Origin: Niameybacter massiliensis
GTDB lineage: Bacteria > Bacillota > Clostridia > Lachnospirales > Cellulosilyticaceae
Reading direction: 5' to 3'
Assembly (NCBI RefSeq): GCF_001282685.1
Contig: NZ_LN875035.1
Location: 199,278 to 263,277, forward strand
Length of the DNA stretch: 64,000 bases
Within the stretch, counting starts at the first letter, position 1, and the number at the start of each line of letters is the position of its first letter. The translations under genes and the position numbers were made by a program. Under the pieces are notes generated by a model. That model searched no databases. It saw nothing but the letters and a program-made list of their open reading frames with translations, and was not told the DNA's origin. This document shows positions 1-64,000 of the stretch, piece by piece.

Positions 1-139
1 TTGGCGGTATTTGCACAGCCTCCCCATTTGTTTTAAATGAAGTAAGTACCATCCATATAAAAGGGAAGATGGTTATACCTAATCCAAGAATTAAAAGCAA
101 ATGCACAAAAAAGTGACTTATTTTCTTATCTTTACTCAT
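1..139 (-). CDS. Carbohydrate ABC transporter permease, MalG type (N-terminal part only)
   Basis: Only the first 46 codons are in the window; the gene runs off the left edge. The translation starts MSKDKKISHFF, continues with one hydrophobic segment (about residues 10-32), and then reads WMVLTSFKTNGEAVQIPP. This WM-x-x-TSFK pattern after TM1 is typical of the second permease of CUT1 sugar importers. It follows the first permease by 14 bases, with a GGAGGGGAG-like ribosome site just upstream. It would form the heterodimeric membrane channel with the protein at 154-1083 and take substrate from the lipoprotein at 1094-2380. The family is clear; the substrate is unknown. Confidence 0.8.
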   Translation of the reverse strand, partial: MSKDKKISHFFVHLLLILGLGITIFPFIWMVLTSFKTNGEAVQIPP

Positions 140-153
140 AACTTCTCCCCTCC

Positions 154-1083
154 TTAATCATAATTAACCCATTTTTTCTGAAGCTTCACTTGAATAACCG
201 TAATAATCATAATAATTGTGAAGATAAACATGGCAACAGCGGAAGCATAACCTTTTTGCCCATAATCAAAAGCATTACGATAGAATAGCATAACCAGTGA
301 TTGAGTCGATTCGAAAGCTAAACTACTCTTTCCAATCATCATATAAATCGTATCAAATACTTGGAATCCACTAATTAATCCTGTAATAAGAACAAAAAAG
401 ATTGTTGGTGTTAAGAGTGGTACAGTAATTTTAAAGAATTTCCTAAAGGCCCCTGCTCCATCTATAGAAGCTGCTTCATAGTAGGTATCAGGTATGCCTT
501 GCATCCCTGCTAATAAAATAATCATATTATAACCAATCATGCTCCAAATCCCTACAATCATAACCATATAAAGTGCATAATCTGGAGAGGACAACCAATT
601 TTGTCCTTCTATACCCAATACGCCAAGAATCTGGTTGAGTACCCCATAATTACCGTTATAAATCCATTTCCATACCATGGCAATAGCCGCTGGCATTGTA
701 ACAGCTGGTAAGAAGTATAAGGTTCTATAAATAGATGTTCCTTTAATCTTAGTATTTAATAAGGCTGCAATGATTAACGACAATGCAATACCAATAGGTA
801 CTGTAATAATTACATAACGTAATGTATTCCATGTTGCTTGCCAAAGCTCTGGTGCGCCAAATAACTTCTTATAGTTTTCTAGCCCCACAAAAGTTGCTTG
901 GTTAAAATTATTAATGTTTGTAAAACTATAAAAGAAACTCTTAATAAAAGGATAGATGTAGAATACACCAAGACCTATAACTAAAGGGGCTATAAATAAA
1001 TAGCCCCATATATAATCTACATTGAACTTTTTAGAGGGTCTTTTATAGACACACTGTGTCTGTTGTACTTCGGTGACCTTCAT
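154..1083 (-). CDS. Carbohydrate ABC transporter permease, MalF type
   Basis: This 309-residue protein has a cytoplasmic N-terminus (about 25 residues) and six predicted membrane segments. The EAA loop EAASIDGAGAFRKFFKITVP (about 203-222) is the contact site for the ATPase in binding-protein-dependent sugar importers of the CUT1 class. Length and order fit MalF/UgpA-like subunits. The start has a strong GGGGGG ribosome site. It lies 10 bases after the binding-protein gene and just before a second permease. No ATPase gene is visible in the operon, so a shared MsmK-type ATPase encoded elsewhere is likely (inference). Confidence 0.9.
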   Translation of the reverse strand: MKVTEVQQTQCVYKRPSKKFNVDYIWGYLFIAPLVIGLGVFYIYPFIKSFFYSFTNINNFNQATFVGLENYKKLFGAPELWQATWNTLRYVIITVPIGIALSLIIAALLNTKIKGTSIYRTLYFLPAVTMPAAIAMVWKWIYNGNYGVLNQILGVLGIEGQNWLSSPDYALYMVMIVGIWSMIGYNMIILLAGMQGIPDTYYEAASIDGAGAFRKFFKITVPLLTPTIFFVLITGLISGFQVFDTIYMMIGKSSLAFESTQSLVMLFYRNAFDYGQKGYASAVAMFIFTIIMIITVIQVKLQKKWVNYD

Positions 1084-1093
1084 AACATCCCCC

Positions 1094-2380
1094 CTATTTG
1101 TTCATTTCTGCCAGTGCAGCATCACTTTCTTCTGCAATTTTACTACATGCATCTTCTAAACTCATTTCATTACTAAATGCTAACTTAAGGTATTTTGCTT
1201 CAATATCAAAAAGTTGACTTGAAACTTTACAACATGGCAACGCTGTTGCAATGCCTGCTTGATTTGTATAAGCTTTCAAGTTAAGATCAGGATTTGTTTG
1301 GGCAAAATATTGTTGTGCATCATTTCTTGCAGAAATAACAACACCTGACTCTCCTTGGATTTTCATAGCCTCTTCTCCACCTAACCAAAGTGCAAATTTA
1401 GAAGCTTCATCTTTTTGTTTGCTATTTGCATAAACACTATAACCTAGACCATTAATGACATTCCCTTGATTTCCTTCAAAAGTTGGTGCTTCTACTAAGT
1501 CAATTTTACCTTTAACCACATCATTTTGAACGTATTCAGGTGTCATATAAGAACCTGCCCAAATCATCGCAAGTTTCCCTGATTCAAACATGGCATCTGC
1601 ACTTGTATCTGTTGTTTCTGCTAATGTAGGTGAAATCCCTTCATTAATGAGGTCAATCCAGCATTGAATCCCTTTTTGTGTATTGGAATCATTATATCCT
1701 GTTGCTGTTTTATCAGCATTTAAAATACTACCATTGGCAGCAAAAATAGTATTGTAATAGCAAGTTTGGAAATCTAATGGTGCTGCAATACCATAAATAC
1801 CTTTAGATTGATCTGTTAATTGTTTTGCTGTTTCAACCATGTCCTCCCAAGTCCAATCATCTGTTGGGTAAGCCACACCGGCATTATCAAAAATTTCTTT
1901 GTTATACCATACTGCATTGGTATCAAAATCTTTTGGAACAGCATATTGTTTGTCTTCAACATTGTAAAGTGATACCAGTGATTCTGGGAACTGACTTAAA
2001 TCAAAACTATTACTTGTTATGTATTCATCTAATGGGAGAAGCATCTCACCATCCACATAACTTTCTACATGTAACCCATTCATCCAAAATACATCTGGTG
2101 CTGTGCCCCCGGTCATAGAAGCTTCTAGTTTAGTCCAGTATTCCCCACCTTTATATGGTGTAAGTTGAATTTCTATACTTACATTAGGATTTTGTGCGGT
2201 ATAAGCATCACATAAAGCTTGCATAGTAGGCTGTTGATTTTTATCCCAGATACCAAAAGTTAATTGTACTTTTCCACTTTTGTCCCCTTGGCTTTGACAT
2301 CCTGCTAGGCAAGACGCTGTAACCATCGTCATCATCAATACTGCTACCGCTTTTTTTAACATTTTACTCACATACATCAT
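1094..2380 (-). CDS. Extracellular sugar-binding lipoprotein of an ABC transporter
   Basis: This 428-residue protein has a lipoprotein signal peptide: a basic start, a hydrophobic core and the lipobox LAGC, with the lipidated cysteine near residue 28. The mature part shows the usual family-1 solute-binding layout, with TFGIWDKNQQPTMQAL early and PDVFWMNG near residue 95. It would capture an oligosaccharide outside the membrane and hand it to the two permeases downstream. The exact start is uncertain: the GAGGGG ribosome site abuts the first ATG, so the second ATG (2377) or the GTG at residue 4 may be used. The ligand cannot be read from sequence. Confidence 0.88.
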   Translation of the reverse strand: MMYVSKMLKKAVAVLMMTMVTASCLAGCQSQGDKSGKVQLTFGIWDKNQQPTMQALCDAYTAQNPNVSIEIQLTPYKGGEYWTKLEASMTGGTAPDVFWMNGLHVESYVDGEMLLPLDEYITSNSFDLSQFPESLVSLYNVEDKQYAVPKDFDTNAVWYNKEIFDNAGVAYPTDDWTWEDMVETAKQLTDQSKGIYGIAAPLDFQTCYYNTIFAANGSILNADKTATGYNDSNTQKGIQCWIDLINEGISPTLAETTDTSADAMFESGKLAMIWAGSYMTPEYVQNDVVKGKIDLVEAPTFEGNQGNVINGLGYSVYANSKQKDEASKFALWLGGEEAMKIQGESGVVISARNDAQQYFAQTNPDLNLKAYTNQAGIATALPCCKVSSQLFDIEAKYLKLAFSNEMSLEDACSKIAEESDAALAEMNK

Positions 2381-2397
2381 CCCCTCATTTTATACGC

Positions 2398-3687
2398 TTA
2401 TGCGTTTCTTATATTTTCTAACGGAATACATGTACCGCCTTCTACTCGAGATTTCTCTGCTGCTAATGCAATATAATGACTTTCTACAGAGTTTTCTAAT
2501 GATGTGATTGCTTTTGTTGGTTCTCTGTCTTCTAGAATCATATCTACAAATTCCTCAACAAGTCTTATATCTCCACCACCATGCCCAGATAAATTCTGAG
2601 CTAACTTAGAAATATCGATTACTTCTGGTTGTTTGCCAAATACTTTAATTTCTAAGGTGTTGGCTTTCATATCTGCCACGATTTCACCCATTGTACCCAT
2701 AATTTTTGCATAGCGGGAATTATCATTTGTAAAGCCACTCATTGTAAAGCTCATTGTAGAACCATCTGTCATCTCTAAATTTACAACTTGATGATCTACT
2801 ACGTTATTGTTACAGTAATAAACACATTGACCATAAGGTCCTGTTTTGATGGCTTCTGTAATCGTTTCAAGGGTTGGGTGAAGCGCTAATACTTCTAATG
2901 GCCATCCTGTGTGCCCACTCTTAATGCCCATTCTTTCGTGTTCTATGTAGAATTTTTCTGCATCATAAGGACAATTTTCTTTTGCTAAGCAACCATCCAT
3001 ACAACGTTTTGCTGCACCCTCTGGAGCATTTTCACTTTTGAAAAGATAGGTACTTCCAAAAGAACTCACACTTTTGCAGGTTTTATTTGTAAGCCATAAG
3101 TATAAGTCCATATCATGGCAACACTTTTGTAAAATCATTGGACTTGTTTCATCTGAATTGCACCAATTTCCTCTAACAAAGCTATGTGCTTGATGCCAAT
3201 ACCCTACATTTTCAATACCCATTACAGTGACTACATCACCTATTGTGCCTGCATCTAACACTTCTTTTAACTTGGTATAGAAAGGTGTATAGCGAAGTAC
3301 ATGACATACAACAACTTTACGTTTACATTCATTGGCTACTTTTACAAGCTCACGACATTCATCTAAATCAGGAGATACTGGTTTTTCAAGTAAAAGGTGA
3401 TACCCTTTTCTTAAAGCTGGAATAGCATGCCCCACATGCTGTCTATCTTGTGTTGTAATAAACATCACATCTGCAAGTTGATCTTGTTCAAGCATCTCCT
3501 CAACACTGCTATAACATTTATCTCTTGGTACATCATAAGTTTTTGCAACTTCTTCTACTTTGTCTGGGTCCCAGTCTGCAATTGCTACAATTTCCATCTT
3601 ATCTTTAAATTTTAAAGCTGCTGGCGCATAAGCATCCTTCCCACGATTCCCTAGTCCTGCTAATGCTACTGTTAATTTTTTAGCCAT
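2398..3687 (-). CDS. Gfo/Idh/MocA family NAD(P)-dependent sugar/cyclitol oxidoreductase
   Basis: This 429-residue protein has an N-terminal Rossmann fold with the dinucleotide loop GLGNRG (about 11-16) and the family signature EKPVSPD (about 101-107). A C-terminal alpha/beta substrate domain follows. It carries a cysteine cluster, RCMDGCLAKENCPYDA (about 228-243), that recurs in a subset of this family and may bind metal or be structural (inference). It is the first gene of an operon with a sugar ABC importer and has a strong AGGAGG site. It probably oxidises or interconverts the imported sugar or a breakdown product. The substrate is not predictable. Confidence 0.88.
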   Translation of the reverse strand: MAKKLTVALAGLGNRGKDAYAPAALKFKDKMEIVAIADWDPDKVEEVAKTYDVPRDKCYSSVEEMLEQDQLADVMFITTQDRQHVGHAIPALRKGYHLLLEKPVSPDLDECRELVKVANECKRKVVVCHVLRYTPFYTKLKEVLDAGTIGDVVTVMGIENVGYWHQAHSFVRGNWCNSDETSPMILQKCCHDMDLYLWLTNKTCKSVSSFGSTYLFKSENAPEGAAKRCMDGCLAKENCPYDAEKFYIEHERMGIKSGHTGWPLEVLALHPTLETITEAIKTGPYGQCVYYCNNNVVDHQVVNLEMTDGSTMSFTMSGFTNDNSRYAKIMGTMGEIVADMKANTLEIKVFGKQPEVIDISKLAQNLSGHGGGDIRLVEEFVDMILEDREPTKAITSLENSVESHYIALAAEKSRVEGGTCIPLENIRNA

Positions 3688-3730
3688 ATTATTCCTCCTG
3701 ATAGCAATCTAATTTTAATATTCTAACTTT

Positions 3731-3759
3731 TTTACTTTTTTGTATATAGATAGTATAAT
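3731..3759 (+). promoter_or_regulatory. Predicted sigma-A promoter for the AraC regulator gene
   Basis: The -35 TTTACT (3731-3736) and -10 TATAAT (3754-3759) are separated by exactly 17 bases. A start near 3766 would give a leader of about 90 bases before the ATG at 3855. On the other strand TATACT (3757-3752) overlaps this -10 and could serve the opposite operon. Confidence 0.45.
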
Positions 3760-3785
3760 GATATTTAAACAAAGTTGTATAATCA

Positions 3786-3815
3786 TTTATCCGACTAATT
3801 TGTATTTTTATCCGA
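3786..3815. promoter_or_regulatory. Direct-repeat operator, probably for the adjacent AraC regulator
   Basis: Two identical 9-base copies of TTTATCCGA lie at 3786-3794 and 3807-3815. Their 21-base period puts them on the same face of the helix two turns apart, the classic layout for AraC-family dimers. They lie between the divergent regulator and the dehydrogenase/ABC operon, just upstream of where the minus-strand -35 would be. This fits an activator of that operon. The repeat is seen directly; the binding protein is inferred. Confidence 0.6.
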
Positions 3816-3854
3816 ATCTAGTCTTTACACAACCTACAATAGGAGGGATGACCC

Positions 3855-4769
3855 ATGACTTATATTAGTACTAAACTTCGTTCTAGCGTGCAAGTTAGCC
3901 ATATTATTACGATTCACTACTTTGAATATATGAAAGACTTCTATTTTGCTGGAGAGGTTCACAACTTTTGGGAGTTTCTATGTGTAGACAAGGGTGAAGT
4001 TGAAGTTCAAGCAGATGACAAAATGCATCATCTTAAACAAGGAGATATTATTTTTCATAAACCAATGGAATTTCACGCAATTAAATCTATTGGTCACTCA
4101 GCTCCTAATCTTATTGCCATCTCGTTTAAATCATCTTCACCTATTATGGATTGCTTACAAAACAAACATCTTACACTAGGTAGTAATGATAAAAAGCTTA
4201 TTTCTAAAATTATCAGCGAAGCAAGTCAAGCTTTTTCTACACCCCTTAATGTACCGGCTGTTGAACAAATTACACGTGCAAAAGAGGTAGATTTTGGTGC
4301 TGAACAACTTATCAAAATCCACCTAGAAGAACTTCTTATTGGATTTATTCGAAGAATCCTAACGACACCATCTGACTATTCTCCTGTAAACCCTATGGTT
4401 ACAAAAGAGCATACTTTTGAACATATTTGTCACTATTTAGAAAAACATATTTGCGATCGCTTAAGTGTACCGATCATTTGTAACGATAATCTCATTAGTA
4501 AATCTTGTTTACAAGAGCTCTTTCATTCCAAAGTAAATATTGGTGTTATGGAGTATTTTAATCGTCATAAAATCGATTTAGCTAAACAGCTTATTCGTGA
4601 GAACGAGAAAAACCTCTCTCAAATTGCAGACTATCTTTCCTATAGTTCCCTAGCACACTTTTCTAAGCAATTCAAAAGGTTTACTGGAATGTCCCCTACT
4701 GAATATGGCTCCTCTATCAAGCTACTCTCTGAGAATGTAAACCAGGGAGATAAAGACATTTTACGTTAA
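3855..4769 (+). CDS. AraC family transcriptional regulator with N-terminal cupin sensor domain
   Basis: This 304-residue protein has an N-terminal cupin-like ligand domain (about 20-110; EFLCVDKGEVEVQ and GDIIFHKPMEFHAI are typical beta-strand turns). A C-terminal double helix-turn-helix spans about 190-290, and its second half IADYLSYSSLAHFSKQFKRFTGMSPTEY-like region matches the AraC signature. The start has a GGAGGGATGACCC ribosome site. It is divergent from the Gfo/Idh-ABC operon, and a direct-repeat operator in the shared gap suggests it controls that operon and perhaps itself. The effector is probably a sugar. Confidence 0.9.
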   Translation: MTYISTKLRSSVQVSHIITIHYFEYMKDFYFAGEVHNFWEFLCVDKGEVEVQADDKMHHLKQGDIIFHKPMEFHAIKSIGHSAPNLIAISFKSSSPIMDCLQNKHLTLGSNDKKLISKIISEASQAFSTPLNVPAVEQITRAKEVDFGAEQLIKIHLEELLIGFIRRILTTPSDYSPVNPMVTKEHTFEHICHYLEKHICDRLSVPIICNDNLISKSCLQELFHSKVNIGVMEYFNRHKIDLAKQLIRENEKNLSQIADYLSYSSLAHFSKQFKRFTGMSPTEYGSSIKLLSENVNQGDKDILR

Positions 4770-4790
4770 AATATCCTACATATTAAAAAG

Positions 4791-4835
4791 AAAGAGACGT
4801 TAACTTCTAAAGGTAACGTCTCTTTCTTTTTTCTT
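4791..4835. terminator. Bidirectional intrinsic terminator
   Basis: A 12-bp perfect stem, AAAGAGACGTTA (4791-4802) with TAACGTCTCTTT (4814-4825), is flanked by T-rich sequence on the right and A-rich sequence on the left. It lies between the convergent AraC gene and the cupin gene, so it can stop both. Confidence 0.85.
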
Positions 4836-4849
4836 TTTAATCATTCAAT

Positions 4850-5182
4850 CTAATTAATAATTGTAACAAGTACTTTACTTTGTTTTTTTGCAATCACATT
4901 ATGTTCAATGCTCGCATCAAATCCAAAGACATCTCCTACTTTAAGTTGATGGACCTGTCCATTTACAAATGACATCTCCACTTCCCCGCTTATAACTTGA
5001 ATAGCTGCAAGTCCCTGGTGTGTATGGTTAGGCAAGCCTTTTCCAGCTTCAAATACAAAACAAATCATACGATATTTATCATTTTTTATAAGTATTTGTT
5101 TTTCTAAAACTTCTGCTAAACTCCCTCTATTAGCTTCATTTATCTTTTTAACTCTAGCTGTTTTAATGGTTCTTTCACTCAT
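4850..5182 (-). CDS. Small cupin-domain protein
   Basis: This 110-residue single-domain cupin shows the two conserved motifs. Motif 1 is around GKGLPNHTHQGLAAIQVISGEVEM (about 50-73), with the metal-binding HTH histidines, and motif 2 is around GDVFGFDASIEHNV (about 83-96). Such proteins bind a metal and act as small sensors or simple isomerases or dioxygenases; no specific role can be assigned. It lies 12 bases after the gene at 5195-5803 with its own AGGAGG site, so the two form an operon ending in the bidirectional terminator at 4791. Confidence 0.82.
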   Translation of the reverse strand: MSERTIKTARVKKINEANRGSLAEVLEKQILIKNDKYRMICFVFEAGKGLPNHTHQGLAAIQVISGEVEMSFVNGQVHQLKVGDVFGFDASIEHNVIAKKQSKVLVTIIN

Positions 5183-5194
5183 TTTATACTCCTC

Positions 5195-5803
5195 CTATTT
5201 ACTTATTTTATAAGTGTATTCATCTACAACTTGAAATCTTTCTTTACCTGTTTCTACAAATCCTTTTAGCCATGCTTCACGTAATGCATAGTAACAGGAC
5301 ACCTCTCCCGCTTCTGCTTCCCAATACGCTTTATGGACACATTGATTTCTTTGCCATACAATGGCCTCTTCTGTAGCTTCTAATACTTCATTAACATGAT
5401 CACATGGCATACCATCAATCAAACTATCTTGAATCTCTTGATAGAGCGCTTTAAGTGCTAATCCTTCACCCATTTTTTTGCGTTTTGCTTGTCCTTGGTC
5501 CTCGAAAGCCTCTTTTAAAGTCTCCATGGCATCTGGTATTTGCTTAATAAGCTCTGTTACGCAATATGCAAATTGATATTCTGTAACAGAAAGTTGGCTT
5601 TGTAGCCATCCATGGATTTGTGTTGTATCGATAATATCTTCTAAATCACCTTGGGCGATTTGTCCATATTTTGTATAACAGCTACTTGCTAAATCAATAT
5701 GCCATTTCGTTTGTGCTGTATCTATAACTGTTTTAACAAATCCTTCTTGTATTTGAATTTTATTATATAACCAATAATGAATTGGACCTAAAAATTTACT
5801 CAT
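5195..5803 (-). CDS. Conserved uncharacterised protein
   Basis: This 202-residue soluble protein has no signal peptide. It is mainly helical and begins MSKFLGPIHYWLYNKI. It is rich in Trp, His and Cys, for example CYTKYGQ near 42, MPCDHVNEV near 133 and CVHKAYWEAEAGEVSCYYALRE near 155. Repeated Cys/His positions could bind metal or haem (inference). I do not recognise a characterised family. It shares an operon with the downstream cupin, so the two may act together in small-molecule or redox sensing. The start has an AAGGAG site. Confidence 0.7.
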   Translation of the reverse strand: MSKFLGPIHYWLYNKIQIQEGFVKTVIDTAQTKWHIDLASSCYTKYGQIAQGDLEDIIDTTQIHGWLQSQLSVTEYQFAYCVTELIKQIPDAMETLKEAFEDQGQAKRKKMGEGLALKALYQEIQDSLIDGMPCDHVNEVLEATEEAIVWQRNQCVHKAYWEAEAGEVSCYYALREAWLKGFVETGKERFQVVDEYTYKISK

Positions 5804-5900
5804 TGTATGCTCCTTATTGAACTTGATTTATATTATCTGTTTGGATGTATTTAGTATATCTGATTTTCTATTTGAGCGACGTTGCCAGAGCAACAAAATG

Positions 5901-5942
5901 ATAAAGGAGGCCACTCTTATCAAAAAGAATAGCCTCCTTTAT
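5901..5942 (-). terminator. Intrinsic terminator after the polysaccharide deacetylase gene
   Basis: An 11-bp perfect stem, ATAAAGGAGGC (5901-5911) with GCCTCCTTTAT (5932-5942), touches the TGA stop codon of the upstream gene and is followed on the minus strand by a T-rich stretch. Confidence 0.75.
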
Positions 5943-7117
5943 CACTTTGTCAAATTTTCAATTTCGCTAAGTAATACTTGTGCATTCATATCATTAGATA
6001 CATGAATACGCTTAATATCTAATGATGTTGTTCTACTACCAGCTTCTTGAGATTGCTCTACAAGATTGGTAACTTGTAAATCTACACCACATGCCTTAAC
6101 CCATTTCTGAGTTTGAACTGTATGGAGAAATTGAGGATATGCCAATACTTTAACATCTCTTTTACCTAAATGCTTTTCAATATCTGCAAAAGATTTCTGA
6201 ACTTCGTAATACACTTCAGTTTCACTTGCATTATTCAGCAGCGTATGTCCATGAGTATGACTTTGAATATCAATCAAACCACTTTGTTCCATTTCTTTTG
6301 CCTGTTCCCATGTAAAATGCTCATATTGTGTCTTCATTCCTACATATTGAGTCGTTATAAAAAAGGTAGCTGGTACCTCATATTGTTTTAAAATAGGGTA
6401 TGCCTTCTCGTAATTATCAAGATATCCATCGTCTGCTGTAATAATAAAGGGCTTATTAGGCAGACCTAACCGCCCTTCTAAATAGGCTTGAAGTTGTTTG
6501 AAATGAATAGGCGTATATCCTGCATTCAATAAAGCTTTAATCTGTTCTTCAAATAAAGTTTTGCTAACACCTATACTTATCTCTTCTTTTGTAATACCTA
6601 TTTGATCCTTAATCTGATGATACATGAGAACTGGAATATATTTTTGCTGATATGTAGGTTGCTGATTGATGGAATAATCCTTTGATTTTCTTTGAGCACG
6701 TTCATTATAAGCAATAGCCATCTTATTATTCACATAGAATTGTGTTACGCCATAATAGGCCTTATCTCTTACCTTTACTACAACTTTAATTTCATTAATA
6801 CCTTGATGAAAAAGACTAGGGTCCATTCGTTTGATAGAGGGTACTCTAAAACTTTGGCCTGCTGCACTTCCATTCACTTTAAATTCTACATATTCTATTG
6901 TTCCCTCAGATATATTCGGTTTTACTAAAAGGGTTAATTGCCCATTCGTTAGCTCCGCCTTTGCTGTTTCTCCATCTAGCTTTAGTGGTATATTTATGTT
7001 TTCTTGATTTTGATTTGTAACTTGGTAAATTTCCATATCCATCTTTTCACTTATTTTAGCGCCATATACATTTATATTAATAAAGATGAATAATATAATC
7101 CACCAATATTTTTTCAT
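5942..7117 (-). CDS. Secreted or membrane-anchored polysaccharide deacetylase (CE4, NodB-like)
   Basis: This 391-residue protein starts with an N-terminal hydrophobic segment (about residues 4-20, a signal peptide or anchor). A beta-rich, Ig-like region of about 110 residues follows, then a NodB-homology domain from about 160. The domain starts with VLMYHQI (a hallmark of this subgroup), has motif 1 as ITADDG (D229-D230) instead of the usual TFDDG, and motif 2 as HTHGH (287-291) supplying the metal histidines. It would remove N- or O-acetyl groups from cell-wall or exopolysaccharide. It is a single-gene unit with a GGGGGA ribosome site and its own terminator. Confidence 0.87.
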   Translation of the reverse strand: MKKYWWIILFIFININVYGAKISEKMDMEIYQVTNQNQENINIPLKLDGETAKAELTNGQLTLLVKPNISEGTIEYVEFKVNGSAAGQSFRVPSIKRMDPSLFHQGINEIKVVVKVRDKAYYGVTQFYVNNKMAIAYNERAQRKSKDYSINQQPTYQQKYIPVLMYHQIKDQIGITKEEISIGVSKTLFEEQIKALLNAGYTPIHFKQLQAYLEGRLGLPNKPFIITADDGYLDNYEKAYPILKQYEVPATFFITTQYVGMKTQYEHFTWEQAKEMEQSGLIDIQSHTHGHTLLNNASETEVYYEVQKSFADIEKHLGKRDVKVLAYPQFLHTVQTQKWVKACGVDLQVTNLVEQSQEAGSRTTSLDIKRIHVSNDMNAQVLLSEIENLTK

Positions 7118-7210
7118 AGAGTTCCCCCTTAGCTGAAAGTCTTACTTTTTATTTTATTTTAGAATTACAAATATAGACCTTTAAATAATGTATGGAGTAA
7201 AATTATATAA

Positions 7211-7246
7211 AAAAGAAGCTATTACTCTAATGTAATAACTTCTTTT
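7211..7246 (-). terminator. Intrinsic terminator after the unknown gene at 7271
   Basis: AAAAGAAG (7211-7218) pairs with CTTCTTTT (7239-7246), extended inward by ATTAC/GTAAT. The hairpin separates the 7271 gene from the deacetylase gene downstream. Confidence 0.65.
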
Positions 7247-7270
7247 AGGAACCACTCGATTCCATATCCT

Positions 7271-7861
7271 TTAACCTTGTTGGTCAAATAAAAGTCCTTC
7301 TCGTTGGCTAGCCTTTACATCTAATTGTACACAACCTGTTTTACATCCCGCTTGTTCTGCTTCTTCTTTGGCCTTTTCTATTGCTGCCATCTGAATGCGA
7401 ACTTGAACCTCTGATAAAAATCCCTTTTGAGCCATTCCAACCACTGTCCCCATTGCTGCAGATAAAATGTTTTGTCTTGCACTTTCGGTTTTAGCATGTT
7501 GTAAACGTTTTTTGAGTTGTTCACCTTCTTCTTTTGCACGATTTGCCTCACGCTTAAGATCAGGATAGCTTTCATTAATAAATTGTTCTTCTTCTGGTGT
7601 TAGACTTTCACCTTTAGCAATTTTGATAGCAATTGCTTCTGCACGTCCCATCTCCATATAAACTTCAGCATAAAAAGCTTGTGACTGAGCAACTTCATAA
7701 TGATTTAATTTCTTATATTCTTCTTCTGATAATGTTTCAACCTTCATACCGCTTGCTAACTTTTTTTGAATAGAAAGAATCTCTTCACTAGGTTGCATAC
7801 CATAGTACTTTTTACTTGAATGAGCTTGTTGAAATAGATTAGGATAAATTGTTTGAATCAT
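7271..7861 (-). CDS. Uncharacterised helical protein with a Cys-pair tail
   Basis: A soluble, mostly helical protein of 196 residues. It has a charged coiled-coil-like stretch (about 95-130, rich in Glu/Lys/Arg/Gln) and a short Gly/Ala/Met-rich helix (about 135-155). A tail contains CKTGC, a possible metal or disulfide site. I chose the ATG at 7861 because GGAGG sits 8 bases upstream; the in-frame TTG at 7876 overlaps that ribosome site. A perfect inverted repeat abuts the ribosome site. The protein is not recognised. Its position after the FIST/MCP operon hints at a signalling or cytoplasmic structural role, but this is weak. Confidence 0.6.
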   Translation of the reverse strand: MIQTIYPNLFQQAHSSKKYYGMQPSEEILSIQKKLASGMKVETLSEEEYKKLNHYEVAQSQAFYAEVYMEMGRAEAIAIKIAKGESLTPEEEQFINESYPDLKREANRAKEEGEQLKKRLQHAKTESARQNILSAAMGTVVGMAQKGFLSEVQVRIQMAAIEKAKEEAEQAGCKTGCVQLDVKASQREGLLFDQQG

Positions 7862-7875
7862 TATTATAACCTCCA

Positions 7876-7903
7876 ATAAAATTTATGCTGTTATAAATTT
7901 TAT
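7876..7903. repeat. Perfect inverted repeat adjoining the ribosome site of the 7271-7861 gene
   Basis: ATAAAATTTAT (7876-7886) and ATAAATTTTAT (7893-7903) form an 11-bp stem with a 6-base loop. On the transcript it ends one base before GGAGG (7874-7870). There is no T-run, so it is not an ordinary terminator. It may influence translation or be a protein-binding site. Confidence 0.5.
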
Positions 7904-7933
7904 CGACATTTTTTACTTCTTCAAAATAGTTCT

Positions 7934-8893
7934 TTATCGTTTCTCTTTTAAAAGATTGTCTAACTGCTGTAAGAAATCTATAATTTCACACATTACAATT
8001 GACTTTTTACTAATTTTAGATTTTAAATTTTTAAGCTTATCACCAAATGTTTGTACCAAGTCTGTTATAGAATGTACCCCTTGGACCGCACCATTAAGAT
8101 TCTTTCTTGTCCACTCTATTCCACTTAGAATCTGATTGGTAAAGTTTTTTACATCATTAGCACTATGAGTCATTTGTTGAAAATTCTCTTGTACTGTTTG
8201 AGCTGTTTTTACATTCTCTTGAATGGCAGATTTAGATGACTCAATTTCTTGACGTAATGTTTCAATACTCTTATTAATCGATCGAATACTCTCATCAATC
8301 CCTTTTGCAAGTTCTGTTGTGGAATTAGAGAGTTCTCTTACTTGGTCTGCAACTACTGCAAAACCTCTGCCAGCATCGCCTGCACGTGCGGCCTCAATAG
8401 ATGCATTCAGAGCTAAAAGATTTGTGCTTGATGCAATGCCTGTAATATTACTAGACATTTGTCCGATTTGGACACAATTTTGTTCTAATGTTGTAAAGGC
8501 ACCTGATATAGCATCCAATTGATGGCATGTTCCTTGAATTTGCTGTGCCAAGTCATTCATTTTTAAGTCAGCCTCATAAACAGTCTGCCCAGATTGTTCC
8601 ATTACGCTATCTATTTGATTGGCTGTATGGTGAAACGCTGTAAAATCAGTATTCAATTGTTCAATCATCTGATTAATACGGCTAATTTCCACAAAGGTCT
8701 CTGCAATATCTTCTATAGCTTGTGTTACTTCTACCTCTTCATCCATATATGCTTCTATTTTCTTTTCTATATGATGTACACCATACCTTAAATGAGGCGT
8801 ATGATCCTCTTTTTCATATACAACCTTCTCATCTATAGATGTAGGTATTGCTTGTGTATCTAATTGTCTCTTTTTTAATCTTAGCCACTTCAT
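7934..8893 (-). CDS. Soluble methyl-accepting chemotaxis-type signal transducer
   Basis: This 319-residue protein has no membrane segment or signal peptide. Residues 1-50 are polar. From about 55 to the end it is a long helical coiled coil holding the conserved CheA/CheW-binding hairpin tip (147-191; [20 protein letters not shown] and [14 protein letters not shown]). The cytoplasmic location implies detection of an internal ligand or of a partner protein. It lies 11 bases after the FIST gene in the same operon, so FIST is the probable sensor partner (inference). The domain is shorter than a classical MCP, and the methylation helices look reduced. Confidence 0.87.
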
Positions 8894-8904
8894 GATTCTC
8901 TCTC

Positions 8905-10005
8905 CTATTCAAATACAGCTATAATCATTGTTTGATTAAAATGTTGGTGATCAAGTTGTTCACCATATCCTGCAAAGCCTACATAGTTACCAAGAGTCTG
9001 TCCCATTTCTCTTGCAAATTGATCAAGATACCCTTGTGATTCAAATAGTAAAGAACGTGCTAAACAATGGACAACTAAAGCTAAAGATGGCTTAGGTACA
9101 TCTTGGTGAATACGTTCCATAGTTTGTTTAATAACATTTTTATAGTTATCTGGTTCTAGTAAAACCATTTGAGAATTTTTATAGACACGTGCATGATACG
9201 CCATGCCCTTTTGTTCAACGACTTCTTTATTGGCAGTAATGTACATATCATTTCCAATCATTCTCCCCATAGGATAGCTATCTAAATAGCTCGGCAAATG
9301 TTGAAGGTCTGTTCCTAATGCTTGAGCAACTTGAGGTGCCGCTGGCTTACCATCATACTCATAAACAATACGATTGCGAACATCAACCTTTGTTGCTATA
9401 AAATGATGAGCTGTTGGTTTATAAATATTTTCTTGATAAAAGTGTATTTTTCCTCCTAAATTTTTCAATATCACGAATATACAGGCTTTTTCATATACCT
9501 TCCCATTATAAGATACTAGTGTCTTTTCAGCTTTTCCTTCATCCCCAGCTGTCCCACCAAATATAGGAATTTGTCTTGAGTTCAAAACAGAATTTAATGT
9601 AGAAAGCACTAACTCCTCACAGCTTATTAATCCTGTTGTAAAAGTTAAACACATAGTATTGGTAGATGTACCTATAGATTCTACACACGCCTCTATACGT
9701 GGCACATATTTGATAGGATATTGATCTACTTCCTCAAGAACATCACCATAACACTCTATTCCTTCTTCAATTCCAAGTACTAGTATGCCCTCTTTAGAAA
9801 TCCCCTCTTTGCAAAAAGATGCAAACGTTGTAGAACCTATAACTAAACAGTTCGGAAATTTTTCTTTAATACCTATTGTATAGGCGTCAAAGTTTCTTAC
9901 ACTTGAAAAGAATAAAATCAGTTTAGGATGCTTAAGTTCTCCAATTGCTTCATTTATACTTTGCTGTACATCTTGATGTGTACTTCTTCCCATTTTATAC
10001 TTCAT
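8905..10005 (-). CDS. FIST-domain sensory protein
   Basis: A stand-alone FIST protein of 366 residues from the ATG at 10005, which has an AAGGGAG site; an in-frame codon at 10041 lies over the promoter and is rejected. The N-terminal FIST_N region includes [17 protein letters not shown] and [16 protein letters not shown]. The C-terminal part includes the conserved GGTAGDEGK (about 150-158) and ends GFAGYGEQ...[15 protein letters not shown] domains are predicted small-molecule (amino-acid-like) sensors, usually fused or linked to signal-transduction outputs. Here the output is the soluble chemotaxis transducer encoded immediately downstream. Confidence 0.87.
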
Positions 10006-10041
10006 ATGACACTCCCTTAAATTACAAAATATTATAACCAT

Positions 10042-10070
10042 ATAGTATATTTTTGTCGAATTTTAGTCAA
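10042..10070 (-). promoter_or_regulatory. Sigma-A promoter of the FIST-MCP operon
   Basis: On the minus strand TTGACT (10070-10065) and TACTAT (10047-10042) are 17 bases apart. This puts transcription start near 10035, 30 bases before the chosen FIST start codon. No sigma-D-type motif was seen despite the chemotaxis gene. Confidence 0.6.
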
Positions 10071-10095
10071 TAGTATAATTTATTACTCATCATAA

Positions 10096-10132
10096 AAAAC
10101 TTCCTAAAAATATTACATCTCTAGGAAGTTTT
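10096..10132 (-). terminator. Intrinsic terminator (second of a pair)
   Basis: An 11-bp perfect stem, AAAACTTCCTA (10096-10106) with TAGGAAGTTTT (10122-10132), is followed on the minus strand by TTTTTT. It insulates the FIST promoter from transcription coming from the GH18 side. Confidence 0.75.
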
Positions 10133-10383
10133 CTGCCAACCCGTTTAGTTCTTTACGTACAATCACTACCATTGTTGTAAAATCATTATTCAAGAAGTCA
10201 AAAAATAAATAATCTAAACAAAAATGCCCTATGGCATAAGGCCATAGGGCATTTTCTCCGTCATTCTTCCAAAAAGGGGTTGGAGGAGACTTCATTCAAG
10301 TTCAACTTGGGGGAGTGAACTTAACTATATTTTATGTATTATAGTACATAATTGCAATAGTTAATTTTAAAATTTACTCTTTT
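10133..10383. other. Intergenic stretch with no supported gene, containing a strong hairpin
   Basis: The gap between the GH18 stop and the FIST promoter holds two hairpins and a G-rich patch (10265-10317, around GGGGTTGGAGGAGAC and CAACTTGGGGGAGTG) unlike the AT-rich surroundings. A 60-codon open frame (10113-10295, minus) spans both hairpins, lacks a ribosome site and looks non-coding. The G-rich patch could be a scar of a lost element or a small RNA, but nothing proves this. Confidence 0.4.
10222..10254 (-). terminator. Strong intrinsic terminator of the GH18 gene
   Basis: A perfect 14-bp stem, AAATGCCCTATGGC (10222-10235) with GCCATAGGGCATTT (10241-10254), has a 5-base loop. On the minus strand it is followed by TTTTTG. 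Confidence 0.8.
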
Positions 10384-11397
10384 TTAGGAAATTTTTATCT
10401 CACGTGCTATAATATCGAACAATTCTCCCCTACGATCTGCATCATGTACCCAGTAAAAAATACCAGCCATATCATGAGCTTTTGCATAATCACACTTTTC
10501 CTTTACAGAGGTAGGATCATCATAAGAGAAAAATGTACTTCCATTAAATAGGAAAGGTGCTCTTGCCGCTTCATCAAAGTATTTGATGTAACCATTTTTA
10601 TTTTCATAGTGATCAACAATATCTGTGTAACCAGGTCCCCAATTATTAAGCTCTGGTGAAGTTTGGCGATAACCATGATCAATGTCTGGTACATTATTCC
10701 ATTGTTGAGAATAAAATGCTGCGCCTATTAGTATCTTCTCAATAGGTACACCAGCCCCTACCATTAGATGAATGTGATAATCTGCACTATGAGGTCTAAT
10801 CCCTTCTCCTTTTGGCTCATATAAGTTGGTGTGGTGACCAGTTACTTTTCCACCTGTATTAGAATCATAAGTCATTAAATTAATAAAGTCTAAGTACTCA
10901 TGACTTGTCTGAATCTCTGTACGATCTAAATACCACTGTCCACTCCCAGCTGCTGTTGTGAGCCAGTATTTCTTTCCTGTTTTTTCACCTAATGTATCTA
11001 AGGCTTTACGGTACGCTGCAAAAAGTGCTGTATGTTGGTATTTCTCCTCTATAATCCCTGTATCACCTGGAAATTCCCAGTCACAGTCAATCCCATCTAA
11101 ATCATAACGTATTACAATATCCATTGTAGAGGCTACTAATTTATCCATTCCTGCTTGTGTACTTGTGGCTTCCCCATGTCCATGATTGTTACCGCCTCCT
11201 GTTGAAACAAGTACATTAAGTTCTGGATTTGCCTTTTTAATACGTTTGAGTTCATCTATTTGTGCTTTATCTAACTCCATGACTGTAATATCCTCAACCA
11301 TTGGTGCAAATGCTAAGTTAAGATGTGTTAACGCTTTTGCTTGCTCATCCGTTATCGTATGCATACTTCCTTTATTTACATAACCTACAAAATACAT
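10384..11397 (-). CDS. Glycoside hydrolase family 18 protein, no signal peptide
   Basis: This 337-residue TIM-barrel protein carries the GH18 active-site motif DGIDCDWEFPG, with the catalytic acid at E108. Other conserved pieces are the SxGG-like LVSTGGGN strand (about 66-73), INLMTYDSN (about 172-180) and FYWVHDAD near the C-terminus. The family hydrolyses chitin or N-acetylglucosamine-containing glycans by substrate-assisted catalysis. With no export signal it should act on internalised fragments such as chito-oligosaccharides or muropeptide glycans (inference). It is transcribed alone, divergently from an XRE/TPR regulator, and ends in two terminators. Confidence 0.9.
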   Translation of the reverse strand: MYFVGYVNKGSMHTITDEQAKALTHLNLAFAPMVEDITVMELDKAQIDELKRIKKANPELNVLVSTGGGNNHGHGEATSTQAGMDKLVASTMDIVIRYDLDGIDCDWEFPGDTGIIEEKYQHTALFAAYRKALDTLGEKTGKKYWLTTAAGSGQWYLDRTEIQTSHEYLDFINLMTYDSNTGGKVTGHHTNLYEPKGEGIRPHSADYHIHLMVGAGVPIEKILIGAAFYSQQWNNVPDIDHGYRQTSPELNNWGPGYTDIVDHYENKNGYIKYFDEAARAPFLFNGSTFFSYDDPTSVKEKCDYAKAHDMAGIFYWVHDADRRGELFDIIAREIKIS

Positions 11398-11463
11398 TGT
11401 TATACCTTCTCTTTCCGGCTTTTCATTTTGTTATATATTAAGCCATTATTTTCTCTCAGTTAA

Positions 11464-11492
11464 ATTATAACAAATTCATATATTTTAGTAAA
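11464..11492 (-). promoter_or_regulatory. Predicted sigma-A promoter of the GH18 gene
   Basis: On the minus strand TTTACT (11492-11487), 17 bases, then TATAAT (11469-11464). The leader to the GH18 ATG is about 60 bases, with an AGAGAAGG ribosome site. Confidence 0.5.
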
Positions 11493-11557
11493 ATATTTAT
11501 CAAATAATTTACCTTAGTTCTAGTTTCAAAAAGTATGTATTCTCCTAAAAGTTTTAG

Positions 11558-11563
11558 TATAAT
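11558..11563 (+). promoter_or_regulatory. Likely -10 box of the XRE/TPR regulator gene
   Basis: TATAAT at 11558-11563 has only a weak -35 upstream. A start near 11570 would fall after the upstream in-frame ATG (11535) and before the ATG at 11598, which supports 11598 as the true start. Confidence 0.35.
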
Positions 11564-11597
11564 GAAGCTAACAGTTTATCTAGAAAGGATTTATCAA

Positions 11598-12860
11598 ATG
11601 GCTATTCACACCCCTTTACTCGGTTCCCTTATTAAAAAATATCGTCTTGAACAAAATATGAGTCAAGAGTCCCTTTGCCAAGGTATTTGTGTTGTCTCTT
11701 ATTTAAGTAAAATAGAAGCTGGCCTTGTCACCCCTAGCCAAGATATATTAGAAGGACTTACCCAGGCATTAGGTATTCATTATGAACTAGAAGAAGCATT
11801 CCTTAAAGAAGGTGAAGTGCTCTTTAACGATTACTTCCATGCATTATCCTTCTTTTTAGAAGATAAAGTAGCACTACTTCAAGAGCATATTTTAGAAAAC
11901 TATAATACCTATTTATTTTCACCTTTGATGTTGGAAGCACTGCTCGTTCAGGCAAATATACAAAATGAAACACATGACTTAAAACTTTTAGAAACGCTAG
12001 ACGACTTAGAACATTCTTTTAAGTTTCTTACCTCCAGTCAAAAGGCACTCTTTTATTTATTTAAAGGCTGCGCTTTAATCTACATGAAAACTGAGCCTAC
12101 TAAAGGATTTAATACTTTGGAGCAGGCATTGGCTTATGAACGCTCTGGCTTTATGCTATTTGCTGTTGGCAAACAGCATTATCGCTTAGGTCACTATAAT
12201 TTATCTCTAAACTATATGGAAGAAGCCTACGAGATGTGTATTAAAGAAGGTAACTTAAGATGTGCTCTTTATAGTGCACTTAATATTGCAGGTGTCTACT
12301 CTTCTATTCGTAATATGTTCCTTATGGAGAAATATTCTAAGCTCATTATTAATCTGGCAACAAGTCTAGGGGAAGATGACAGCCTCTATACCGCATACTA
12401 TAACTTAGGTGCCACTTATTTAGAAATTAAAGACTACGAAAAGGCACTTACTTACTGTGAGCGAGCTCTTCACCTTAGAAAAGATAGCCCTCATCCTGAT
12501 GTAATGAATTATCACAAGTTAGCCCTCATTCATCATCAACTTGGTAATCTGGAAAAGGCACATGATTTCTTAGACCGTGCCTATAACTGCTATCTGGCAT
12601 GTTCTATCCACGGTACACCCCTTACTAAAACGATGCTCGATATCGTTAAGATTACCCTTGATGATCCTAACTATCTTCATAATTCAGAATATGGAACACT
12701 CTTAGAATCCGTCTATAACCAAGTTGGTGAAGCCATTCATTTTGGTTTTAAACAATTTCATGGCAACTATCTTATTGACTACTACAAGGCCAATAGACGT
12801 TACAAAGAAGCCCTAGCCATTACAGAAGAACTTTATGTCAAAAGTCCGTATCTTTCCTAA
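11598..12860 (+). CDS. XRE-family helix-turn-helix regulator with TPR repeats
   Basis: A regulator of 420 residues from the ATG at 11598, which has AAAGGA 8 bases upstream; the in-frame ATG at 11535 lies before the likely -10 box. Residues about 8-65 form an XRE HTH (LIKKYRLEQNMSQESLCQG and YLSKIEAG). The rest is a chain of tetratricopeptide-like helix pairs, for example YTAYYNLGATYLEIKDYEKALTY-type repeats. This layout resembles the Rgg/RNPP and related peptide-responsive regulators, but a pheromone gene was not found. It is followed by an MFS transporter and is divergent from the GH18 gene, its possible targets. Confidence 0.85.
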   Translation: MAIHTPLLGSLIKKYRLEQNMSQESLCQGICVVSYLSKIEAGLVTPSQDILEGLTQALGIHYELEEAFLKEGEVLFNDYFHALSFFLEDKVALLQEHILENYNTYLFSPLMLEALLVQANIQNETHDLKLLETLDDLEHSFKFLTSSQKALFYLFKGCALIYMKTEPTKGFNTLEQALAYERSGFMLFAVGKQHYRLGHYNLSLNYMEEAYEMCIKEGNLRCALYSALNIAGVYSSIRNMFLMEKYSKLIINLATSLGEDDSLYTAYYNLGATYLEIKDYEKALTYCERALHLRKDSPHPDVMNYHKLALIHHQLGNLEKAHDFLDRAYNCYLACSIHGTPLTKTMLDIVKITLDDPNYLHNSEYGTLLESVYNQVGEAIHFGFKQFHGNYLIDYYKANRRYKEALAITEELYVKSPYLS

Positions 12861-12873
12861 GATAGGGGCTTTT
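12840..12873 (+). terminator. Imperfect hairpin terminator overlapping the end of the XRE gene
   Basis: The last codons form AAAAGTCC-GTATCTT, pairing with AAGATA-GGGGCTTTT just after the stop, with G-T wobble pairs. It is followed by a short T stretch. It may partly separate the regulator from the MFS gene. Confidence 0.45.
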
Positions 12874-12970
12874 AGTCGTCTTAACACTCGTATATAAGTG
12901 AAATTTTCTCAAAACTGCACTCTATTTTATTCTTTAGCCTCTATTTATAATATAAAGAGGAGGTGAAAAT

Positions 12971-14203
12971 ATGAAAACAAAACAACCTACGTTATGGACA
13001 CGTAATTTTACTATTATTACACTTGGAACGATTATTTCTGCTCTAGGAGGTGTGGCAACTTCCTTTGCTATGAACATTGTAGTCTTTAAGGAAACAGAAT
13101 CTACACTTCTTACAGGACTATATACTGTACTTATTCTCATTCCACAGCTTATTTTGCCTATTATAATAGGACCTTACATTGACCGCTTTTCCCGGAAGAA
13201 ACTTATTGTAAGCTTAGATTTTCTCATGGGCTTTTTCTTTTTATTTTGTAGCTTTCTCACTCGAGATAACTTCTTTAGTTATCCGCTCTTTGTTGTCATG
13301 GGGATTCTTATTAACACAAATGGAGTGATCTATGGCAGTGCTTATAATGCCTTATATCCTGACTTAATTCCTGAAGGGATGTATCAAAAAGGTTATTCGG
13401 TAAGCAGTATGATTTATCCTTTAGCCAGCACACTGATGACACCTGTAGCTGCACTTATCTTTGAACACTTTGGTGTATCTTTCTTATTTGTACTAGAGGG
13501 TGTCCTTTTGATCGTAGCGGCCTCCTTTGAATGCTTTATCAAAGTCAAAGAAACTTTAACCAAACCGGATAGTACTTCTTATAAAGTTTATTTAGAAGAA
13601 CTAAAACAAGGCTTTTGCTATATTCAAGGTGAAAAAGGATTACTTGCTATCTTTACATACTTCTTCTTTACCATGTTTGCCTCACAAGCAACTGCCTTAT
13701 TATTAGTACCCTTCTTTGAAAATCATCAATTTCTTACTTTAACTAGCTACTCTCTCTTGATTTCTGCTGAAACAATCGGACGCACACTAAGTGGTACTTT
13801 CCATTATCTATTTAAAATTCCTACTAAGGCACGCTTTAAAGTTGCCGCCAGTGTGTATGTCCTCTATGACCTATTAGAAGGCATCATGCTCTTTATGGCT
13901 TTTCCAGTTATGCTTATTATTCGTTTCTTACTGGGCTTTATGGGTACCAACTCCGCTAATATTCGAATGTCCTCTGTCCAAAGCTATGTTCCATCAGAGA
14001 TACGAGGTCGTGTAAATGGCTTTAGTAGTATCTTATCTATGGCAGGGGTCTGCTGTGGTAGCCTTGTATCTGGTATACTTGGTGAATACTTTAACTACGC
14101 TCACCTTGCATTGGTCTATGGCATTATTGGGACATTGGCAGCCTACTTCCTCATCATTAAAAATAAGGATGCTGTATCTGCTATTTATAACCGAGAACTC
14201 TAA
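12971..14203 (+). CDS. Major facilitator superfamily transporter
   Basis: This 410-residue protein has about 12 hydrophobic segments in two halves of six, separated by a loop near residues 190-215. The inter-TM2/3 loop PYIDRFSRKKLI matches MFS motif A (G-x-x-x-D-R-x-x-R-R/K), and SEIRGRVNG near 340 is the corresponding loop of the second half. It resembles MefA/MdfA-type drug or metabolite exporters of Firmicutes. The AGGAGG ribosome site lies 7 bases upstream. It lies downstream of the XRE/TPR regulator in the same direction, so regulation of export by that protein is plausible. The substrate is unknown. Confidence 0.85.
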   Translation: MKTKQPTLWTRNFTIITLGTIISALGGVATSFAMNIVVFKETESTLLTGLYTVLILIPQLILPIIIGPYIDRFSRKKLIVSLDFLMGFFFLFCSFLTRDNFFSYPLFVVMGILINTNGVIYGSAYNALYPDLIPEGMYQKGYSVSSMIYPLASTLMTPVAALIFEHFGVSFLFVLEGVLLIVAASFECFIKVKETLTKPDSTSYKVYLEELKQGFCYIQGEKGLLAIFTYFFFTMFASQATALLLVPFFENHQFLTLTSYSLLISAETIGRTLSGTFHYLFKIPTKARFKVAASVYVLYDLLEGIMLFMAFPVMLIIRFLLGFMGTNSANIRMSSVQSYVPSEIRGRVNGFSSILSMAGVCCGSLVSGILGEYFNYAHLALVYGIIGTLAAYFLIIKNKDAVSAIYNREL

Positions 14204-14205
14204 TA

Positions 14206-14267
14206 AAAATAAGCCTCTTATGTACAATGTCTTGATAACATTTTGACCACATAGAGGCTTATTTTTT
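14206..14267. terminator. Bidirectional terminator between convergent genes
   Basis: AATAAGCCTCT on the left pairs with AGAGGCTTATT on the right (stem ends about 14208 and 14262), extended by ATGT/ACAT, with A- and T-rich flanks. It serves both the MFS gene and the CNNM/CorC gene. Confidence 0.75.
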
Positions 14268-15576
14268 ATTTACTATTGAAAGGTAACACGACTTGTACTT
14301 GCTCAATACGTCTCCTATTGGCACTTACAATTGTATATTTTATATCTTCTAATGCTACTTCAACACCTTCATCTGGTATTGCACCCATATAAGTGGTAAG
14401 GAATCCATTAAGTGTATCATATTCCCCCTCAGGTAGTTCTAGTCCTAATGTATATTTCAAATCATGAATGCCTGTTGAACCATTTACTAAGTAAGTCTTC
14501 TCATCCATTTGTTCTATTTTAAGTTTTTCGATGTCATACTCATCATCAATATCTCCCATAACTTCTTCCACGAGATCTTCCATCGTTACAATCCCTGAAA
14601 AGCCACCATATTCATCAATCAATATAGCGATGTGATTTTTACTTTCTTTAAAGTTTTTAAAAAGTTCATTAATCTTTTTACTTTCTGGAATGAAATAAGG
14701 TGTACGTAAAATGTTTCTAATATTTATAGCATGAAATCCTACTTTTCTTGCTTCCTTTATTAAATCCTTTGTATAAAGTAGGCCAATGATATGATCGATA
14801 TTGTCTTCGTAGACAGGAATTCTTGAATAATTAAATTCTGTAATTTTATCTAAAATCACTTCTATATCCTCTTGAATATTAATGACAAAGATATCTTTTC
14901 TAGGTGTCATAATTTCTTTAACAATCCTGTCATTAAACTCAAATACTTTATCAATCATAACTTCTTCTTCATCTTCAATACATCCATCTTGCTTAGATTG
15001 TGAAACCAATGCACGAATTTCTTCTTCTGAAATTTTTTCCTCTGCATTGTCTTGACTATTGCCTGTTACTTTTAAAACAAATAGTGTAGATAAAGACAAA
15101 ATCTTTATAAAAGGTTTTGCAATTAATGATACTAAATAAATGGTTTTAACTGAACTTAAAGCAATAGTTTCTGATTTTTTCAGTGCAATTCTTTTAGGGA
15201 CTAACTCTCCAAAAACTAAAGTAAAATAGGAAAGCATCAGGGTAACACCAATCATTGCAATTTCTCCTGAAAAAGGGATACCTAGTTGCTGCATCCATTT
15301 TGCAACATGGCTAGATAAACCTGTTGCTGCTGATGCACTTGAAAAGAAGCCCGCTAAAGTGATTCCTATCTGTATTGTAGATAAGAAACGACTTGGCTCA
15401 TCTATAAATCTTTCAAGCAACCTCGCTTTACTATTTCCCTCTTCACTTAGTCTCCTTATTTTACTTTTGTTTACAGATACTATGGCCATCTCTGCTGATG
15501 CAAAAAATGCATTTGTACCTGTTAGTAAAAGAATCAAAATCAACTGTCCCATAATACTTGCCGAATCACTTTCCAA
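14266..15576 (-). CDS. CNNM/DUF21-CBS-CorC family membrane protein (HlyC/CorC-like)
   Basis: The protein comprises an N-terminal DUF21/CNNM membrane domain (about residues 5-195, four hydrophobic segments, with NAFFASAEMAIVSVN near the start). Two CBS domains follow (about 215-335; the first begins VKEIMTPRKDIFVI), then a C-terminal CorC_HlyC domain (about 355-435). The family is linked to Mg2+ or other divalent-cation efflux; the old name hemolysin is misleading. I chose the TTG at 15576 because AGAGAGGA lies about 10 bases upstream. The open frame continues to 15636 without a better ribosome site. It is a single-gene unit. Confidence 0.85.
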   Translation of the reverse strand: MESDSASIMGQLILILLLTGTNAFFASAEMAIVSVNKSKIRRLSEEGNSKARLLERFIDEPSRFLSTIQIGITLAGFFSSASAATGLSSHVAKWMQQLGIPFSGEIAMIGVTLMLSYFTLVFGELVPKRIALKKSETIALSSVKTIYLVSLIAKPFIKILSLSTLFVLKVTGNSQDNAEEKISEEEIRALVSQSKQDGCIEDEEEVMIDKVFEFNDRIVKEIMTPRKDIFVINIQEDIEVILDKITEFNYSRIPVYEDNIDHIIGLLYTKDLIKEARKVGFHAINIRNILRTPYFIPESKKINELFKNFKESKNHIAILIDEYGGFSGIVTMEDLVEEVMGDIDDEYDIEKLKIEQMDEKTYLVNGSTGIHDLKYTLGLELPEGEYDTLNGFLTTYMGAIPDEGVEVALEDIKYTIVSANRRRIEQVQVVLPFNSK

Positions 15577-15645
15577 AATAATCAATCCTCTCTGTTTTTT
15601 AATATATTCTAAGTCAAAATATACGCAAAAAGACACAACCTACGC

Positions 15646-15801
15646 CTAATTAGACGTAAGCCATGCCTCTATATTTTGAAACTTATTCAGTTTTAATCTC
15701 TTATTATTTTCATGCTCCGTATCACTAGCATCGTCCATGATTTGTTCTAACTTCTCCTTTAAAATAATGCATTCTATATTTGATATTATATGTATATGCA
15801 T
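15646..15801 (-). CDS. Possible small protein of 51 residues (weak)
   Basis: An open frame starting MHIHIISNIECIILKEKL and ending FQNIEAWLTSN has a balanced, helix-like, charged composition in its second half. It lies in a 260-base gap between two minus-strand genes. No ribosome site precedes the ATG at 15801; an internal AAAGGAG precedes a later ATG (24 residues left) at a poor distance. It could be a real small regulator, the tail of a decayed gene, or chance. Confidence 0.25.
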   Translation of the reverse strand: MHIHIISNIECIILKEKLEQIMDDASDTEHENNKRLKLNKFQNIEAWLTSN

Positions 15802-15837
15802 TTATATAATCAAGTATAAATATAGAATTTTATTATT

Positions 15838-17691
15838 TTATTGAATTATATATGTACCTTTGTCTAAATCAATAGTTACTTCTGTTCCATCGCTATATAC
15901 AGCTTTTTGTGTTCTATAATTTTCATCTAAGAATTCATGTTTAATCATTTCACATTGAGCAATTTTTTCTTGAAGGGCTGCCACTTGTTGATAGCGCTCT
16001 ATTTCATGTTTAAGGGCGCCCCCTTCTTTTTCTGCATCTAAGTAAGCTGCTCCACCATTGAGTAATGCATAGAGCATATAGTCTCCTTGTGGTGTATCTT
16101 CTTTCATCAGCCATGGAAGGACTACACAGTCATGATATACCAAGTTAAAGAGTGGGACAGGTATGCCTTTAGGTTTTTCATTTGGCCACAACATAAAGGC
16201 ATAAGGCCCATAATGAGCTGTTACAATACTAGGTACTGCCCAGTCAATCACTTCTTCTGAGCTTGGAAGAATATCGTGTGCAACCAAGTAGTCAAAGCAT
16301 GATTTTCTATAGGCCATACATTCTTTACGTGTCATTGTATGCCATGGATGTGTACATTCATCTAGCTCGTTACATGTAAATACATCTAAGTAAGTTCCCT
16401 CTAGCTGTATGCCATGCCTAAAGAGTTCTGTAAAGTTACGTTTTAAATATAATGGTGCTTGTGATGCACAAATATATGTCTGCCAGCCTCCTGCCCATCT
16501 ACAAAACTCAATATGTGATCCATCTGGATTTTGAAGCGCAAATGCTCTATCATAAGTTGCTGCATCAAAGTAGTAATCACGATACTGATCATGAATAGCA
16601 AACATATAGTTTAACGCTTTCATTTTATCTGAAAGTGCTTTCATACCAGCCCATCCACCAGCCTCAATGCAAGCTGGCAAATAATCTGGGTGTTGATTAT
16701 CATACCCTGGTTCTCCCCATCCATCTAAATGGAGATAAACTTTCTCAAGTCCTGCTTCTTTTAGCTTTTCCATTTGTTTTTGTCTCACTGCAAATGGAAC
16801 CACTTCATCATTTTTCTCCGGATGCTCTTGATCATAATAAGCTGAATCTGGTGATACGTGTGTTTTAATACCTGTATGTACAATAGCAGATCCAATAAAC
16901 TTATTAACTAAGGGATTTTTAGCTGCTTTTTCTTTTAAAGTTACAAGTAGCCCTTGTTCTTTGGCATACTGGCGGTAAACTTTACAAAGGTCATTGTAAT
17001 CACAGTTTTCTAAGAAAGTCAGCTTCATACTACGTTTATAAGTTAATTTCCCCATACTCGGTAGCCATCTTACGCCAATGTGGCAAAAGTCTGATCCTTC
17101 GGGATGATTCACCTGATAGCCTGCATCCCATGGTGTACATACAATAGCAATATATCCTTCATGCTCTTTTATTTGGCCAAACCATGGCATATACGCTGCA
17201 CTACTGCACATTTGTCCATCAAATACTAGTTTATCTACTTGATGTGGCCAGTTATTGGGGATCATAAGTCCTTGTAGCATATTGATAACGGTGTACCACT
17301 TACTACTATCCTCTTTAAATGCCATGTGCCCCGGCCAATAGAAGTTGCCCATAAGTTCATGAGCCTCCTCTATTGGAATAAGTTCAAAATAAATGTTTTG
17401 TGTAGCATACTCTATCCAAACCACTGTCTCAAAAGCTAAAGGGCTTTCTATCCCGTTTACAACAAAGTTTGAAAACTTAGTTCTAAATCCTTCTCCTACA
17501 CCTGTCTTCCAATTAAAATGCTGGATACAACCTGCATCTTTAAAATAGATCGTCTCCTCACCTATATTGAAATAGGGTTGATACATTTCGTCCCATTGCC
17601 AACGATTACCGTTACTTTCAATGGCTATATGTAAGGTCTTTTCATTATAATACACCCTAACTGTTTCATGTTGCACCGCTTTTATGATCAT
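15838..17691 (-). CDS. Putative glycoside hydrolase, DUF5696-like (beta/alpha)8 protein
   Basis: This 617-residue cytoplasmic protein (no signal peptide) starts at the ATG at 17691, with GAGGGG 8 bases upstream. A beta-rich N-terminal region (1-250) is followed by a TIM-barrel-like region rich in Trp/Tyr/Asp. Sections include YLHLDGWGEPGYDNQHPDY (about 320), AIHDQYRDYYFD, ...LEGTYLDVF and SSEEVIDWAVP, where acidic residues end predicted strands as in GH101/GH129-type retaining enzymes. It resembles proteins labelled DUF5696. It is the last gene of an LplABC-type operon, so it likely hydrolyses the imported glycan. The specificity is unknown. Confidence 0.65.
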   Translation of the reverse strand: MIIKAVQHETVRVYYNEKTLHIAIESNGNRWQWDEMYQPYFNIGEETIYFKDAGCIQHFNWKTGVGEGFRTKFSNFVVNGIESPLAFETVVWIEYATQNIYFELIPIEEAHELMGNFYWPGHMAFKEDSSKWYTVINMLQGLMIPNNWPHQVDKLVFDGQMCSSAAYMPWFGQIKEHEGYIAIVCTPWDAGYQVNHPEGSDFCHIGVRWLPSMGKLTYKRSMKLTFLENCDYNDLCKVYRQYAKEQGLLVTLKEKAAKNPLVNKFIGSAIVHTGIKTHVSPDSAYYDQEHPEKNDEVVPFAVRQKQMEKLKEAGLEKVYLHLDGWGEPGYDNQHPDYLPACIEAGGWAGMKALSDKMKALNYMFAIHDQYRDYYFDAATYDRAFALQNPDGSHIEFCRWAGGWQTYICASQAPLYLKRNFTELFRHGIQLEGTYLDVFTCNELDECTHPWHTMTRKECMAYRKSCFDYLVAHDILPSSEEVIDWAVPSIVTAHYGPYAFMLWPNEKPKGIPVPLFNLVYHDCVVLPWLMKEDTPQGDYMLYALLNGGAAYLDAEKEGGALKHEIERYQQVAALQEKIAQCEMIKHEFLDENYRTQKAVYSDGTEVTIDLDKGTYIIQ

Positions 17692-17715
17692 CAATAAAAC
17701 CCCTCTTCTATAGAT

Positions 17716-18609
17716 TTAACCTTTAACACTACCCACTACAATACCTTTAATAAAGAAACGTTGTAGGAATGGATATACGAGTAAAATAGGAAGTGCACCG
17801 ACAAAAATCTGTGCAGCTTGTAGATTCAGCTCACCAATACTTTCAAGTGCCAAAAGTTGCTCTGGTGACATCATTTGATTCGCCGTCATATTTTGATCAA
17901 GTACAACCGTTGATAAATATGTCTGTAATGGATATTTGCTTGTTGTATTCAAGTAAAGCATCCCATCAAACCATGAGTTCCAATGACCAACAATAGTGAA
18001 AAGTAAAATAGTTGCTAAAGATGGTAAAGAAATCGGTAAGTAAATCTTACATAAAATATAGAACTGACTCGCACCGTCAATCAGTGCCACTTCTTCTAGA
18101 TCTTTTGGAATCTGTCTAAAGAAATTAAGGAGTAGAATAACATTCCATACATTCATGGCTGTAGGCAATACTAATGCCCAAATGGTATCAATTAACCCTA
18201 AACTCTTAATGACCATATAAGTTGGAATCATACCGCCGCTAAAGAACATGGTGAAAGCAAAGAACCATACATATAGACTACGCTTTTTGAAACGTAAGTT
18301 AGACTTAGATAATGGATACGCTGTTAAAATTGTAATGGCCATGCTAATAACCGTACCAATCACTACCCTTACAACGGTTACCCCCATAGATTGGAAGAAC
18401 TCTTTCTTTTGAAGTAAGTATTTGTATGCTTCTAAGCTAATTTGTTTAGGTAAAAGCCCAACTTCCCCTGCTGTAGTTGCTGCTTGTGAACTCATAGATA
18501 CTGCAAATAAATGTACAAATGGTAGTATACAAATTAATGTAACAATGGATAAAAAGATAATATTACATACATTAAACGCTTTGCGTCCCTTTGACTCTTT
18601 AACTGCCAT
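17716..18609 (-). CDS. ABC transporter permease, LplC/YtcP type
   Basis: This 297-residue protein has six hydrophobic segments and the EAA loop EEVALIDGASQFYILCKIYLP-like region (about 190-210). The C-terminus KGIVVGSVKG is typical of LplC/YtcP permeases, which import oligosaccharides derived from complex glycans. I chose the ATG at 18609 (AAAGGG 8 bases before it) over the GTG three codons upstream. It pairs with the permease at 18637-19542 and the lipoprotein at 19605-21251. It lies 24 bases before the putative glycosidase gene. Confidence 0.9.
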   Translation of the reverse strand: MAVKESKGRKAFNVCNIIFLSIVTLICILPFVHLFAVSMSSQAATTAGEVGLLPKQISLEAYKYLLQKKEFFQSMGVTVVRVVIGTVISMAITILTAYPLSKSNLRFKKRSLYVWFFAFTMFFSGGMIPTYMVIKSLGLIDTIWALVLPTAMNVWNVILLLNFFRQIPKDLEEVALIDGASQFYILCKIYLPISLPSLATILLFTIVGHWNSWFDGMLYLNTTSKYPLQTYLSTVVLDQNMTANQMMSPEQLLALESIGELNLQAAQIFVGALPILLVYPFLQRFFIKGIVVGSVKG

Positions 18610-18636
18610 AACACACACCCTTTCTCGTCTTGTTCT

Positions 18637-19542
18637 CTAGAAGATACGGTAATCACTTACTTTATAAGCGGTCCAATAAGAGAAGGCTACTAGAATAAGT
18701 GATATAAATGATTTAAATAATCCTACTGCTGCTGCAGGTGAATATTGCCTATCAAAAATACCTAAACGATAAACAAAGGTATCAATAATGTCACCGCTTT
18801 CATATACAACAGGACTATAAAGCATCAGTACTTGATCAAATCCAGCATTTAATAAGCTACCAAGACTTAAAATACCGATAAGAAGGATAATAGGCATCAT
18901 ACATGGAAGTGTAATATATTTTACACGTTGCCATGCATTGGCACCATCCATCTCTGCTGCTTCATAGAGACTTGTATCAATCCCTACAATTGATGCAAGG
19001 AAAACAATCATGTTATAGCCCATCCCCTTCCATACATGGGTTATAACAATAACGATAGGGAACCAAGTATTATTGAGTAAAAACATAAGTGGTTCTATGT
19101 TTAAGCCACCTAAGATCTGATTGATTGGACCATTTAAAGCAAAAATTTGTTTTATAATTCCACCTAAGATTACCCAGGAGAGGAAATAGGGCACAAAGAT
19201 AGCTGTTTGAACATATTTTTGAAAACGTTTAAGTACAATTTCATTTAAAAGTAAAGCCAGTATTAAAGGAACTAATAAACCAAATATGATTTTAAGCACA
19301 GATATGTAAAGTGTGTTCCACAATGCGTCATAGAAACCTGGTAAGTTGAATACATACTTAAAGTTATTCATTCCAACAAAATCTGATCCTGTAAAGCCTT
19401 TAACTGGATTAAACTTTTGAAATGCCATTACAATACCTGCCATAGGCAAATAAGCAAAGATAGCAGTAAAAATAACACCTGGTATAAGCATGATATGCCA
19501 TGCTGTTGTATCTTTTCTCAAAAATGCTTTAAGTTTTTCCAT
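18637..19542 (-). CDS. ABC transporter permease, LplB type
   Basis: This 301-residue permease has six membrane segments. An N-terminal cytoplasmic stretch reads MEKLKAFLRKDTTAWHIML, and the EAA loop is EAAEMDGANAWQRVKYITLP (about 193-212). Length and sequence fit LplB/YtcP-partner proteins, which work with long (about 550-residue) binding lipoproteins. A perfect hairpin separates it from the binding-protein gene upstream, so it may be made in smaller amounts than that lipoprotein. No ATPase gene is present in the operon. Confidence 0.9.
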   Translation of the reverse strand: MEKLKAFLRKDTTAWHIMLIPGVIFTAIFAYLPMAGIVMAFQKFNPVKGFTGSDFVGMNNFKYVFNLPGFYDALWNTLYISVLKIIFGLLVPLILALLLNEIVLKRFQKYVQTAIFVPYFLSWVILGGIIKQIFALNGPINQILGGLNIEPLMFLLNNTWFPIVIVITHVWKGMGYNMIVFLASIVGIDTSLYEAAEMDGANAWQRVKYITLPCMMPIILLIGILSLGSLLNAGFDQVLMLYSPVVYESGDIIDTFVYRLGIFDRQYSPAAAVGLFKSFISLILVAFSYWTAYKVSDYRIF

Positions 19543-19563
19543 CTACCATCCCTCTTTCTGTAA

Positions 19564-19599
19564 AAGTAAAAGGGTAATAAAATTACTACCCTTTTACTT
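19564..19599 (-). promoter_or_regulatory. Perfect intercistronic hairpin after the binding-protein gene
   Basis: AAGTAAAAGGGTA (19564-19576) pairs with TACCCTTTTACTT (19587-19599), a 13-bp stem with a 10-base loop. There is only a weak T-run on the minus strand. It probably stabilises the 3' end of the lipoprotein message or partly terminates before the permeases (inference). Confidence 0.6.
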
Positions 19600-19604
19600 C
19601 TGTC

Positions 19605-21251
19605 TTATTTATTTTGATACCACTCATTAACCTCTTTAGTAATTTCATCTCCACCAAGTTTGAGCCAGTTATCTGCATAAGCATCAAAGGTGCTAATAGG
19701 TGTTTCTCCCATAACCATTTTTACATAAGTTTCTTCTGTTAACTTATTGAGTGTAGCTTTTCTTTCTTTCATTGTATCTGTGGCAAGACCATAGAATTTA
19801 TTTAATTGATACTCTTTGTTTTCTACAAGTCTTTCTGTTGTTCCCCAAGCAAAGTCGTCATCAATTCTTCCTAAATATTTACCCCATTTATTGGTTTCAT
19901 CATAAGGGATCTCTCCGGCTTTCCATTTAAAGTAATCCTCAGCATAACTCCAAAGCTGAATATCTCCACCGCCAATGCCTTCTGGTAAAGTTTTTAAATC
20001 ACCTGTAGCAATTTGGGTGTTGAAACGATCATGTAAAGTTTGAATATCATATGGATCAAAGTAAGTTGTTGGTACCCAGTTCCACACGTGTCCATTTGCA
20101 ACTTGAGCTTCTTCTGGATACTCTGTTTCAAATAATGCCCAAAGATTAAAGAGCTTTATAACTGCTTCTGGATTTGTACATTTACTATTTAAAACATAGT
20201 AATCTTCAATCATCATACTTTCAAGTAAAGCACCGTTTGTACCTTCTGCTCTTGGAATAGGTGCTGTTGTCCACTTACTATCTCCATTTTTAGCAATTTC
20301 CTTTCCAATGAAAGAATCAAATGCCCACCATGGTGCAATTAAAATACCTAATTTTTCTGACATAATAAACTCTCTAAGTTTAGTTGCATCATGTAATGCA
20401 AATTCTTTATGTATAAGCCCTTTTTCATAGAAACGATTAAGTGCTTCTAAAGCTTCTTTTGTTTCTGGTTGTGTTTCCCCTGGAACTAAAGTGCCATCAT
20501 CTCCTTCTATCCATGCTGTTGGATAAGAACCAAACATATTCATAAGTGCTGCAAGTGGAGATGTACCTGCTAAAACATCTTTTGAAAGGCTGATTCCCAT
20601 ATCTGCCCCTAATTGTTCTTTAAAAGCTGTTGCTACTGCTTCTAATTCCTCTACAGTTGTAGGAACATCCATCCCTACTTCCTCTAACCAGTCTGTACGG
20701 ATCATCATAATATTAACATTACGTTTGACATCCCAATACTGTGGTATCGCCATAATTTTGCCATCTTCTGTTGTCACACTTTCAAGAACTGCTGGGTCAC
20801 GATAAATCCATTCTTTCAAAGTATCACTGGCCCATTCTAAGGCATCATTCCATGGCATAATCTGTTCATTTTCTAATAAGTTTTGATAATCAACAGCTGA
20901 AACTGCCATAATGTCAGGTAACTCTCCTGATGCCATTGCTACTCCTAGCTTTTGTTCATATTGATCTGTTGGTGCAGTCCAAAGCCATTTAAAATCAATG
21001 TTAAACCTATTTTTTGCTTCCCTAACAAAAGATTGGTTTTCTGGGGTAGTACCTGCTGGTACTTCTGATGAGCCAGCTGAAAATGAAAGTACTCCTGTTA
21101 CTTCTACAGGCTCTTGATATTTTCCAAATGGATCTACTTCACCTTTTTCCACACTAGATGAAGCGGTTGTTTGTTCCTTTCCAGCACATCCTCCTAAGAC
21201 ACCCATACACATTGTTAAAGCAAGAATCATCGCCCCTACTCTTCTTCCCAT
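19605..21251 (-). CDS. Extracellular glycan-binding lipoprotein, LplA type
   Basis: A binding lipoprotein of 548 residues from the ATG at 21251, which has GGAGG 6 bases upstream. The longer open frame to 21362 is rejected because a promoter lies inside it. The signal peptide ends in the lipobox LGGC (Cys 22). The mature protein has the large type I binding-protein layout, with LPDIMAVSAVDYQNLLEN (about 115-132) and ETEYPEEAQVANGHVW near 370. These long LplA-like proteins bind oligosaccharides or complex glycans. It is the first gene of the operon and is probably controlled by the YesMN pair immediately upstream. Confidence 0.9.
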   Translation of the reverse strand: MGRRVGAMILALTMCMGVLGGCAGKEQTTASSSVEKGEVDPFGKYQEPVEVTGVLSFSAGSSEVPAGTTPENQSFVREAKNRFNIDFKWLWTAPTDQYEQKLGVAMASGELPDIMAVSAVDYQNLLENEQIMPWNDALEWASDTLKEWIYRDPAVLESVTTEDGKIMAIPQYWDVKRNVNIMMIRTDWLEEVGMDVPTTVEELEAVATAFKEQLGADMGISLSKDVLAGTSPLAALMNMFGSYPTAWIEGDDGTLVPGETQPETKEALEALNRFYEKGLIHKEFALHDATKLREFIMSEKLGILIAPWWAFDSFIGKEIAKNGDSKWTTAPIPRAEGTNGALLESMMIEDYYVLNSKCTNPEAVIKLFNLWALFETEYPEEAQVANGHVWNWVPTTYFDPYDIQTLHDRFNTQIATGDLKTLPEGIGGGDIQLWSYAEDYFKWKAGEIPYDETNKWGKYLGRIDDDFAWGTTERLVENKEYQLNKFYGLATDTMKERKATLNKLTEETYVKMVMGETPISTFDAYADNWLKLGGDEITKEVNEWYQNK

Positions 21252-21297
21252 ATAGCACCTCCGAATTTGTATATTTTTTATTGTATTTATATATACA

Positions 21298-21326
21298 ATT
21301 ATATGTTTTGTGTACATTTTGTTCAA
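21298..21326 (-). promoter_or_regulatory. Predicted promoter of the LplA-LplBC-glycosidase operon
   Basis: On the minus strand TTGAAC (21326-21321), 17 bases, then TATAAT (21303-21298). An inverted repeat ATTGTAT (21280-21286)/ATACAAT (21293-21299) overlaps the -10 and start region and could be an operator. Confidence 0.5.
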
Positions 21327-21373
21327 TTTCTTTATTTTTACTTCTTTTTCTTTTGTTGACATGTATATAAAAA

Positions 21374-21412
21374 TAGAGTTAAAGAAAGCCTTTGTTACTT
21401 TCTCTAACTCTA
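21374..21412 (-). terminator. Intrinsic terminator after the response-regulator gene
   Basis: TAGAGTTA-AAGAAAG (from 21374) pairs with CTTTCT-C-TAACTCTA (to 21412), and TTTTTATA follows on the minus strand. It separates the two-component genes from the transport operon promoter. Confidence 0.75.
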
Positions 21413-21415
21413 CTC

Positions 21416-23008
21416 CTATTTATAATTTCTGTACTCTGTAGGTGTAAGCCCCACACATTTTTTAAAGAATACGGTAAAGTATCCTACCGACTCATAACCT
21501 AACATTTTAGAAATATCGCCTATTTTTTTATCACTTTTTCTTAAAAGTTCTTTGGCTTTCATCAACTTAGCCTCTTTAATAAACTGCGATAAATTTCTAC
21601 CTGTAACACTTTTATAAAATCTTGATAGATAAGATGGATTAAAATAAACTAACTTAGCTAAAGTATTTAAACTAATTTCTCCTGTGACAGAATTTAAAAT
21701 ATAGTCCTCTATCTTTTTAATAATCATATCTTCTTCCGTTACCTTACTGAGTGCTTGATCTTCTCCTAAGGACTTAAGCAATAAGACTAAAAACTGATGG
21801 ATCTCATCTACACCTGTTAAATAACGTAAATGATAATAACCTCTTTGTAAATCTTCCGGAAGTTCTAAGTAATTAATCTCTTTTTCTATGTAAGATGCAA
21901 CCTTTTCTAGACACTTATAGTACATCTGTGTATCAATTAAACTCAGCTCATAGGTATTCTTAATACTGATATAAAGGCTTTCAAAAATTTCTTTTAAATC
22001 AAGGAAGCGCTTTTCTATAAGCATTTTATCAATTTGGAGTACATAATGCTCATGATTGCTATCCTTTAACTTATTTCCTTCTATAAGTGTCTCCACATCA
22101 ATAAGAATAGGTACGTATTTAGATAAATTAATATCTAGTAAGGTCGTATACAGCTTAATTTGATCCTTCAATTGCTCCCATTGCACTTGATGATTGGAAT
22201 AAATAAAAGAAATCTTTTCTTCAGACAACGCCATTAATTGAGTTTGTATTTCTTCTAACATGTTACCTAGTAGGACTTGTTGTTCCTCAACTTTTTCCTT
22301 TGGCTGAACGACTATAAGATAGGTATTACTATATAATTTGATTTCATCTACTTCATAAAAGTAGCTATACTGCTGCTTAACCTGTGTAATTGTTTGAAGA
22401 ATCATTTTCCTCTTTTGGCTACTGCAACGCTCTCCTAATACTTTCCCTATTGCAATATAAAAATCTTCTTCTATCTGAATGGGTCCTGCATCATAAATCA
22501 TCTTTAATATTTCTAAACGTTCATTACTATTTTGATGTCCAAGAAATTCTGTCATAAGTTGACATTTTTCATAAGTTTTGTTTTCATTTGTCATTTGCAA
22601 CATCTTGCCTTCAGTTGCTCTTATTTGGTGAGTACGTTCTATTTCTTGGATACACTCATTAATCACTTGAATAAATTTATCTTCTTCCTCATTTTTCAGC
22701 ATATATTTCCCTGCATATTCATTGACTGCTCGGTAAATATAATCAAAAGTATCATAACCTGTTAAATAAATAATCTTGCATTCCTTCCAATAGCCTTTTA
22801 CTGTTTGACTAAATTCAAATCCATCCATAATGGGCATATTAATATCTGTACATAATATATCTAATTTAACTTCTTTTGCAATACGAAGGCCTTCACTCAC
22901 TGTATAAGCTGAGTAAACTTGTAGCTCAAGTTCTTCTCTGTTCTCTAGCATCGTTACAAGACCTTTTACAATACTCTTCTCATCATCAATCACTAAAATC
23001 TTATACAT
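21416..23008 (-). CDS. YesN-type response regulator with AraC output domain
   Basis: This 530-residue protein has a receiver domain at 1-120, with the phospho-acceptor in ILCTDINMPIMDG (about D55), the acidic pair in VIDDEKS (about 7-8), and the conserved K in YMLKNE near 103. A long linker domain (about 130-420) follows, then an AraC double HTH (about 430-528, ending KMLGYESVGYFTVFFKKCVGLTPTEY). It pairs with the YesM-type kinase encoded 20 bases upstream. Such pairs sense extracellular sugars and activate nearby Lpl-type ABC operons. The likely targets here are the lplA operon and the beta-mannosidase. Confidence 0.92.
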   Translation of the reverse strand: MYKILVIDDEKSIVKGLVTMLENREELELQVYSAYTVSEGLRIAKEVKLDILCTDINMPIMDGFEFSQTVKGYWKECKIIYLTGYDTFDYIYRAVNEYAGKYMLKNEEEDKFIQVINECIQEIERTHQIRATEGKMLQMTNENKTYEKCQLMTEFLGHQNSNERLEILKMIYDAGPIQIEEDFYIAIGKVLGERCSSQKRKMILQTITQVKQQYSYFYEVDEIKLYSNTYLIVVQPKEKVEEQQVLLGNMLEEIQTQLMALSEEKISFIYSNHQVQWEQLKDQIKLYTTLLDINLSKYVPILIDVETLIEGNKLKDSNHEHYVLQIDKMLIEKRFLDLKEIFESLYISIKNTYELSLIDTQMYYKCLEKVASYIEKEINYLELPEDLQRGYYHLRYLTGVDEIHQFLVLLLKSLGEDQALSKVTEEDMIIKKIEDYILNSVTGEISLNTLAKLVYFNPSYLSRFYKSVTGRNLSQFIKEAKLMKAKELLRKSDKKIGDISKMLGYESVGYFTVFFKKCVGLTPTEYRNYK

Positions 23009-23028
23009 ATTTTCCCCCTTATATGTAC

Positions 23029-24633
23029 TTACTTTTCGCTATAAATCTGAAGTATAATGGCTAATCCCCCCATTTCTCCTTGGCTTACCACAATATCATT
23101 TTTCTCATGAATATAGTGAAGTCGCTTTTTAATATTAATTAGACCTGTTACAGGGTTTTCACACGCCTTTAATCTGATCTGTAATGCTTCTATTTGCTCT
23201 AAGCTTATAAAGGTTCCATTATCCTCTACTTGTATCAGAATAAAATGAGCCTGCTCTCTAACATTTATATGTAACTTTCCCCCTGCTTCAATTTTTTCAA
23301 ATACATATTTATACGCATTTTCTACCACTGGCTGTAAAATCAATCGGGGTACATATACATTTTTTAGGTTGTCTGGTAGTGGATCCATCTCAATTTGTAC
23401 TCGATCTTCAAATCTAATTTGTTGAATACCAATATAGTTTTTCATGTGCTCATACTCTTCTTCTAACTTGACAAACGCATAGCTTGTCCTTGTAATATAG
23501 CGATAGTATTTGGCTAATCCAAGTGTAAGCTGTTCTATCTTCTCTACATCATAGGTTTTGCACATATTTGAAATATTGAAAAAGCAATTATAAAGAAAAT
23601 GAGGTTTAATCTGCCCTTGAAGATGGCTTAGTTCCATCTGCTTCATATCAATAGCTTGTTCATAACTTTTCTTAATATAGTTTTCTAATAACCCCTTAGC
23701 CTTATTAAAACTTTGTGTCACATACTCAAATTCATCGATACCTTCATGTTTTGCCTGTTGATTGAAGTTATGTACATTCATATTTTCAATATGACTTACT
23801 ACATTTTGGAGTGGTTTATGGATGGCCCGATTCAGATACTTGGTAAACTTAATCGTAATAAAACATAATAAAATTAAAGCTAATAAACTGAGTAAATAAA
23901 ATTCATGTCCAAACTCTATGAAATGAGAAGGAAGATAAATATGAAAGGCTATAGGATATAAGCTGCTCTTTATAACCATTTCTCTCGAAGTTTTATTGGC
24001 TTGTTGTACATTAAAAGGAGCAATTTCTAACTTTTCTCCATTTAATAGTGCTTCTATATAAACCTCTTCATTAAATTTCATTTTTTCCATTAAACGTATT
24101 AATTCATATTGGTCTAGCTTAATATATCCTCTTCTATACTCATTCTTATTTTCATATTTTTCTAGTAGATATAGAGTATCTTGTAAAAAATATAAACCAG
24201 GTTCTTCTATGTCTTTTATGGCCTCATCAGGTCTAAACCACTCCAACGATGTAATCCATAAATCTTGCTTTGGTATATAGATGCCTATATCACTTGTCCA
24301 TTTATATTGATTATTTAAAATATTGAGCTCTTCCTTAGCCTGCTTCTTCTTATTTATTTTTTCATAATCAGACAGTTGTTCATACTGATTAGATAATACA
24401 AGAACATTTTCACTTTGCATCATATACATCACTAAATTTTGTAAATTGAGTAATTCTTCATCAAAATACTCCATATGTTGCATCGCATTTGTTTTATAGC
24501 GCTGTATAAAATTATCACGTATCGTTCGAAGGCCCACTCCCATAATGGCTAAAATACTTAGTGCAATCATAAAGTGACTGACTAAATAAATAGCAAGTAC
24601 TTTATTGGCTAACTTAGCTTTTCTTATCTTCAT
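23029..24633 (-). CDS. YesM-type sensor histidine kinase
   Basis: This 534-residue membrane kinase has TM1 at about 12-32, an extracellular sensor region (about 33-235) and TM2 near 240-262. A HAMP-like linker is followed by the His_kinase domain with QIKPHFLYNCFFN (phospho-histidine near 342). A HATPase domain has the N-box VVENAYKYVF and the G-box GNGT-like segment EDNGTFISLEQI. It is the first gene of a two-gene operon with the YesN-type regulator and is divergent from the GH2 beta-mannosidase. The extracellular domain has no recognised fold, so the signal is unknown. Confidence 0.92.
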   Translation of the reverse strand: MKIRKAKLANKVLAIYLVSHFMIALSILAIMGVGLRTIRDNFIQRYKTNAMQHMEYFDEELLNLQNLVMYMMQSENVLVLSNQYEQLSDYEKINKKKQAKEELNILNNQYKWTSDIGIYIPKQDLWITSLEWFRPDEAIKDIEEPGLYFLQDTLYLLEKYENKNEYRRGYIKLDQYELIRLMEKMKFNEEVYIEALLNGEKLEIAPFNVQQANKTSREMVIKSSLYPIAFHIYLPSHFIEFGHEFYLLSLLALILLCFITIKFTKYLNRAIHKPLQNVVSHIENMNVHNFNQQAKHEGIDEFEYVTQSFNKAKGLLENYIKKSYEQAIDMKQMELSHLQGQIKPHFLYNCFFNISNMCKTYDVEKIEQLTLGLAKYYRYITRTSYAFVKLEEEYEHMKNYIGIQQIRFEDRVQIEMDPLPDNLKNVYVPRLILQPVVENAYKYVFEKIEAGGKLHINVREQAHFILIQVEDNGTFISLEQIEALQIRLKACENPVTGLINIKKRLHYIHEKNDIVVSQGEMGGLAIILQIYSEK

Positions 24634-24777
24634 TTTATCCCCTTAACTTTTATCAATTTGTTAGTTTTATTATATAATATTATTTACTTTTTTTGAAATT
24701 TAAATCGTCAAATAAAACAACTTTTCCTATTTAATTTTTTATACTTTACTAAAATTCACTAATTATGTATAGCCATT

Positions 24778-24806
24778 TTTACTTTATTTGTCTATAATTC
24801 TATAAT
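24778..24806 (+). promoter_or_regulatory. Predicted sigma-A promoter of the beta-mannosidase gene
   Basis: TTTACT (24778-24783), 17 bases, then TATAAT (24801-24806). The ribosome site AAGGAGG (24821-24827) and the ATG at 24838 follow after a short leader. Confidence 0.55.
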
Positions 24807-24837
24807 AAGCTTTAATACATAAGGAGGATTATTATCA

Positions 24838-27207
24838 ATGGAAATAAACTTATCTGGATCTTGGAAGTTTAGACGTACTTCAGATTCAGCCTATCATACA
24901 GGTACTGTTCCTGGAAGTGTCTATTTAGATCTATTAAATACGGGTTTTATGCCTGATCCCTTTTTCCGAGATCATGAAGAAATCGTCTTAAACCTTGCTG
25001 ACTATGATTATGAGTATATTAAAACCTTTACAGTCGTTGACTTAGATTATCAAGAGCTTTCACTTCTATGCGAAGGTATTGATACTTTGAGTGAAATCTT
25101 TATAAATGGGCATGAAGTAGGAAAAACACAAAACATGCATAGAACTTATATCTTTGATGTGAAACCCTTTCTCATCAAAGGAGAAAATGAAATTAAAGTT
25201 GTTTTAAAATCACCTACTCGATATATTCAGCAATGCCATGAGCAAGAGCCTATTTTTCATCATCCAGGTGTAGTAGATGGCTATACTCATTTAAGAAAAG
25301 CTCACTATATGTTTGGATGGGATTGGGGACCGCAGCTACCTGATTTAGGTATTTGGAAACCACTTAAAATCATAGGACGCAATGCACATATCCTAGACTA
25401 CACTATTAGGCAACATCATACGGCTACAAAGGTATCTTTAGAAATAGATGTAAAAGCAACTCATGATTTACCTATCCAAATTGAAGTCATCTCCCCAAGT
25501 GGAGAAAAATATTATAGCGATGGCACTAAAAGTACACTAGACATTCATAATCCTCAAATTTGGTGGCACAATGGTTATGGTGCTCAACCTTTATATGATG
25601 TCAAAATAACTTTAGGAAAAGAAGATTGTAAAAACTTTAAAATAGGTCTACGTGAACTAGGTATTAAAAAGGAAAAAGATGAATGGGGTGAAAAATTCTG
25701 TTTCATTATTAATGGCAAAGAGATCTTTGCCATGGGAAGTAACTACATTCCAGAAGATAGCTTATTATCTCGCATGACAGAAGAACGTACTCGTAAGCTA
25801 CTAACAGATTGCGCTTTAGCTAATCACAACTGTATTCGCGTATGGGGTGGTGGCATTTATCCGCCCGATTACTTCTATGAAATTTGTGATGAATTGGGGC
25901 TTATTGTATGGCAAGACTTTATGTATGCTTGTAGCCTTTATAACTTTGATAACCTTCAAGAAGAAGTTATTGAAGAATCTATTGAACAAATCAAACGTCT
26001 ACGCCATCATAGTTGTATAGCCCTTTGGTGTGGTAATAATGAACAAGAAGAAGCTTGGTTTTATTGGGGGTGGAATGAAGAAATTGCACCTAAATATAAA
26101 AAACATTACCAGAGACAATTTGAAGAAGTCCTGCCTGAGCTTGTTCATCGGTATGATCCAGAGAGATTCTATTGGCCTTCATCACCTTCATCGGGTATAG
26201 ACTGTGATGACCCACGAGATGAACACCATGGAGATATGCACTACTGGACAGTCTGGCATGGACTTAAACCTTTTGAAGCCTATAAGGAGCATTACTTCAG
26301 ATTTGTTAGCGAATATGGTTTTCAATCCTTCCCTACTATGAAGACTATTGAATCCTTTACCCTTGAATCTGATCGTAATATTTTCTCTTATGTGATGGAG
26401 AAGCACCAAAAAAATAAACAAGCTAATAAAATTATCTTGCACTATCTAGCAGACAACTACCGCTACCCTTATAGCCTAGAACACACAGTCTATCTTTCAC
26501 AACTTTTACAGGCTGAAGCAATGCGCTATGGTGCTGAGCATTGGCGTAGAAATAGAGGTAGATGTATGGGTGCACTCTATTGGCAAACTAATGACTGTTG
26601 GCCTGTAGCTTCTTGGTCCGGCATTGATTACTATGGCAGATGGAAAGCGCTACATTATAAAAGCAAGCATTTCTTTGCGCCTATCCTCTTATCCGCTGAT
26701 CTAGAAGATAACAAAGTCCATCTCTTAGTAATTAACGACAGCGCCAAAGCTTTCACAGGTCAAATTCAATGGCAAATCACAAACGCTAAGGGGGAGTGTC
26801 TACAATTAGGACATTCATCTGTTTCTGCTCCATCTTTAGGAAGAAGTGAAGGTATAACTTTAGATTTTAGTGAACTTCTTTTGGATTATAATAGTAAAAG
26901 GGATAAAGTCTTTCAGTATACACTGATTCATGACAAAACTATTTTAAGCAGTGCTTGTCAATTATTTATAAAACCTAAGCACTTTAATTATGAGAATCCT
27001 CATATTAGTTTTAAGCAAATTAATGCACATGAAATAGAAGTCACCTCTACTGCCTTTGCACATGATATTATGCTAGACCTTGGTTCAAAAGATGGCATAT
27101 TTAGTGACAACTACTTCTCTCTACTTCCTGGTGAAGTGAAAAAAATCCATTGCACTGCAACTATAGACTTATCAGATTTAAAAGTAATCAGTGTGTACGA
27201 CGTCTAA
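24838..27207 (+). CDS. Glycoside hydrolase family 2 beta-mannosidase
   Basis: This 789-residue cytoplasmic enzyme has the GH2 layout. A jelly-roll sugar-binding domain spans about 1-180 (SGSWKFRR and TVPGSVYLDLL are typical of beta-mannosidases), followed by an Ig-like domain (about 180-275). The TIM barrel (about 276-620) has the acid/base at E402 in WCGNNE and the nucleophile at E492 in FVSEYGFQS. C-terminal beta domains follow. It cleaves terminal beta-mannosyl residues from mannan or glycoprotein oligosaccharides taken up by the neighbouring ABC system (inference). It is transcribed alone, divergently from the YesMN genes, and ends in a shared terminator. Confidence 0.92.
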   Translation: MEINLSGSWKFRRTSDSAYHTGTVPGSVYLDLLNTGFMPDPFFRDHEEIVLNLADYDYEYIKTFTVVDLDYQELSLLCEGIDTLSEIFINGHEVGKTQNMHRTYIFDVKPFLIKGENEIKVVLKSPTRYIQQCHEQEPIFHHPGVVDGYTHLRKAHYMFGWDWGPQLPDLGIWKPLKIIGRNAHILDYTIRQHHTATKVSLEIDVKATHDLPIQIEVISPSGEKYYSDGTKSTLDIHNPQIWWHNGYGAQPLYDVKITLGKEDCKNFKIGLRELGIKKEKDEWGEKFCFIINGKEIFAMGSNYIPEDSLLSRMTEERTRKLLTDCALANHNCIRVWGGGIYPPDYFYEICDELGLIVWQDFMYACSLYNFDNLQEEVIEESIEQIKRLRHHSCIALWCGNNEQEEAWFYWGWNEEIAPKYKKHYQRQFEEVLPELVHRYDPERFYWPSSPSSGIDCDDPRDEHHGDMHYWTVWHGLKPFEAYKEHYFRFVSEYGFQSFPTMKTIESFTLESDRNIFSYVMEKHQKNKQANKIILHYLADNYRYPYSLEHTVYLSQLLQAEAMRYGAEHWRRNRGRCMGALYWQTNDCWPVASWSGIDYYGRWKALHYKSKHFFAPILLSADLEDNKVHLLVINDSAKAFTGQIQWQITNAKGECLQLGHSSVSAPSLGRSEGITLDFSELLLDYNSKRDKVFQYTLIHDKTILSSACQLFIKPKHFNYENPHISFKQINAHEIEVTSTAFAHDIMLDLGSKDGIFSDNYFSLLPGEVKKIHCTATIDLSDLKVISVYDV

Positions 27208-27224
27208 CTATTTATAGGAAACTA

Positions 27225-27267
27225 AAAGAGCTACTTAAATGTCTATAAGACACATAAGTAGCTCTTT
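27225..27267. terminator. Bidirectional terminator between convergent genes
   Basis: AAAGAGCTACTTA (27225-27237) pairs with TAAGTAGCTCTTT (27255-27267), extended inward by TGTCT/AGACA. It lies between the beta-mannosidase and the amidase gene. Confidence 0.85.
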
Positions 27268-27296
27268 CTTTAATAAACTCTATTTAATCTATTTTA

Positions 27297-28286
27297 TTAG
27301 TTTTGATAATTAATATCTTGTGTAGATACGTATGGGAATAGTTTGAGTTCTTTGCCCTCTAGTTGTTCTTTATGCATATCTATAGCATTGATTCGACTAT
27401 TATCATGTGTTTTATAGTAGTAAATACCTTTTTCTAGATCCATACAAGAAGAATATAAAGTTGAATCTTCTAGTCCCTCTTCTGTAATAACACCACCTTT
27501 TACCATCTTTACATAGTCAAGCATATGGAAAAATTGAGTTAGTGCTTGCATATCATTCTCTATTGTTGGCATTTGAGATCTAATATAAGCAATTCTTACA
27601 AATCTTGAAACAGAAGCAAAGTCTCCTGGTATACCTAATGTACCTGCTCCAATACCTAAAGGTCTTAGTTCTTGGTTACTCCACATTGTTGCCTTAGGTT
27701 GATTTGGAGTAAGATGCATATATTCATTGAGGTTAGTTAAATGCCAGTCAAATGTTGGGTTATTGGTCATAACACCAACAGGATTATCATGAACTGTAAT
27801 TTTTTCTTTAGTTTTTTCAACTACTATAGACTTACCAGTTTTATCCGCAATCATCCAATGTAGCATCGCAACAGGTGTTTTATCATTAATCGGTACATTT
27901 ACAAATTCTATATTTTTAATTGCTTCTTTTACTTCATCCACTGTTTCATAGTTAGATAATACCCATTGGATAAAGTCATAAGGTGCAAGATTTATTTTAT
28001 CTGGCACTCGCTTTTCTTCAAAATAAGCATACCCTGCAAAATTTAAGCCTGCACAAGCTAATCCCGCTTCATTCATCGCATCCGCTATTGCAGGATGATT
28101 ATCGATAACGGTTCCCATACCAATAATAGCACGTTTATTGATAACCATATTACCCGTTACCTTATCTTGATATTGATAATTTCTTGGAATAATAATTCCT
28201 GATTGATTAAAAGTATAGGCTAAATCCATATTTCTTCCAAAAAAACATTTGTTTTCATTTGATTTTATACTTAATGCTGTACACAT
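27297..28286 (-). CDS. Linear-amide C-N hydrolase (choloylglycine hydrolase / penicillin V acylase family)
   Basis: This 329-residue N-terminal nucleophile hydrolase begins MCTAL, and removal of Met exposes the catalytic Cys2. Conserved family pieces are GRNMDLAY (about 17-24), the loop around NEAGLACAGLNFAGYA (about 69-84) and VGVMTNNPTFDWHLTNLNEY (about 171-190, with the conserved Asn and Trp). The family includes bile-salt hydrolases, penicillin V acylases and AHL or other amide hydrolases. The sequence alone does not say which. There is no signal peptide, so it is cytoplasmic. It is a single-gene unit convergent with the beta-mannosidase. Confidence 0.9.
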   Translation of the reverse strand: MCTALSIKSNENKCFFGRNMDLAYTFNQSGIIIPRNYQYQDKVTGNMVINKRAIIGMGTVIDNHPAIADAMNEAGLACAGLNFAGYAYFEEKRVPDKINLAPYDFIQWVLSNYETVDEVKEAIKNIEFVNVPINDKTPVAMLHWMIADKTGKSIVVEKTKEKITVHDNPVGVMTNNPTFDWHLTNLNEYMHLTPNQPKATMWSNQELRPLGIGAGTLGIPGDFASVSRFVRIAYIRSQMPTIENDMQALTQFFHMLDYVKMVKGGVITEEGLEDSTLYSSCMDLEKGIYYYKTHDNSRINAIDMHKEQLEGKELKLFPYVSTQDINYQN

Positions 28287-28382
28287 ATTCTACCTCACTT
28301 TATATTTTATTTATTAAACTATTCCTTAATAAGTCTCTCCTAAAAATTTTCTCTCATTCTACTTATAAAACTTTAAGAACAA

Positions 28383-29033
28383 CTACAATAATTTTAAATT
28401 ATCTTTATTTTCCTTATACTGAATAAACACTCCATCATAGCAATGAGAACTTTTTGAAGCTTGATATATATGATCTATTGAAATCAATTTATACGTTTTC
28501 GCATAACAATAGAGATAGATTCCCTCCTTTTTTAAAACATAGCTAATAGGAACCACTTCTATACTCATTTCTTTAAGTTCTAACTTCACAAATATCTTAT
28601 CTTCTAAACATGAATTAATTATCTTACATACTTCTTTTTCACTAATCGCTTGTTGCTCATCTAGATCAATTATAAATCTTTGTTCTAAGTTACTTAATAT
28701 CTGATCACATCGATTATGATTAACAAGTTTAAATTTCTCAATAAGATCTGATTTTTTTAAATGGCTTGCTATATTTTCAGATATATATAAGGATAATATT
28801 AAATCTTCATAATCATTTTCAGTTAATACATATTTAGCAATAATATAATTTCTGTCTAATTCTATTCCTCCACTTATCCCTCTATAAGAAATAATGGGAA
28901 TTCCAAGAACTGATAATTTATCTAAATCTCTTTGTATTGTTTTTGGAGAAACATTAAATCGCTCTGCTAGTTGTTTAATTGTAGTCTTAGAATTACATTT
29001 TAATAAGTAAAAGAGTATTTCTATCAATCTCAT
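28383..29033 (-). CDS. HTH/WYL-like transcriptional regulator (YafY-type), short
   Basis: This 216-residue protein has an N-terminal winged helix-turn-helix (about 1-60; TTIKQLAERFNVSPKTIQRD and YRGISGGIEL are typical of the HTH_11/DeoR-like part of YafY regulators). A degenerate C-terminal ligand domain follows, in which KEGIYLYCYA replaces a full WYL core. It is shorter than standard YafY proteins (about 300 residues). It lies 96 bases upstream of the amidase gene in the same direction and may regulate it (inference). The effector is unknown. Confidence 0.8.
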   Translation of the reverse strand: MRLIEILFYLLKCNSKTTIKQLAERFNVSPKTIQRDLDKLSVLGIPIISYRGISGGIELDRNYIIAKYVLTENDYEDLILSLYISENIASHLKKSDLIEKFKLVNHNRCDQILSNLEQRFIIDLDEQQAISEKEVCKIINSCLEDKIFVKLELKEMSIEVVPISYVLKKEGIYLYCYAKTYKLISIDHIYQASKSSHCYDGVFIQYKENKDNLKLL

Positions 29034-29155
29034 TGTTCTCTATCCTTTTCCACTTACATTAATCTCATATTTTGTTTTTTCTTATAAAGCATAGTATATA
29101 CAGGATTTTTTATGAATCAACCTTCTTTAAAAGGTTTCTTATCTATCATAAAACT

Positions 29156-29182
29156 AAAATAGGACATATATAGTCCTATTTT
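29156..29182 (-). terminator. Intrinsic terminator after the exosporium-type remnant
   Basis: AAAATAGGAC (29156-29165) pairs perfectly with GTCCTATTTT (29173-29182) across a 7-base loop. It has been kept although the gene it served is truncated. Confidence 0.65.
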
Positions 29183-29203
29183 ACACATTTTATATTTATT
29201 TAA

Positions 29204-29548
29204 TTATACCGTTGCAAAAGGTCTAATGAATATACTTCCAATATAGCTTATGGGTGTAGTTAAAGAAGTAGCCATTTTTAGCTGCACACGGCTATCTGTT
29301 GTTGCAATAACATAAAAACATGATGAAACTGAACAAATAGAATTATTAGAAGTCTCATAACTTGCTGCTGACGTAGGAAACATAATTTGAAGTACACCAT
29401 CAATATAAGGTGTTATCTGAAAATGATTACTTTGATTAGATGTACTTCCTTGAAGTGTATAGCATACCTCATAAACATAACCTGCTTTAACTGTTATAGT
29501 TGATCGATCGGCAGACAATGCTGTCAACCCTCCTACATCATATATCAA
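29204..29548 (-). pseudogene. C-terminal remnant of an exosporium/BclA-type surface protein
   Basis: The surviving 114 residues run from LTALSADRSTITVKAGYVYEV to SYIGSIFIRPFATV. They form a beta-sandwich pattern like the C1q/TNF-like C-terminal domain that caps collagen-like BclA and related spore-surface glycoproteins. There is no Gly-X-Y region upstream. In the same frame a TAA stop lies three codons before the first possible start (a TTG), with no ribosome site. It therefore looks like the tail of a larger gene that lost its front. It lies 56 bases downstream of another decayed gene. It could also be a short intact phage-tail-like or exosporium protein, which I think less likely. Confidence 0.55.
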
Positions 29549-29604
29549 GTTTTTTTACTACTAAGATCTTCATTCTCTTAAATAAAATAATTCTAAACTT
29601 TTAT

Positions 29605-30314
29605 TTAATTACTTTTTCGTAATTTATAACGTAGCCATACACTTCCATCCTACATTGCTCGTGTATTCTCAAGTTCAAAACTTATAGGTACACTATTACT
29701 TAATCCTTCTCTTTCTAAGAACAAGAACCATCTGCTGTTGCTGATATTACTATACTTACTTCGTCGCATAGCCCAATCTGTAAAAAGAACCAATTCAGCA
29801 CGCCCCCACCACCCAACATAAGTGTTTCAATCCCAAATAGATTATTAAGTTTCTCAAGTACCATTTCAAAATCCAACGTTTCTTCGCCTGCAATAATATA
29901 AGAAATGTCCAATCTACGTAAAATGCCTTATAGGCATTACTTGCTTTTTCCGTAAGTACTTCAATAATATCTACTGTCGTATTGATATAAGTAAGTTTAT
30001 TGCTTTCCCATCCAAGCTTGCCTGATGGATCAATAGAAATATAGTACATAGACGAAGTTGATCTAATAATATAATTTTCACTTAGAACACTAGGAGCCTG
30101 TTCATCTAAATCAGGCTCACGTAAAATGTAAAATTATCATCGGTTGTAATATGTCCTGATAGCTATCTTAGATGCTGATAATAGGGGGCTTTACCAAAAG
30201 CTATTTCATAAAATGCATCACCTGCACTCTTACCTTCTGGCGTATTCATATAATACCCCAGAATTTTTCCATCTAGAGAGGTCATCATGTGACAACGATA
30301 TAAGATCTATTCAT
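29605..30314 (-). pseudogene. RibD C-terminal / dihydrofolate-reductase-family protein, multiply disrupted
   Basis: Reading through the lesions gives a near full-length protein: MNRSYI, CHMMTSLDGKI, MNTPEGKSAGDAFYEIAFG, GHITTDDNFTFY, MYYISIDPSGKLGW, ISYIIAGEETLDFEMVLEKL, FGIETLMLGGGGVLNWFF and a tail ending DGSVWLRYK. Disruptions: frameshifts near 30297, 30119, 29921 and 29718, plus in-frame TAG codons at 30163-30165 and 29650-29652. The family consists of NADPH-dependent reductases related to the RibD reductase domain. Six lesions in about 700 bases argue against sequencing error and for a true pseudogene. It lies next to the exosporium remnant in a decayed zone. Confidence 0.85.
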
Positions 30315-30716
30315 TTTGTCTCATTTCACTTATACATTTTTATCCTACCATCAAACTATACAACTTAGAGTTAACTAAAAGTGCTTTATAAGCTACACAT
30401 AGAATCTATGAATTCAGAGCAAATGGAATAAGTAACGTGTACTTAGTATCACAACTATGATTGCTAACAGTAACTACCTTTGTATTTTTATAATAAAAAT
30501 TCTAAGTACCACTATTGTGATTTAATAAGCCTCTGGTATATATGTATTGTTTAAAAGGATTCCTTTAATTCAGTACAATCTCCTTATGCACATTAAAGGA
30601 AAAAAGGTAGGATTTTATTCCTACCTTTCTACATTCATTATAAAATATGTTTGTATTATTTTTATGTTAAATCTTTTGCACAATATTACCTATTATGCGT
30701 GATACATTCCTATTTT
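30315..30716. other. Non-coding gap with a terminator, no gene seen
   Basis: About 400 AT-rich bases upstream of the decayed reductase gene and after the glycosyltransferase stop. I found no open frame with a ribosome site and no recognisable protein fragment in any frame I read. The only structured element is the terminator at 30603-30628. Confidence 0.5.
30603..30628 (-). terminator. Intrinsic terminator of the glycan-synthesis operon
   Basis: AAAGGTAGG (30603-30611) pairs with CCTACCTTT (30620-30628). On the minus strand it is followed by TTTTCC and then T-rich sequence, about 90 bases after the glycosyltransferase stop codon. Confidence 0.75.
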
Positions 30717-32129
30717 CTATGATCTCTCAACTACTTTATTTTGGGCAGTTCTTTGAATCGTTCCCCATGTCTTTTTACTTTTCTTATAACCAATGAAAGC
30801 CATAACTCGAGTAAAAGATATAAGATATCGGAAAAATACATTTTCTAAGACACACATAATAAGTGCTTTAAACATATCACCCCAAGTAAGTTTCAAGCTT
30901 TGTACATAGGCGCATTGAGAAAAAGCCGTAAGTGTTAGGAGTATATTATAAAGAGTATAAAGAATAAAAAATTGTACCATAGCCTTCATATTTAATAAAC
31001 CAATAGAACATCCTAATACTATAATCAGTATCCCTGCTACCTCTATAATAGGTGATAATAGTTCATAAAATAAATAATACATATATGAAATAGCACTTAT
31101 CATCCCATATCTAGAATTTGCAAATACTTGACGATATTTGATCATACACTGGAGTAATCCTAGATGCCATCTGCGTCTTTGTGTGATTAAATCTCGCAAC
31201 CTTGTTGGGGCTTGACTCCAACAAACTGCATTCGGCTCATATTTTATAGTATAAGGGATATTATTGTTTCTACAAAATGAATGTAATTTTACAACAATCT
31301 CCATATCTTCACCTAGAGTATCTGTTGCATATCCTCCTACGGCAATAACTATATCTTTTTTAAAAAGGCCAAATGAACCGGAAATAATAAGATTACCATT
31401 AAAGTGATCTAATAAAATCCGAGACGCAAAAAAGGAACGCATATATTCCATTACTTGAACACCAATAATAGGCCTCCATGATAAGTGGTCTTTTGTCACT
31501 TCCCCCCTTACTATTTGTACACATTGGGCAATTCGCACTAATCCTCCTACGGCTACAATTTTATCATTTTCCAATAAGGGTTTCACAATATTTTCTAGAG
31601 AATCTTTTTGCAGCATAGAGTCTGCATCCATACATAAAAAATAGGGACTTTCTGCTGCATTAATGCCCATGTTTAAAGCATCACCTTTACCACCATTTTT
31701 CTTTTTAATTAGGGTAAGCTTAACTTTTCCTTTCTTAAATTCATAAATAGCTTCGTGAGTTTGACAAGGTATTTTTTTTCGAATAGGCCTATTCACCTCT
31801 TCCATTCGAAAATGATCTATCAATACTTGAGCTGTACCATCTTTTGAACCATCATCAATTACTATAATTTCATATAATTGATAATCCAAATGCATCAATG
31901 ATAGCACTGTATCAACAATAGTGACTTCTTCGTTATAAGCTGGAATTAAAATCGAAACTGGAAAATAAAATTTATGCCTAAGTTCATTTTGAACCTTCTT
32001 CATTCGATTGCGTTGATAAAGGCGATAGCCTCCACTTATTACACCAATCCATAAAAAAGTGGCATAAAAAATAAGATATATAATATAAAATATAGAAACA
32101 TAATCAAAAAACTTCTCTATTCCTATCAT
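30717..32129 (-). CDS. Processive family 2 glycosyltransferase (membrane)
   Basis: This 470-residue protein has an N-terminal membrane segment (about 10-33) and a GT-A domain with SILIPAYNEE (59-68) and VIDDGSKDG (D92-D93). It continues with MDADS (D168, D170), GED (273-275) and QRRRW (317-321). C-terminal membrane segments span about 345-450. The D,D,D,QxxRW set marks a processive enzyme that makes and exports a beta-linked polymer, as in cellulose, hyaluronan or poly-GlcNAc synthases. It is the last gene of a seven-gene operon and overlaps the HEAT-repeat gene by 4 bases (ATGA). The polymer made is unknown. Confidence 0.9.
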   Translation of the reverse strand: MIGIEKFFDYVSIFYIIYLIFYATFLWIGVISGGYRLYQRNRMKKVQNELRHKFYFPVSILIPAYNEEVTIVDTVLSLMHLDYQLYEIIVIDDGSKDGTAQVLIDHFRMEEVNRPIRKKIPCQTHEAIYEFKKGKVKLTLIKKKNGGKGDALNMGINAAESPYFLCMDADSMLQKDSLENIVKPLLENDKIVAVGGLVRIAQCVQIVRGEVTKDHLSWRPIIGVQVMEYMRSFFASRILLDHFNGNLIISGSFGLFKKDIVIAVGGYATDTLGEDMEIVVKLHSFCRNNNIPYTIKYEPNAVCWSQAPTRLRDLITQRRRWHLGLLQCMIKYRQVFANSRYGMISAISYMYYLFYELLSPIIEVAGILIIVLGCSIGLLNMKAMVQFFILYTLYNILLTLTAFSQCAYVQSLKLTWGDMFKALIMCVLENVFFRYLISFTRVMAFIGYKKSKKTWGTIQRTAQNKVVERS

Positions 32130-33250
32130 GACACTTGCCTTATCCTCTCTCTATCATTCAAAGCCATTGTTCTAAGCATATAACTTAGCATTTCACTTGC
32201 ATAATGATCAGCACCCTTTAGAATTTCATCAATTTCTTCACCAGTGATGCCTAAATGAATTAGCGCTATGGCTGCATTATGCCTTATGTACCAATCACTA
32301 TGATGTAATGCCTTCTTAAGTACTTTCATGGTAGTGGCTCCCGGATAATTTTCTAATGCCGAAGTAGCCACAATACCTAATATTACATTTCTCTCATCAC
32401 TTTCTTCTATATACTGACACAATTGCTTACCAGCAGGTTCATAATAATGCTTTTTGTAGTAACGTATAAGTGCTAGCCGAATCTCTATTTGTACATTTGA
32501 ATCATTCATCATCTCCCAAAAAAGTTCTGTAAAGTCTTCATCACACTTGGTGATAAATTGAATAATTGCAATAACCATCTCATCATCCCATTCCTTACAA
32601 GACTTCCATAATACTTGTGCAAGAAATTTCTGATTACCTGAAAAGGTTATAAGTCCATCTGCTAAAAGTTTAGAATGATGAAAATAGTGATGATCATTCA
32701 AAATCCTTAAAGCATTTTCTACTGCCTGTATATTACCTATACGATACAATGCTTGCAATACATTTTCTCTACAATAAACTGTTGTCTCAATTAGATAAGA
32801 AACTAAAATATCCATCATTCTATGATGTTCTTTCATATGACATGGCCAAAAGAGAGAAATCACATAAGCTAGATATGCTTTTTCCATATCCTCTTTTTTA
32901 CTATATTCCATCCCTAAAAATACAAAAATCGAAGTTATTTCTATAATGTAGTCATCTAATATATCTATCTGTTCGTCTTGCTGTTTTTGAAGTGCATGCT
33001 GAAAAGCTATAAGATGATTCAAATGAATAAGCTTCTTACATAGAAATTTTTTATGTTTTTCTGAACATTTATTTCCTTTTGCTAATCCTCTACATTGCTC
33101 CTTGATTGCTTCTTCCCAAAAGATTGTTCTCTTACTGGTTAATTGATTTACTTTCCTTTCTTGTACCTTATAAAATATACTATATGCTACTAGTGTTAAA
33201 CAAATGGTTCCATATATATATACGAGGACTTCAATACCTATACTCATCAT
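32126..33250 (-). CDS. Membrane-anchored HEAT-repeat protein
   Basis: This 374-residue protein has one N-terminal membrane helix (about 6-25) followed by a cytoplasmic all-helical solenoid. The clearest HEAT repeat, MKVLKKALHHSDWYIRHNAA, is at about 305-330. It carries no catalytic motif, so it is probably a scaffold or adaptor. It is translationally coupled to the glycosyltransferase (4-base overlap) and lies 2 bases after the TIM-barrel gene. I infer it assembles or regulates the synthase, taking a role that PilZ or other accessory subunits play in known synthase systems. Confidence 0.75.
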   Translation of the reverse strand: MMSIGIEVLVYIYGTICLTLVAYSIFYKVQERKVNQLTSKRTIFWEEAIKEQCRGLAKGNKCSEKHKKFLCKKLIHLNHLIAFQHALQKQQDEQIDILDDYIIEITSIFVFLGMEYSKKEDMEKAYLAYVISLFWPCHMKEHHRMMDILVSYLIETTVYCRENVLQALYRIGNIQAVENALRILNDHHYFHHSKLLADGLITFSGNQKFLAQVLWKSCKEWDDEMVIAIIQFITKCDEDFTELFWEMMNDSNVQIEIRLALIRYYKKHYYEPAGKQLCQYIEESDERNVILGIVATSALENYPGATTMKVLKKALHHSDWYIRHNAAIALIHLGITGEEIDEILKGADHYASEMLSYMLRTMALNDRERIRQVS

Positions 33251-33252
33251 TA

Positions 33253-35397
33253 TTACTTACTCCCTCCCCATGCTTGTTGCACAATATAGTAGGATTGCTT
33301 TAATCGCTCATGATATGCTACATCTTGTCCCCATCCTTTGAGTGATAAGGCTTCCATAGGAATAGGCTCATGCTTATTTCTATTAGCTTTTGCAATACCT
33401 ATATATAGTTCATCAATTGATGTATGCTCTACACCATAGTTACGATAATAATCTGCATGAATTTGCATATGTGAAGGGTCAGAAAAGTTTAAAAGTTGCC
33501 AGGGAATACGTATTTCAATTAAATCCTCTCCATAATAAAAGTCTGCTAAGGAATTAAATGTCTCACTCTCTGGATTTCCATTACCATAATGAAGCTTACC
33601 TGTTTCCAATACGTCAGTTAAACGCTTAGATTGTATCTCCTTAATTGTTTCATCTAGTCCTATTAAATCTTTGTCATTACTCATCATGTGAATGGGTACA
33701 AATAATGGTGTAGATGCTTCTGGTACTTCTACATAAGCATCTACTCCTGTTGTTTCGATTGAATAATTTGCGCGTATAGATTCGTATCGTTTTTGAACTA
33801 ATACTTGACTATTATCTGGTCCATCTAGTACAAGAAGAAAATCTGCATTTTTTTCAAATTGTAAAAGATATTGCTCACAATCTGAACTACCTGTTTGCTT
33901 TGTAGTATCGATAGGAATATAAAGGGGTTGTTTACTATTAACTTGCTCTCCCTGTATTAAAAGATAGATCCCACGTTCATCATATTTTGCAGATAGTTGC
34001 ATTCCGTCATGCTCTATAATTACATCTTCTTCTGTCCACTCTGAGTTCTTACCATCAATATAGCATATTGATTGAATTTCGCCTGGATCAAAACTTAATA
34101 GACCATTACCTTGGTTATAAGATTGTATATCATTCCAATAATGTCTATTATTTAGTGTTACAGCATATGATGTATTCCAGGTTGATTGCCCCCATATATC
34201 TTGCCAAGCAGATATTACAACGCCGGCTGATCCTGCTTTTATAAAGTCTTCATACCCCTTTACTAGGGCTTTACCTTGTTCAAACTCCGATAATGGACCA
34301 CTTTTTACAGCACCTCTAGATGAAGAAAATCCATATCCCACTATAACAGGTATTGTATGATATGCATTAAGTAATCTAACATATCCATCATAAGTCTCCC
34401 CTTGTAGCTCCTCTACCTGTTGAGTATCTAATAATCTTTCTTTTTGTTCTTCTGAAAAATAGTCATAAAAATTTTCACAAAAATCATATACACGATAAGA
34501 AGCAAAATAGCCAGACTTAAATGCCTTTTTCACTTTAAGGTTTTCTGCATCTAGCTGAGTATGTTTACCAAGCTGTTTTGCATAATGTTTATCATACTCA
34601 AATGGATCTATCACTGGGCTATTCATAAAAGATATGAGACGTTGTACATGATACTTTTCACTTTCATAATCTATCATTTGATCCATGATTTTAGCAAGCA
34701 TTGCTTCAAATGCTGTTGCATCACTTGTTGTTTGTATGTATTCACCATCATATATTGCGTCATACCCATTATGATTTGTATAAGCCACTGTATCTGCATT
34801 CCAATCTGTTGCCAAAATATATCCAAGTACCCATTCTGATACATCTTTGTTGTAATGACCAGTTCCTATTCCTTTATTAATTAGAATTTTTTTCTTTCCA
34901 TGAATAACATCTACCGCTCCCATTCCTGCCTCTTTTAAAGCTTGGTAAAAGCCTTCACTATATGCATCTTCTTTATTGTTATTGGCATAATCTGTAATAG
35001 AAATTCCTTGTAATACATATAAAGGTGACTCATTTTGAGTATTATAGTTATAAAGTGCATGATAAAAATTCTCATCCATAATATTGGGAATACTAATCGT
35101 ATTTGCACCCATTTCTTGTATCCATCTAAACCATCTTAAATAAGTTGTTTCATTTATTGCATAATCTGTAATATAGTGACCTGGAATACTGTTTGTAAGC
35201 TCAACCCCTTTAATAGTTAATGCTTCATAATTACCTTCTTGATTCTGGTATTCAATCATTTGCCCATTAGTACGTACCTGAATAGTTAAAGGCTTATCCT
35301 CTCCCCCCTTCATGTATATACCTTTATAATAGATACCATAATCTAGCCCTAAAATAATACTTAGAATTACAAAAACGCTAATAAAAAACTTTTTCAT
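33253..35397 (-). CDS. Large membrane-anchored TIM-barrel (glycosidase-like) protein
   Basis: This 714-residue protein has an N-terminal hydrophobic anchor (about 4-25) and an extracellular body. Residues about 60-420 look like the GH2/GH-A TIM-barrel fold: IKGVELTNSIPGHYITDYAI and LRWFRWIQEMGANTISIPNI resemble the early strands, and VGYGFSSSRGAVKSG and GSAGVVISAWQDIW the late strands. Residues 450-700 look like a beta-sandwich, perhaps a carbohydrate-binding module. The protein may process or bind the nascent glycan, like BcsZ or PelA in other synthase systems (inference). I cannot assign a catalytic pair with confidence. It lies 28 bases after cotH. Confidence 0.6.
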   Translation of the reverse strand: MKKFFISVFVILSIILGLDYGIYYKGIYMKGGEDKPLTIQVRTNGQMIEYQNQEGNYEALTIKGVELTNSIPGHYITDYAINETTYLRWFRWIQEMGANTISIPNIMDENFYHALYNYNTQNESPLYVLQGISITDYANNNKEDAYSEGFYQALKEAGMGAVDVIHGKKKILINKGIGTGHYNKDVSEWVLGYILATDWNADTVAYTNHNGYDAIYDGEYIQTTSDATAFEAMLAKIMDQMIDYESEKYHVQRLISFMNSPVIDPFEYDKHYAKQLGKHTQLDAENLKVKKAFKSGYFASYRVYDFCENFYDYFSEEQKERLLDTQQVEELQGETYDGYVRLLNAYHTIPVIVGYGFSSSRGAVKSGPLSEFEQGKALVKGYEDFIKAGSAGVVISAWQDIWGQSTWNTSYAVTLNNRHYWNDIQSYNQGNGLLSFDPGEIQSICYIDGKNSEWTEEDVIIEHDGMQLSAKYDERGIYLLIQGEQVNSKQPLYIPIDTTKQTGSSDCEQYLLQFEKNADFLLVLDGPDNSQVLVQKRYESIRANYSIETTGVDAYVEVPEASTPLFVPIHMMSNDKDLIGLDETIKEIQSKRLTDVLETGKLHYGNGNPESETFNSLADFYYGEDLIEIRIPWQLLNFSDPSHMQIHADYYRNYGVEHTSIDELYIGIAKANRNKHEPIPMEALSLKGWGQDVAYHERLKQSYYIVQQAWGGSK

Positions 35398-35425
35398 AAT
35401 AACCTCCTTCCATCATCTCATCCTA

Positions 35426-36907
35426 TTATTGATTATAAAAATGAGAATTCTTTGATGGATGAGCATATTGATATAAGGTATCTATATGTTCATCTAGCCA
35501 ACGACCTCTCTGGATAATATAGTCTTTTAACTGTTCAACCGCCTCTTCGTAGCTGGGATAATTCCTTTCTATCGGTGAAAGGAAGTTAAGTCCATCGGCG
35601 TTATCTAAATCAAAAACATATCCCCATACCTGATAATTACGCTCTATGGCATCATCTAAATAAGCAATTGTTTCATCAATATAGTTTAATAAATAGGTTT
35701 CACTTAGCACACCCTGACGTAGCCTATGATACTCATCAATTATCTTATCCACAAAGACCTGATCCTTAATTAACATAGAAAACCAAGGAGCATTTAACAT
35801 AGTAAATCCTGCTTCATCCCAAGTATAATCAATATAATTATCACAGGCGTTATTAAAGTCCCATACACAGGGTTTAAGCTTTCCTCTTATATCTTTGTAA
35901 TAGAAAGTTGAAAATCGCCCAGCATCTACATTTCCAAAAAATTCATTAATAATGAAGTATTGCGCAAAAGCTCTGACATCAATATATTCAGAATAATTAT
36001 AGTCACTTTCATATAAATCATAAGAATAAATCACTTTTTCTATTTTACTTATATCTTTCTCTATATACGCCATACGTCCGGGTGTAATTAGTTTTTTTCC
36101 AGGATAGCGTACATCTAGTCCCGATACATCTGACTTAAAAGTATATGTAGTTAAATTATTAAGCTCATGATCACCTTTTCCTGCACGATCCCAACGTACA
36201 ATATAGCTTGTCCTATCTCTATTTTTCTCTGGTTTACTAATATTAATTCGAGCTGTTGATCGGCTCACACTTTCTATAATTAAGTAAAGACCTTGATATT
36301 CACCATCTAAAAAGAGCTCACAAAATCTAACATTAGGTGCATACTCCATAATTTCACCTGCAATATTAAGACACATATAATTTCTAATTAGTGTACGGTC
36401 TAAAAAGGGACCATTAAGAACCCATTCATCATCTTTAGGTAAACCTGCTAATTCTTGTGGGTTTTCATTTCCATTTTCATCAATAAAATGCATCATCATC
36501 GGTTTTTTATCAAAAAATCTTGAAGAATTTCCTCTATATCTAATATTTGCTTTTGTTACAACTTGTCTTATATCATCTAAACTGTTTTGTCCATCTTGAC
36601 TATCTATTAGTGAAAAGTCTACTATTACTTCTTCCTCTCCTTGAGGTCCTGTTTGAAATCCAGTAATCTCTTCCTCATGAAAAATAGGAGAGCCTGGTAT
36701 TAACTGACCCTTTGTATTAATTTCTACAATCGGTAGATGTGTTGTAAACAATCCCTCATTCTCTTGTGCCTTGGATAGTGGAGATACTCTATGTTGATGT
36801 ACTCTACTCATGCCAGATTCAAAATCGAGAAATTGCAACCCAATACTCAAGATAAGTATAAAACATAACACTCCTATATAAATGATTTTATTTTTCAATT
36901 GAATCAC
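35426..36907 (-). CDS. cotH: CotH-family protein kinase-like protein
   Basis: This 493-residue protein starts with a signal-anchor (about 10-26) and continues with a CotH domain: RYRGNSSR near 125, the nucleotide-loop-like KKPMMMHF, EYQGLYLIIESV near 210 and the catalytic-type CVWDFNNACDN near 345. CotH proteins are secreted or spore-coat protein kinases in Bacillus. In Clostridia they also occur next to VTC and DUF4956 genes, as here. The start codon is GTG, overlapping the DUF4956 stop by 4 bases. An extracytoplasmic phosphorylation role in assembling the glycan or coat is inferred. Confidence 0.85.
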   Translation of the reverse strand: MIQLKNKIIYIGVLCFILILSIGLQFLDFESGMSRVHQHRVSPLSKAQENEGLFTTHLPIVEINTKGQLIPGSPIFHEEEITGFQTGPQGEEEVIVDFSLIDSQDGQNSLDDIRQVVTKANIRYRGNSSRFFDKKPMMMHFIDENGNENPQELAGLPKDDEWVLNGPFLDRTLIRNYMCLNIAGEIMEYAPNVRFCELFLDGEYQGLYLIIESVSRSTARINISKPEKNRDRTSYIVRWDRAGKGDHELNNLTTYTFKSDVSGLDVRYPGKKLITPGRMAYIEKDISKIEKVIYSYDLYESDYNYSEYIDVRAFAQYFIINEFFGNVDAGRFSTFYYKDIRGKLKPCVWDFNNACDNYIDYTWDEAGFTMLNAPWFSMLIKDQVFVDKIIDEYHRLRQGVLSETYLLNYIDETIAYLDDAIERNYQVWGYVFDLDNADGLNFLSPIERNYPSYEEAVEQLKDYIIQRGRWLDEHIDTLYQYAHPSKNSHFYNQ

Positions 36908-37581
36908 CCACTAATTTCATCACTTTGGGTTACAATATTTACATACTCGATATCCCCTAAACCATATAATTTTTCTGCAATACTTGTTTCTTGTTGATAA
37001 GATAAATGATATACTTTTTTAGACATTTCAAATATGAGTTCGATATGAGATGGTGTAGTATTTTTTACTCTTTGTACAGCCTTACCTTTAAAATAACTAA
37101 AAATAATTGATTCAATCTCTCTTTCCTTTATAAATGAACCACGCACTATGAGTAAAATACGATTTTCATTTCTTACACGTCCTAAGCAAAGAAGTACTAC
37201 AAAAGTTACAGCTGTACCTATTCCTGCTACTACAAAATCACCTACTCCACAACAAATCCCTACAGTAATTGCCCAAAATATATAAGTTGTATCTCTAGAA
37301 TCTTTAATAGCTGTACGAAAACGTACAATAGATAGAGCTCCAACCATTCCTAAAGATAGAGCCACATTATTCCCAATAACAGTCATTACTGTTGCTGTTA
37401 ATATTGTTAGTGTTACAAGTGAGACATTAAACTTTTGACTATATGTAGTACCTGAATGGGTATACCAATATGATATATAAATTGCACTACTTATAAGTGC
37501 TGCCGCTACAATATACATTATAATTTCTTCTAAGCCCAGCGTTCCGCTTTGTTCCAATACATTTTGTAAATATTCTTTCAT
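36904..37581 (-). CDS. DUF4956 membrane protein
   Basis: This 225-residue protein has four hydrophobic segments between residues about 18 and 135 and a cytoplasmic C-terminal domain of about 90 residues. The central motif ALSIVRFRTAIKDSRDTTYIF (about 79-100) is the hallmark of DUF4956, which almost always accompanies VTC-domain and CotH genes. Its function is unknown; a channel or exporter partner for the VTC product is a common guess. It has a strong AAGGAG site and is translationally coupled to cotH. Confidence 0.88.
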   Translation of the reverse strand: MKEYLQNVLEQSGTLGLEEIIMYIVAAALISSAIYISYWYTHSGTTYSQKFNVSLVTLTILTATVMTVIGNNVALSLGMVGALSIVRFRTAIKDSRDTTYIFWAITVGICCGVGDFVVAGIGTAVTFVVLLCLGRVRNENRILLIVRGSFIKEREIESIIFSYFKGKAVQRVKNTTPSHIELIFEMSKKVYHLSYQQETSIAEKLYGLGDIEYVNIVTQSDEISG

Positions 37582-37631
37582 AACTTCTCCTTTTTGGGTA
37601 TGATCACCATATTATGTTCTATCGCATCTCT

Positions 37632-38327
37632 TTAAAATAAATAGTGCTTGCTCACTGAGCGTCCTAAGCAGTATTTACTGACTGAAATCTCACTTGCATT
37701 ACATTCTTGTAAAATATCCTTCAAATAGCTTAAAAGGAAACCATTATACTTTACTTCTAGAACAACCAAATCACTATTAAAAATAGTATTTTGAAGTAGG
37801 TCTTTAGAAAAAATATCATAATAACTTTCAGTGCCTCTAATTTGATAGTCAAATGTAATACGAATATTATTTTCCTTAGCTATATATGCCTTGCGCTTAT
37901 ACTCTACTACCGCTTTCGGGCTATAACATAATGCATTTAATAAATAATAACATTCTGCTGCAAAAGGTTCACTGTATTTTAAAAGAACACTATAATCTTT
38001 TTGTACCAGTTTTTGTGCATCTTCTTTGGGCATCTTCAAAGAGCGTTTTTTCTGCATGCTTCCTTGCTTTTGCTTCATCTCTAATACAGCAAAAGAACTT
38101 TCAGCTCCATAATTTCTAAGTCTAATCTTTCGTCTAATCTCTACGCCTTCTTCTTTCTCCGTAAAATCTTTGTCATCTAATGTATCAAAATATAAGGAAC
38201 GTATTGTATAGCCTTCACCCTTATTGTGTATGTCTTGTTGTATAATCTGATCGAAATAATGAGTATACTGATAGAATTGAGCTAACGAAATTAAAAATTT
38301 CTTTTCTTGCCTTAATACCTCATTCAA
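37632..38327 (-). CDS. VTC-domain (polyphosphate polymerase-like) protein
   Basis: This 231-residue protein is essentially one VTC domain. It carries YTIRSLYFDTLDDKDF (about 39-54), the basic RRKIRLRNYG (64-73), VLEMKQKQG (82-90), AVVEYKRKAY (135-144), RITFDY and VLEVKYNGF (193-201). These alternating Arg/Lys and Glu strands line the tunnel in VTC4 and bind polyphosphate and triphosphate. The initiation codon is TTG at 38327, 9 bases after AAGGAGG and overlapping the lipoprotein gene by 8 bases. Whether it makes polyphosphate or acts on another phosphate polymer in bacteria is unproven. Confidence 0.85.
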   Translation of the reverse strand: MNEVLRQEKKFLISLAQFYQYTHYFDQIIQQDIHNKGEGYTIRSLYFDTLDDKDFTEKEEGVEIRRKIRLRNYGAESSFAVLEMKQKQGSMQKKRSLKMPKEDAQKLVQKDYSVLLKYSEPFAAECYYLLNALCYSPKAVVEYKRKAYIAKENNIRITFDYQIRGTESYYDIFSKDLLQNTIFNSDLVVLEVKYNGFLLSYLKDILQECNASEISVSKYCLGRSVSKHYLF

Positions 38328-39183
38328 TATTTACAACCTCCTTTAGTGCCTCATAGTCATGTAATGCAAAACTAAATAATTTATAATTAAAAAAGCCCTT
38401 CAAGCTCTCCCAACTCTTTAGGATAGGCTGTAACCCTTCGTGGTAGTAAGTACTCTTTTCTGTCAAACCGTGTGTTCCCGGAGCTTTTAATTCATAGATT
38501 TGGATAATCTTCTTACTATATTGATGTGCCAACTCCATTTCTTTTACAATATGCTCTTGTTCTTTTTCCTTATAGTAGTTCATGACAGCTATTGTATCAC
38601 ATCCATTTTGCACCAATGTTTCAAGCTGCTTCTCATAACCTAGACTATCGTAAAAATAAGGAATACAGATAAGCCCCTCTAAATGATTTTCTGTTATTAT
38701 TTTGTAGGCCTTTTCCATTATCTTTACATACTGATTCATAACACCTTCTTGATCCTTATCCCATTCATCTGTTAGATAAGGCTCTACATCTAAAATAATA
38801 CCTTTAAACCCTATTCTTTCTGGAAAACTTTCATTAAGAGTTATAATATGCTCAATATATGTCATCATCTTTCCACTAGATTTTTCAATCCCCCATTCAG
38901 GTGCACCTGCTAGATAATAAACATTAATCTTATACATATTAGCTAATTTTAAAAAATCTACTATAACTTCTTGAGGTGTATCTTCTGGAAATTCTTGATA
39001 TAAAGAATGCACTCCCATTTCTTTCATCATTTCAAACAATTTTTCTTTTTCTTCAAAAGCTCTTGAAAAGGACCATGAGAATAGTCCTATTTCTTCCTTC
39101 TTCATCGCACATCCTATCTGGGTTAAGACTAATGCCATTATCATAATACGTAAAATTATTGACTTTCTACACTTTCTTATCAT
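38320..39183 (-). CDS. TIM-barrel lipoprotein of unknown function
   Basis: A 287-residue protein starting at the ATG at 39183, with GGAGGAGAGG just upstream; the longer frame to 39264 runs back towards the promoter. It has a signal peptide with a lipobox-like TQIGC (Cys 25). The body has strand motifs of a small TIM barrel (IGLFSWSF, INVYYLAGAPEWG, GFKGIILDVEPYL, LICIPYFYDS, TIAVMNYY, KIIQIYELK). The acidic LDVEPYL resembles GH18-like or DUF4434-type barrels. It is the first gene of the envelope-glycan operon and could be a surface glycosidase or glycan-binding protein. The specificity is unknown. Confidence 0.65.
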   Translation of the reverse strand: MIRKCRKSIILRIMIMALVLTQIGCAMKKEEIGLFSWSFSRAFEEKEKLFEMMKEMGVHSLYQEFPEDTPQEVIVDFLKLANMYKINVYYLAGAPEWGIEKSSGKMMTYIEHIITLNESFPERIGFKGIILDVEPYLTDEWDKDQEGVMNQYVKIMEKAYKIITENHLEGLICIPYFYDSLGYEKQLETLVQNGCDTIAVMNYYKEKEQEHIVKEMELAHQYSKKIIQIYELKAPGTHGLTEKSTYYHEGLQPILKSWESLKGFFNYKLFSFALHDYEALKEVVNIE

Positions 39184-39246
39184 CCTCTCCTCCTTTCTTA
39201 TTTCTACATTTTTTGTATATTTAGACACTGCATCTTTAACAATTTT

Positions 39247-39275
39247 ATTATATATAACTTTCATATTTAAGTAAA
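39247..39275 (-). promoter_or_regulatory. Predicted sigma-A promoter of the seven-gene glycan operon
   Basis: On the minus strand TTTACT (39275-39270), 17 bases, then TATAAT (39252-39247), placing the start near 39240, about 57 bases before the lipoprotein ATG. If correct the operon is read in vegetative cells rather than only by a sporulation sigma factor. Confidence 0.55.
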
Positions 39276-39388
39276 TATTTCATCAATACAACAACAAATT
39301 ACATAAAATACCAAGATAATGCAACTTATTGGGATATCTCACTTTTAGTATGATATAATATATATTTTTATTTAATACTTTTTACTAA

Positions 39389-39426
39389 TAAATCCCCTAA
39401 AGAATAATGTTTCTTTAGGGGATTTA
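39389..39426 (-). terminator. Intrinsic terminator after the second response-regulator gene
   Basis: A perfect 16-bp stem, TAAATCCCCTAAAGAA (39389-39404) with TTCTTTAGGGGATTTA (39411-39426), has a 6-base loop. Confidence 0.8.
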
Positions 39427-39439
39427 TAGTCGTTTATGC

Positions 39440-40177
39440 TTATTCTTTCATATATAACGAATAGGCCTTACCTGTATACTTTTTAAAACACTTCCCAAAA
39501 TAGTTAGAATCAGGTATACCTACTTCTTTTGCTGCGCAATACATCATTACTTCACGCCTGGCTAATTGCTTAGCCTTCTCCATTCTACATTCCGTTAAGA
39601 AATCAATAAAACTATCGCCAACTTCTGCTTTAAATATTCTACTTAAATAGCTTGGATTAAATCCAAAATGCATGGCAGTTGAGGTTAGATTCAAATCTGG
39701 ATCCATATAATGTGCTAATATGTATTGTTTGATTTGATGAATGACTTCATGGCCTATACATTCATCTTTTACGTCTTCGTCCATCATTTTTTCTTCAACC
39801 TCATGATCTAGTTCACTCTTGATTTTCTCTAATACGGTTTGTATATCCGTTTGGGCAACGGGTTTTAGAAGATAGTCCTTAACACCAATTCGAATACACT
39901 CTCTTGCATATTCAAATTCATCAAAGGCTGTTAATATAATAATCTTTAGCTTGGGATAACGTTCAATTGCTAACTTCGCAAATTCAATGCCATTCATAAA
40001 AGGCATTCTAATATCTACAAAAACAATATGAGGTTTTAGATCATCAATAATATTAATAGCCTCTACACCACTTGCTGCTTCTCCTACCACCTCAACATCT
40101 AAGTTCGTCCAGCTAATTTTAATTTTGAGTAAGTTTCTAATGGATGTTTCATCATCTATAATCATGATTTTATACAT
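39440..40177 (-). CDS. Short YesN-type response regulator with AraC output domain
   Basis: At 245 residues this is about half the usual YesN length because the middle linker domain is missing. The receiver domain (1-120) has MIIDDETS, phospho-acceptor Asp near 55 in IVFVDIRMPFMNG, T in ILTAFDE and K in DYLLKPV. The AraC double HTH follows at about 145-245 (FGFNPSYLSRIFKAEVG and VGIPDSNYFGKCFKKYTG). It is encoded 11 bases after its kinase. It likely activates the ABC/GH3 operon upstream, whose promoter carries a tandem repeat. Confidence 0.9.
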   Translation of the reverse strand: MYKIMIIDDETSIRNLLKIKISWTNLDVEVVGEAASGVEAINIIDDLKPHIVFVDIRMPFMNGIEFAKLAIERYPKLKIIILTAFDEFEYARECIRIGVKDYLLKPVAQTDIQTVLEKIKSELDHEVEEKMMDEDVKDECIGHEVIHQIKQYILAHYMDPDLNLTSTAMHFGFNPSYLSRIFKAEVGDSFIDFLTECRMEKAKQLARREVMMYCAAKEVGIPDSNYFGKCFKKYTGKAYSLYMKE

Positions 40178-40188
40178 GAACCTTCCCC

Positions 40189-41895
40189 CTAGATAACTGG
40201 TATGATAATTTCTATTTCTGTAAAAACACCTACTTGACTTCTAACCTTAAAGACATCTTCTTTACTGTAATAATAACGAATTCTTTCAATAGTACCTTTG
40301 AGACCAAAGCTTTTATGCTCTTTAGAATTCATAATGGTATGTAGCTGCTCCACATCTATGCCTATTCCACTATCATAAACTTTGATATGAATCTGACCTT
40401 CTAACTTCTCAACTGTAATTTTAATAAGTCCTTTCTCCCCTTTAGGTCTTAATCCATGATACAGACTATTTTCCACCAAGGGCTGTAGAATTAACTTAGG
40501 TATTTTAAAGTCTAATAGATCGTCTTGAATATTATATTCATCTTCAAAAACCTCTTCATAACGTAACTTTTGAAGACTTAAGTAGTCTTTAATAATTTCA
40601 ATTTCACCTTTAATCGTTATTTCTCTACTTCCTTTGCTTAAAAACTTTCTATAAAAACTTCCTAATGTTTCTAAAGCCTGATAAACATGGATTGCATCAT
40701 TTTCAAGTGCGAGATAAGCAATGGTATCTAACGTATTGTATAGAAAATGAGGTTTAATTTGTTCTTGCAATACTTCTAGTTCTGCTTTTTGGATAAACTT
40801 CTCTTTGTTAATAAGTTGAGTGATCAAGTCATTCATTTCCTTAATCATTCCATTATAGCTTTCTTTTAAATCCCCTATTTCATCATTTGCAACTGACAAA
40901 GATACTTTTTGAACCTTTCCTTGTTTAAAGCTTTTCATCGTTGCAACCAATTTTTCTATAGGATTGGTAATAAATATAGATATAAAAACACCTATCATAC
41001 TCATTGCTATTAACGTAAGTATTAAAATACTCCCAATAATCCAACCTGCTTCTTTAGAAATCATCTTACTAATTCCTATCTTTTCAACTGCAATAAGTGT
41101 AATAGGCATATTCTCTATTGGGTATAACCCTGTAACACTTTCATTTACTATAAATCCTTCTTTGTATTGAACATAGTGCTTCTGCTCTAGTGCTAAATCT
41201 CCAATTTGTTCTATACTTAAGTTGCCACAAAAAAGCTTATTACCATAAGCATAGCCAAAGCTTTTATTCCCGCCTATCATATCTTTATATGTACTTGTAA
41301 AAATGCTTTTAGACACATTAATAATGAGCATCCCTTTAGGTTGTTGTGTTTCAATATCATTCATTAAACGAATAAAGGAAATTACCTGCTCTTTTCCACT
41401 AAATGCCCCATCTCCGTCTAGGCGTATTCTATAACCACCTGCAGCTTGAACAATTTCATCATACCATTGGTGTTCTTGTATTCTTGCCGAATCTAACTTA
41501 ACCGTATTACGACTTACGTTAATATAGCCCCCTTCTTTATTAAAGACATAAATAGAATTAATATGGTTAAAAGTATTCATTAAATCAAACAAAGCGCTTT
41601 TAGCTTCTTGTGCATGACGCACGCCTTCTTTATAGCCATTATCTAAGTATTTATTAATGATACTATCTGTAAGAATTAACTTGCTGACATTATTAATCGT
41701 CACAAATTCTGTCTCCAGATTATTCCCAACAGCAGTTATGGTATTCAAATTATTTTCGAAGGCATATTGTACCATATTGCGTTTTAAAACGAAGGCATAG
41801 GCAATAAAAAATATAATCATATAACTCATAATAATAAAAAGAAATAAGTACTTGATTTTTTGCTTAAGTTTTAAGTCTAAAAAGCGTTTGAACAA
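40189..41895 (-). CDS. YesM-type sensor histidine kinase (Cache-like sensor, HAMP)
   Basis: This 568-residue kinase has TM1 at about 15-35, an extracellular Cache-like sensor (about 36-270), TM2 at about 283-305 and a HAMP domain (about 306-360). The His_kinase part has QIKPHFLYNTLDTIAY and HATPase boxes LVENSLYHGLRP and DSGIGI. The start codon is TTG at 41895, with AAAGGAGG 7 bases upstream. It forms an operon with the short YesN regulator. The pair lies downstream of the GH3/ABC operon behind a terminator, so it has its own promoter, not clearly recognised. Confidence 0.9.
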   Translation of the reverse strand: MFKRFLDLKLKQKIKYLFLFIIMSYMIIFFIAYAFVLKRNMVQYAFENNLNTITAVGNNLETEFVTINNVSKLILTDSIINKYLDNGYKEGVRHAQEAKSALFDLMNTFNHINSIYVFNKEGGYINVSRNTVKLDSARIQEHQWYDEIVQAAGGYRIRLDGDGAFSGKEQVISFIRLMNDIETQQPKGMLIINVSKSIFTSTYKDMIGGNKSFGYAYGNKLFCGNLSIEQIGDLALEQKHYVQYKEGFIVNESVTGLYPIENMPITLIAVEKIGISKMISKEAGWIIGSILILTLIAMSMIGVFISIFITNPIEKLVATMKSFKQGKVQKVSLSVANDEIGDLKESYNGMIKEMNDLITQLINKEKFIQKAELEVLQEQIKPHFLYNTLDTIAYLALENDAIHVYQALETLGSFYRKFLSKGSREITIKGEIEIIKDYLSLQKLRYEEVFEDEYNIQDDLLDFKIPKLILQPLVENSLYHGLRPKGEKGLIKITVEKLEGQIHIKVYDSGIGIDVEQLHTIMNSKEHKSFGLKGTIERIRYYYSKEDVFKVRSQVGVFTEIEIIIPVI

Positions 41896-42065
41896 CCTTT
41901 TGCCTCCTTTTATGGCCCTTACCCTTTATGATTGCATCATAAGTATATTTTAACATAATTTAACTTTAAATTTTATATTTTTTATAATATTTATACATAT
42001 ATATTCTATACAAATGTATCAATATCTCTAATAACCCATTCCATTTCATCAATTAAGCTTATAAA

Positions 42066-42107
42066 AAGAGGCTAGGAAAATGTTCTATCCATTTTATCTA
42101 GCCTCTT
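42066..42107 (-). terminator. Intrinsic terminator of the GH3/ABC operon
   Basis: AAGAGGCTAG (42066-42075) pairs with CTAGCCTCTT (42098-42107), extended inward by AAAATG/CATTTT. It starts a few bases after the GH3 stop codon. Confidence 0.8.
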
Positions 42108-42112
42108 AGGGT

Positions 42113-44224
42113 TTATTTAAATATTACATTTACTTGTACGGGTTTCATCTTTGTAAGTTCTTCACTTCTAGTATCCGGTTGACTTGTTCCAACAAAAAGG
42201 CTAAAAGTAGATGAATCATAGCGTCTTTCACCTTTTGCATCAACTATTGTAAAAGCATTCCATGGAATGGTTAACTTTACTTCTTCCTTTGCTTTTCCTT
42301 TAAGCGCTACACGTTTAAATGCACATAGGCTTGTATTAAGCACAGCATATTGAGAGGTCTCATTTTTTACATAGACTTGTAAAACCTCTTCTGTATCATA
42401 TAAGCTATCATTAAAAAGTTTAACGAGAAGTTCTACATCGTGTCCAACCTCTAATGGACTCATAATTTGGGCCTCTTCACAGAACACTTTACCATAGGAT
42501 AGGCCATAGCCAAATGGATATAAAGGTTGGTCTTTCATATAACGATAAGTTCTACCTTCCATAGCATAGTCTGTAAATGCAGGAAGCTGGTCGGATGATT
42601 GATAAAATGTAACAGGAAGTTTACCTGATGGAGAAGTTTTGCCAAACAAAATATCTGCAACAGCTTTACCACCTCTTGCACCTGGATACCACACCTGCAA
42701 AATGCCCTTGCAATGGGCCTCGGCATAGCTTAAGTTCATTGCACTTCCTGTCATCATACATAAAATCACAGGTTTGCCTATTGCAACAACTCTTTCAAGA
42801 AGCTTCTTTTGAACTTGTGGAAGTTCTAAATCCTTTTTATCGCCTGAACCCACTTCATTACCTTGGTCAAACTCCTCACCCTCCAGTGTCTCATCTAATC
42901 CAAGACATAAAATGACTACATCACTATGCTCTGCCACACTTAATGCTTCACAGATTCTGTCATATTCCATGGCTAAACCTTCTGTTTGCCTTTTTATGAG
43001 CTCACAACCTTTGGCAAATAAAACTCGTACTTCATCACCTACTTCATCTTGAATCCCCTCTAATAGGGTAATATATCTAGAGGACGTGCCGTAGTAATTC
43101 CCTTTTAACGCTAGACGACTATTGGCATTAGGTCCTATTACACCAATGGTTTTAAGCTGCTTTTTATTAAGGGGAAGGATGTTCTCATTCTTAAGAAGTA
43201 CCACACTTTTTCTAGCAGCTTCTACTGCTAGATCAATATGTTCTTGGCATTCTACCTTGTCAAATGAAATCGTATCATATTCACAGTCTTCAAATAAACC
43301 CAGCTTAAATCGTGTTGTAAAAAGTCTCTCAGCTGCTTTTGTAATCTGTTCTTCTGGAATAAGCCCATTTTGATTTGCCATCATCACGTGCAAATAAGTA
43401 TTCCCGCAATTTAGATCACAGCCAGCATCCATTGCTAAAGCTGCCGATTCTTCTGGTGTAGATGTGACATGATGGTGCATATGGAAATCTTTTATGGCCC
43501 AGCAATCTGATACAAAATGCCCATTAAACTGCCACTGCTCCCTTAAAATATCTTGAATGAGGAAATAACTCCCACAGCAAGGTTCTCCATTGGTTCTATT
43601 ATAAGCACCCATGACACTTTCTACTTGCCCTTCCTTGACACAAGCTTCAAATGCTGGCAAATAGGTTTCCCATAAATCTTTTGGACTTACCTGTGCATCA
43701 AACTCATGTCTTAAATCCTCTGGACCACTATGAACAGCAAAATGTTTTGCACAAGCTGCCACTTTCATATGCTCTCCATGACCTTGAAGCCCTTTAATAA
43801 AAGCTACCCCTAGCCGACTTGTAAGGTATGGATCTTCTCCATAGGTTTCATGGCCCCGCCCCCATCTTGGATCTCTAAAAATATTAATATTAGGTGACCA
43901 AAAAGTCAGCCCCTTATAAATATCACGATCACCATGACGTGCACTTTCGTTATATTTTGCCCGTCCCTCTTCGGCAATAGCACTTGCTACTTGCTCTAAA
44001 AATTGTTCATCAAACATTGCTGCAAGCCCTATGGCTTGTGGAAAGCTCGTTGCTGTTCCTGCTCTAGCTACTCCATGTAATGCTTCATTCCACCAGTTAT
44101 AAGCTGGTATATTAAGCCTTGGTATTGCTGGAGCATTATACGTAAGCTGGCTTGCCTTTTCTTCTAAAGTCATTTGTGAAACTAACTGAACCGCCTTTTC
44201 CTTGCATACTACATCATTAAACAT
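42113..44224 (-). CDS. Glycoside hydrolase family 3 beta-xylosidase-like enzyme
   Basis: This 703-residue cytoplasmic enzyme has an N-terminal GH3 barrel with YNWWNEALHGVARAG (about 42-56), which is typical of the plant-type beta-xylosidase/arabinofuranosidase branch. It also has KHFAVHSGPE and the nucleophile Asp240 in VSDCWA. The C-terminal sandwich domain (about 345-560) and a fibronectin III-like domain (about 590-700) complete the fold. It probably removes xylose or arabinose from oligosaccharides imported by the ABC system encoded immediately upstream (12-base gap). Glucosidase activity cannot be excluded. Confidence 0.88.
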   Translation of the reverse strand: MFNDVVCKEKAVQLVSQMTLEEKASQLTYNAPAIPRLNIPAYNWWNEALHGVARAGTATSFPQAIGLAAMFDEQFLEQVASAIAEEGRAKYNESARHGDRDIYKGLTFWSPNINIFRDPRWGRGHETYGEDPYLTSRLGVAFIKGLQGHGEHMKVAACAKHFAVHSGPEDLRHEFDAQVSPKDLWETYLPAFEACVKEGQVESVMGAYNRTNGEPCCGSYFLIQDILREQWQFNGHFVSDCWAIKDFHMHHHVTSTPEESAALAMDAGCDLNCGNTYLHVMMANQNGLIPEEQITKAAERLFTTRFKLGLFEDCEYDTISFDKVECQEHIDLAVEAARKSVVLLKNENILPLNKKQLKTIGVIGPNANSRLALKGNYYGTSSRYITLLEGIQDEVGDEVRVLFAKGCELIKRQTEGLAMEYDRICEALSVAEHSDVVILCLGLDETLEGEEFDQGNEVGSGDKKDLELPQVQKKLLERVVAIGKPVILCMMTGSAMNLSYAEAHCKGILQVWYPGARGGKAVADILFGKTSPSGKLPVTFYQSSDQLPAFTDYAMEGRTYRYMKDQPLYPFGYGLSYGKVFCEEAQIMSPLEVGHDVELLVKLFNDSLYDTEEVLQVYVKNETSQYAVLNTSLCAFKRVALKGKAKEEVKLTIPWNAFTIVDAKGERRYDSSTFSLFVGTSQPDTRSEELTKMKPVQVNVIFK

Positions 44225-44235
44225 ATGTAATCCCC

Positions 44236-45063
44236 CTATCCTTTGACTGCGCCTACAAGTAAGCTTTCTTGAATTTTTTTATTCATAAAACAATAAACAA
44301 TTAATGTTGGGAAAGTTGCAATGACAAGTGCTGCACCTATTGGCCCCCAATCTGTTGTATAGGCACCACATAAGGTCTGTATCCCAACTGACAATGTTCT
44401 ATATTTAGAACTACTAATAAAAATAACAGCAAACATAAGCTCGTTCCAAGCTTGCAAGAAAACAAAAATACCAATAGTTGAAAGTGCTGGCTTCATAAGT
44501 GGTAAAATAATTCTAAAAAAGATACCATATACACTACATCCATCTATACAAGCTGATTCTTCTAACTCTCTGGGAATGCTCTGCATAAAACTTCCACTAA
44601 TCAAGATTGCCATAGACAAAGCAAACGCGGAATACGGCAAAATCAATGCTTGATAAGAATCTAGCATTTTCAAATTACGTAAAATAATAAATACAGGAAG
44701 TATGGCCGCATGGATAGAAACAGTAAGTCCTAACATAAAAATGATGTTCATTACTTTTTGGCCTCTCCAAATCATTCTTGTTAATGCATAAGTTGCCATT
44801 AAGGCTAACATTGTTGTAAGTAAAATAGTTCCACCTGTTACAATCACACTATTAAAAAAATAACGTCCCATGTTACCTGTTGTTAATGCTTCGCTATAGT
44901 TAGACCAAAGCCAGTTTCTAGGTAATCCTATTATATTTTGCCCAAAGATTTCTGAGTTATCTTTTAGTGAGAAAGTAAACATCCAGTAGAGAGGAAAAAG
45001 TTGAATCGCAGCCCATATTATAAGAATAACAAAAACTATTTTTTTTCCTAGACTTGACTTCAT
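44236..45063 (-). CDS. Carbohydrate ABC transporter permease, MalG type
   Basis: This 275-residue permease has six membrane segments. It carries the N-terminal segment FPLYWMFTFSLKDNSEIFG and the EAA loop EESACIDGCSVYGIFFRIILP (about 168-188), and ends ESLLVGAVKG as CUT1 MalG-like subunits do. It begins directly after the stop codon of the first permease gene and precedes the GH3 gene by 11 bases. It forms the channel with the protein at 45064-45945. Confidence 0.92.
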   Translation of the reverse strand: MKSSLGKKIVFVILIIWAAIQLFPLYWMFTFSLKDNSEIFGQNIIGLPRNWLWSNYSEALTTGNMGRYFFNSVIVTGGTILLTTMLALMATYALTRMIWRGQKVMNIIFMLGLTVSIHAAILPVFIILRNLKMLDSYQALILPYSAFALSMAILISGSFMQSIPRELEESACIDGCSVYGIFFRIILPLMKPALSTIGIFVFLQAWNELMFAVIFISSSKYRTLSVGIQTLCGAYTTDWGPIGAALVIATFPTLIVYCFMNKKIQESLLVGAVKG

Positions 45064-45945
45064 TTATTCCACCTCCACCTTAAACATTTTCTTTATCAAA
45101 ATAGAAAAGAAGAAACATAAGAAGATAATACAAATAGCAATGGCGCTCCCTACCCCATAACGATTACGACCAAAGATCATAGATACCATCAAGGTACTTG
45201 GTACCTCGCTGGCATGGGCTGGACCTCCATTGGTTAGAACATAAATTAAATCAAAAGCCTTTAATGAACCTGTTACCGCAAAGATAACGCACACTTGGAT
45301 GATTGGCTTAATAAGTGGAATAATAATATATTTACATGTTTGCCAGTAAGATGCACCATCTATAACAGCTGCTTCTCTTACATCATTTGAAATAGACTTA
45401 ATACCAGCATAGAGTAAAAGCATGTGATATCCTACGTATTGCCACAATATTGGTACAAAAACAGCCAGTAATGCTGTCTTTGGATCGCCTAACCATACAC
45501 GCGTCAGGTGGTTTAATCCTAAGGCATTTAACCCACTATTAATAATGCCGTAGTCAGGGTTATAAATTTTTGCCCACAACTGTCCAATAACAACTGTTGA
45601 AATTAATACAGGAATGAAGAAAACCGTTACAAAAAACCTTTCTCCTTTAATCCCTCTTGCAAGTGCAAGGGCTAAAAACAATGAAATAGGTAACTGAATA
45701 AAAACAGATAACACTGCCAAAATACATACATTTGAAAGGGCTTTAGGAAAGGCAATAGACTTGCTTGTAAAAAGGGTTATATAGTTTTCTAAGCCTAAAA
45801 AAGTTCCTGTTGTAATACCATCCCATTTTAATAAACTATAGTATGCTGACATAAAAATAGGAATAATAATAATCATAAAAAAAAGTATTGCTGCTGGTGC
45901 TATGAATATAAAAATGGCTAACTTATTACGCATCACTTTATCCAT
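45064..45945 (-). CDS. Carbohydrate ABC transporter permease, MalF type
   Basis: This 293-residue permease has six membrane segments and the EAA loop REAAVIDGASYWQTCKYIIIP (about 188-208). Typical MalF/UgpA features such as YYSLLKWDG and a short N-terminus are present. It follows the binding lipoprotein gene after a hairpin-containing gap of about 95 bases and has an AGGGGG ribosome site. It works with the MalG-type subunit and a shared ATPase not encoded here. Confidence 0.92.
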   Translation of the reverse strand: MDKVMRNKLAIFIFIAPAAILFFMIIIIPIFMSAYYSLLKWDGITTGTFLGLENYITLFTSKSIAFPKALSNVCILAVLSVFIQLPISLFLALALARGIKGERFFVTVFFIPVLISTVVIGQLWAKIYNPDYGIINSGLNALGLNHLTRVWLGDPKTALLAVFVPILWQYVGYHMLLLYAGIKSISNDVREAAVIDGASYWQTCKYIIIPLIKPIIQVCVIFAVTGSLKAFDLIYVLTNGGPAHASEVPSTLMVSMIFGRNRYGVGSAIAICIIFLCFFFSILIKKMFKVEVE

Positions 45946-45998
45946 GTACGACTTCCCCCTTTAGCTAAAATGGCTATCTCCATACTTCTCTATAGATA

Positions 45999-46032
45999 AA
46001 AAGGTACTTCTATATGGCTAGAAGTACCTTTT
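45999..46032 (-). promoter_or_regulatory. Perfect intercistronic hairpin after the binding-protein gene
   Basis: AAAAGGTACTTCTA (45999-46012) pairs with TAGAAGTACCTTTT (46019-46032), 14 bp with a 6-base loop, followed by only a short T stretch. The position matches the hairpin at 19564-19599 in the other ABC operon, suggesting partial termination or message stabilisation after the lipoprotein gene. Confidence 0.65.
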
Positions 46033-46041
46033 ATACCTTGT

Positions 46042-47361
46042 TTATTCACCTAATTGAGTCGCCATACTTTCTACAAATTCTTGTGGTGAAATATTCCCCA
46101 TATACAATTCTTGTAAGAGTGCAAGGTATTCTCCAGCATCTTCAGCTGCCATCAATGTGTCAAACCATAATGTGAAAGAGGTTGCTTCACTTGCAAACTC
46201 TGCAATTTTTTGTGTAATAGGGTTTACGCCACTATCATCATAATCTACTTCCCAAGCAGCTACACCAGCGCCATCTAAATAAGCATATTTAGAAATACTT
46301 CTACAAAGTTCAAATACTGCATTACCTGCAATATCAGGATATTTTGTAGACTGAGCTACCATTAAAGTATCTGCTGCCCCACCCATAAAGTCCGTAATTT
46401 TAGCATTATTACTATTGATTACTGGAACAGGGGCAACACTAAAGTCTTCTGGATTCTGAGCATCTGTCAAAATAGAACCTCCCATCCAGCTTCCTGTAAT
46501 GTACATAGGAACTGTACCGTTGTAAAATTGTGCACTTGCTTCATCGTTTGAAACACCTGTCGCACCATTTAGAAAAGCACCCATATTTACTAGCTCTTTA
46601 AGCTTTGTTGCTGAAGCCAAGAAATCTGGATCATTATAGCTTACCCCTTGCTTAGTAATTGCTTGTTTTGTCTTTTCAGGACCAGCCGATTTTAGAGTAA
46701 GTGCATCATGACACATAGCAAGTACCCATGTATCTTTTACACTTACCCCAAATGGTGTAATACCATCGCTTAAGAAGGTTTGGCAAACTTTAGCAAGTTC
46801 ATCCCAAGTCGTTGGTGGCGTAAGTCCACGTTCATCAAACATTTTCTTATTATAGAATAATGCAGATACAGGTGTGGTAAAAGTTGAACCGTATAGTTTA
46901 TCGTTATATGTAGCATTCGTTAGTGCTGCTATAGGAAGTTGAGTTTTGTATTCATCTGTAAAGTAGCTATCTAATTCTAAGACTTTACCTGAAGCGATAA
47001 ATGGTTCAGAAAATCCTCCCCCCCATGTGAAAAAGATATCTGGAAGTTCATTGGCGGCTACGGCTGATTTGATCTTGGTCTTATAAGATTCATTTTCAAA
47101 AGTTTCATGTACAATCTTAACCTCTGGATGGGCTGCCTCATAATCAGCAATTGCTTTTGTATAGGCTGGATTAAAGGCATCACTTTCTGTTGCAATACTC
47201 CACATGGTTAAAGTCACTTGGCCATTCCCTTTTTGACTCTCTTGTGTGCTAGAAGGTGTTTCACTAGGTGCAGGCGTGTTACTTTGGCTACATCCTACCA
47301 TGGTTGCCATCATAGGTACTGTTAATAATAATGGAAGTAATTTGTGTAAAACCTTTTTCAT
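46042..47361 (-). CDS. Extracellular sugar-binding lipoprotein of an ABC transporter
   Basis: This 439-residue protein has a lipoprotein signal peptide ending MVGC (Cys 24) and a Ser/Pro/Thr/Glu-rich linker (about 25-45). The family-1 solute-binding fold follows, with VTLTMWSIATESDAFNPAY, LPDIFFTWGGGFSEPF (about 105-120) and FTTPVSALFYNKKMFDERG (about 160-178). It is the first gene of the ABC/GH3 operon. It likely binds xylo- or arabino-oligosaccharides, judging only from the GH3 neighbour. A TATAAT box and a tandem repeat lie upstream. Confidence 0.9.
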   Translation of the reverse strand: MKKVLHKLLPLLLTVPMMATMVGCSQSNTPAPSETPSSTQESQKGNGQVTLTMWSIATESDAFNPAYTKAIADYEAAHPEVKIVHETFENESYKTKIKSAVAANELPDIFFTWGGGFSEPFIASGKVLELDSYFTDEYKTQLPIAALTNATYNDKLYGSTFTTPVSALFYNKKMFDERGLTPPTTWDELAKVCQTFLSDGITPFGVSVKDTWVLAMCHDALTLKSAGPEKTKQAITKQGVSYNDPDFLASATKLKELVNMGAFLNGATGVSNDEASAQFYNGTVPMYITGSWMGGSILTDAQNPEDFSVAPVPVINSNNAKITDFMGGAADTLMVAQSTKYPDIAGNAVFELCRSISKYAYLDGAGVAAWEVDYDDSGVNPITQKIAEFASEATSFTLWFDTLMAAEDAGEYLALLQELYMGNISPQEFVESMATQLGE

Positions 47362-47396
47362 AACATTTCCCCCTTGTTCTCTCTTTTTATAGTTTC

Positions 47397-47461
47397 ATTA
47401 TAAGAAATAAACCTACTACTTTTGAAGGGATATTTTTTACTTGAAGAGGTAATATTTTTAC
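47397..47461 (-). promoter_or_regulatory. Promoter region of the ABC/GH3 operon with a tandem direct repeat
   Basis: On the minus strand a TATAAT (47402-47397) lacks a good -35. Immediately upstream two adjacent similar units occupy 47441-47461 and 47422-47440 (minus strand GTAAAAA...CTTCAA, 21 and 19 bases). The weak -35 plus helical repeats fit activation by the YesN-type regulator at 39440-40177 (inference). Confidence 0.45.
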
Positions 47462-47485
47462 ATTTTTATTCGCCCCAAAAGATAA

Positions 47486-47523
47486 TCCACTACTAAAGAG
47501 GCATTTCCCCTTTTGGTAGTGGA
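47486..47523 (-). terminator. Intrinsic terminator of the 13-gene TRAP/acid-sugar operon
   Basis: TCCACTAC (47486-47493) pairs with GTAGTGGA (47516-47523), extended inward by AAAGAGG/CCCCTTTT with wobbles. It lies just after the kinase stop codon. Confidence 0.7.
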
Positions 47524-47535
47524 CTCATCGTTTTA

Positions 47536-48942
47536 TTAGGTATAATCATGAAGCACTTCTACAATTTCTTTTAGTGTATCTTGTTCACCTACATTACCTG
47601 GAAAAATAATATAGGCCATTTGAGGAAACTTACTTTCTTCTCCTGTTCGCCATATAGGAATTCCTTTAGCTATTTGCCCGAGTACCCATGCTTTTTGAAT
47701 ATGTAAGCCCTTGGTAGCTACATCACTTGAAGTAATACCTCCTTTGGCAATAATATACTTAGGTCGTACTTGTAATTGCTCCACAATACTTGTCAAAGCA
47801 TTTGATATATTGGTTGAAGTCTTTAGAATCTCATCTTTATTCGTTGTATACGTTTTAATCAATTGGCGACTTGTATATAAAAGTACATCTCTTCCCGATT
47901 GAAGGGCTGCTTCCGTTAATTCCACAATCCTGTGGATTTCTTGTTTGGTCTTTTCTCTATTATAGATCACATTGACATCAAATTCTACCGTTGTAAAAGG
48001 TAGACCACAATTTTTAAGTGCCTCTAACTGCTGAGATGTTTTCTTTACATGAGAACCTACTACCACAATCCCACCATTCGTGTTGTTCCCTTCAACAATA
48101 TCTGCTTTTTTTAATAAAGGTTGGTCTTCTATACCACCTATAACCTTTACAAAAGAGGCAGCTGTTCTAAACATAAAATGTTTGCCCTGTTTGATTGCAT
48201 CAATAAGTGCAATCACAAAAATTTTAATATCTAATAAACTGGTTGCATTTACAAAGATTTTATTAAAATTATTGACGCCCATTAATTTTCTAGTCAATGC
48301 CTGATAATCTAAGTGATGCAATTCTTCTAAGGAAAAACTAACCATTTCACTTTTTTGATAACGCCCTTGTGTTTTTTCTTCACACCATTCCAAAAGGTTA
48401 GAAGCACAAAAACCAAAACTTTTATCTTTTGCAAACTCTGTTTCACCTACTGGAATAAGGCTATCCTTAACTTCTACATAATGAATATTGTCAATAGTCT
48501 TCCTACCACCTTCTTCAAAAAAAGGAATAATGATTTCTCCATCATAGCGATAAGGCACATGTGCTTCAATACTCTCCTTTAATACTTCTGTTTCTAAAGG
48601 ATAGTGTCCACGGAGTGTAGAGTCACCACGACTAATGACCAGAAAATCTTTATTTTCTATTTGGGCACACATTGCAAGGTCTGTTCCTATTGTATGATGT
48701 ATCTTGGTTGTTTCCTCTACAGAAAAACTACGTGAATTGGTCAAAATAAAAGACATACTTGCATCACTTTTAAAACATTCCAGTAAAGTCTCTCTTTGCC
48801 AATTTGTAAATACGTTCACACGATTCACTGTCTGTGTACCCGTAGGATCATCATCGAGCACAATGATTTTATGTTTCAATTGCTTTAAGCGTTCTTCTAA
48901 AGTTTGATTAATTTGCTTTTCTTGCCAAAGACTAAGAACCAT
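47536..48942 (-). CDS. Four-carbon acid-sugar kinase family protein (OtnK/DUF1537-like)
   Basis: This 468-residue cytoplasmic protein has an N-terminal substrate domain opening with the family signature VLDDDPTGTQTV (29-40). SRGDSTLRGHY follows near 107, and a C-terminal nucleotide-binding domain has the GGITSSDVATKGL loop near 402. The family phosphorylates 3-oxo- or D-tetronate-type four-carbon acids and related sugar acids with ATP. It is the last gene of the long TRAP operon and would trap the final acid intermediate as a phosphate. The substrate is not determined by sequence. Confidence 0.85.
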   Translation of the reverse strand: MVLSLWQEKQINQTLEERLKQLKHKIIVLDDDPTGTQTVNRVNVFTNWQRETLLECFKSDASMSFILTNSRSFSVEETTKIHHTIGTDLAMCAQIENKDFLVISRGDSTLRGHYPLETEVLKESIEAHVPYRYDGEIIIPFFEEGGRKTIDNIHYVEVKDSLIPVGETEFAKDKSFGFCASNLLEWCEEKTQGRYQKSEMVSFSLEELHHLDYQALTRKLMGVNNFNKIFVNATSLLDIKIFVIALIDAIKQGKHFMFRTAASFVKVIGGIEDQPLLKKADIVEGNNTNGGIVVVGSHVKKTSQQLEALKNCGLPFTTVEFDVNVIYNREKTKQEIHRIVELTEAALQSGRDVLLYTSRQLIKTYTTNKDEILKTSTNISNALTSIVEQLQVRPKYIIAKGGITSSDVATKGLHIQKAWVLGQIAKGIPIWRTGEESKFPQMAYIIFPGNVGEQDTLKEIVEVLHDYT

Positions 48943-48962
48943 ATAGACCTCCTATTATTTTT

Positions 48963-48999
48963 GAAAAGGAAATGTTAGCTTAGCCAACATCCCCTTTTC
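48963..48999 (-). promoter_or_regulatory. Intercistronic hairpin between the TRAP and kinase genes
   Basis: GAAAAGG (48963-48969) pairs with CCTTTTC (48993-48999), and inside it ATGTT/AACAT with a small GC cap forms a long interrupted stem. There is little T-run. It may process or attenuate the message before the last gene. Confidence 0.45.
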
Positions 49000-49002
49000 T
49001 TC

Positions 49003-50292
49003 TTATAAATTCATTCCAAGTATCCTTGGTAAAATAAGTGAAATCTCTGGTATAAAGGTAACAATCATTAAAACAATAATCATGACCACTATCCAAGGGA
49101 AGATTTTCCTCACTAAGTTATCAAAGGTAATATCTCCAACTTGGCATGCCATAAATAAGTTGGCACCTAATGGTGGTGTAATAAAACCTATCGCTAAGTT
49201 CATGATCATAATAATCCCAAAGTGAATGGGGTTCACACCTAATACCGTTACAACAGGTAAAAGAATTGGTGTTAAAATAATAATGGCTGCATTGGTTTCC
49301 ATAAACGTTCCTACCATAAGTAAAAGTAGATTGATAAGGAGTAAAATAAGTATCTTACTATTTGTTATGGATAAAATAACTTCTGCAATTTGTTCAGGAA
49401 CTTGTGTAATTGTCAAAATCCTTCCAAAACCTGTAGAGATACCAATAATCACCAATACCGTTCCACACATTAAACATGAACGATAAGCAATGCCCATTAA
49501 GTCTTTGAACTGTACTTCTTTATAGATAAAGATACTTACAATAATTGCATAAGCACTTGCAATAGCAGCTGCTTCTGTTGGTGTAAAAATACCACCATAG
49601 ATTCCCCCTAAAATAATAACAGGAATCAATAATCCAGGGATTGCCTCTCCTATAATGTGCATTGCTTCTTTGAAAGTATACTTTGTCTGTTCACCTTTAT
49701 AACCTTTTTTCTTAGAATAAAATATGGTATAGATAATAAGTACTAGACCAATGAGTAAGCCTGGCAAAATCCCTGCCATAAATAAACTAGATATAGATGC
49801 ACCAGATGCAACAGCATAGACTACCATACATACACTAGGTGGGATAATAACCCCTACTGTACCAGCTGTAGCAACTAAGGCACTTGAAAATCCTCTATCA
49901 TAATTGGCCTTTACCATAGTGGGTATCATTACAATACCTATAGCTGCAACGGCAGCAGATCCTGTACCAGATATTGCTCCAAAAAATAAACAAGTAATGA
50001 TGGTAACAATTCCCAAACCGCCTGTAAATCTTCCTACAAAAATCTTAGTTACATTTAATAAGCGTTTAGAAATACCACCTTGCCCCATAATCTCGCCTGC
50101 AAAAGTAAATAAAGGTACCGCCATTAATGGAAAAGAATTTAAGCCTTGCATCATAGACTGGGTAAAAGTTTCCATACTAATAGGTTGCTCCATCAAAATG
50201 CAAACTAAAGAACTTAGTCCCAAACTGATTCCTATAGGAATAGACATTAACAAAAACAAAATCAGTGCGCCAAATAATATTCCTGCTGTCAT
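49003..50292 (-). CDS. dctM: TRAP transporter large permease, DctM type
   Basis: This 429-residue protein has about 11-12 hydrophobic segments. Typical DctM stretches include FPLMAVPLFTFAGEIMGQGGI (about 54-74), GAISGTGSAAVAAIG (about 105-119), GVIIPPSVCMVVYA and the C-terminal IGFITPPLGANLFMA (about 374-388). It is the ion-coupled channel of a TRAP importer for organic or sugar acids. It starts 3 bases after the small permease gene. The whole DctPQM set lies inside an acid-sugar catabolic operon. Confidence 0.93.
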   Translation of the reverse strand: MTAGILFGALILFLLMSIPIGISLGLSSLVCILMEQPISMETFTQSMMQGLNSFPLMAVPLFTFAGEIMGQGGISKRLLNVTKIFVGRFTGGLGIVTIITCLFFGAISGTGSAAVAAIGIVMIPTMVKANYDRGFSSALVATAGTVGVIIPPSVCMVVYAVASGASISSLFMAGILPGLLIGLVLIIYTIFYSKKKGYKGEQTKYTFKEAMHIIGEAIPGLLIPVIILGGIYGGIFTPTEAAAIASAYAIIVSIFIYKEVQFKDLMGIAYRSCLMCGTVLVIIGISTGFGRILTITQVPEQIAEVILSITNSKILILLLINLLLLMVGTFMETNAAIIILTPILLPVVTVLGVNPIHFGIIMIMNLAIGFITPPLGANLFMACQVGDITFDNLVRKIFPWIVVMIIVLMIVTFIPEISLILPRILGMNL

Positions 50293-50295
50293 ATT

Positions 50296-50904
50296 CTATT
50301 CCCCCAATCCAAGCTTAGATTCAGCTTCAATTTTCATCTTATCAACTTCTTTAAGCTGCTGAGGCATAAAACAAATATGATTATTCTTATAGTATTTGCC
50401 ATCATAGTTCTCAAACACTACTAAACTATCTTTCCAATGGGTTATTTTCCAACCGATTACTTGTATCCCTCTTATGAGCATTAAGGCAAATCCTATTAAA
50501 CCAGACAAGTACAGTAAGTTAGAGCTAATAGGTAATGTAACCAGCTTATCTTCAAAACGAGCTGTTTGCAGACAAAGTAGTAGAACTGCTTTAAATGCAT
50601 AAAAACTAAAAAATAGGAACAATAAATCACATACTACTAAGAGTATTTTTTGAATACTTTCTGGAAACCTTTCTCTTAGAAAACCGATTCTAACATGTCG
50701 ATTATTTCTTGTAAGATAACCAAAAGTCACAAACGAAAGCCAGACAAACATAATTCTTGCTATTTCCTCTCCCCAACTTAAACCCGTTTTAAATACAAAA
50801 CGCAGAATAACTTGAATAACAATAAGGAAAAACATGATGCTAAACAAACTCACCATGGCCAGTGGTTCAAAATTGACATCTAACCAGCTTATGCATTTTT
50901 TCAT
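50296..50904 (-). CDS. dctQ: TRAP transporter small permease, DctQ type
   Basis: This 202-residue protein has four membrane segments. The conserved loop LSWGEEIARIMFVWLSFVTFGYLTRNNRHVRIGFLRERFP (about 38-77) contains the W-EE-R and H-R pattern of DctQ. The C-terminal 45 residues form a polar extension longer than usual. It pairs with DctM, and its gene lies 22 bases after dctP. Confidence 0.9.
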   Translation of the reverse strand: MKKCISWLDVNFEPLAMVSLFSIMFFLIVIQVILRFVFKTGLSWGEEIARIMFVWLSFVTFGYLTRNNRHVRIGFLRERFPESIQKILLVVCDLLFLFFSFYAFKAVLLLCLQTARFEDKLVTLPISSNLLYLSGLIGFALMLIRGIQVIGWKITHWKDSLVVFENYDGKYYKNNHICFMPQQLKEVDKMKIEAESKLGLGE

Positions 50905-50926
50905 ATGAACTTCCCCCTATCTTGGC

Positions 50927-51946
50927 CTAGTTTTGGCGTGCCTTTTCTATTTCTTCAAACACACTATTATAGACCTCTTCACCACACATTTTCACAATTT
51001 CATCCTTAATTGCATGATTCATTTTCTCGCCCATTTCTCTTCTCGCATCTTGATCTAACTCATTGATCTCAATACCACTCTCTTCAAGTAACTTGAGTGT
51101 ATCTTGCTCAATTTCAGAAACAAGTTGCCAGTTATAATCAATGGCTTCTTTGGCGGATTCCATAATGATGTCATACTCTTCTTTGGATAAACTTTCTATA
51201 AACTCTGCATTAGCGAACCATAAAAAGTTAGTAAAAATATGCTTAGTTAAAGATAAGTACTTCTGTGCTTCATAGAATTTTTCTAGGTAAAAACTATTAA
51301 TAGCACATTCTTGGCCATCGATAAGTTTTTGTTGTAGTGATGTGAAAAGTTCATTCCAGCTGACACTAGTAGGCGCTGCACCTACTGCACTCCAAGCAGC
51401 AATCTGAAGAGGATTATATCCTCTCATCTTTAATCCTTTTACATCTTTTGCTTCTATAATAGGTCTTTTACTATTGGAAAAATTTCTAAAACCTAATGCC
51501 ATATAACCTATTCCTTTTAAGTTCATACGTTCTAATGACTCCATCATTTCTATACCTGCTGGACCTTCTAAAACACGTTTGGCATGATCTGCATCATCAA
51601 ACATATAGAAGCTCTCCCACATAGAAAATTCTGGAATAGAAGAGACTAGATTACTCGTCGTAGTTGCTGACATCTCCACATCTCCACGCCTAACTTGCTC
51701 ATAAGTATCGATTACACTGCCCATCTGTGCCGCTGGAAAGAGAATCACATCTATTTGGTGATCTGACTTTTCTTCTACTAGCTTTTCAAAATGAATAAAA
51801 GCCTTATGGATAGGTGTTTGAATACCATTATCGTGTGCTATACGTATCTGTTTCACATCTTGTTTAATTTGAGTAGAACATCCACAAAAACATAAAAGAC
51901 ATAGTGTACTTATAATACTAAAAAAATATTTTTTGTACCCTCTCAT
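50927..51946 (-). CDS. dctP: TRAP transporter solute-binding lipoprotein, DctP type
   Basis: This 339-residue protein has a lipoprotein-like signal ending in CFCGC (about residue 23), so it is probably tethered to the membrane. The DctP fold is shown by IRIAHDNGIQTPIHKAFIHFE near 35, GDVEMSATTTSNL near 92 and MRGYNPLQIAAWSAVGAAPTSVSW near 180. The Arg in KGLKMRGY is the carboxylate-binding arginine of the family, so the substrate is probably an acid. It starts the DctPQM set. Confidence 0.92.
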   Translation of the reverse strand: MRGYKKYFFSIISTLCLLCFCGCSTQIKQDVKQIRIAHDNGIQTPIHKAFIHFEKLVEEKSDHQIDVILFPAAQMGSVIDTYEQVRRGDVEMSATTTSNLVSSIPEFSMWESFYMFDDADHAKRVLEGPAGIEMMESLERMNLKGIGYMALGFRNFSNSKRPIIEAKDVKGLKMRGYNPLQIAAWSAVGAAPTSVSWNELFTSLQQKLIDGQECAINSFYLEKFYEAQKYLSLTKHIFTNFLWFANAEFIESLSKEEYDIIMESAKEAIDYNWQLVSEIEQDTLKLLEESGIEINELDQDARREMGEKMNHAIKDEIVKMCGEEVYNSVFEEIEKARQN

Positions 51947-51978
51947 ATGCTACCCCTCTCTACCCACTCTTTTACTTA

Positions 51979-52773
51979 CTATCTCTCTTTATACTGCTCA
52001 TGAAATTGTTGTGCTGTTTGATGTGCAAGCTGAGATAATGCTACACCATCAGCCATGATAACGACATATTGATAGCCTTTTTCATAAAGCACTTTAGCTT
52101 TTTCAAAATTACCTGCCACTGTTCCTAAGAATTTATTAGACTTTGAAACCTTCTCTTCAATGATTTTAATAGTGGCTTGCACATCTGGATGAGAAGGGTC
52201 ACAAAAATGTCCCATTGATGTTGCAAGATCCATAGGACCAATAAAAATACCATCAATCCCTTCAACTTCTAATATAGCGTCTAGATTAGATACTGCTTCT
52301 GGCGTCTCCATCGCAACCATCAACATAATCTCTTGATCTGCATAAGGAAAATATTGATTATTTCCTAAACCATAGCCTTGTGCTCTACAACTTCCGGCTA
52401 CACCTCGAATTCCCTTTGTTGGATAGGTTACAGCTTTAACTGCATCTTCTGCTTCTTGCTTTGTATTCACATAAGGTACAAGTACCCCATGTACGCCAGC
52501 ATCTAATATTTTTTTGATGGCTACAAAATCATTCCAAGGTGCTCTTACAAAAGCTTCTACACCATATCCTTTCATCGCTTGGAGTTGAGAAATAAGTGTC
52601 ATGATATCCCCAGGTCCATGTTCCATATCAATCATTAACCAATCAAAACCAGCTCTTGCCATAATTTCTGCTGTAAAAGGACTTGCCACCTGTAACCAAG
52701 CGCCTGCAGTCTTTTTACCTTCTTTTAATAAAGCCTTTGTTTTATTAGAAAAGTTTTCGCCTAATGGTAACAT
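51979..52773 (-). CDS. HpcH/HpaI family 2-keto-3-deoxy acid aldolase
   Basis: This 264-residue TIM-barrel enzyme shows FDWLMIDMEHGPGD (about 43-56), VRAPWND, HGVLVPYVNTKQEA and METPEAVSNLD (about 151-161; metal-binding Glu). The final block GIFIGPMDLATSMG (about 171-184) supplies the metal-binding Asp. The class II HpaI/RhmA/GarL family cleaves 2-keto-3-deoxy acids to pyruvate plus an aldehyde. No dehydratase that would make such an acid is visible in the operon, which is odd. It lies 14 bases after the Ldh-family gene. Confidence 0.9.
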   Translation of the reverse strand: MLPLGENFSNKTKALLKEGKKTAGAWLQVASPFTAEIMARAGFDWLMIDMEHGPGDIMTLISQLQAMKGYGVEAFVRAPWNDFVAIKKILDAGVHGVLVPYVNTKQEAEDAVKAVTYPTKGIRGVAGSCRAQGYGLGNNQYFPYADQEIMLMVAMETPEAVSNLDAILEVEGIDGIFIGPMDLATSMGHFCDPSHPDVQATIKIIEEKVSKSNKFLGTVAGNFEKAKVLYEKGYQYVVIMADGVALSQLAHQTAQQFHEQYKER

Positions 52774-52787
52774 CTTATTTCCCCCTT

Positions 52788-53864
52788 TTAATTGACTGCA
52801 TCTATTTCTGGCAGTTGACTTTGAATATTGTATTGTTGCTTAAGTGCTATAAGTTCCTCATACGTTGTAATAGGTACAGGAATGCCACCTTCTAGACGTT
52901 CTTGTTCTTTGCGGTATTCTATTTCTCCTGGCATAAACATTTCTTTTGTTTCATCCCACATTGGGGTCGCTTTAATACGTTCGTAGTACTCTGTCATACG
53001 CTGTTTCATCTCATCTTGCCCAATAATAGCATCAATATTGATAGCAATCATAAAATGTCCTGTCAAACTTGGTTCATCAGGATTAGCATACATACTCTTC
53101 ATTTGATGAGAGAACACGCCACCTGTAATTACACCACATAAAATATCAATGACTTCTGCAAGCCCAAGTCCCTTATGATCTGCTGCTGGAAGTAAGAAGC
53201 CTTTATGTGCTTTTGCTGGGTCATCCGTTGGTCTACCTTCACTATCGGTTCCCCAATCCATTGGAATCTTTTCTTTTTTCTTCATTGCTAAAGTAAACTT
53301 ACCACCTGCTACCTTAGAGAATGAAATATCTAAACAAAATGGAAAGGCATTATACGTTGGTACTGCTATGGCTAGTGGATTATTACCGACCACTGGCTTA
53401 CTTGCTCCTGGTGCGACAATAAGAGGAAGTACATTGGTCATTGCAAAACCTATCATGCCTTTTTCAGCAGCCAGCCTTGCATAAAGTGCACCTGCTCCAA
53501 AGTGATTACTATTTACAACCCCTACCATCCCTACGTTATATGTCTTCGCAAGTTCAATGGCTCTATCCATAGCTTTTTGTGCTACAATAAAACCTGCTCC
53601 ACCATCTCCATCCATGACTTCAAGGCCCTTATCTCCTTTTATTGTCTTAATGTTTGGTGATACATTGATTGCGCCATTCAACATACGATTAAAATAAGCC
53701 GGTACTCTTAATACACCATGTGAATCAATTCCCCATAAATTAGTTTTAACTAATGCTTGTGCATGAAATCTAGCATCTTCTTGTGGCATACCCGTTGTCT
53801 CAAATAATTCTGTAACAAATTGCTCTAAATTTTTTGCTGAAACTGTTACTGTATTTTTTGACAT
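52788..53864 (-). CDS. Ldh/YiaK/AllD-family NAD(P)-dependent dehydrogenase
   Basis: This 358-residue protein belongs to the malate/L-lactate/ureidoglycolate dehydrogenase superfamily, which lacks a Rossmann fold. Signatures are NLWGIDSHGVLRVPAYFNRM (about 42-61, with the catalytic His), VGVVNSNHFGAGALYA (about 111-126) and MTNVLPLIVAPGASKPVVGNNPLA (about 141-164). It reduces 2-keto acids such as 2,3-diketogulonate or oxidises 2-hydroxy acids. Between the aldolase and LacI genes, it is probably a redox step on the acid intermediate. Confidence 0.9.
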   Translation of the reverse strand: MSKNTVTVSAKNLEQFVTELFETTGMPQEDARFHAQALVKTNLWGIDSHGVLRVPAYFNRMLNGAINVSPNIKTIKGDKGLEVMDGDGGAGFIVAQKAMDRAIELAKTYNVGMVGVVNSNHFGAGALYARLAAEKGMIGFAMTNVLPLIVAPGASKPVVGNNPLAIAVPTYNAFPFCLDISFSKVAGGKFTLAMKKKEKIPMDWGTDSEGRPTDDPAKAHKGFLLPAADHKGLGLAEVIDILCGVITGGVFSHQMKSMYANPDEPSLTGHFMIAINIDAIIGQDEMKQRMTEYYERIKATPMWDETKEMFMPGEIEYRKEQERLEGGIPVPITTYEELIALKQQYNIQSQLPEIDAVN

Positions 53865-53890
53865 ACCTATTCCCCCTAATGTTTTAGACG

Positions 53891-54898
53891 TTAAGTCGTT
53901 GTTCTTTCAACAATTTTACATTGTAAAAGCCTTAAACCGCCTTCTACAGGTAAACCTTGATCAATCCTATAGAAATATTCATAAATCTCATCCACCATTT
54001 CTTCTAATGGCTGATGAACAGATGTAATCTTATAACTTTCCCATGTACACATATCAATATCGTCAAATCCTATAATAGCAACATCCTCAGGCACTCTAAG
54101 CTTTAGGTCATGCCTAACGGCATCTGTTGCCCCAATTGCAATCATATCATTGCCACAAAAAACTGCATTAGGAGGGATTTCTTTTTCAAAGAGCTTTTTC
54201 ATTGCCTCTCTTCCATATTCATATAAATAGTCTCCCTCTTCAATATAGCAGTTCTCTATGCCTCTTTCTTGTAAACGATCTAAAAAGCCTTTCTTACGAA
54301 TGGTACCTGTTGTTGTCGTTCTTCCTCCAATAAAAGCAAATTGAGTATACTTTCGATCTAGAAAATAATTTGCTACCATTCTTCCTGCTTCTGCACTATC
54401 ACTACATACCGAGCACATCCGTTTATCTGTTGTATATTGATTGAAAAATACCGTAGGTACATTCACCTTTAAATACTCCTCAGCAAAATCTTTAGGTAAA
54501 GCTGGCGCTGCAATCACAACGCCATCTACCTGATATTCTAAAACTCGGTTAATAATTTCATTTGCATCTTCCTCGCATCGCATTTGAAAAAATAGCACCT
54601 GCTTATTGTTCTCTTGTAACCTTTGTGTCAAATAGGAAAATACACCTGTATAAAATCTATTATTAATATCTGACAACACAACAGCAATAATATTAGATTT
54701 TCTAGAAGATAGGCTGCTAGCTATTTTATTAGGTGTATATCCTAATACTTTAGCAGCCTCTATTACTTTAATTCTTGTATCCTCTTTAACCGTCATCTCT
54801 CCACTAAATACACGTGATACTGTTGCTTGTGATACGTGCGCAAGCTTTGCAACTTCTTTTGAAGTAATGCGGTTATCTTCACTTTTCTTGCGTGCCAT
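53891..54898 (-). CDS. LacI-family transcriptional regulator of the TRAP operon
   Basis: This 335-residue regulator has the LacI HTH at about 10-55 (TSKEVAKLAHVSQATVSRVFSG, then the hinge helix YTPNKIASSLSSR). A periplasmic-binding-protein-like effector domain follows (about 65-332). It lies in the middle of the operon rather than at its front. Three LacI-type operators centred on ACGT lie upstream of the first gene (61591-61809), and I infer that this protein binds them. Effector binding residues cannot be mapped by eye. The GGAGG ribosome site is 7 bases upstream. Confidence 0.92.
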   Translation of the reverse strand: MARKKSEDNRITSKEVAKLAHVSQATVSRVFSGEMTVKEDTRIKVIEAAKVLGYTPNKIASSLSSRKSNIIAVVLSDINNRFYTGVFSYLTQRLQENNKQVLFFQMRCEEDANEIINRVLEYQVDGVVIAAPALPKDFAEEYLKVNVPTVFFNQYTTDKRMCSVCSDSAEAGRMVANYFLDRKYTQFAFIGGRTTTTGTIRKKGFLDRLQERGIENCYIEEGDYLYEYGREAMKKLFEKEIPPNAVFCGNDMIAIGATDAVRHDLKLRVPEDVAIIGFDDIDMCTWESYKITSVHQPLEEMVDEIYEYFYRIDQGLPVEGGLRLLQCKIVERTTT

Positions 54899-54915
54899 TC
54901 ATATTCCTCCAACTT

Positions 54916-56352
54916 TTAAGCTTGTAATACCTCTAAACCACATTCATTAGCTAAAGCTATTACTTGATCTACATAATCTCCATATACAATTGCAAAGTGA
55001 TGTCCTACATATTTTTGACATTGATGGAAACGCTCTGCATCTGCTACTGTATAGCGTACAGCATGTTTACATTCTGGTGTAAGATAATCATCACATCCGT
55101 TGATTGTTCCCTTAGCAACCATAATTTTCTTCATATCTGGGCTTAGATTTACCAAAGTTAATGTTTCTCCTATATCATTAGCAAAATCATAACGCATTGT
55201 AGTTCCCCAGTTATTCATCGTAAAGGATACTAATTCAATAGGTAAGCAGGCCTCACCGTATCCCTTCATCTTAGAACAAGCTACATCATGTAGTGTTCTA
55301 CATTGATTGGTCTTACGATCTAATACCATTGTATTGCCCATATAAGGTGCTTTTTTAGATAGGTTCATTAAAATAGTCATGGATAAGATAGAGCCTACAT
55401 CTCCTGCACAAGAAGAAGCAATTCCTTCATCTTTGAAAATAGAATGTGCAAGACAGAAAGTAAGCTTACGCTTATTAAGCTCTCTTGTTGCACATACTTC
55501 AAAGCATGGCATTGTAAAGGCATTACAATCAAAATGTTCCATCATTTTCTTAATGGTTATATAATACTCTGTGTCATTTTGTACATATTCAACTGGCATA
55601 TGCACACCTTTTGCAGTACTTACAATTTGCTCTGCTAATGCTTTAGCTTCTTGCTTCTCATCTTCTGTTAATTCATCTAACCATTTAAATACATCTTCAG
55701 AGTTAACATGTGCAAAACGAATACCAAATTTATCTGTAATATCACCTAATTGTATGTAAGAACTTTGGCATCCAAAAGTTAATAAAGCACTCTTTAGTGG
55801 GAAGAACACTTTTGTTGTTTCTAGGGCTTTCTTTGTACGTAAAATCTCAAAGGTACGATTCACATCATCAAAATCTAAGAAAGCATAGGCTGGATGACCA
55901 ATAGCAAGAAGATGTGCAGTCATATCAACATGATCACATTTTGATATGGCAGATTTATTAGGTGTATGACCAATAGGTTTCTTTGTACGTTTTGCAAGTT
56001 CTACTGCAAAATATGAAGAAATACGAAGACCTCTTACAAGATAAAAATCTGTTTGAGCATCATCTTTGATTGCTTTTTGAATCTCTGATTCTTTAAGTGC
56101 AAAGTCTTCATTCCATACTACAATTTCTGGCTCCAATAAATTAACTTGTGTAAGATCTAGCTCTGTTGCTAGCTCCTGTTTAAAAATCTCAAATTCTTTT
56201 TGAGCAACTTCCATATCTTTTTCTGTTGTAAGGTCATAGCCTTCTCCATAACGACAAGGTCCCATATAGGCATGAATGTGATACATTGTAAATAAAATTG
56301 GTTTTACGTTTAATTTCACATTTAAAGTACTCATTGGATTTAAATTTGACAT
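54916..56352 (-). CDS. L-fucose/L-arabinose isomerase-fold protein (copy 2)
   Basis: This 478-residue cytoplasmic protein resembles the C-terminal halves of FucI and AraI. FKDEGIASSCAGDVGS (about 308-323) could supply the metal-binding Glu and Asp, and YVGHHFAIVYGD near 451 the His. That places an E/D/H metal triad like FucI's. The protein is shorter than FucI (about 590), and the N-terminal domain is divergent. It is not closely alike the copy at 58394-59827. The role is probably isomerisation of a sugar or acid sugar. Confidence 0.75.
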   Translation of the reverse strand: MSNLNPMSTLNVKLNVKPILFTMYHIHAYMGPCRYGEGYDLTTEKDMEVAQKEFEIFKQELATELDLTQVNLLEPEIVVWNEDFALKESEIQKAIKDDAQTDFYLVRGLRISSYFAVELAKRTKKPIGHTPNKSAISKCDHVDMTAHLLAIGHPAYAFLDFDDVNRTFEILRTKKALETTKVFFPLKSALLTFGCQSSYIQLGDITDKFGIRFAHVNSEDVFKWLDELTEDEKQEAKALAEQIVSTAKGVHMPVEYVQNDTEYYITIKKMMEHFDCNAFTMPCFEVCATRELNKRKLTFCLAHSIFKDEGIASSCAGDVGSILSMTILMNLSKKAPYMGNTMVLDRKTNQCRTLHDVACSKMKGYGEACLPIELVSFTMNNWGTTMRYDFANDIGETLTLVNLSPDMKKIMVAKGTINGCDDYLTPECKHAVRYTVADAERFHQCQKYVGHHFAIVYGDYVDQVIALANECGLEVLQA

Positions 56353-56353
56353 A

Positions 56354-57481
56354 TTATAACCTACCTTCTCTCTTAATCATTTCTTTTAGAACTTTAATTA
56401 AATAATCTATTTCCTCTAAGTTATTATTTTTACTTATGCCAACACGTAAAGTACTCATGACACGCTGCTTATCAAACCCCATCGCTTTTATAACGTGACT
56501 TGTAGCGCCTCTACTACATGCTGCACTACCAGATAATAAAATACCTTTCAATTTCAAATAATGAATCATCTCATCTGTCCTTAAAATGGGAATAGAGAAG
56601 TTTAAAATATAAGGACTACTACCTTCTGGTGAGTTTATTTCCACTTCAGGAATTGTTTCAAGCTGATCTAGAAGATGTTTCTTTAGACCCGTTACATAAT
56701 CTAAATGTTTGTGTAGGTTGATTAACCCCCTATTGGCTGCATACCCAAAAGCAACTGCCAAAGCTACATTTTCAGTACCTGGTCGTAAACTACTTTCTTG
56801 ATAGCCTCCATAAAACAAAGGTTTCAGTTGAATTCCAGGTCTCACATAAAGCGCACCACACCCTTTAGGGCCATAAATCTTGTGTGCACTTACGGAAAGT
56901 AAATCCACTGGTATCTCATATAATTTAAAAGGCATCTTACAAAAACCTTGAACATAATCACAATGAATGATTGTATGAGGATTTCGTTTTTTTACACCTT
57001 CAGTAATAGCTTTAATAGGTAAAACTTCCCCTGTTTCATTATTAATACCCATTACAGATACCAATAGTGTATTGTCATCTACCGCTGCTATCACATCTTC
57101 TACTTGGATTTTACCTAGTCTAGGATCAATGTATACAACCTCATATCCCTCGCTTTGAAGATACTTAAAGACATCTTTTACTGAGGAATGTTCTATAGAT
57201 GTTGTAATAATCTTTTTGCCTTTTCCTGGATTTCCATAGACAGTACCTATAATAGCAAGATTATTACTTTCTGTGCCACCTGATGTAAAGTAAATGGAAG
57301 ATGTTGGTGCACTTATAACCTGTGCAATATAAAATCTTGCTTGTGTAAGACGTTCTAATGCTTCTCCTCCCAGTAGATAAGGCGATGAAGGATTTCCATA
57401 GCACTCTAACATCATTTCCATTGCTTTTTCAGCTACATCCTGATCTACTTTAGTGGTCGCACTATTATCAAAATAAATCAC
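56354..57481 (-). CDS. Cysteine desulfurase-like class V aminotransferase (NifS/IscS family)
   Basis: A 375-residue PLP enzyme with all hallmark positions: IYFDNSATT (2-10), TSGGTESNN (66-74), IEHSS (His 98), HCDYVQ (Asp 175), SAHKIYGPKG (PLP lysine K201) and GGYQESSLRPGTENVA. The loop SGSAACS bears the catalytic Cys 322. It looks catalytically intact. Such enzymes move sulfur from cysteine to IscU, ThiI or similar acceptors. None is encoded here, and the gene is embedded tightly (1 and 4 base gaps) in a sugar-acid operon. A sulfur-related or selenium-related step in the pathway, or simple hitch-hiking, are the alternatives. The start codon is GTG. Confidence 0.88.
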   Translation of the reverse strand: MIYFDNSATTKVDQDVAEKAMEMMLECYGNPSSPYLLGGEALERLTQARFYIAQVISAPTSSIYFTSGGTESNNLAIIGTVYGNPGKGKKIITTSIEHSSVKDVFKYLQSEGYEVVYIDPRLGKIQVEDVIAAVDDNTLLVSVMGINNETGEVLPIKAITEGVKKRNPHTIIHCDYVQGFCKMPFKLYEIPVDLLSVSAHKIYGPKGCGALYVRPGIQLKPLFYGGYQESSLRPGTENVALAVAFGYAANRGLINLHKHLDYVTGLKKHLLDQLETIPEVEINSPEGSSPYILNFSIPILRTDEMIHYLKLKGILLSGSAACSRGATSHVIKAMGFDKQRVMSTLRVGISKNNNLEEIDYLIKVLKEMIKREGRL

Positions 57482-57485
57482 GTCT

Positions 57486-58385
57486 TCACCTCACTCCACA
57501 AATCTTTCCTTTCAAGCTATAAATACAATCTGCTGCACAAATGAATAAGGTTTTTCCATCTTTTCCACCAAAGGTAAAATTGGCTACTTGACCCTCAAAC
57601 ACAATCCGTCCAAGCTTTGTGCCATTTTGATCAAAAACATGGATACCTCCTTGTGCACAACAATACACATTACCTTCATTATCGATTTTCATTCCATCAG
57701 GAAGTCCAAGCCCATCCCCTGTTACTGTAGCCCATAACCGTTTATTTGTAAGTTCTCCCGATGGCATCATATCAAATACCCAAATAGACTTTTCAGGTGA
57801 ATCATTTACAAAAAGCTTTGTTTCATCTAAATTAAAGCATAGGCCATTAGGCGCTGTAAGGGAATCATCTAGTACTGTCAATGTACCTTTTGCATATTTA
57901 TATATGCCTTGGAAATCCAGCTGCTTTTTCCGCTCTACCCCAACTTTTGATGGATTCCTCCCAAAATGAGGGTCTGTAAAATAAATTGTTCCATCCTTTT
58001 TAACAATGATATCATTGGGGCTATTGAGCTCTTTATCCTTATAATGACTGCAAACGATAGTATAGTCTTTGCCTTCCTTATTTCGGCTCACAATACGACT
58101 TGTTGCATGCTCACAAGTTATGAATTGACCTGTTGTTTGGTCATAAGCATTTCCATTGGCCTTAAAACTATAATTGACCCATTCTTTAAGACCATCTTCT
58201 TCTGACCATCTGTACATCTTATTACCAGCTATATCACTAAAAATGAATGATGCATCTATAGCATTCCACACAGGACCTTCTGTAAAGATAAGGCCATCTT
58301 TACTTGATGCTAGAAGATTATAAGCTTGTTCCTTATCTATAATGTCATGCATCCTTAGATCTTCTACCTCTATACGTAGTCCCAT
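57486..58385 (-). CDS. SMP-30/gluconolactonase-family lactonase
   Basis: This 299-residue six-bladed beta-propeller has LIFTEGPVWNA (about 33-43, with the metal Glu), ELNSPNDIIVKKDGTIYFTDP (about 119-139) and TAPNGLCFNLDETKLFVNDS (about 178-197). The conserved DGLGLPDGMKIDNEGNVY holds the catalytic Asp. These enzymes hydrolyse sugar-1,5- or 1,4-lactones produced by dehydrogenases such as the SDR in this operon. The substrate is unknown. It has no signal peptide and is cytoplasmic. Confidence 0.9.
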   Translation of the reverse strand: MGLRIEVEDLRMHDIIDKEQAYNLLASSKDGLIFTEGPVWNAIDASFIFSDIAGNKMYRWSEEDGLKEWVNYSFKANGNAYDQTTGQFITCEHATSRIVSRNKEGKDYTIVCSHYKDKELNSPNDIIVKKDGTIYFTDPHFGRNPSKVGVERKKQLDFQGIYKYAKGTLTVLDDSLTAPNGLCFNLDETKLFVNDSPEKSIWVFDMMPSGELTNKRLWATVTGDGLGLPDGMKIDNEGNVYCCAQGGIHVFDQNGTKLGRIVFEGQVANFTFGGKDGKTLFICAADCIYSLKGKICGVR

Positions 58386-58393
58386 TTTTTCAC

Positions 58394-59827
58394 CTACTCT
58401 TCACCTACTACAGTTACAGGTATATTTAAAATTTGGCATACAGCTTTAATTTCTTTTATACAATCCGTTCCAACACCTACAATATGATTAGAGTCAAAAG
58501 ATTGTACGAAACCATCAAAGTCCATATTGACTTTGATATAAGACATAGGAAGTTGATGTTTTCCTCTAGACTTGGAAAAAGCTTCATGACGTTCTTTTTC
58601 TGGTGTGACCATCTCACCTTTAATCACGTACATTTTGTATGCTCCAGCTGTCCTTGTCAGCCTTGCCAAAGTTACAGGACCAGGCGCTGTAACAAATAGT
58701 GTAATCGCACCTCCTGCTGGTCTATTGGCTTCTTTAAGCTGAATTTTTGATAAGTTTTCTTTTGCATCGTTGCTTCTAGCTGCAAACCAAGCACTATAAG
58801 CACCACAGTTTGGCAAATAAAGTATGCCATCTTCTGGATCTAAATGACTGACATCTGCAAACATAGTTGCCATCCCACCGCTTACCTGTTTTAGAATTTC
58901 CATCGTCAATGCTGCATCTGCATCTGCCTCACAAGCAAACGCTATAGGTTCTTTTATCCCTTCACTATCAAATGGACTAGGTAAAAGTGCTGCTGATAAA
59001 CATTGTGGTGTATAATGATTGGTTAAATCCGGCATACATTTAATGGCTGCAAAGTTAATATGTTTTTCCTCTATAATATCTTTAGTGGCTAAATAGCAAC
59101 GTACTTGGAATTTAAAAGCATCTGGTGTAAATTTCTCTCCATAAGTTATACCGCCTACATGATCACTTAACCATTTCACCATAGCTTCAACTCTGTCATC
59201 TTCTATGTAGTCCGTACGTCTAATAATCTCTAGCTGGTCAATGTGTTCACAGTCTATACCAAATAACTGTTTCCACTGCATTGGATCAAAAGTTCCAGTT
59301 TCAATTCCTAAAGACCTTCCACCAAACAATCCAAACACGCTACCTCTTAGATGCTTAACAGTATGAGCTGCTACAGCCGTCGGCATCAATTTATCATTCA
59401 TAACTTCAATAATCTTAGGATCATCATAATTTTCTTGTATACGTATATGAGGATAACCTATTTGATTTAACGCGCCTCCCGCTCCTAATAAACCAACTGT
59501 TGCATGAGAACCTGTTTCACGATTTGCAAATAGTACTGTTGGTAAATCCATTTGTTGTACAGCTACTGTCGCTAAATTTGGCCAAGTCCAACAAGCAATA
59601 TGCAACACAAAGAGCTCTACTTGTTGCTGCTTGAGTTTAGCAACTTGCTCTTTAATCCCTTCAATGCTACGTGGAAGTTCACTAAAGGTATGTAATTCTA
59701 CTGGTAATTGTTTTAAAACTTTAATAGCCTTTTCATGACGATCTAAGGCTAAATTTTTAAAGACATTGTTCCATTCATGCTCTCTTGGATCCCCAATTGT
59801 AATCATTCCAATAATTGGTTTAGTCAT
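58394..59827 (-). CDS. L-fucose/L-arabinose isomerase-fold protein (copy 1)
   Basis: This 477-residue protein starts at the ATG at 59827, with AGGAG 9 bases upstream; the ATG three codons earlier abuts the ribosome site. N-terminal Rossmann-like segments include VELFVLHIACWTWPNLATV and GSVFGLFGGRSLGIETG. The C-terminal domain has ACEADADAALTMEIL (about 296-310; Glu and Asp), ATMFADVSHLD and SNHIVGVG (His near 452). The spacing suggests the metal triad of the FucI/AraI superfamily. It lies between the SDR and the lactonase genes. Function as an isomerase is likely, but the substrate is unknown. Confidence 0.78.
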   Translation of the reverse strand: MTKPIIGMITIGDPREHEWNNVFKNLALDRHEKAIKVLKQLPVELHTFSELPRSIEGIKEQVAKLKQQQVELFVLHIACWTWPNLATVAVQQMDLPTVLFANRETGSHATVGLLGAGGALNQIGYPHIRIQENYDDPKIIEVMNDKLMPTAVAAHTVKHLRGSVFGLFGGRSLGIETGTFDPMQWKQLFGIDCEHIDQLEIIRRTDYIEDDRVEAMVKWLSDHVGGITYGEKFTPDAFKFQVRCYLATKDIIEEKHINFAAIKCMPDLTNHYTPQCLSAALLPSPFDSEGIKEPIAFACEADADAALTMEILKQVSGGMATMFADVSHLDPEDGILYLPNCGAYSAWFAARSNDAKENLSKIQLKEANRPAGGAITLFVTAPGPVTLARLTRTAGAYKMYVIKGEMVTPEKERHEAFSKSRGKHQLPMSYIKVNMDFDGFVQSFDSNHIVGVGTDCIKEIKAVCQILNIPVTVVGEE

Positions 59828-59839
59828 CTCTTCCATCTC

Positions 59840-60664
59840 CTATGCCTTTATTTGTTGTAATAATTCATAGTCTTGGTCTGTAACAGTTTTATAACCTTTA
59901 GTTGGGAAGGCTTGGAATGATCGCCCGCCATCAATATAAATGGTTTGACCAAAAATAAAGTCAGACTCTTCACAAGATAAAAAGACTGCTAACTTACCAC
60001 ATTCATTAGGTGTACCAATTCTTCCAATAGGTGTCCTTGATAAAATCGTATCCATAAGTTGCGTATCGTTCCCTACTCTTCTCATCAATTCTGTTTCAAT
60101 AGGCCCTGGAGCTAGCGCATTGACTTTAATGCCATAATCATTTAAAGCAATAGCTTGAACTTTCGTAAGTTGTACAATTCCACCCTTACTTACCGTATAT
60201 ACAACTTGAGAATCAAGACCTAAATAAGAGTTTACACTTGCCATATTAACAATAGCGCCACCTTCTCCTTGCTTAATCATTTGACGCGCTGCAAACTGTC
60301 CACCAAAAAACATGCCCTTCAAGTTTACATCCATAATTCGGTCATACTGCTCAGATGTAATATCTATGAAATGGGTTTTATTTGCATCATTAATACCAGC
60401 ATTGGCCATATATATATCTAATCGGCCAAAAGTACTTACGGTTTGATCAATTGTATTTTGTAAAAGTTGTAAATCTGAAACATCTTCATAGATATATTTT
60501 ACTGCCCCTAGCTTACTCAATTCTTGTTCTGCTCTATGACCTGTTTCTTTTTCACGTCCTGTAATAACAACCTTGGCTCCTTCTTTTAAATACTCCTGCG
60601 CAATACCATAACCAATTCCTTTTGTACCGCCAGTCACTATAGCGACTTTATCTTTTAATTTCAT
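59840..60664 (-). CDS. Short-chain dehydrogenase/reductase (sugar or cyclitol dehydrogenase)
   Basis: This 274-residue classical SDR has the cofactor loop TGGTKGIGYG (11-20), NAG (88-90) and the catalytic set S143, Y156 and K160 in YTVSK. The PG motif is at LAPGPIETE (about 179-187). A lactonase follows three genes later, so oxidation of a sugar to its lactone or of a cyclitol to an inosose is the probable first step (inference). It lies downstream of the creatininase-family gene behind a hairpin. Confidence 0.92.
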   Translation of the reverse strand: MKLKDKVAIVTGGTKGIGYGIAQEYLKEGAKVVITGREKETGHRAEQELSKLGAVKYIYEDVSDLQLLQNTIDQTVSTFGRLDIYMANAGINDANKTHFIDITSEQYDRIMDVNLKGMFFGGQFAARQMIKQGEGGAIVNMASVNSYLGLDSQVVYTVSKGGIVQLTKVQAIALNDYGIKVNALAPGPIETELMRRVGNDTQLMDTILSRTPIGRIGTPNECGKLAVFLSCEESDFIFGQTIYIDGGRSFQAFPTKGYKTVTDQDYELLQQIKA

Positions 60665-60685
60665 TATTTCCCCTCCCTATAACAA

Positions 60686-60717
60686 CTTACGCGAAAAGTT
60701 AATGCTCCCCGCGTAAG
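60686..60717 (-). promoter_or_regulatory. Intercistronic hairpin after the first gene of the operon
   Basis: CTTACGCG (60686-60693) pairs with CGCGTAAG (60710-60717), GC-rich for this genome, in the 79-base gap between the creatininase-family gene and the SDR gene. There is no long T-run. It probably sets the ratio of the first gene to the rest, as the hairpins at 19564 and 45999 may do. Confidence 0.55.
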
Positions 60718-60743
60718 CTTGATCCTCTATTTTTCCTTCACTT

Positions 60744-61556
60744 CTATCTATCAACAGGTGGTTTTTCGCCTACTGCATAGCGACTATTAATATCATTAAC
60801 AACCTCTACAATATAGTCCACACATTTATTGACAATAACTTCCCCTTTTTCCTTACATGCAAGTGAAGGTGTTCCAATAACGCCACTCTTAAGTTCTAAA
60901 TACTCTGGTCTTGCAAAAGTTCCTTCAAAGTGGTACATCATACCTGGTTTTGCTGCCATACCTGGCTTGATTTGGAATTTAGCATCGATGAGTGGTGTAC
61001 CACCATCATCAACAGCTTTAGACATATCTACGTATTGTGGGTAAAGATACAATGCTACAGATGTTTCCGCCTCATCTGCATGTACCATAGGTGTTTCCAA
61101 ATCTGTTTGATTATCTCTTAGGAAATCATACCAATGCATAGTAAGTACAAAGTGACCTTCTAGGCCAAGTTTGTTCATTGCGACTAAAGTTGACGCAACT
61201 TGACCATGAGCTGAAAGAATTATGAATTTTTTGTATCCCGCTTGTGATGCTCCTCTTATAATATCACATAATAATGCAGTATGTGTATCATAACCTACAG
61301 GAATCGTCCCTGGCATATACCAATGATGATAAGGATGAGCACCATATGGTAAAGGTGGTAAAAGCATAACTCCTGTACGCCCTGCTACCTTCTCCGCCAA
61401 ACCTAATGCATTAAAATAGTCGCTTCCACATGGGCAATGAGGTCCATGTTGCTCCGTTGCACCAATTGGCAAAATCGCAATATCCGTATTTTTAACATCT
61501 TCTAAGATCTCATCCTTTGTAAGCTCTTGCCACCATAAATGTTTACGTTTCAACAT
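60744..61556 (-). CDS. Creatininase-family metal-dependent amide/ring hydrolase
   Basis: A 270-residue protein starting at the ATG at 61556, 7 bases after GGAGG; the open frame to 61604 begins inside an operator. Metal-site motifs are LPIGATEQHGPH (E35, H37), GSDYFNA (D46), LSAHGQ and HADEAETS (Glu), as in creatininase. Besides creatininase the family holds ring-opening hydrolases such as the 3-dehydro-scyllo-inosose hydrolase (IolN-type) of a Thermotoga inositol pathway. A role in opening a diketo-cyclitol made by the SDR is a reasonable hypothesis. It is the first gene of the operon. Confidence 0.85.
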   Translation of the reverse strand: MLKRKHLWWQELTKDEILEDVKNTDIAILPIGATEQHGPHCPCGSDYFNALGLAEKVAGRTGVMLLPPLPYGAHPYHHWYMPGTIPVGYDTHTALLCDIIRGASQAGYKKFIILSAHGQVASTLVAMNKLGLEGHFVLTMHWYDFLRDNQTDLETPMVHADEAETSVALYLYPQYVDMSKAVDDGGTPLIDAKFQIKPGMAAKPGMMYHFEGTFARPEYLELKSGVIGTPSLACKEKGEVIVNKCVDYIVEVVNDINSRYAVGEKPPVDR

Positions 61557-61590
61557 ATTCATTCCTCCTAATAAGATAAAATTATTTTTT

Positions 61591-61604
61591 GTATACGTAT
61601 TCAT
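61591..61604. promoter_or_regulatory. LacI-type operator O1 (promoter-proximal)
   Basis: GTATACGTATTCAT, a near-palindrome centred on ACGT, lies about 35 bases before the creatininase ATG, in the leader or just after the promoter. It is the first of three copies. Confidence 0.65.
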
Positions 61605-61691
61605 TCTAGATTAAAAAAATAATAAAATTCGATTCAAACTCTTTATAAACGAGTTATTTCATAAATTTTTATCTCTTTAAATTCAACTAAA

Positions 61692-61705
61692 GAATACGTA
61701 TTCAT
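61692..61705. promoter_or_regulatory. LacI-type operator O2
   Basis: GAATACGTATTCAT contains the perfect 12-base palindrome GAATACGTATTC (61692-61703). It is 101 bases from O1, close to ten helical turns. Confidence 0.7.
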
Positions 61706-61795
61706 TTCATAGTTCTATTTTATTCCATGTTCACTAACTTGTCAATCAATATATTATACTATATTCTAAATTTTTAAGTTTATTTTATCATTTTT

Positions 61796-61809
61796 GAAAA
61801 CGTATTCAT
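61796..61809. promoter_or_regulatory. LacI-type operator O3
   Basis: GAAAACGTATTCAT has the same right half as O1 and O2 and a central ACGT. It is 104 bases from O2. The position next to the terminator of the following AraC gene makes a role as a distal looping site likely. Confidence 0.6.
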
Positions 61810-61825
61810 ATAAGATAACAAAAAA

Positions 61826-61850
61826 GACTACTGGAATCTCTCCAATAGTC
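61826..61850 (-). terminator. Intrinsic terminator after the AraC/GyrI-like gene
   Basis: GACTACTGGA (61826-61835) pairs with TCCAATAGTC (61841-61850) with one mismatch. On the minus strand it is followed by TTTTTTG. Confidence 0.7.
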
Positions 61851-61871
61851 TCCTCTTATATAATCTCTACA

Positions 61872-62675
61872 CTACTTAACAGGTATCCAAATTTCACAAG
61901 CATACCCCTCATCAACTTCAAAATACACTTCTAACTGTGGTTGATCTACAATTTCATATTCTGCTCTCGGAATCCAGCTTGTATAAATCTGCTTCCATAT
62001 TTGAAGTATAGACTGAGGCATCTCACCTGGGCAAGGAAAAATAGCCCATTTATGAGGTGGAATAGTCACTACTGTATCCTTTGATGGCTGTGTACATTTT
62101 GCCTTAATAGTATATCCCTCTCCTGTAGAAACACCAACTAAAGTTTCAAATTGTGAAAATCCGCAGCACCTATCTAAGTATCCATCTGTTTCAGACTTTG
62201 CCCACAGATAACCTGTAGCATTTGGGTCATCACTTGGAACACTATTGGTTATTCCATTTAAAAAGATGTGTGTCTTCTCTTGAATAGTATAAGTAAGTGG
62301 ACGCTCTTGTGTCAGTATAAGCTTTACTTGCAAAGGGTAAAATACTTTTAATTTTTCACCTCTACTTTCACTTGGTGTCACACCATGAAAACGTTTAAAG
62401 GCTTTAGAAAACGCTTCTGCTGACTCATAACCCACATTAAGAGCAACCTCAGATACAGATATTTCTAAACCTTGTAACTGCTCTCCAGCCACACATAGAC
62501 GGCGATTACGAATATATTCTGATAGAGTGAAGCCTGTCAATATCTGAAATGCCCTTGTAAAATGGGATTCACTCACATGGACATGTTTGGCAACAAGTTG
62601 AGAGGATAGCTCACTGTTTGCCAACTCCATTTCTATAAAACTCATTGCTTTTTGTATAATTTCTATCCAGTTCAT
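61872..62675 (-). CDS. AraC-family regulator with C-terminal GyrI-like effector-binding domain
   Basis: A 267-residue protein starting at the ATG at 62675, 4 bases after AGGAGG; the TTG six codons upstream lies before the ribosome site. The AraC double HTH is N-terminal (about 5-105; SQLVAKHVHVSESHFTRAFQ and YESAEAFSKAFKRFHGVTPSE). A GyrI-like small-molecule domain follows (about 110-267), with ETDGYLDRCCGFSQFETLVGV and the terminal EVYFEVDEGYACEIWIPV. This is the Rob/BltR-like layout, which senses diverse lipophilic compounds. It is a monocistronic unit; its target is unknown. Confidence 0.9.
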   Translation of the reverse strand: MNWIEIIQKAMSFIEMELANSELSSQLVAKHVHVSESHFTRAFQILTGFTLSEYIRNRRLCVAGEQLQGLEISVSEVALNVGYESAEAFSKAFKRFHGVTPSESRGEKLKVFYPLQVKLILTQERPLTYTIQEKTHIFLNGITNSVPSDDPNATGYLWAKSETDGYLDRCCGFSQFETLVGVSTGEGYTIKAKCTQPSKDTVVTIPPHKWAIFPCPGEMPQSILQIWKQIYTSWIPRAEYEIVDQPQLEVYFEVDEGYACEIWIPVK

Positions 62676-62757
62676 TCGTCCTCCTATCAACAAAATCTAC
62701 TGTTATTTTATCATGTAGCTTTAAGTTAATCGTTCCACAAAATAAAATTTTCATTCA

Positions 62758-62787
62758 AAAATAGAGAGCTTTTTAGCTCTCTATTTT
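62758..62787 (-). terminator. Intrinsic terminator of the amine-oxidase-like gene
   Basis: A perfect 13-bp stem, AAAATAGAGAGCT (62758-62770) with AGCTCTCTATTTT (62775-62787), has a TTTT loop. It lies 33 bases after the stop codon. Confidence 0.8.
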
Positions 62788-62819
62788 GATTTCAATATTC
62801 AAATAGGTTTAGGGATATC

Positions 62820-64000
62820 TTAATAGCTATCCATGATACGCTCTGCAGCTAAATAACCTGATTCTACTGCACCTTCAAAAGTTGGATAAACTAAGTAATC
62901 TCCTGCTAAAATAAGAGATCCATAATTCAGTTCATCTAATCTTAGCAATCTTTTATATGCCCCTTCAGACATAATTGGATATGCATATGGGAAGCGTTCA
63001 ATATCGTATCCTGTAACCTTACTACTTGCAGCGTTAAAAACTTTATCTAAATCATTATAGACATTTTTTATTAATTCTTTATCACTCATAGTATCTAATG
63101 AATGATCTGCACCTGTTTTAGGTGCAACATATACAGAAATAATATAGTCCTCTAACTCTGTTTTTTTATCATCATAAAATCTTTCTACCCATGTAGAATC
63201 ATAAATATCCGTAAAGAAATATCCATCTGGTACTGCTAGATCAAATGCTTTATCAAATATTGGTGTTTCTGAGAATAGTGCAACCGTTGCATAAGATGCA
63301 TATTTAATATTTTTCATAATATTCGTCTTTTCTCTAGAAATCACAGTAGGTGCTATTTTAAGTGCTTCAGGAGCTGGTACTGCTAATACAACGTTATCAG
63401 CAAGTATAATCGATTCTTTACCATCATCTCCTACATATGTCACAACGTACTCTCTACCTTTTTTAGTAATACTTTTAACATTACTACTTAATTTGATTTT
63501 ATCTTCTAATACCTCACCTAATTTATCTGTGAGCTCTGTCAATCCTTTGACAAATGAGTAGGACCCTGAACTTTCTTCTTTTGCCTCTGCATACTCTTCT
63601 TCAATATCCTCTTCATCAAAATCTTCGTAATCTACATATCCTTCATTAAAGCCTTCATCCTCATAGTCATAGGCTGCTTCAGGAATAAAACTTAATGCAG
63701 AGATTTCGTCAAGGGTTGCACCAAATAATCCTTTTGAAGTGACGTTATATTTTTTTATAAATACTTCTGGAATATTATTGTTACGAAGCCAACGACTTGC
63801 ACTCATATTATCTAGTTTTCTTGCTCTAAATGTATAATCAAGATCTGGAACTTCATCATAATCTTCATAGGCATCTAATATAAGATCTGTAAACGTTTCA
63901 TAGGCATCATAGTCACTATTACTCACCAAATACCTTTTTATACCATCACTTCCATAATAGAAGTTTTTGCCATCAAAATACCCATCCATTGGTGAAGGAA
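62820..64000 (-). CDS. Flavin-containing amine oxidase / protoporphyrinogen oxidase-like protein (5' part missing)
   Basis: The visible 393 codons continue upstream of the right edge in frame (PSP before MDGYF), so the N-terminal FAD-binding Rossmann motif lies outside. The C-terminal part fits the amine-oxidase superfamily: VKSITKKGREYVV, DNVVLAVPAPEALKI (about 198-212) and the final FAD block LILAGDYLVYPTFEGAVESGYLAAERI (about 359-385). An unusual acidic stretch, mostly Asp/Glu/Tyr, sits at about 112-146 of the visible part. It may oxidise a polyamine, carotenoid or porphyrin-like substrate. It is monocistronic here. Confidence 0.82.
   Translation of the reverse strand, partial: PSPMDGYFDGKNFYYGSDGIKRYLVSNSDYDAYETFTDLILDAYEDYDEVPDLDYTFRARKLDNMSASRWLRNNNIPEVFIKKYNVTSKGLFGATLDEISALSFIPEAAYDYEDEGFNEGYVDYEDFDEEDIEEEYAEAKEESSGSYSFVKGLTELTDKLGEVLEDKIKLSSNVKSITKKGREYVVTYVGDDGKESIILADNVVLAVPAPEALKIAPTVISREKTNIMKNIKYASYATVALFSETPIFDKAFDLAVPDGYFFTDIYDSTWVERFYDDKKTELEDYIISVYVAPKTGADHSLDTMSDKELIKNVYNDLDKVFNAASSKVTGYDIERFPYAYPIMSEGAYKRLLRLDELNYGSLILAGDYLVYPTFEGAVESGYLAAERIMDSY

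Follow-up and report, generated by a model that had tools for sequence, protein, structure and literature searches.

The window, a 64,000-nucleotide stretch of Niameybacter massiliensis DNA (NZ_LN875035.1:199278-263277), contains seven genes on the minus strand between 39183 and 30717 in the order TIMlip, VTC, DUF4956, CotH, TIM714, HEAT and GT2, as given in a preliminary description made from the sequence alone. The genes and adjoining signals are as follows.

39388-39427, plus strand as listed (the palindrome is nearly symmetrical): stem-loop of 17 pairs between the upstream response-regulator gene and the operon
39247-39275, minus strand: promoter-like site TTTACT-17-TATAAT, 10/12 consensus matches
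38320-39183, minus strand: TIMlip, membrane-anchored or lipoprotein TIM-barrel protein with a GH18/Cwp19-like fold and LDVEP and MNYY motifs
37632-38327, minus strand: VTC-domain protein, predicted polyphosphate polymerase (Pfam VTC, 2.6e-43)
36904-37581, minus strand: DUF4956 membrane protein (Pfam, 1e-14; weak MgtC match; hydrophobic segments)
35426-36907, minus strand: CotH-family kinase-like protein (Pfam CotH, 4e-64; N-terminal hydrophobic segment)
33253-35397, minus strand: TIM714, membrane-anchored clan GH-A TIM barrel with a C-terminal beta domain
32126-33250, minus strand: HEAT-repeat protein, predicted synthase partner (Pfam HEAT_2, 2e-6; one N-terminal hydrophobic segment)
30717-32129, minus strand: GT2 processive synthase (Pfam, 4.7e-29; D,D,D,QRRRW; no PilZ domain)

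Junctions from TIMlip to GT2 were -8, +50, -4, +28, +2 and -4 bases, so the coupling by overlaps of 4 to 8 bases described earlier holds for three of the six (-8, -4, -4), the other three being gaps. The most likely start of TIMlip is 39183, preceded by a GGAGG site, and the leader between this start and the promoter-like site (39275-39247) is only about 60 bases. The promoter upstream of TIMlip is graded as plausible only, because such matches were no commoner here than in shuffled sequence. The stem-loop is likely a terminator parting the upstream two-component system from the operon. TIMlip, taken earlier for a TIM-barrel lipoprotein, is a TIM barrel by model, but its lipobox (QIGC) is imperfect; better lipoboxes are present in some of its relatives. 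Upstream (39440-47361, minus strand) lies a carbohydrate uptake operon with a binding protein, two permeases, a GH3 glycosidase and a His_kinase/AraC-type response-regulator pair; downstream are the frameshifted remains of a reductase-like gene with a RibD C-terminal domain (29600-30320, minus strand), a choloylglycine hydrolase family (bile-salt-hydrolase-like) gene that suggests a gut lifestyle (27297-28286, minus strand) and a gene for a DUF5696 protein with weak GH101/GH129 (endo-alpha-N-acetylgalactosaminidase-like) matches (15838-17694, minus strand).

A Pfam scan assigned no family to TIMlip or TIM714; AlphaFold2 models (mean pLDDT 89.9 and 81.3 for the two) agreed with the barrels proposed for both. 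The TIMlip model matched Cwp19 (Z 20.4) and GH18-like folds (Z 16-18), with no GH18 Pfam match, and Foldseek alone returned mixed TIM-barrel families for it at low TM-scores. For TIM714, the nearest fold was GH157 (Z 20.0, rmsd 2.8, 307 aligned), followed by GH5/GH2. The D,D,D,QRRRW motifs noted in GT2 were placed at D93, D168/D170, D275 and 317-321, nearly all invariant in relatives, and GT2 also has membrane segments; a GT2 profile search of solved structures for the product matched only the GT-A core. The N-terminal part of CotH matched solved spore coat protein H (2e-7), with K134 and D350 invariant in the set. A VTC profile matched yeast Vtc4 chains at 3.9e-5, although a single-sequence search of solved structures gave no match, and the profile match aligned an RLR motif whose arginines are catalytic in Vtc4. 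As in the yeast VTC complex, a VTC catalytic domain stands beside a membrane part, but VTC and DUF4956 are separate proteins in the window; homology between DUF4956 and Vtc1 was not found by any test made. N-terminal hydrophobic segments in CotH and TIM714 agree with the initial reading of a glycan-synthase operon with products at or outside the membrane.

GTDB contigs were scanned with a TIM714 alignment, giving at least 566 confirmed relatives, of which the best 80 were examined; as the best matches to a clostridial query, these are not a random sample. All six core genes, VTC-DUF4956-CotH (the trio) followed by TIM714-HEAT-GT2, were complete and in order in 58 of these best 80 of at least 566, which places the set far beyond chance. 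Most exceptions were cut by contig ends, had one gene unrecognisable, or were high-GC loci with unsure gene calling. Carriers included Lachnospiraceae, Oscillospiraceae, Paenibacillus, Holdemania and Eggerthellaceae. Among 391 genomes drawn evenly from the class, 27 had TIM714 and 25 had HEAT. TIMlip was found nearby in 17 of the best 80 of at least 566, either directly before VTC or beyond a gene with an EAL domain. In relatives, the median overlap of GT2 with HEAT was 4 bases, and the two were fused in L235, from the window's own family. Genes of 166-183 codons with no clear family recurred between GT2 and the EAL gene in L065, L067, L081 and L124, with weak coiled-coil matches and, in L132, a match to DivIVA. 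A viral origin was rejected, as viral contigs contained no relatives of HEAT or DUF4956.

The same six genes by order and size are present in NELoc-2 of Clostridium perfringens, which was catalogued in 2010 without a function (PMC2879425) and whose gene list was repeated in later papers, again without one (PMC5964661; PMC11677781). The NELoc-2 products are VTC (230 amino acids), a "tubulin/FtsZ" membrane protein (222), CotH (497), an unknown protein (685), HEAT (377) and GT2 (466) (PMC2879425, Table 4), compared with 231, 225, 493, 714, 374 and 470 amino acids in the window, a likeness of sizes and order. Judged by position and size, the "tubulin/FtsZ" label is most likely a misannotated DUF4956. 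NELoc-2 differs in an extra VTC pair, a resolvase and a sigma factor, to which some strains add a deacetylase, and its descriptions mention neither a polysaccharide function nor control by c-di-GMP. The match to a published polysaccharide locus that the preliminary description had raised was therefore found only in part: the locus is published, but was not recognised there as a polysaccharide locus. The Gram-positive pel accessory set CotH-PPP-DUF4956-DUF4832 (PMC7112168; PMC12345266) likewise places VTC (PPP), DUF4956 and CotH by a synthase and a TIM-barrel glycosidase, but the synthase is PelF/PelG there and GT2-HEAT here; no DUF4832 match was found, and no PelG in the window's own genome. 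With at least 566 loci encoding TIM714, a match to NELoc-2 and the trio published beside pel, the set is not a private fusion, and the earlier word "undescribed" is not supported.

The two parts of the operon also occur apart. TIM714-HEAT-GT2 was found without the trio in L015, L016, L054, L055 and L056, and the trio without TIM714-HEAT-GT2. VTC was adjacent in 40/40 DUF4956 loci selected from 196 genomes with a positive result; among their other neighbours, Cthe_2159-type carbohydrate-binding proteins (21 of 86 scanned), genes of OmpR-type two-component systems and CotH (7) predominated. At L200 (2334-10396), the trio is joined to two acetylation genes, one for an MBOAT acyltransferase and one AlgX-like, and to a GT2 of 768 residues in which a PilZ-like RRTER motif was recognised by eye. 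VTC-DUF4956 directly follows the pel genes in five pel clusters, and in the one scanned (L210) the pair is flanked by CotH proteins. Because each part occurs without the other, and the trio also lies beside pel and a cellulose-type synthase, the two were taken to be separable modules brought together at polysaccharide loci. A tree of 71 DUF4956 rows was divided by a 100/100 branch, with the window, all GT2-HEAT, cellulose-type and Pel rows and three CotH-adjacent rows on one side and the other 37 rows opposite. A syntenic trio arrangement was said not to be found outside the Pel locus (PMC12345266); this does not hold across the genomes searched. As the trio travels with three kinds of synthase, its role appears tied to surface polymers generally and not to Pel.

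Other settings of these genes were also recorded. The window's own genome contains a second trio, which follows genes for an OmpR-type response regulator and a histidine kinase and has no synthase (L017, 7322-13108; G000:C11, ~2.425-2.431 Mb), and a third VTC-DUF4956 pair (L189; G000:C8, ~49.4 kb), which the DUF4956 tree places across the branch from the window. Across L171-L209, VTC-DUF4956 was commonly beside Cthe_2159-type secreted proteins and two-component systems, for which no published explanation was found. Zetaproteobacterial stalk genes were rejected as a match, as CotH there stands in a different architecture.

Signs of cyclic-di-GMP control were found in the relatives. Rfam placed a c-di-GMP-I riboswitch directly before VTC in 6 of 12 relatives scanned. 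A model built from those six loci and three riboswitches of the window's own genome gave 37 matches in 1.78 Mb. Of the 80 loci, 66 had enough upstream sequence to be tested, and in 25 of these 66 the aptamer ends 41-86 bases ahead of VTC; 19 of the 25 are independent of the model, since the six Rfam loci went into building it. An SBP_bac_3-GGDEF-EAL gene followed GT2 in 53 of 75 relatives. Its consensus retains the EAL-type catalytic motifs (EALsRW, DDFG, EGVE), and the GGDEF motif is degenerate or absent; single members such as L112 look degenerate too. L060 has the order aptamer, deacetylase gene, VTC, with GT2 and GGDEF-EAL fused in one frame. By this anatomy, the operon in most relatives would answer to cyclic-di-GMP through the riboswitch, the adjacent EAL protein or both. 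The riboswitch link is absent from published descriptions of the operon within the literature searched.

The polymer is most likely an N-acetylated amino sugar, partly deacetylated in some species. The best NCBIfam match of GT2 was PgaC_IcaA, the nearest curated family (PNAG), at 167.8 bits, less than half the equivalog cut-off of 422.3. Among the best 80 of at least 566 relatives, 8 encode a polysaccharide deacetylase inside the operon or just ahead of it and nowhere else in those loci, and L046 has one too, an addition to some relatives that PNAG synthesis shares. Many of the GH18-type/Cwp19 folds near TIMlip act on N-acetylhexosamines. To our knowledge, the HEAT protein is not found in known ica/pga operons. 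Caution is needed because TIM714 is closest to GH157, which leaves room for glucans. A neutral beta-glucan, whether cellulose-like, of mixed linkage or beta-1,3, with TIM714 as the matching endo-glucanase, is possible but considerably less likely. GH157 is a laminarin-active family, TIM714 also weakly resembles GH72 (E 0.006), and the trio can adjoin a PilZ cellulose-type synthase; however, the BcsA/CcsA cellulose synthases carry a C-terminal PilZ domain that a Pfam scan did not find in the window GT2, GT2 scored only 58 bits for CelA against 168 for PgaC_IcaA, deacetylases occur in 8/80 operons, and the clan GH-A list that places GH157 first also holds mannanases and glucuronidases within 2 Z units. 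The Romboutsia mixed-linkage glucan synthase was rejected as a match because it has a PilZ domain and is not described with partners of this kind.

Set against the operons of its relatives, the window copy is likely rewired or partly degraded. Relatives show signs of c-di-GMP control, but no riboswitch, PilZ or EAL gene was found in the window: Rfam returned no riboswitch at the gathering score for the whole window or at a permissive E-value for 39100-39700, and the model from relatives returned none; no EAL gene follows GT2, the 1.5 kb downstream holding the RibD remnant; and a Pfam scan of the operon found neither PilZ nor deacetylase. The window TIM714 lacks the near-invariant Glu after residue 353, the expected nucleophile that closes strand 7 and is Glu in 109 of the 114 rows aligned, and has Asp at residue 198, where 98 of 114 rows have Glu; at 98 of 114, residue 198 was not accepted as a proven acid/base. 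A same-family genome fragment (L233) keeps Glu at both positions. From these substitutions, the window TIM714 is probably a non-cleaving glycan-binding subunit, likely to bind the glycan but no longer to cut it. A reading in which the operon, its regulation lost, is decaying and yields little or no product was judged rather improbable: the riboswitch and EAL gene are gone, several near-invariant TIM714 positions are changed and gene remains lie in the downstream stretch, but none of the seven reading frames is broken, conserved positions are retained almost throughout in VTC and DUF4956 and for the most part in GT2, and the TIM714 changes cluster in the barrel, with the remainder conserved.

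The preliminary description had also suggested a spore polymer. Eggerthellaceae and Coriobacteriia are not known to form spores. A glycan of the coat or cortex, with CotH acting as in the Bacillus spore coat, is very unlikely: CotH is homologous to the spore coat kinase and many carriers are Clostridia, but the operon is complete in Eggerthellaceae/Coriobacteriia, and is tied to c-di-GMP by its leaders in relatives, and CotH homologues occur in non-sporulating streptococci (PMC7112168).

Together, we consider the operon to be quite probably a synthase-dependent exopolysaccharide machine, usually c-di-GMP-linked, with VTC-DUF4956-CotH as a phosphate-related module and the window copy a derived form. 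GT2, by its family, would polymerise and extrude a beta-linked glycan from the cytoplasm, with HEAT, adjacent and once fused, as its putative constant membrane-anchored partner. TIM714 would lie outside the cell and, by its fold, normally trim or release the chain, and TIMlip may be a second surface glycosidase. The least certain steps are those of the trio, in which VTC may make polyphosphate at the membrane beside DUF4956 and secreted CotH may transfer phosphate to the polymer, a matrix protein or another part of the machine. In Streptococcus intermedius, deletion of the DUF4956 homologue raised Pel and deletion of the CotH homologue lowered it, both reducing aggregation; for the VTC homologue, no change in aggregation was reported on deletion (PMC12345266). 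This last result weakens the VTC/CotH phosphate step, and polyphosphate-fed extracellular phosphorylation is therefore put forward as a hypothesis only. In its full form, VTC-DUF4956 would be a polyphosphate synthase-exporter feeding secreted CotH with a phosphoryl donor outside the cell, where ATP is absent, and CotH would phosphorylate the nascent polysaccharide or its matrix proteins; we regard this as doubtful. If true, VTC-DUF4956 would be a general surface-phosphorylation supply common to Pel, cellulose-type and GT2-HEAT polymers, and would also serve non-synthase surface proteins with Cthe_2159-type partners.

Within the literature searched, the operon has so far appeared only in lists of necrotic-enteritis markers, as a locus of C. 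perfringens. If recognised as a cyclic-di-GMP-linked synthase operon, NELoc-2 would gain a testable function. Hundreds of Bacillota from gut and soil, and some Actinomycetota, would then share a conserved polysaccharide operon, with Paenibacillus agaridevorans, Blautia parvula and Eisenbergiella porci as tractable carriers.

Follow-up and report, generated by a model that had tools for sequence, protein, structure and literature searches.

Several described systems share parts of their enzyme repertoire with the operon analysed here. The sulfo-ED pathway employs an SDR dehydrogenase (PF13561) together with members of PF08450 and PF03328, and its dehydratase belongs to PF00920 (PMC9594981). In Bacillus subtilis, the desulfurase YrvO passes sulfur to TrmU in tRNA thiolation (PMC6522883). 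The LtnD-OtnI-OtnK-OtnC pathway combines acid oxidation and isomerisation with a DUF1537-family kinase. The inositol pathway of Thermotoga reportedly uses IolN, a creatininase-family hydrolase. No paper on the gene set of the present operon was found in the open-licence literature.

The operon lies in the 64,000-nucleotide stretch of Niameybacter massiliensis DNA analysed here (the window). It comprises 13 open reading frames, all on the minus strand, running from 61604 or 61556 down to 47536 with intergenic gaps of 1–79 nt in the ORF listing. An earlier note had described a unidirectional 13-gene operon, and the families it named were recovered: a Pfam scan confirmed nine of ten (Creatininase, SDR, Fucose_iso, SGL/SMP-30, Aminotran_5, LacI, Ldh_2, HpcH_HpaI and SBD_N/NBD_C), NCBIfam models identified DctP and DctM, DctQ was recognised from a weak match and its position, and the second FucI-like protein (FucI_B) from the fold of its AlphaFold2 (AF2) model. 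The genes, in the order of transcription, are:

60744–61604, minus strand: creatininase-family hydrolase (PF02633, 183.6 bits; IolN model, 187.5 bits, cut-off 245)
59840–60664, minus strand: SDR dehydrogenase, aldose/polyol 1-dehydrogenase-like (PF13561; glucose-1-dehydrogenase subfamily model, 229.5 bits, cut-off 215)
58394–59836, minus strand: FucI_A, FucI-like isomerase (PF02952/07881/07882; alignments to 1fui and 3a9r)
57486–58385, minus strand: SMP-30/gluconolactonase-family lactonase (PF08450, 174.4 bits)
56354–57481, minus strand: NifS-type (class I) cysteine desulfurase (PF00266, 219.7 bits; TIGR03402, 334.6 bits, below its cut-off of 530.75)
54916–56352, minus strand: FucI_B, Cys-rich protein of predicted AraA/FucI fold (AF2 fold and invariant Cys; no Pfam match)
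53891–54898, minus strand: LacI-family regulator (PF00356/PF13377)
52788–53864, minus strand: Ldh2-family 2-hydroxy/keto-acid dehydrogenase (PF02615, 379.1 bits)
51979–52773, minus strand: HpaI-type aldolase (PF03328; HpaI/GarL models, 231–242 bits, below cut-offs)
50927–51946, minus strand: DctP TRAP solute receptor (TIGR00787, above cut-off; closest solved chain 7bbr, E 1.4e-46)
50296–50904, minus strand: DctQ TRAP small permease (weak YiaM match, 38.7 bits, cut-off 260; placed between DctP and DctM)
49003–50292, minus strand: DctM TRAP large permease (TIGR00786, above cut-off)
47536–48942, minus strand: DUF1537/OtnK-like four-carbon-acid kinase (PF07005 and PF17042)

Like sulfo-ED and non-phosphorylative ED, the operon contained an SDR (PF13561), an SMP-30 lactonase (PF08450) and an HpaI-type aldolase (PF03328), but it lacked an IlvD/EDD protein (PF00920) and had FucI_B and a desulfurase instead. 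Neither PF00920 nor any other known dehydratase family was found among the 13 genes (ten scanned with Pfam, the three TRAP genes with NCBIfam), which bears out the earlier note on this point. The operon also differed from sulfo-ED in that no SQ-specific gene was recognised. Sulfoquinovose was considered as a substrate because FucI_A and FucI_B match SftI and Ldh2 matches sulfolactate dehydrogenase; it was rejected, as the NCBIfam matches were far below cut-off (92.1 bits for FucI_A against the SqvD/SftI model NF048012, cut-off 700) and no SQ-specific gene was present among those recognised. Acid oxidation, isomerisation and a DUF1537-family kinase are shared with the LtnD-OtnI-OtnK-OtnC pathway, whereas Ldh2 and FucI_A stand in the places of LtnD and OtnI and there is no OtnC decarboxylase gene. 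The kinase scored far under the cut-offs of the OtnK and DtnK models (33.3 bits with a cut-off of 350, and 45.9 with a cut-off of 450), and a search for a solved relative returned none at E ≤ 0.001. Searches of plasmids with FucI_B, FucI_A and the creatininase-family protein gave distant or unspecific matches only, and a scan of viral sequences gave no relative.

The region upstream of the operon held the top promoter-like site and LacI-type operators with the palindrome TGAATACGTATTCA:

61717–61745, minus strand: promoter-like site TTGACA-17-TAAAAT (11/12), the top match within 47300–62000, where 45 such sites were counted against a shuffled mean of 60.3
61691–61704, unstranded: LacI-type operator AGAATACGTATTCA
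61795–61808, unstranded: LacI-type operator TGAAAACGTATTCA
61590–61603, unstranded: LacI-type operator TGTATACGTATTCA
61820–61856, minus strand: terminator-like hairpin with 17 pairs, separating the operon from the AraC-type gene upstream of it (61872–62693), one of 7 terminator-like sites in total against a shuffled mean of 6.9

The true start of the creatininase-family gene is probably 61556, because an operator-like palindrome occupies 61590–61603. A strict operator pattern gave six distinct sites across three genomes, every one at the 13-gene locus, while a control pattern gave about one site per genome. These genomes were that of the window, where no strict operator was found elsewhere, and two others in which all 13 genes were found again in a different order. 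In one of these (G858), a perfect copy of TGAATACGTATTCA preceded both half-operons, including the one encoding NifS-FucI_B-DctPQM; in the other (G857), the palindrome was perfect ahead of one half-operon and had one mismatch ahead of the other. The operon is real and looks like a single regulatory unit, and the operators support assignment of the 13 genes to a single LacI-type regulon. The earlier note's claim of one co-regulated catabolic unit agrees with the shared operators confined to this locus in three genomes; its proposed search for the same gene order elsewhere yielded the full gene set in two genomes but not the order.

The two FucI-like proteins differed at the metal site. FucI coordinates Mn2+ through E337, D361 and H528, and the places of E337 and D361 were verified on 1fui. 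FucI_A keeps the ligand positions (E303 and D328 in the alignment to 1fui), and its H451 aligned to a His of 3a9r in a weakly aligned stretch. In the FucI_B of the window, the ligand set was not kept, with A316, N340 and H452 at the positions of E337, D361 and H528. N340 was present in 81 of 81 FucI_B sequences, whereas Glu at position 316 was kept in 74 and absent from the seven of the window's clade, in which both equivalents are altered (Ala and Asn). Judged by alignment, a change at the Mn-ligand position of FucI_B is supported.

FucI_B had no match in Pfam, and its sole NCBIfam match was weak (sulfoquinovose isomerase NF048012, 53.7 bits, cut-off 700). A profile search of PDB sequences found no relative, the single match (E 0.14) being spurious. 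The AF2 model (pLDDT 87.5) matched an arabinose isomerase in Foldseek (E 1.5e-19) and aligned with 1FUI over 425 residues (VIA Z 27.6, rmsd 2.9), and the AraA/FucI fold is confirmed at the level of this predicted structure. Seven Cys were invariant in 81 of 81 sequences, as were H355 and H452. For comparison we used 59 other FucI-like proteins; they came from 56 loci, whose flanks were mostly short. SqvD/SftI and other small FucI-like isomerases share the fold, and three of the Cys (C283, C300 and C315) are common to 48 of the 59 relatives and therefore need not signify an Fe-S site. FucI_B is set apart from them by C33, C276, C287, His355 and the desulfurase partner: the C33 column was a gap in 58 of 59, C276 was Cys in two and C287 in none. 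Asn at the D361 position occurred in 19 of the 59, and 17 of these also had Cys at 428. No desulfurase was seen near at least eight of the 19 whose flanks were read (L026, L027, L029–L032, L065 and L066), and Asn340 and C428 are therefore older than the link to the desulfurase.

In the window, the FucI_B gene lies 1 nt from the desulfurase gene. The desulfurase has the sequence features of a NifS-type class-V PLP enzyme, NifS being its best NCBIfam model though below cut-off; a putative catalytic Cys and an HK motif (PLP Lys) are visible, both kept in at least 92% of 62 FucI_B-linked relatives. A search for FucI_B found 147 relatives, and 80 loci were examined, from Firmicutes, Prevotella, Spirochaetes and Actinobacteria. 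A cysteine desulfurase lay within 3 kb of FucI_B in 71 of the 80 loci (in 68 of them the distance was within 600 nt, and in 69 both genes shared a strand) versus none of 26 control FucI-like loci, taken from the 56; one control locus (L194) had a match of 24% identity and E 1e-5, under the detection threshold. The detection references were themselves desulfurases of FucI_B loci, and five such loci recur among the 80 (presumably L023/L073, L024/L119, L061/L142, L063/L071 and L064/L146, going by contigs of equal length or 100% matches). Beyond 3 kb, one further desulfurase was found in 719 kb. Nine loci had none within 3 kb, two of them (L107 and L138) with long flanks on both sides.

Three desulfurase subfamilies were paired with FucI_B, requiring three Fitch changes on the FucI_B tree; one representative of each subfamily was scored by model, and the other desulfurases were classified by their best BLAST match. 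Class II types were usually accompanied by a sulfur acceptor (SufE or a ~97-aa protein) and the NifS type was not. The EF2568-type desulfurase and the ~97-aa protein shared a locus in 46 of 50 cases, and in the four exceptions the contig ended at the desulfurase gene. SufS occurred with SufE in 15 of 18 (SufE missing in L070, L071 and L110), and the NifS type had neither acceptor in five of five. The model of the ~97-aa protein had no match in the PDB at E ≤ 0.001, and a SufE-like fold was not found at this threshold. NifS-like and FucI_B genes form a distinct, widespread module, and the coupling is strong. This pairing as a module is new in this analysis; the earlier note had missed that the two genes form a separate, widespread unit. 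No paper was found in the open-licence literature that connects cysteine desulfurases with proteins resembling fucose or arabinose isomerases. The adjacency suggests a sugar-handling enzyme that depends on sulfur and is as yet undescribed. The closest analogues are the B. subtilis desulfurase-client pairs (YrvO-TrmU, and a nifS-type gene needed for NAD synthesis), in which a desulfurase is likewise dedicated to one client, but here the recipient would be a protein of sugar-isomerase fold encoded in carbohydrate operons.

We consider the best explanation, at a probability of roughly 40%, to be a LacI-regulated sugar-acid operon resembling non-phosphorylative ED in which FucI_B, fed by the desulfurase, acts as an Fe-S dehydratase before the HpaI aldolase. 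A sugar acid would be imported through the TRAP carrier and pass through oxidation, the lactonase, dehydration and aldol cleavage, with Ldh2, FucI_A and the OtnK-like kinase forming a possible side branch similar in logic to four-carbon acid-sugar pathways. The NifS-type desulfurase would serve not general metabolism but FucI_B, where the sulfur would most likely become an oxygen-sensitive Fe-S cluster. The cluster may act as Lewis acid in the dehydration of a sugar acid, so that FucI_B would fill the slot before the aldolase. We infer the sulfur delivery, the cluster, the dehydration and the substrate; what the results themselves support is that the operon forms one regulon, that the Cys are conserved, that an Mn-ligand position is changed in the alignment and that FucI_B repeatedly pairs with desulfurases of three kinds. 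The earlier suggestion that an enzyme with an isomerase fold has taken on a new mode of action is a live possibility, given the seven Cys, the altered ligand position and the desulfurase partner of FucI_B. More tentatively, FucI_B may represent a desulfurase-dependent AraA/FucI branch in presumed anaerobes, in which a Cys-bound Fe-S cluster or persulfide would have replaced the Mn2+ site, with its own desulfurase (plus the ~97-aa acceptor in one large clade); this branch would dehydrate sugars or sugar acids, a role otherwise filled by dehydratases of the IlvD/EDD or enolase type.

The close match between desulfurase class and acceptor would also suit a sulfur-transfer enzyme, in which the desulfurase, directly or via SufE or the ~97-aa protein, places a persulfide on a FucI_B Cys and the sulfur passes to a sugar or protein, giving a thio-sugar or an activated substrate. 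Dedicated acceptors have a precedent in YrvO and TrmU of B. subtilis (PMC6522883), and no Fe-S scaffold gene was noticed by eye in the modules. Seven invariant Cys would nevertheless appear to exceed the needs of a persulfide relay, and the transporter and FucI_B contexts look catabolic, and we regard this reading as rather doubtful. We find it unlikely that FucI_B has remained an isomerase or epimerase of sugars whose metal site (Fe, Zn or Mn) was partly rebuilt from Cys, His and Asn, the desulfurase merely protecting or maturing it. The fold across 425 residues, the invariant H355 and H452, the Glu retained in 74 of 81 proteins, the Asn also found in 19 of 59 others and a kinase-like gene at one locus argue for it; the double change in the window's clade (7/81) speaks against it, and a plain isomerase leaves the desulfurase unexplained.

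The earlier note had allowed for either an acid sugar or a cyclitol. The closest solved relative of the TRAP receptor, 7bbr, has a ligand that is presumably an acid, which favours a sugar acid. On a cyclitol route, the creatininase-family protein would open a ring by hydrolysis as IolN does, and the SDR would be a dehydrogenase of the inositol type; a hydrolase of this family and a dehydrogenase also occur in the Thermotoga pathway. IolN was indeed the top curated match (187.5 bits), and in L070 the last gene of a PTS-type FucI_B operon encodes a fusion of a creatininase domain with a HAD phosphatase. The score is below the IolN cut-off (NF041098, 245), the other partners differ, no other inositol-pathway model appeared among the matches listed for the remaining operon proteins (for the SDR, the best 25 of 233), and nothing fixes a cyclitol as substrate, which makes this route improbable. 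The genome has seven strong class-V genes, the operon desulfurase among them, and one desulfurase neighbour alone therefore means little; yet the frequency of the pairing (71 of 80 loci, none of the 26 controls), the involvement of three desulfurase types and the shared operator make its chance presence in an ordinary sugar-acid operon scarcely credible.

If FucI_B truly receives sulfur, one of the best-known sugar-isomerase folds would have become a catalyst of another class, and many genes of gut and rumen bacteria annotated as 'fucose isomerase-like' or 'cysteine desulfurase' would be misannotated. With two or three genes and a transporter, the module is small enough to be tested in the search for a new sugar-acid reaction, and the ~97-aa protein is a candidate new family of sulfur acceptors.

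A GH31-type gene was seen within 7 kb of FucI_B in 28 of 80 loci, and in L128 FucI_B occurs together with a gene that by sight resembles a sugar kinase; these neighbours fit an isomerase acting on neutral sugars equally well. An HpaI homologue was noticed in only three of the 80 FucI_B loci (L067, L072 and L090) and was contiguous with FucI_B in L090 alone, where it directly follows the FucI_B gene.

The gene families that the earlier note had assigned to the thirteen genes were borne out by Pfam and NCBIfam; for DctQ the assignment depends on a weak match and on where the gene lies. FucI_B (478 aa), the second of the two FucI-like proteins, encoded 1 nt from the NifS-type cysteine desulfurase gene, gave a weak NCBIfam match (53.7 bits vs. 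a cut-off of 700), and no family matched it in the Pfam scan. The features of the locus are as follows.

About 61556 down to 47536, minus strand: thirteen-gene operon, gaps of 1–79 nt
61745–61717, 5' of the first gene: promoter-like site TTGACA-17-TAAAAT, 11/12, the top match in 47300–62000
Between the promoter-like site and the upstream AraC-type gene: terminator-like hairpin of 17 pairs
61590–61603, 61691–61704 and 61795–61808: LacI-type palindromes, starts 101 and 104 nt apart

Within 47300–62000 neither promoter-like sites (45 vs. 60.3 in shuffled sequence) nor terminator-like sites (7 vs. 6.9) were in excess in total. The LacI-type palindrome, at up to two mismatches, had five matches in the window vs. 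1.54 expected. All thirteen families were present again in two other genomes, G857 (behind locus L067) and G858 (behind L072), as two halves flanking a divergent LacI gene: NifS-FucI_B-DctPQM on one side and Ldh2-SDR-FucI_A-SMP30-HpaI-creatininase-OtnK on the other, FucI_A being the first FucI-like protein. Identity to the operon was merely 33–35% for the HpaI proteins and 40–76% for the other twelve. A perfect palindrome precedes each half-operon in G858; in G857 one half is preceded by a perfect copy and the other by a copy with one mismatch. The strict operator pattern occurred at two sites per genome in three genomes, six of six at the operon locus, and no gene outside that locus carried one in the three genomes scanned; the reversed pattern, used as a control, gave one match per strand per genome. 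Since operators precede both halves and the strict sites all lie at the locus, NifS and FucI_B can be assigned to the pathway's regulon.

The link between FucI_B and the desulfurase was investigated by a profile search of genome contigs from 84,980 species, the query being built from 10 aligned FucI_B sequences. The search yielded 147 relatives, and the best 80 loci were used. A class-V desulfurase was encoded within 3 kb of FucI_B in 71 of these 80 loci (in 69 co-oriented with FucI_B, in 68 no more than 600 nt away), a density of 71 in 426 kb inside 3 kb vs. 1 in 719 kb beyond. None of the 26 loci that encode other FucI-like proteins and served as controls had a desulfurase match at an equal threshold. 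Seven of the nine loci without a desulfurase have a contig end less than 2 kb away on one side (L078, L083, L095, L100, L103, L124 and L140); SufE is present at L103, which has no desulfurase within 3 kb. At L138 the desulfurase lies 3.8 kb from FucI_B, and at L107 none was found within 10 kb on either side, although a gene for a ~97-aa protein is nonetheless present. FucI_B and the desulfurase are very probably functionally coupled (probability about 0.9). Two loci, L074:483-7510 (Eubacterium ramulus) and L075:9974-13268 (an Eggerthellaceae MAG), carry two closely spaced FucI_B-like copies, the second recognized by sight, accompanied by a single desulfurase gene and a single SufE gene.

Desulfurases were typed as NifS-, SufS- or EF2568-like, with one representative of each scored and the rest assigned by best BLAST match, and type required three Fitch changes on the FucI_B tree. 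SufE was encoded at the same locus in 15 of 18 SufS loci, and the ~97-aa protein in 46 of 50 EF2568-type loci, the remaining four having the desulfurase gene at a contig end. All five NifS loci, the window included, had neither. The ~97-aa family, found in 39 of the 80 loci (e.g., L061:12352-12642 and L112:12542-12823), shares the motif SxExC.E.GW, and a Cys is conserved in all 30 sequences of one alignment and in at least 92% of 39 in a second comparison. Two copies scanned had no Pfam match, and a confident model (pLDDT 91.5) matched no PDB structure at E ≤ 0.001. Class II desulfurases are known to require a sulfur acceptor, and this family is probably a new one serving the EF2568-type enzymes. 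A second small protein (~124–150 aa) lies beside SufS/SufE-type modules (L091:4838-5287, L085:7944-8381, L081, L088, L080 and L146); the L091 copy had no Pfam match.

The AF2 model of FucI_B (pLDDT 87.5) had L-arabinose isomerases as its top Foldseek matches and aligned to 1FUI with a Z of 27.6 across 425 residues. The Mn ligands of FucI, which we take to be E337 and D361, are located in the TEND and FADV motifs of 1fui, and FucI_A retains both positions and the His. The D361 position is Asn in all 81 FucI_B sequences. At the E337 position 74 of them have Glu; the other seven, which have Ala, form a single clade of the window and L067–L072. Seven cysteines of FucI_B (33, 276, 283, 287, 300, 315 and 428) are invariant, each in 81 of 81. 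Among 59 other FucI-like proteins, Cys occupies the 283, 300 and 315 positions in 48 each, 428 in 19, 276 in two and 287 in none. At the C33 column 58 of the 59 show a gap, and the alignment therefore leaves the C33 site unplaced. Cys is likewise kept at the position of FucI_B H355, as at 283, 300 and 315, in 46–48 of the 59. The D361 position, which corresponds to residue 340 of FucI_B, is Asn in 19 of the 59, of which 17 also have Cys at 428, and no desulfurase was near the eight Asn340 controls whose flanks were read (L026, L027, L029–L032, L065 and L066). Because Asn340 and C428 occur in controls without a desulfurase, they would have arisen first, predating the desulfurase link, and C276, C287, His355 and perhaps C33 would be the features that accompany it. 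The argument from the Mn site is weaker for this, and that from the extra cysteines sharper.

Among solved chains, the nearest to the window's TRAP receptor was 7bbr, presumably the sugar-acid receptor of Advenella mimigardefordensis. A passage of a review describes import of sugars in acid form by the TRAP system of that species (PMC5812351), and we regard a sugar acid as the favored substrate. The families named in an excerpt on the sulfo-ED pathway include an SDR (PF13561), an SMP-30 lactonase (PF08450), an HpaI aldolase (PF03328) and a dehydratase (PF00920) (PMC9594981). The operon has the first three as well, but PF00920 had no match within it. FucI_B would take this slot as an Fe-S dehydratase, with sulfur supplied by NifS; we give an Fe-S cluster in FucI_B roughly even odds and put dehydratase activity forward tentatively. 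The kinase, Ldh2 and FucI_A may process the second fragment in the fashion of LtnD-OtnI-OtnK, a model for this branch as outlined in part of one source (PMC12540250), although the operon is without OtnC.

Dedicated desulfurase–client pairs have already been described, as an excerpt of one paper indicates (PMC6522883), and sugar-acid operons are likewise already known. We found no report in the open-licence literature searched of such a pairing in an isomerase fold within a sugar-acid operon, and there is a real chance that FucI_B represents a new enzyme class.

Many FucI_B modules have a carrier as their sole company: TRAP in L085, L088 and L091 (nearby in L081), a GAT-type PTS in L068–L071 (Pfam on the L063 copy), a carrier recognized by eye as TTT-like in L086, and ABC-type carriers in further modules. 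A GH31-type gene lies within 7 kb in 28 of the 80, and four loci have one of the GH95 type. Creatininase homologues occur in four of the 80 (L069, L070 and two sister operons); in L070:6768-8333 the gene encodes a fusion of the creatininase and HAD phosphatase domains and is the last of a PTS-type FucI_B operon. In L090 the FucI_B gene is followed by an HpaI-type aldolase gene. At L104:14437-17769, near the FucI_B module, Pfam identified a glycyl radical enzyme together with its activase, and at L138:5020-8380 a similar-looking pair, seen by eye, separates the desulfurase gene from that of FucI_B. Relatives of FucI_A in L188 and L189 are accompanied by RpiB and Dak1 domains, assigned by Pfam, and by TRAP or transketolase-like genes, company that hints at a ketose as the FucI_A product.
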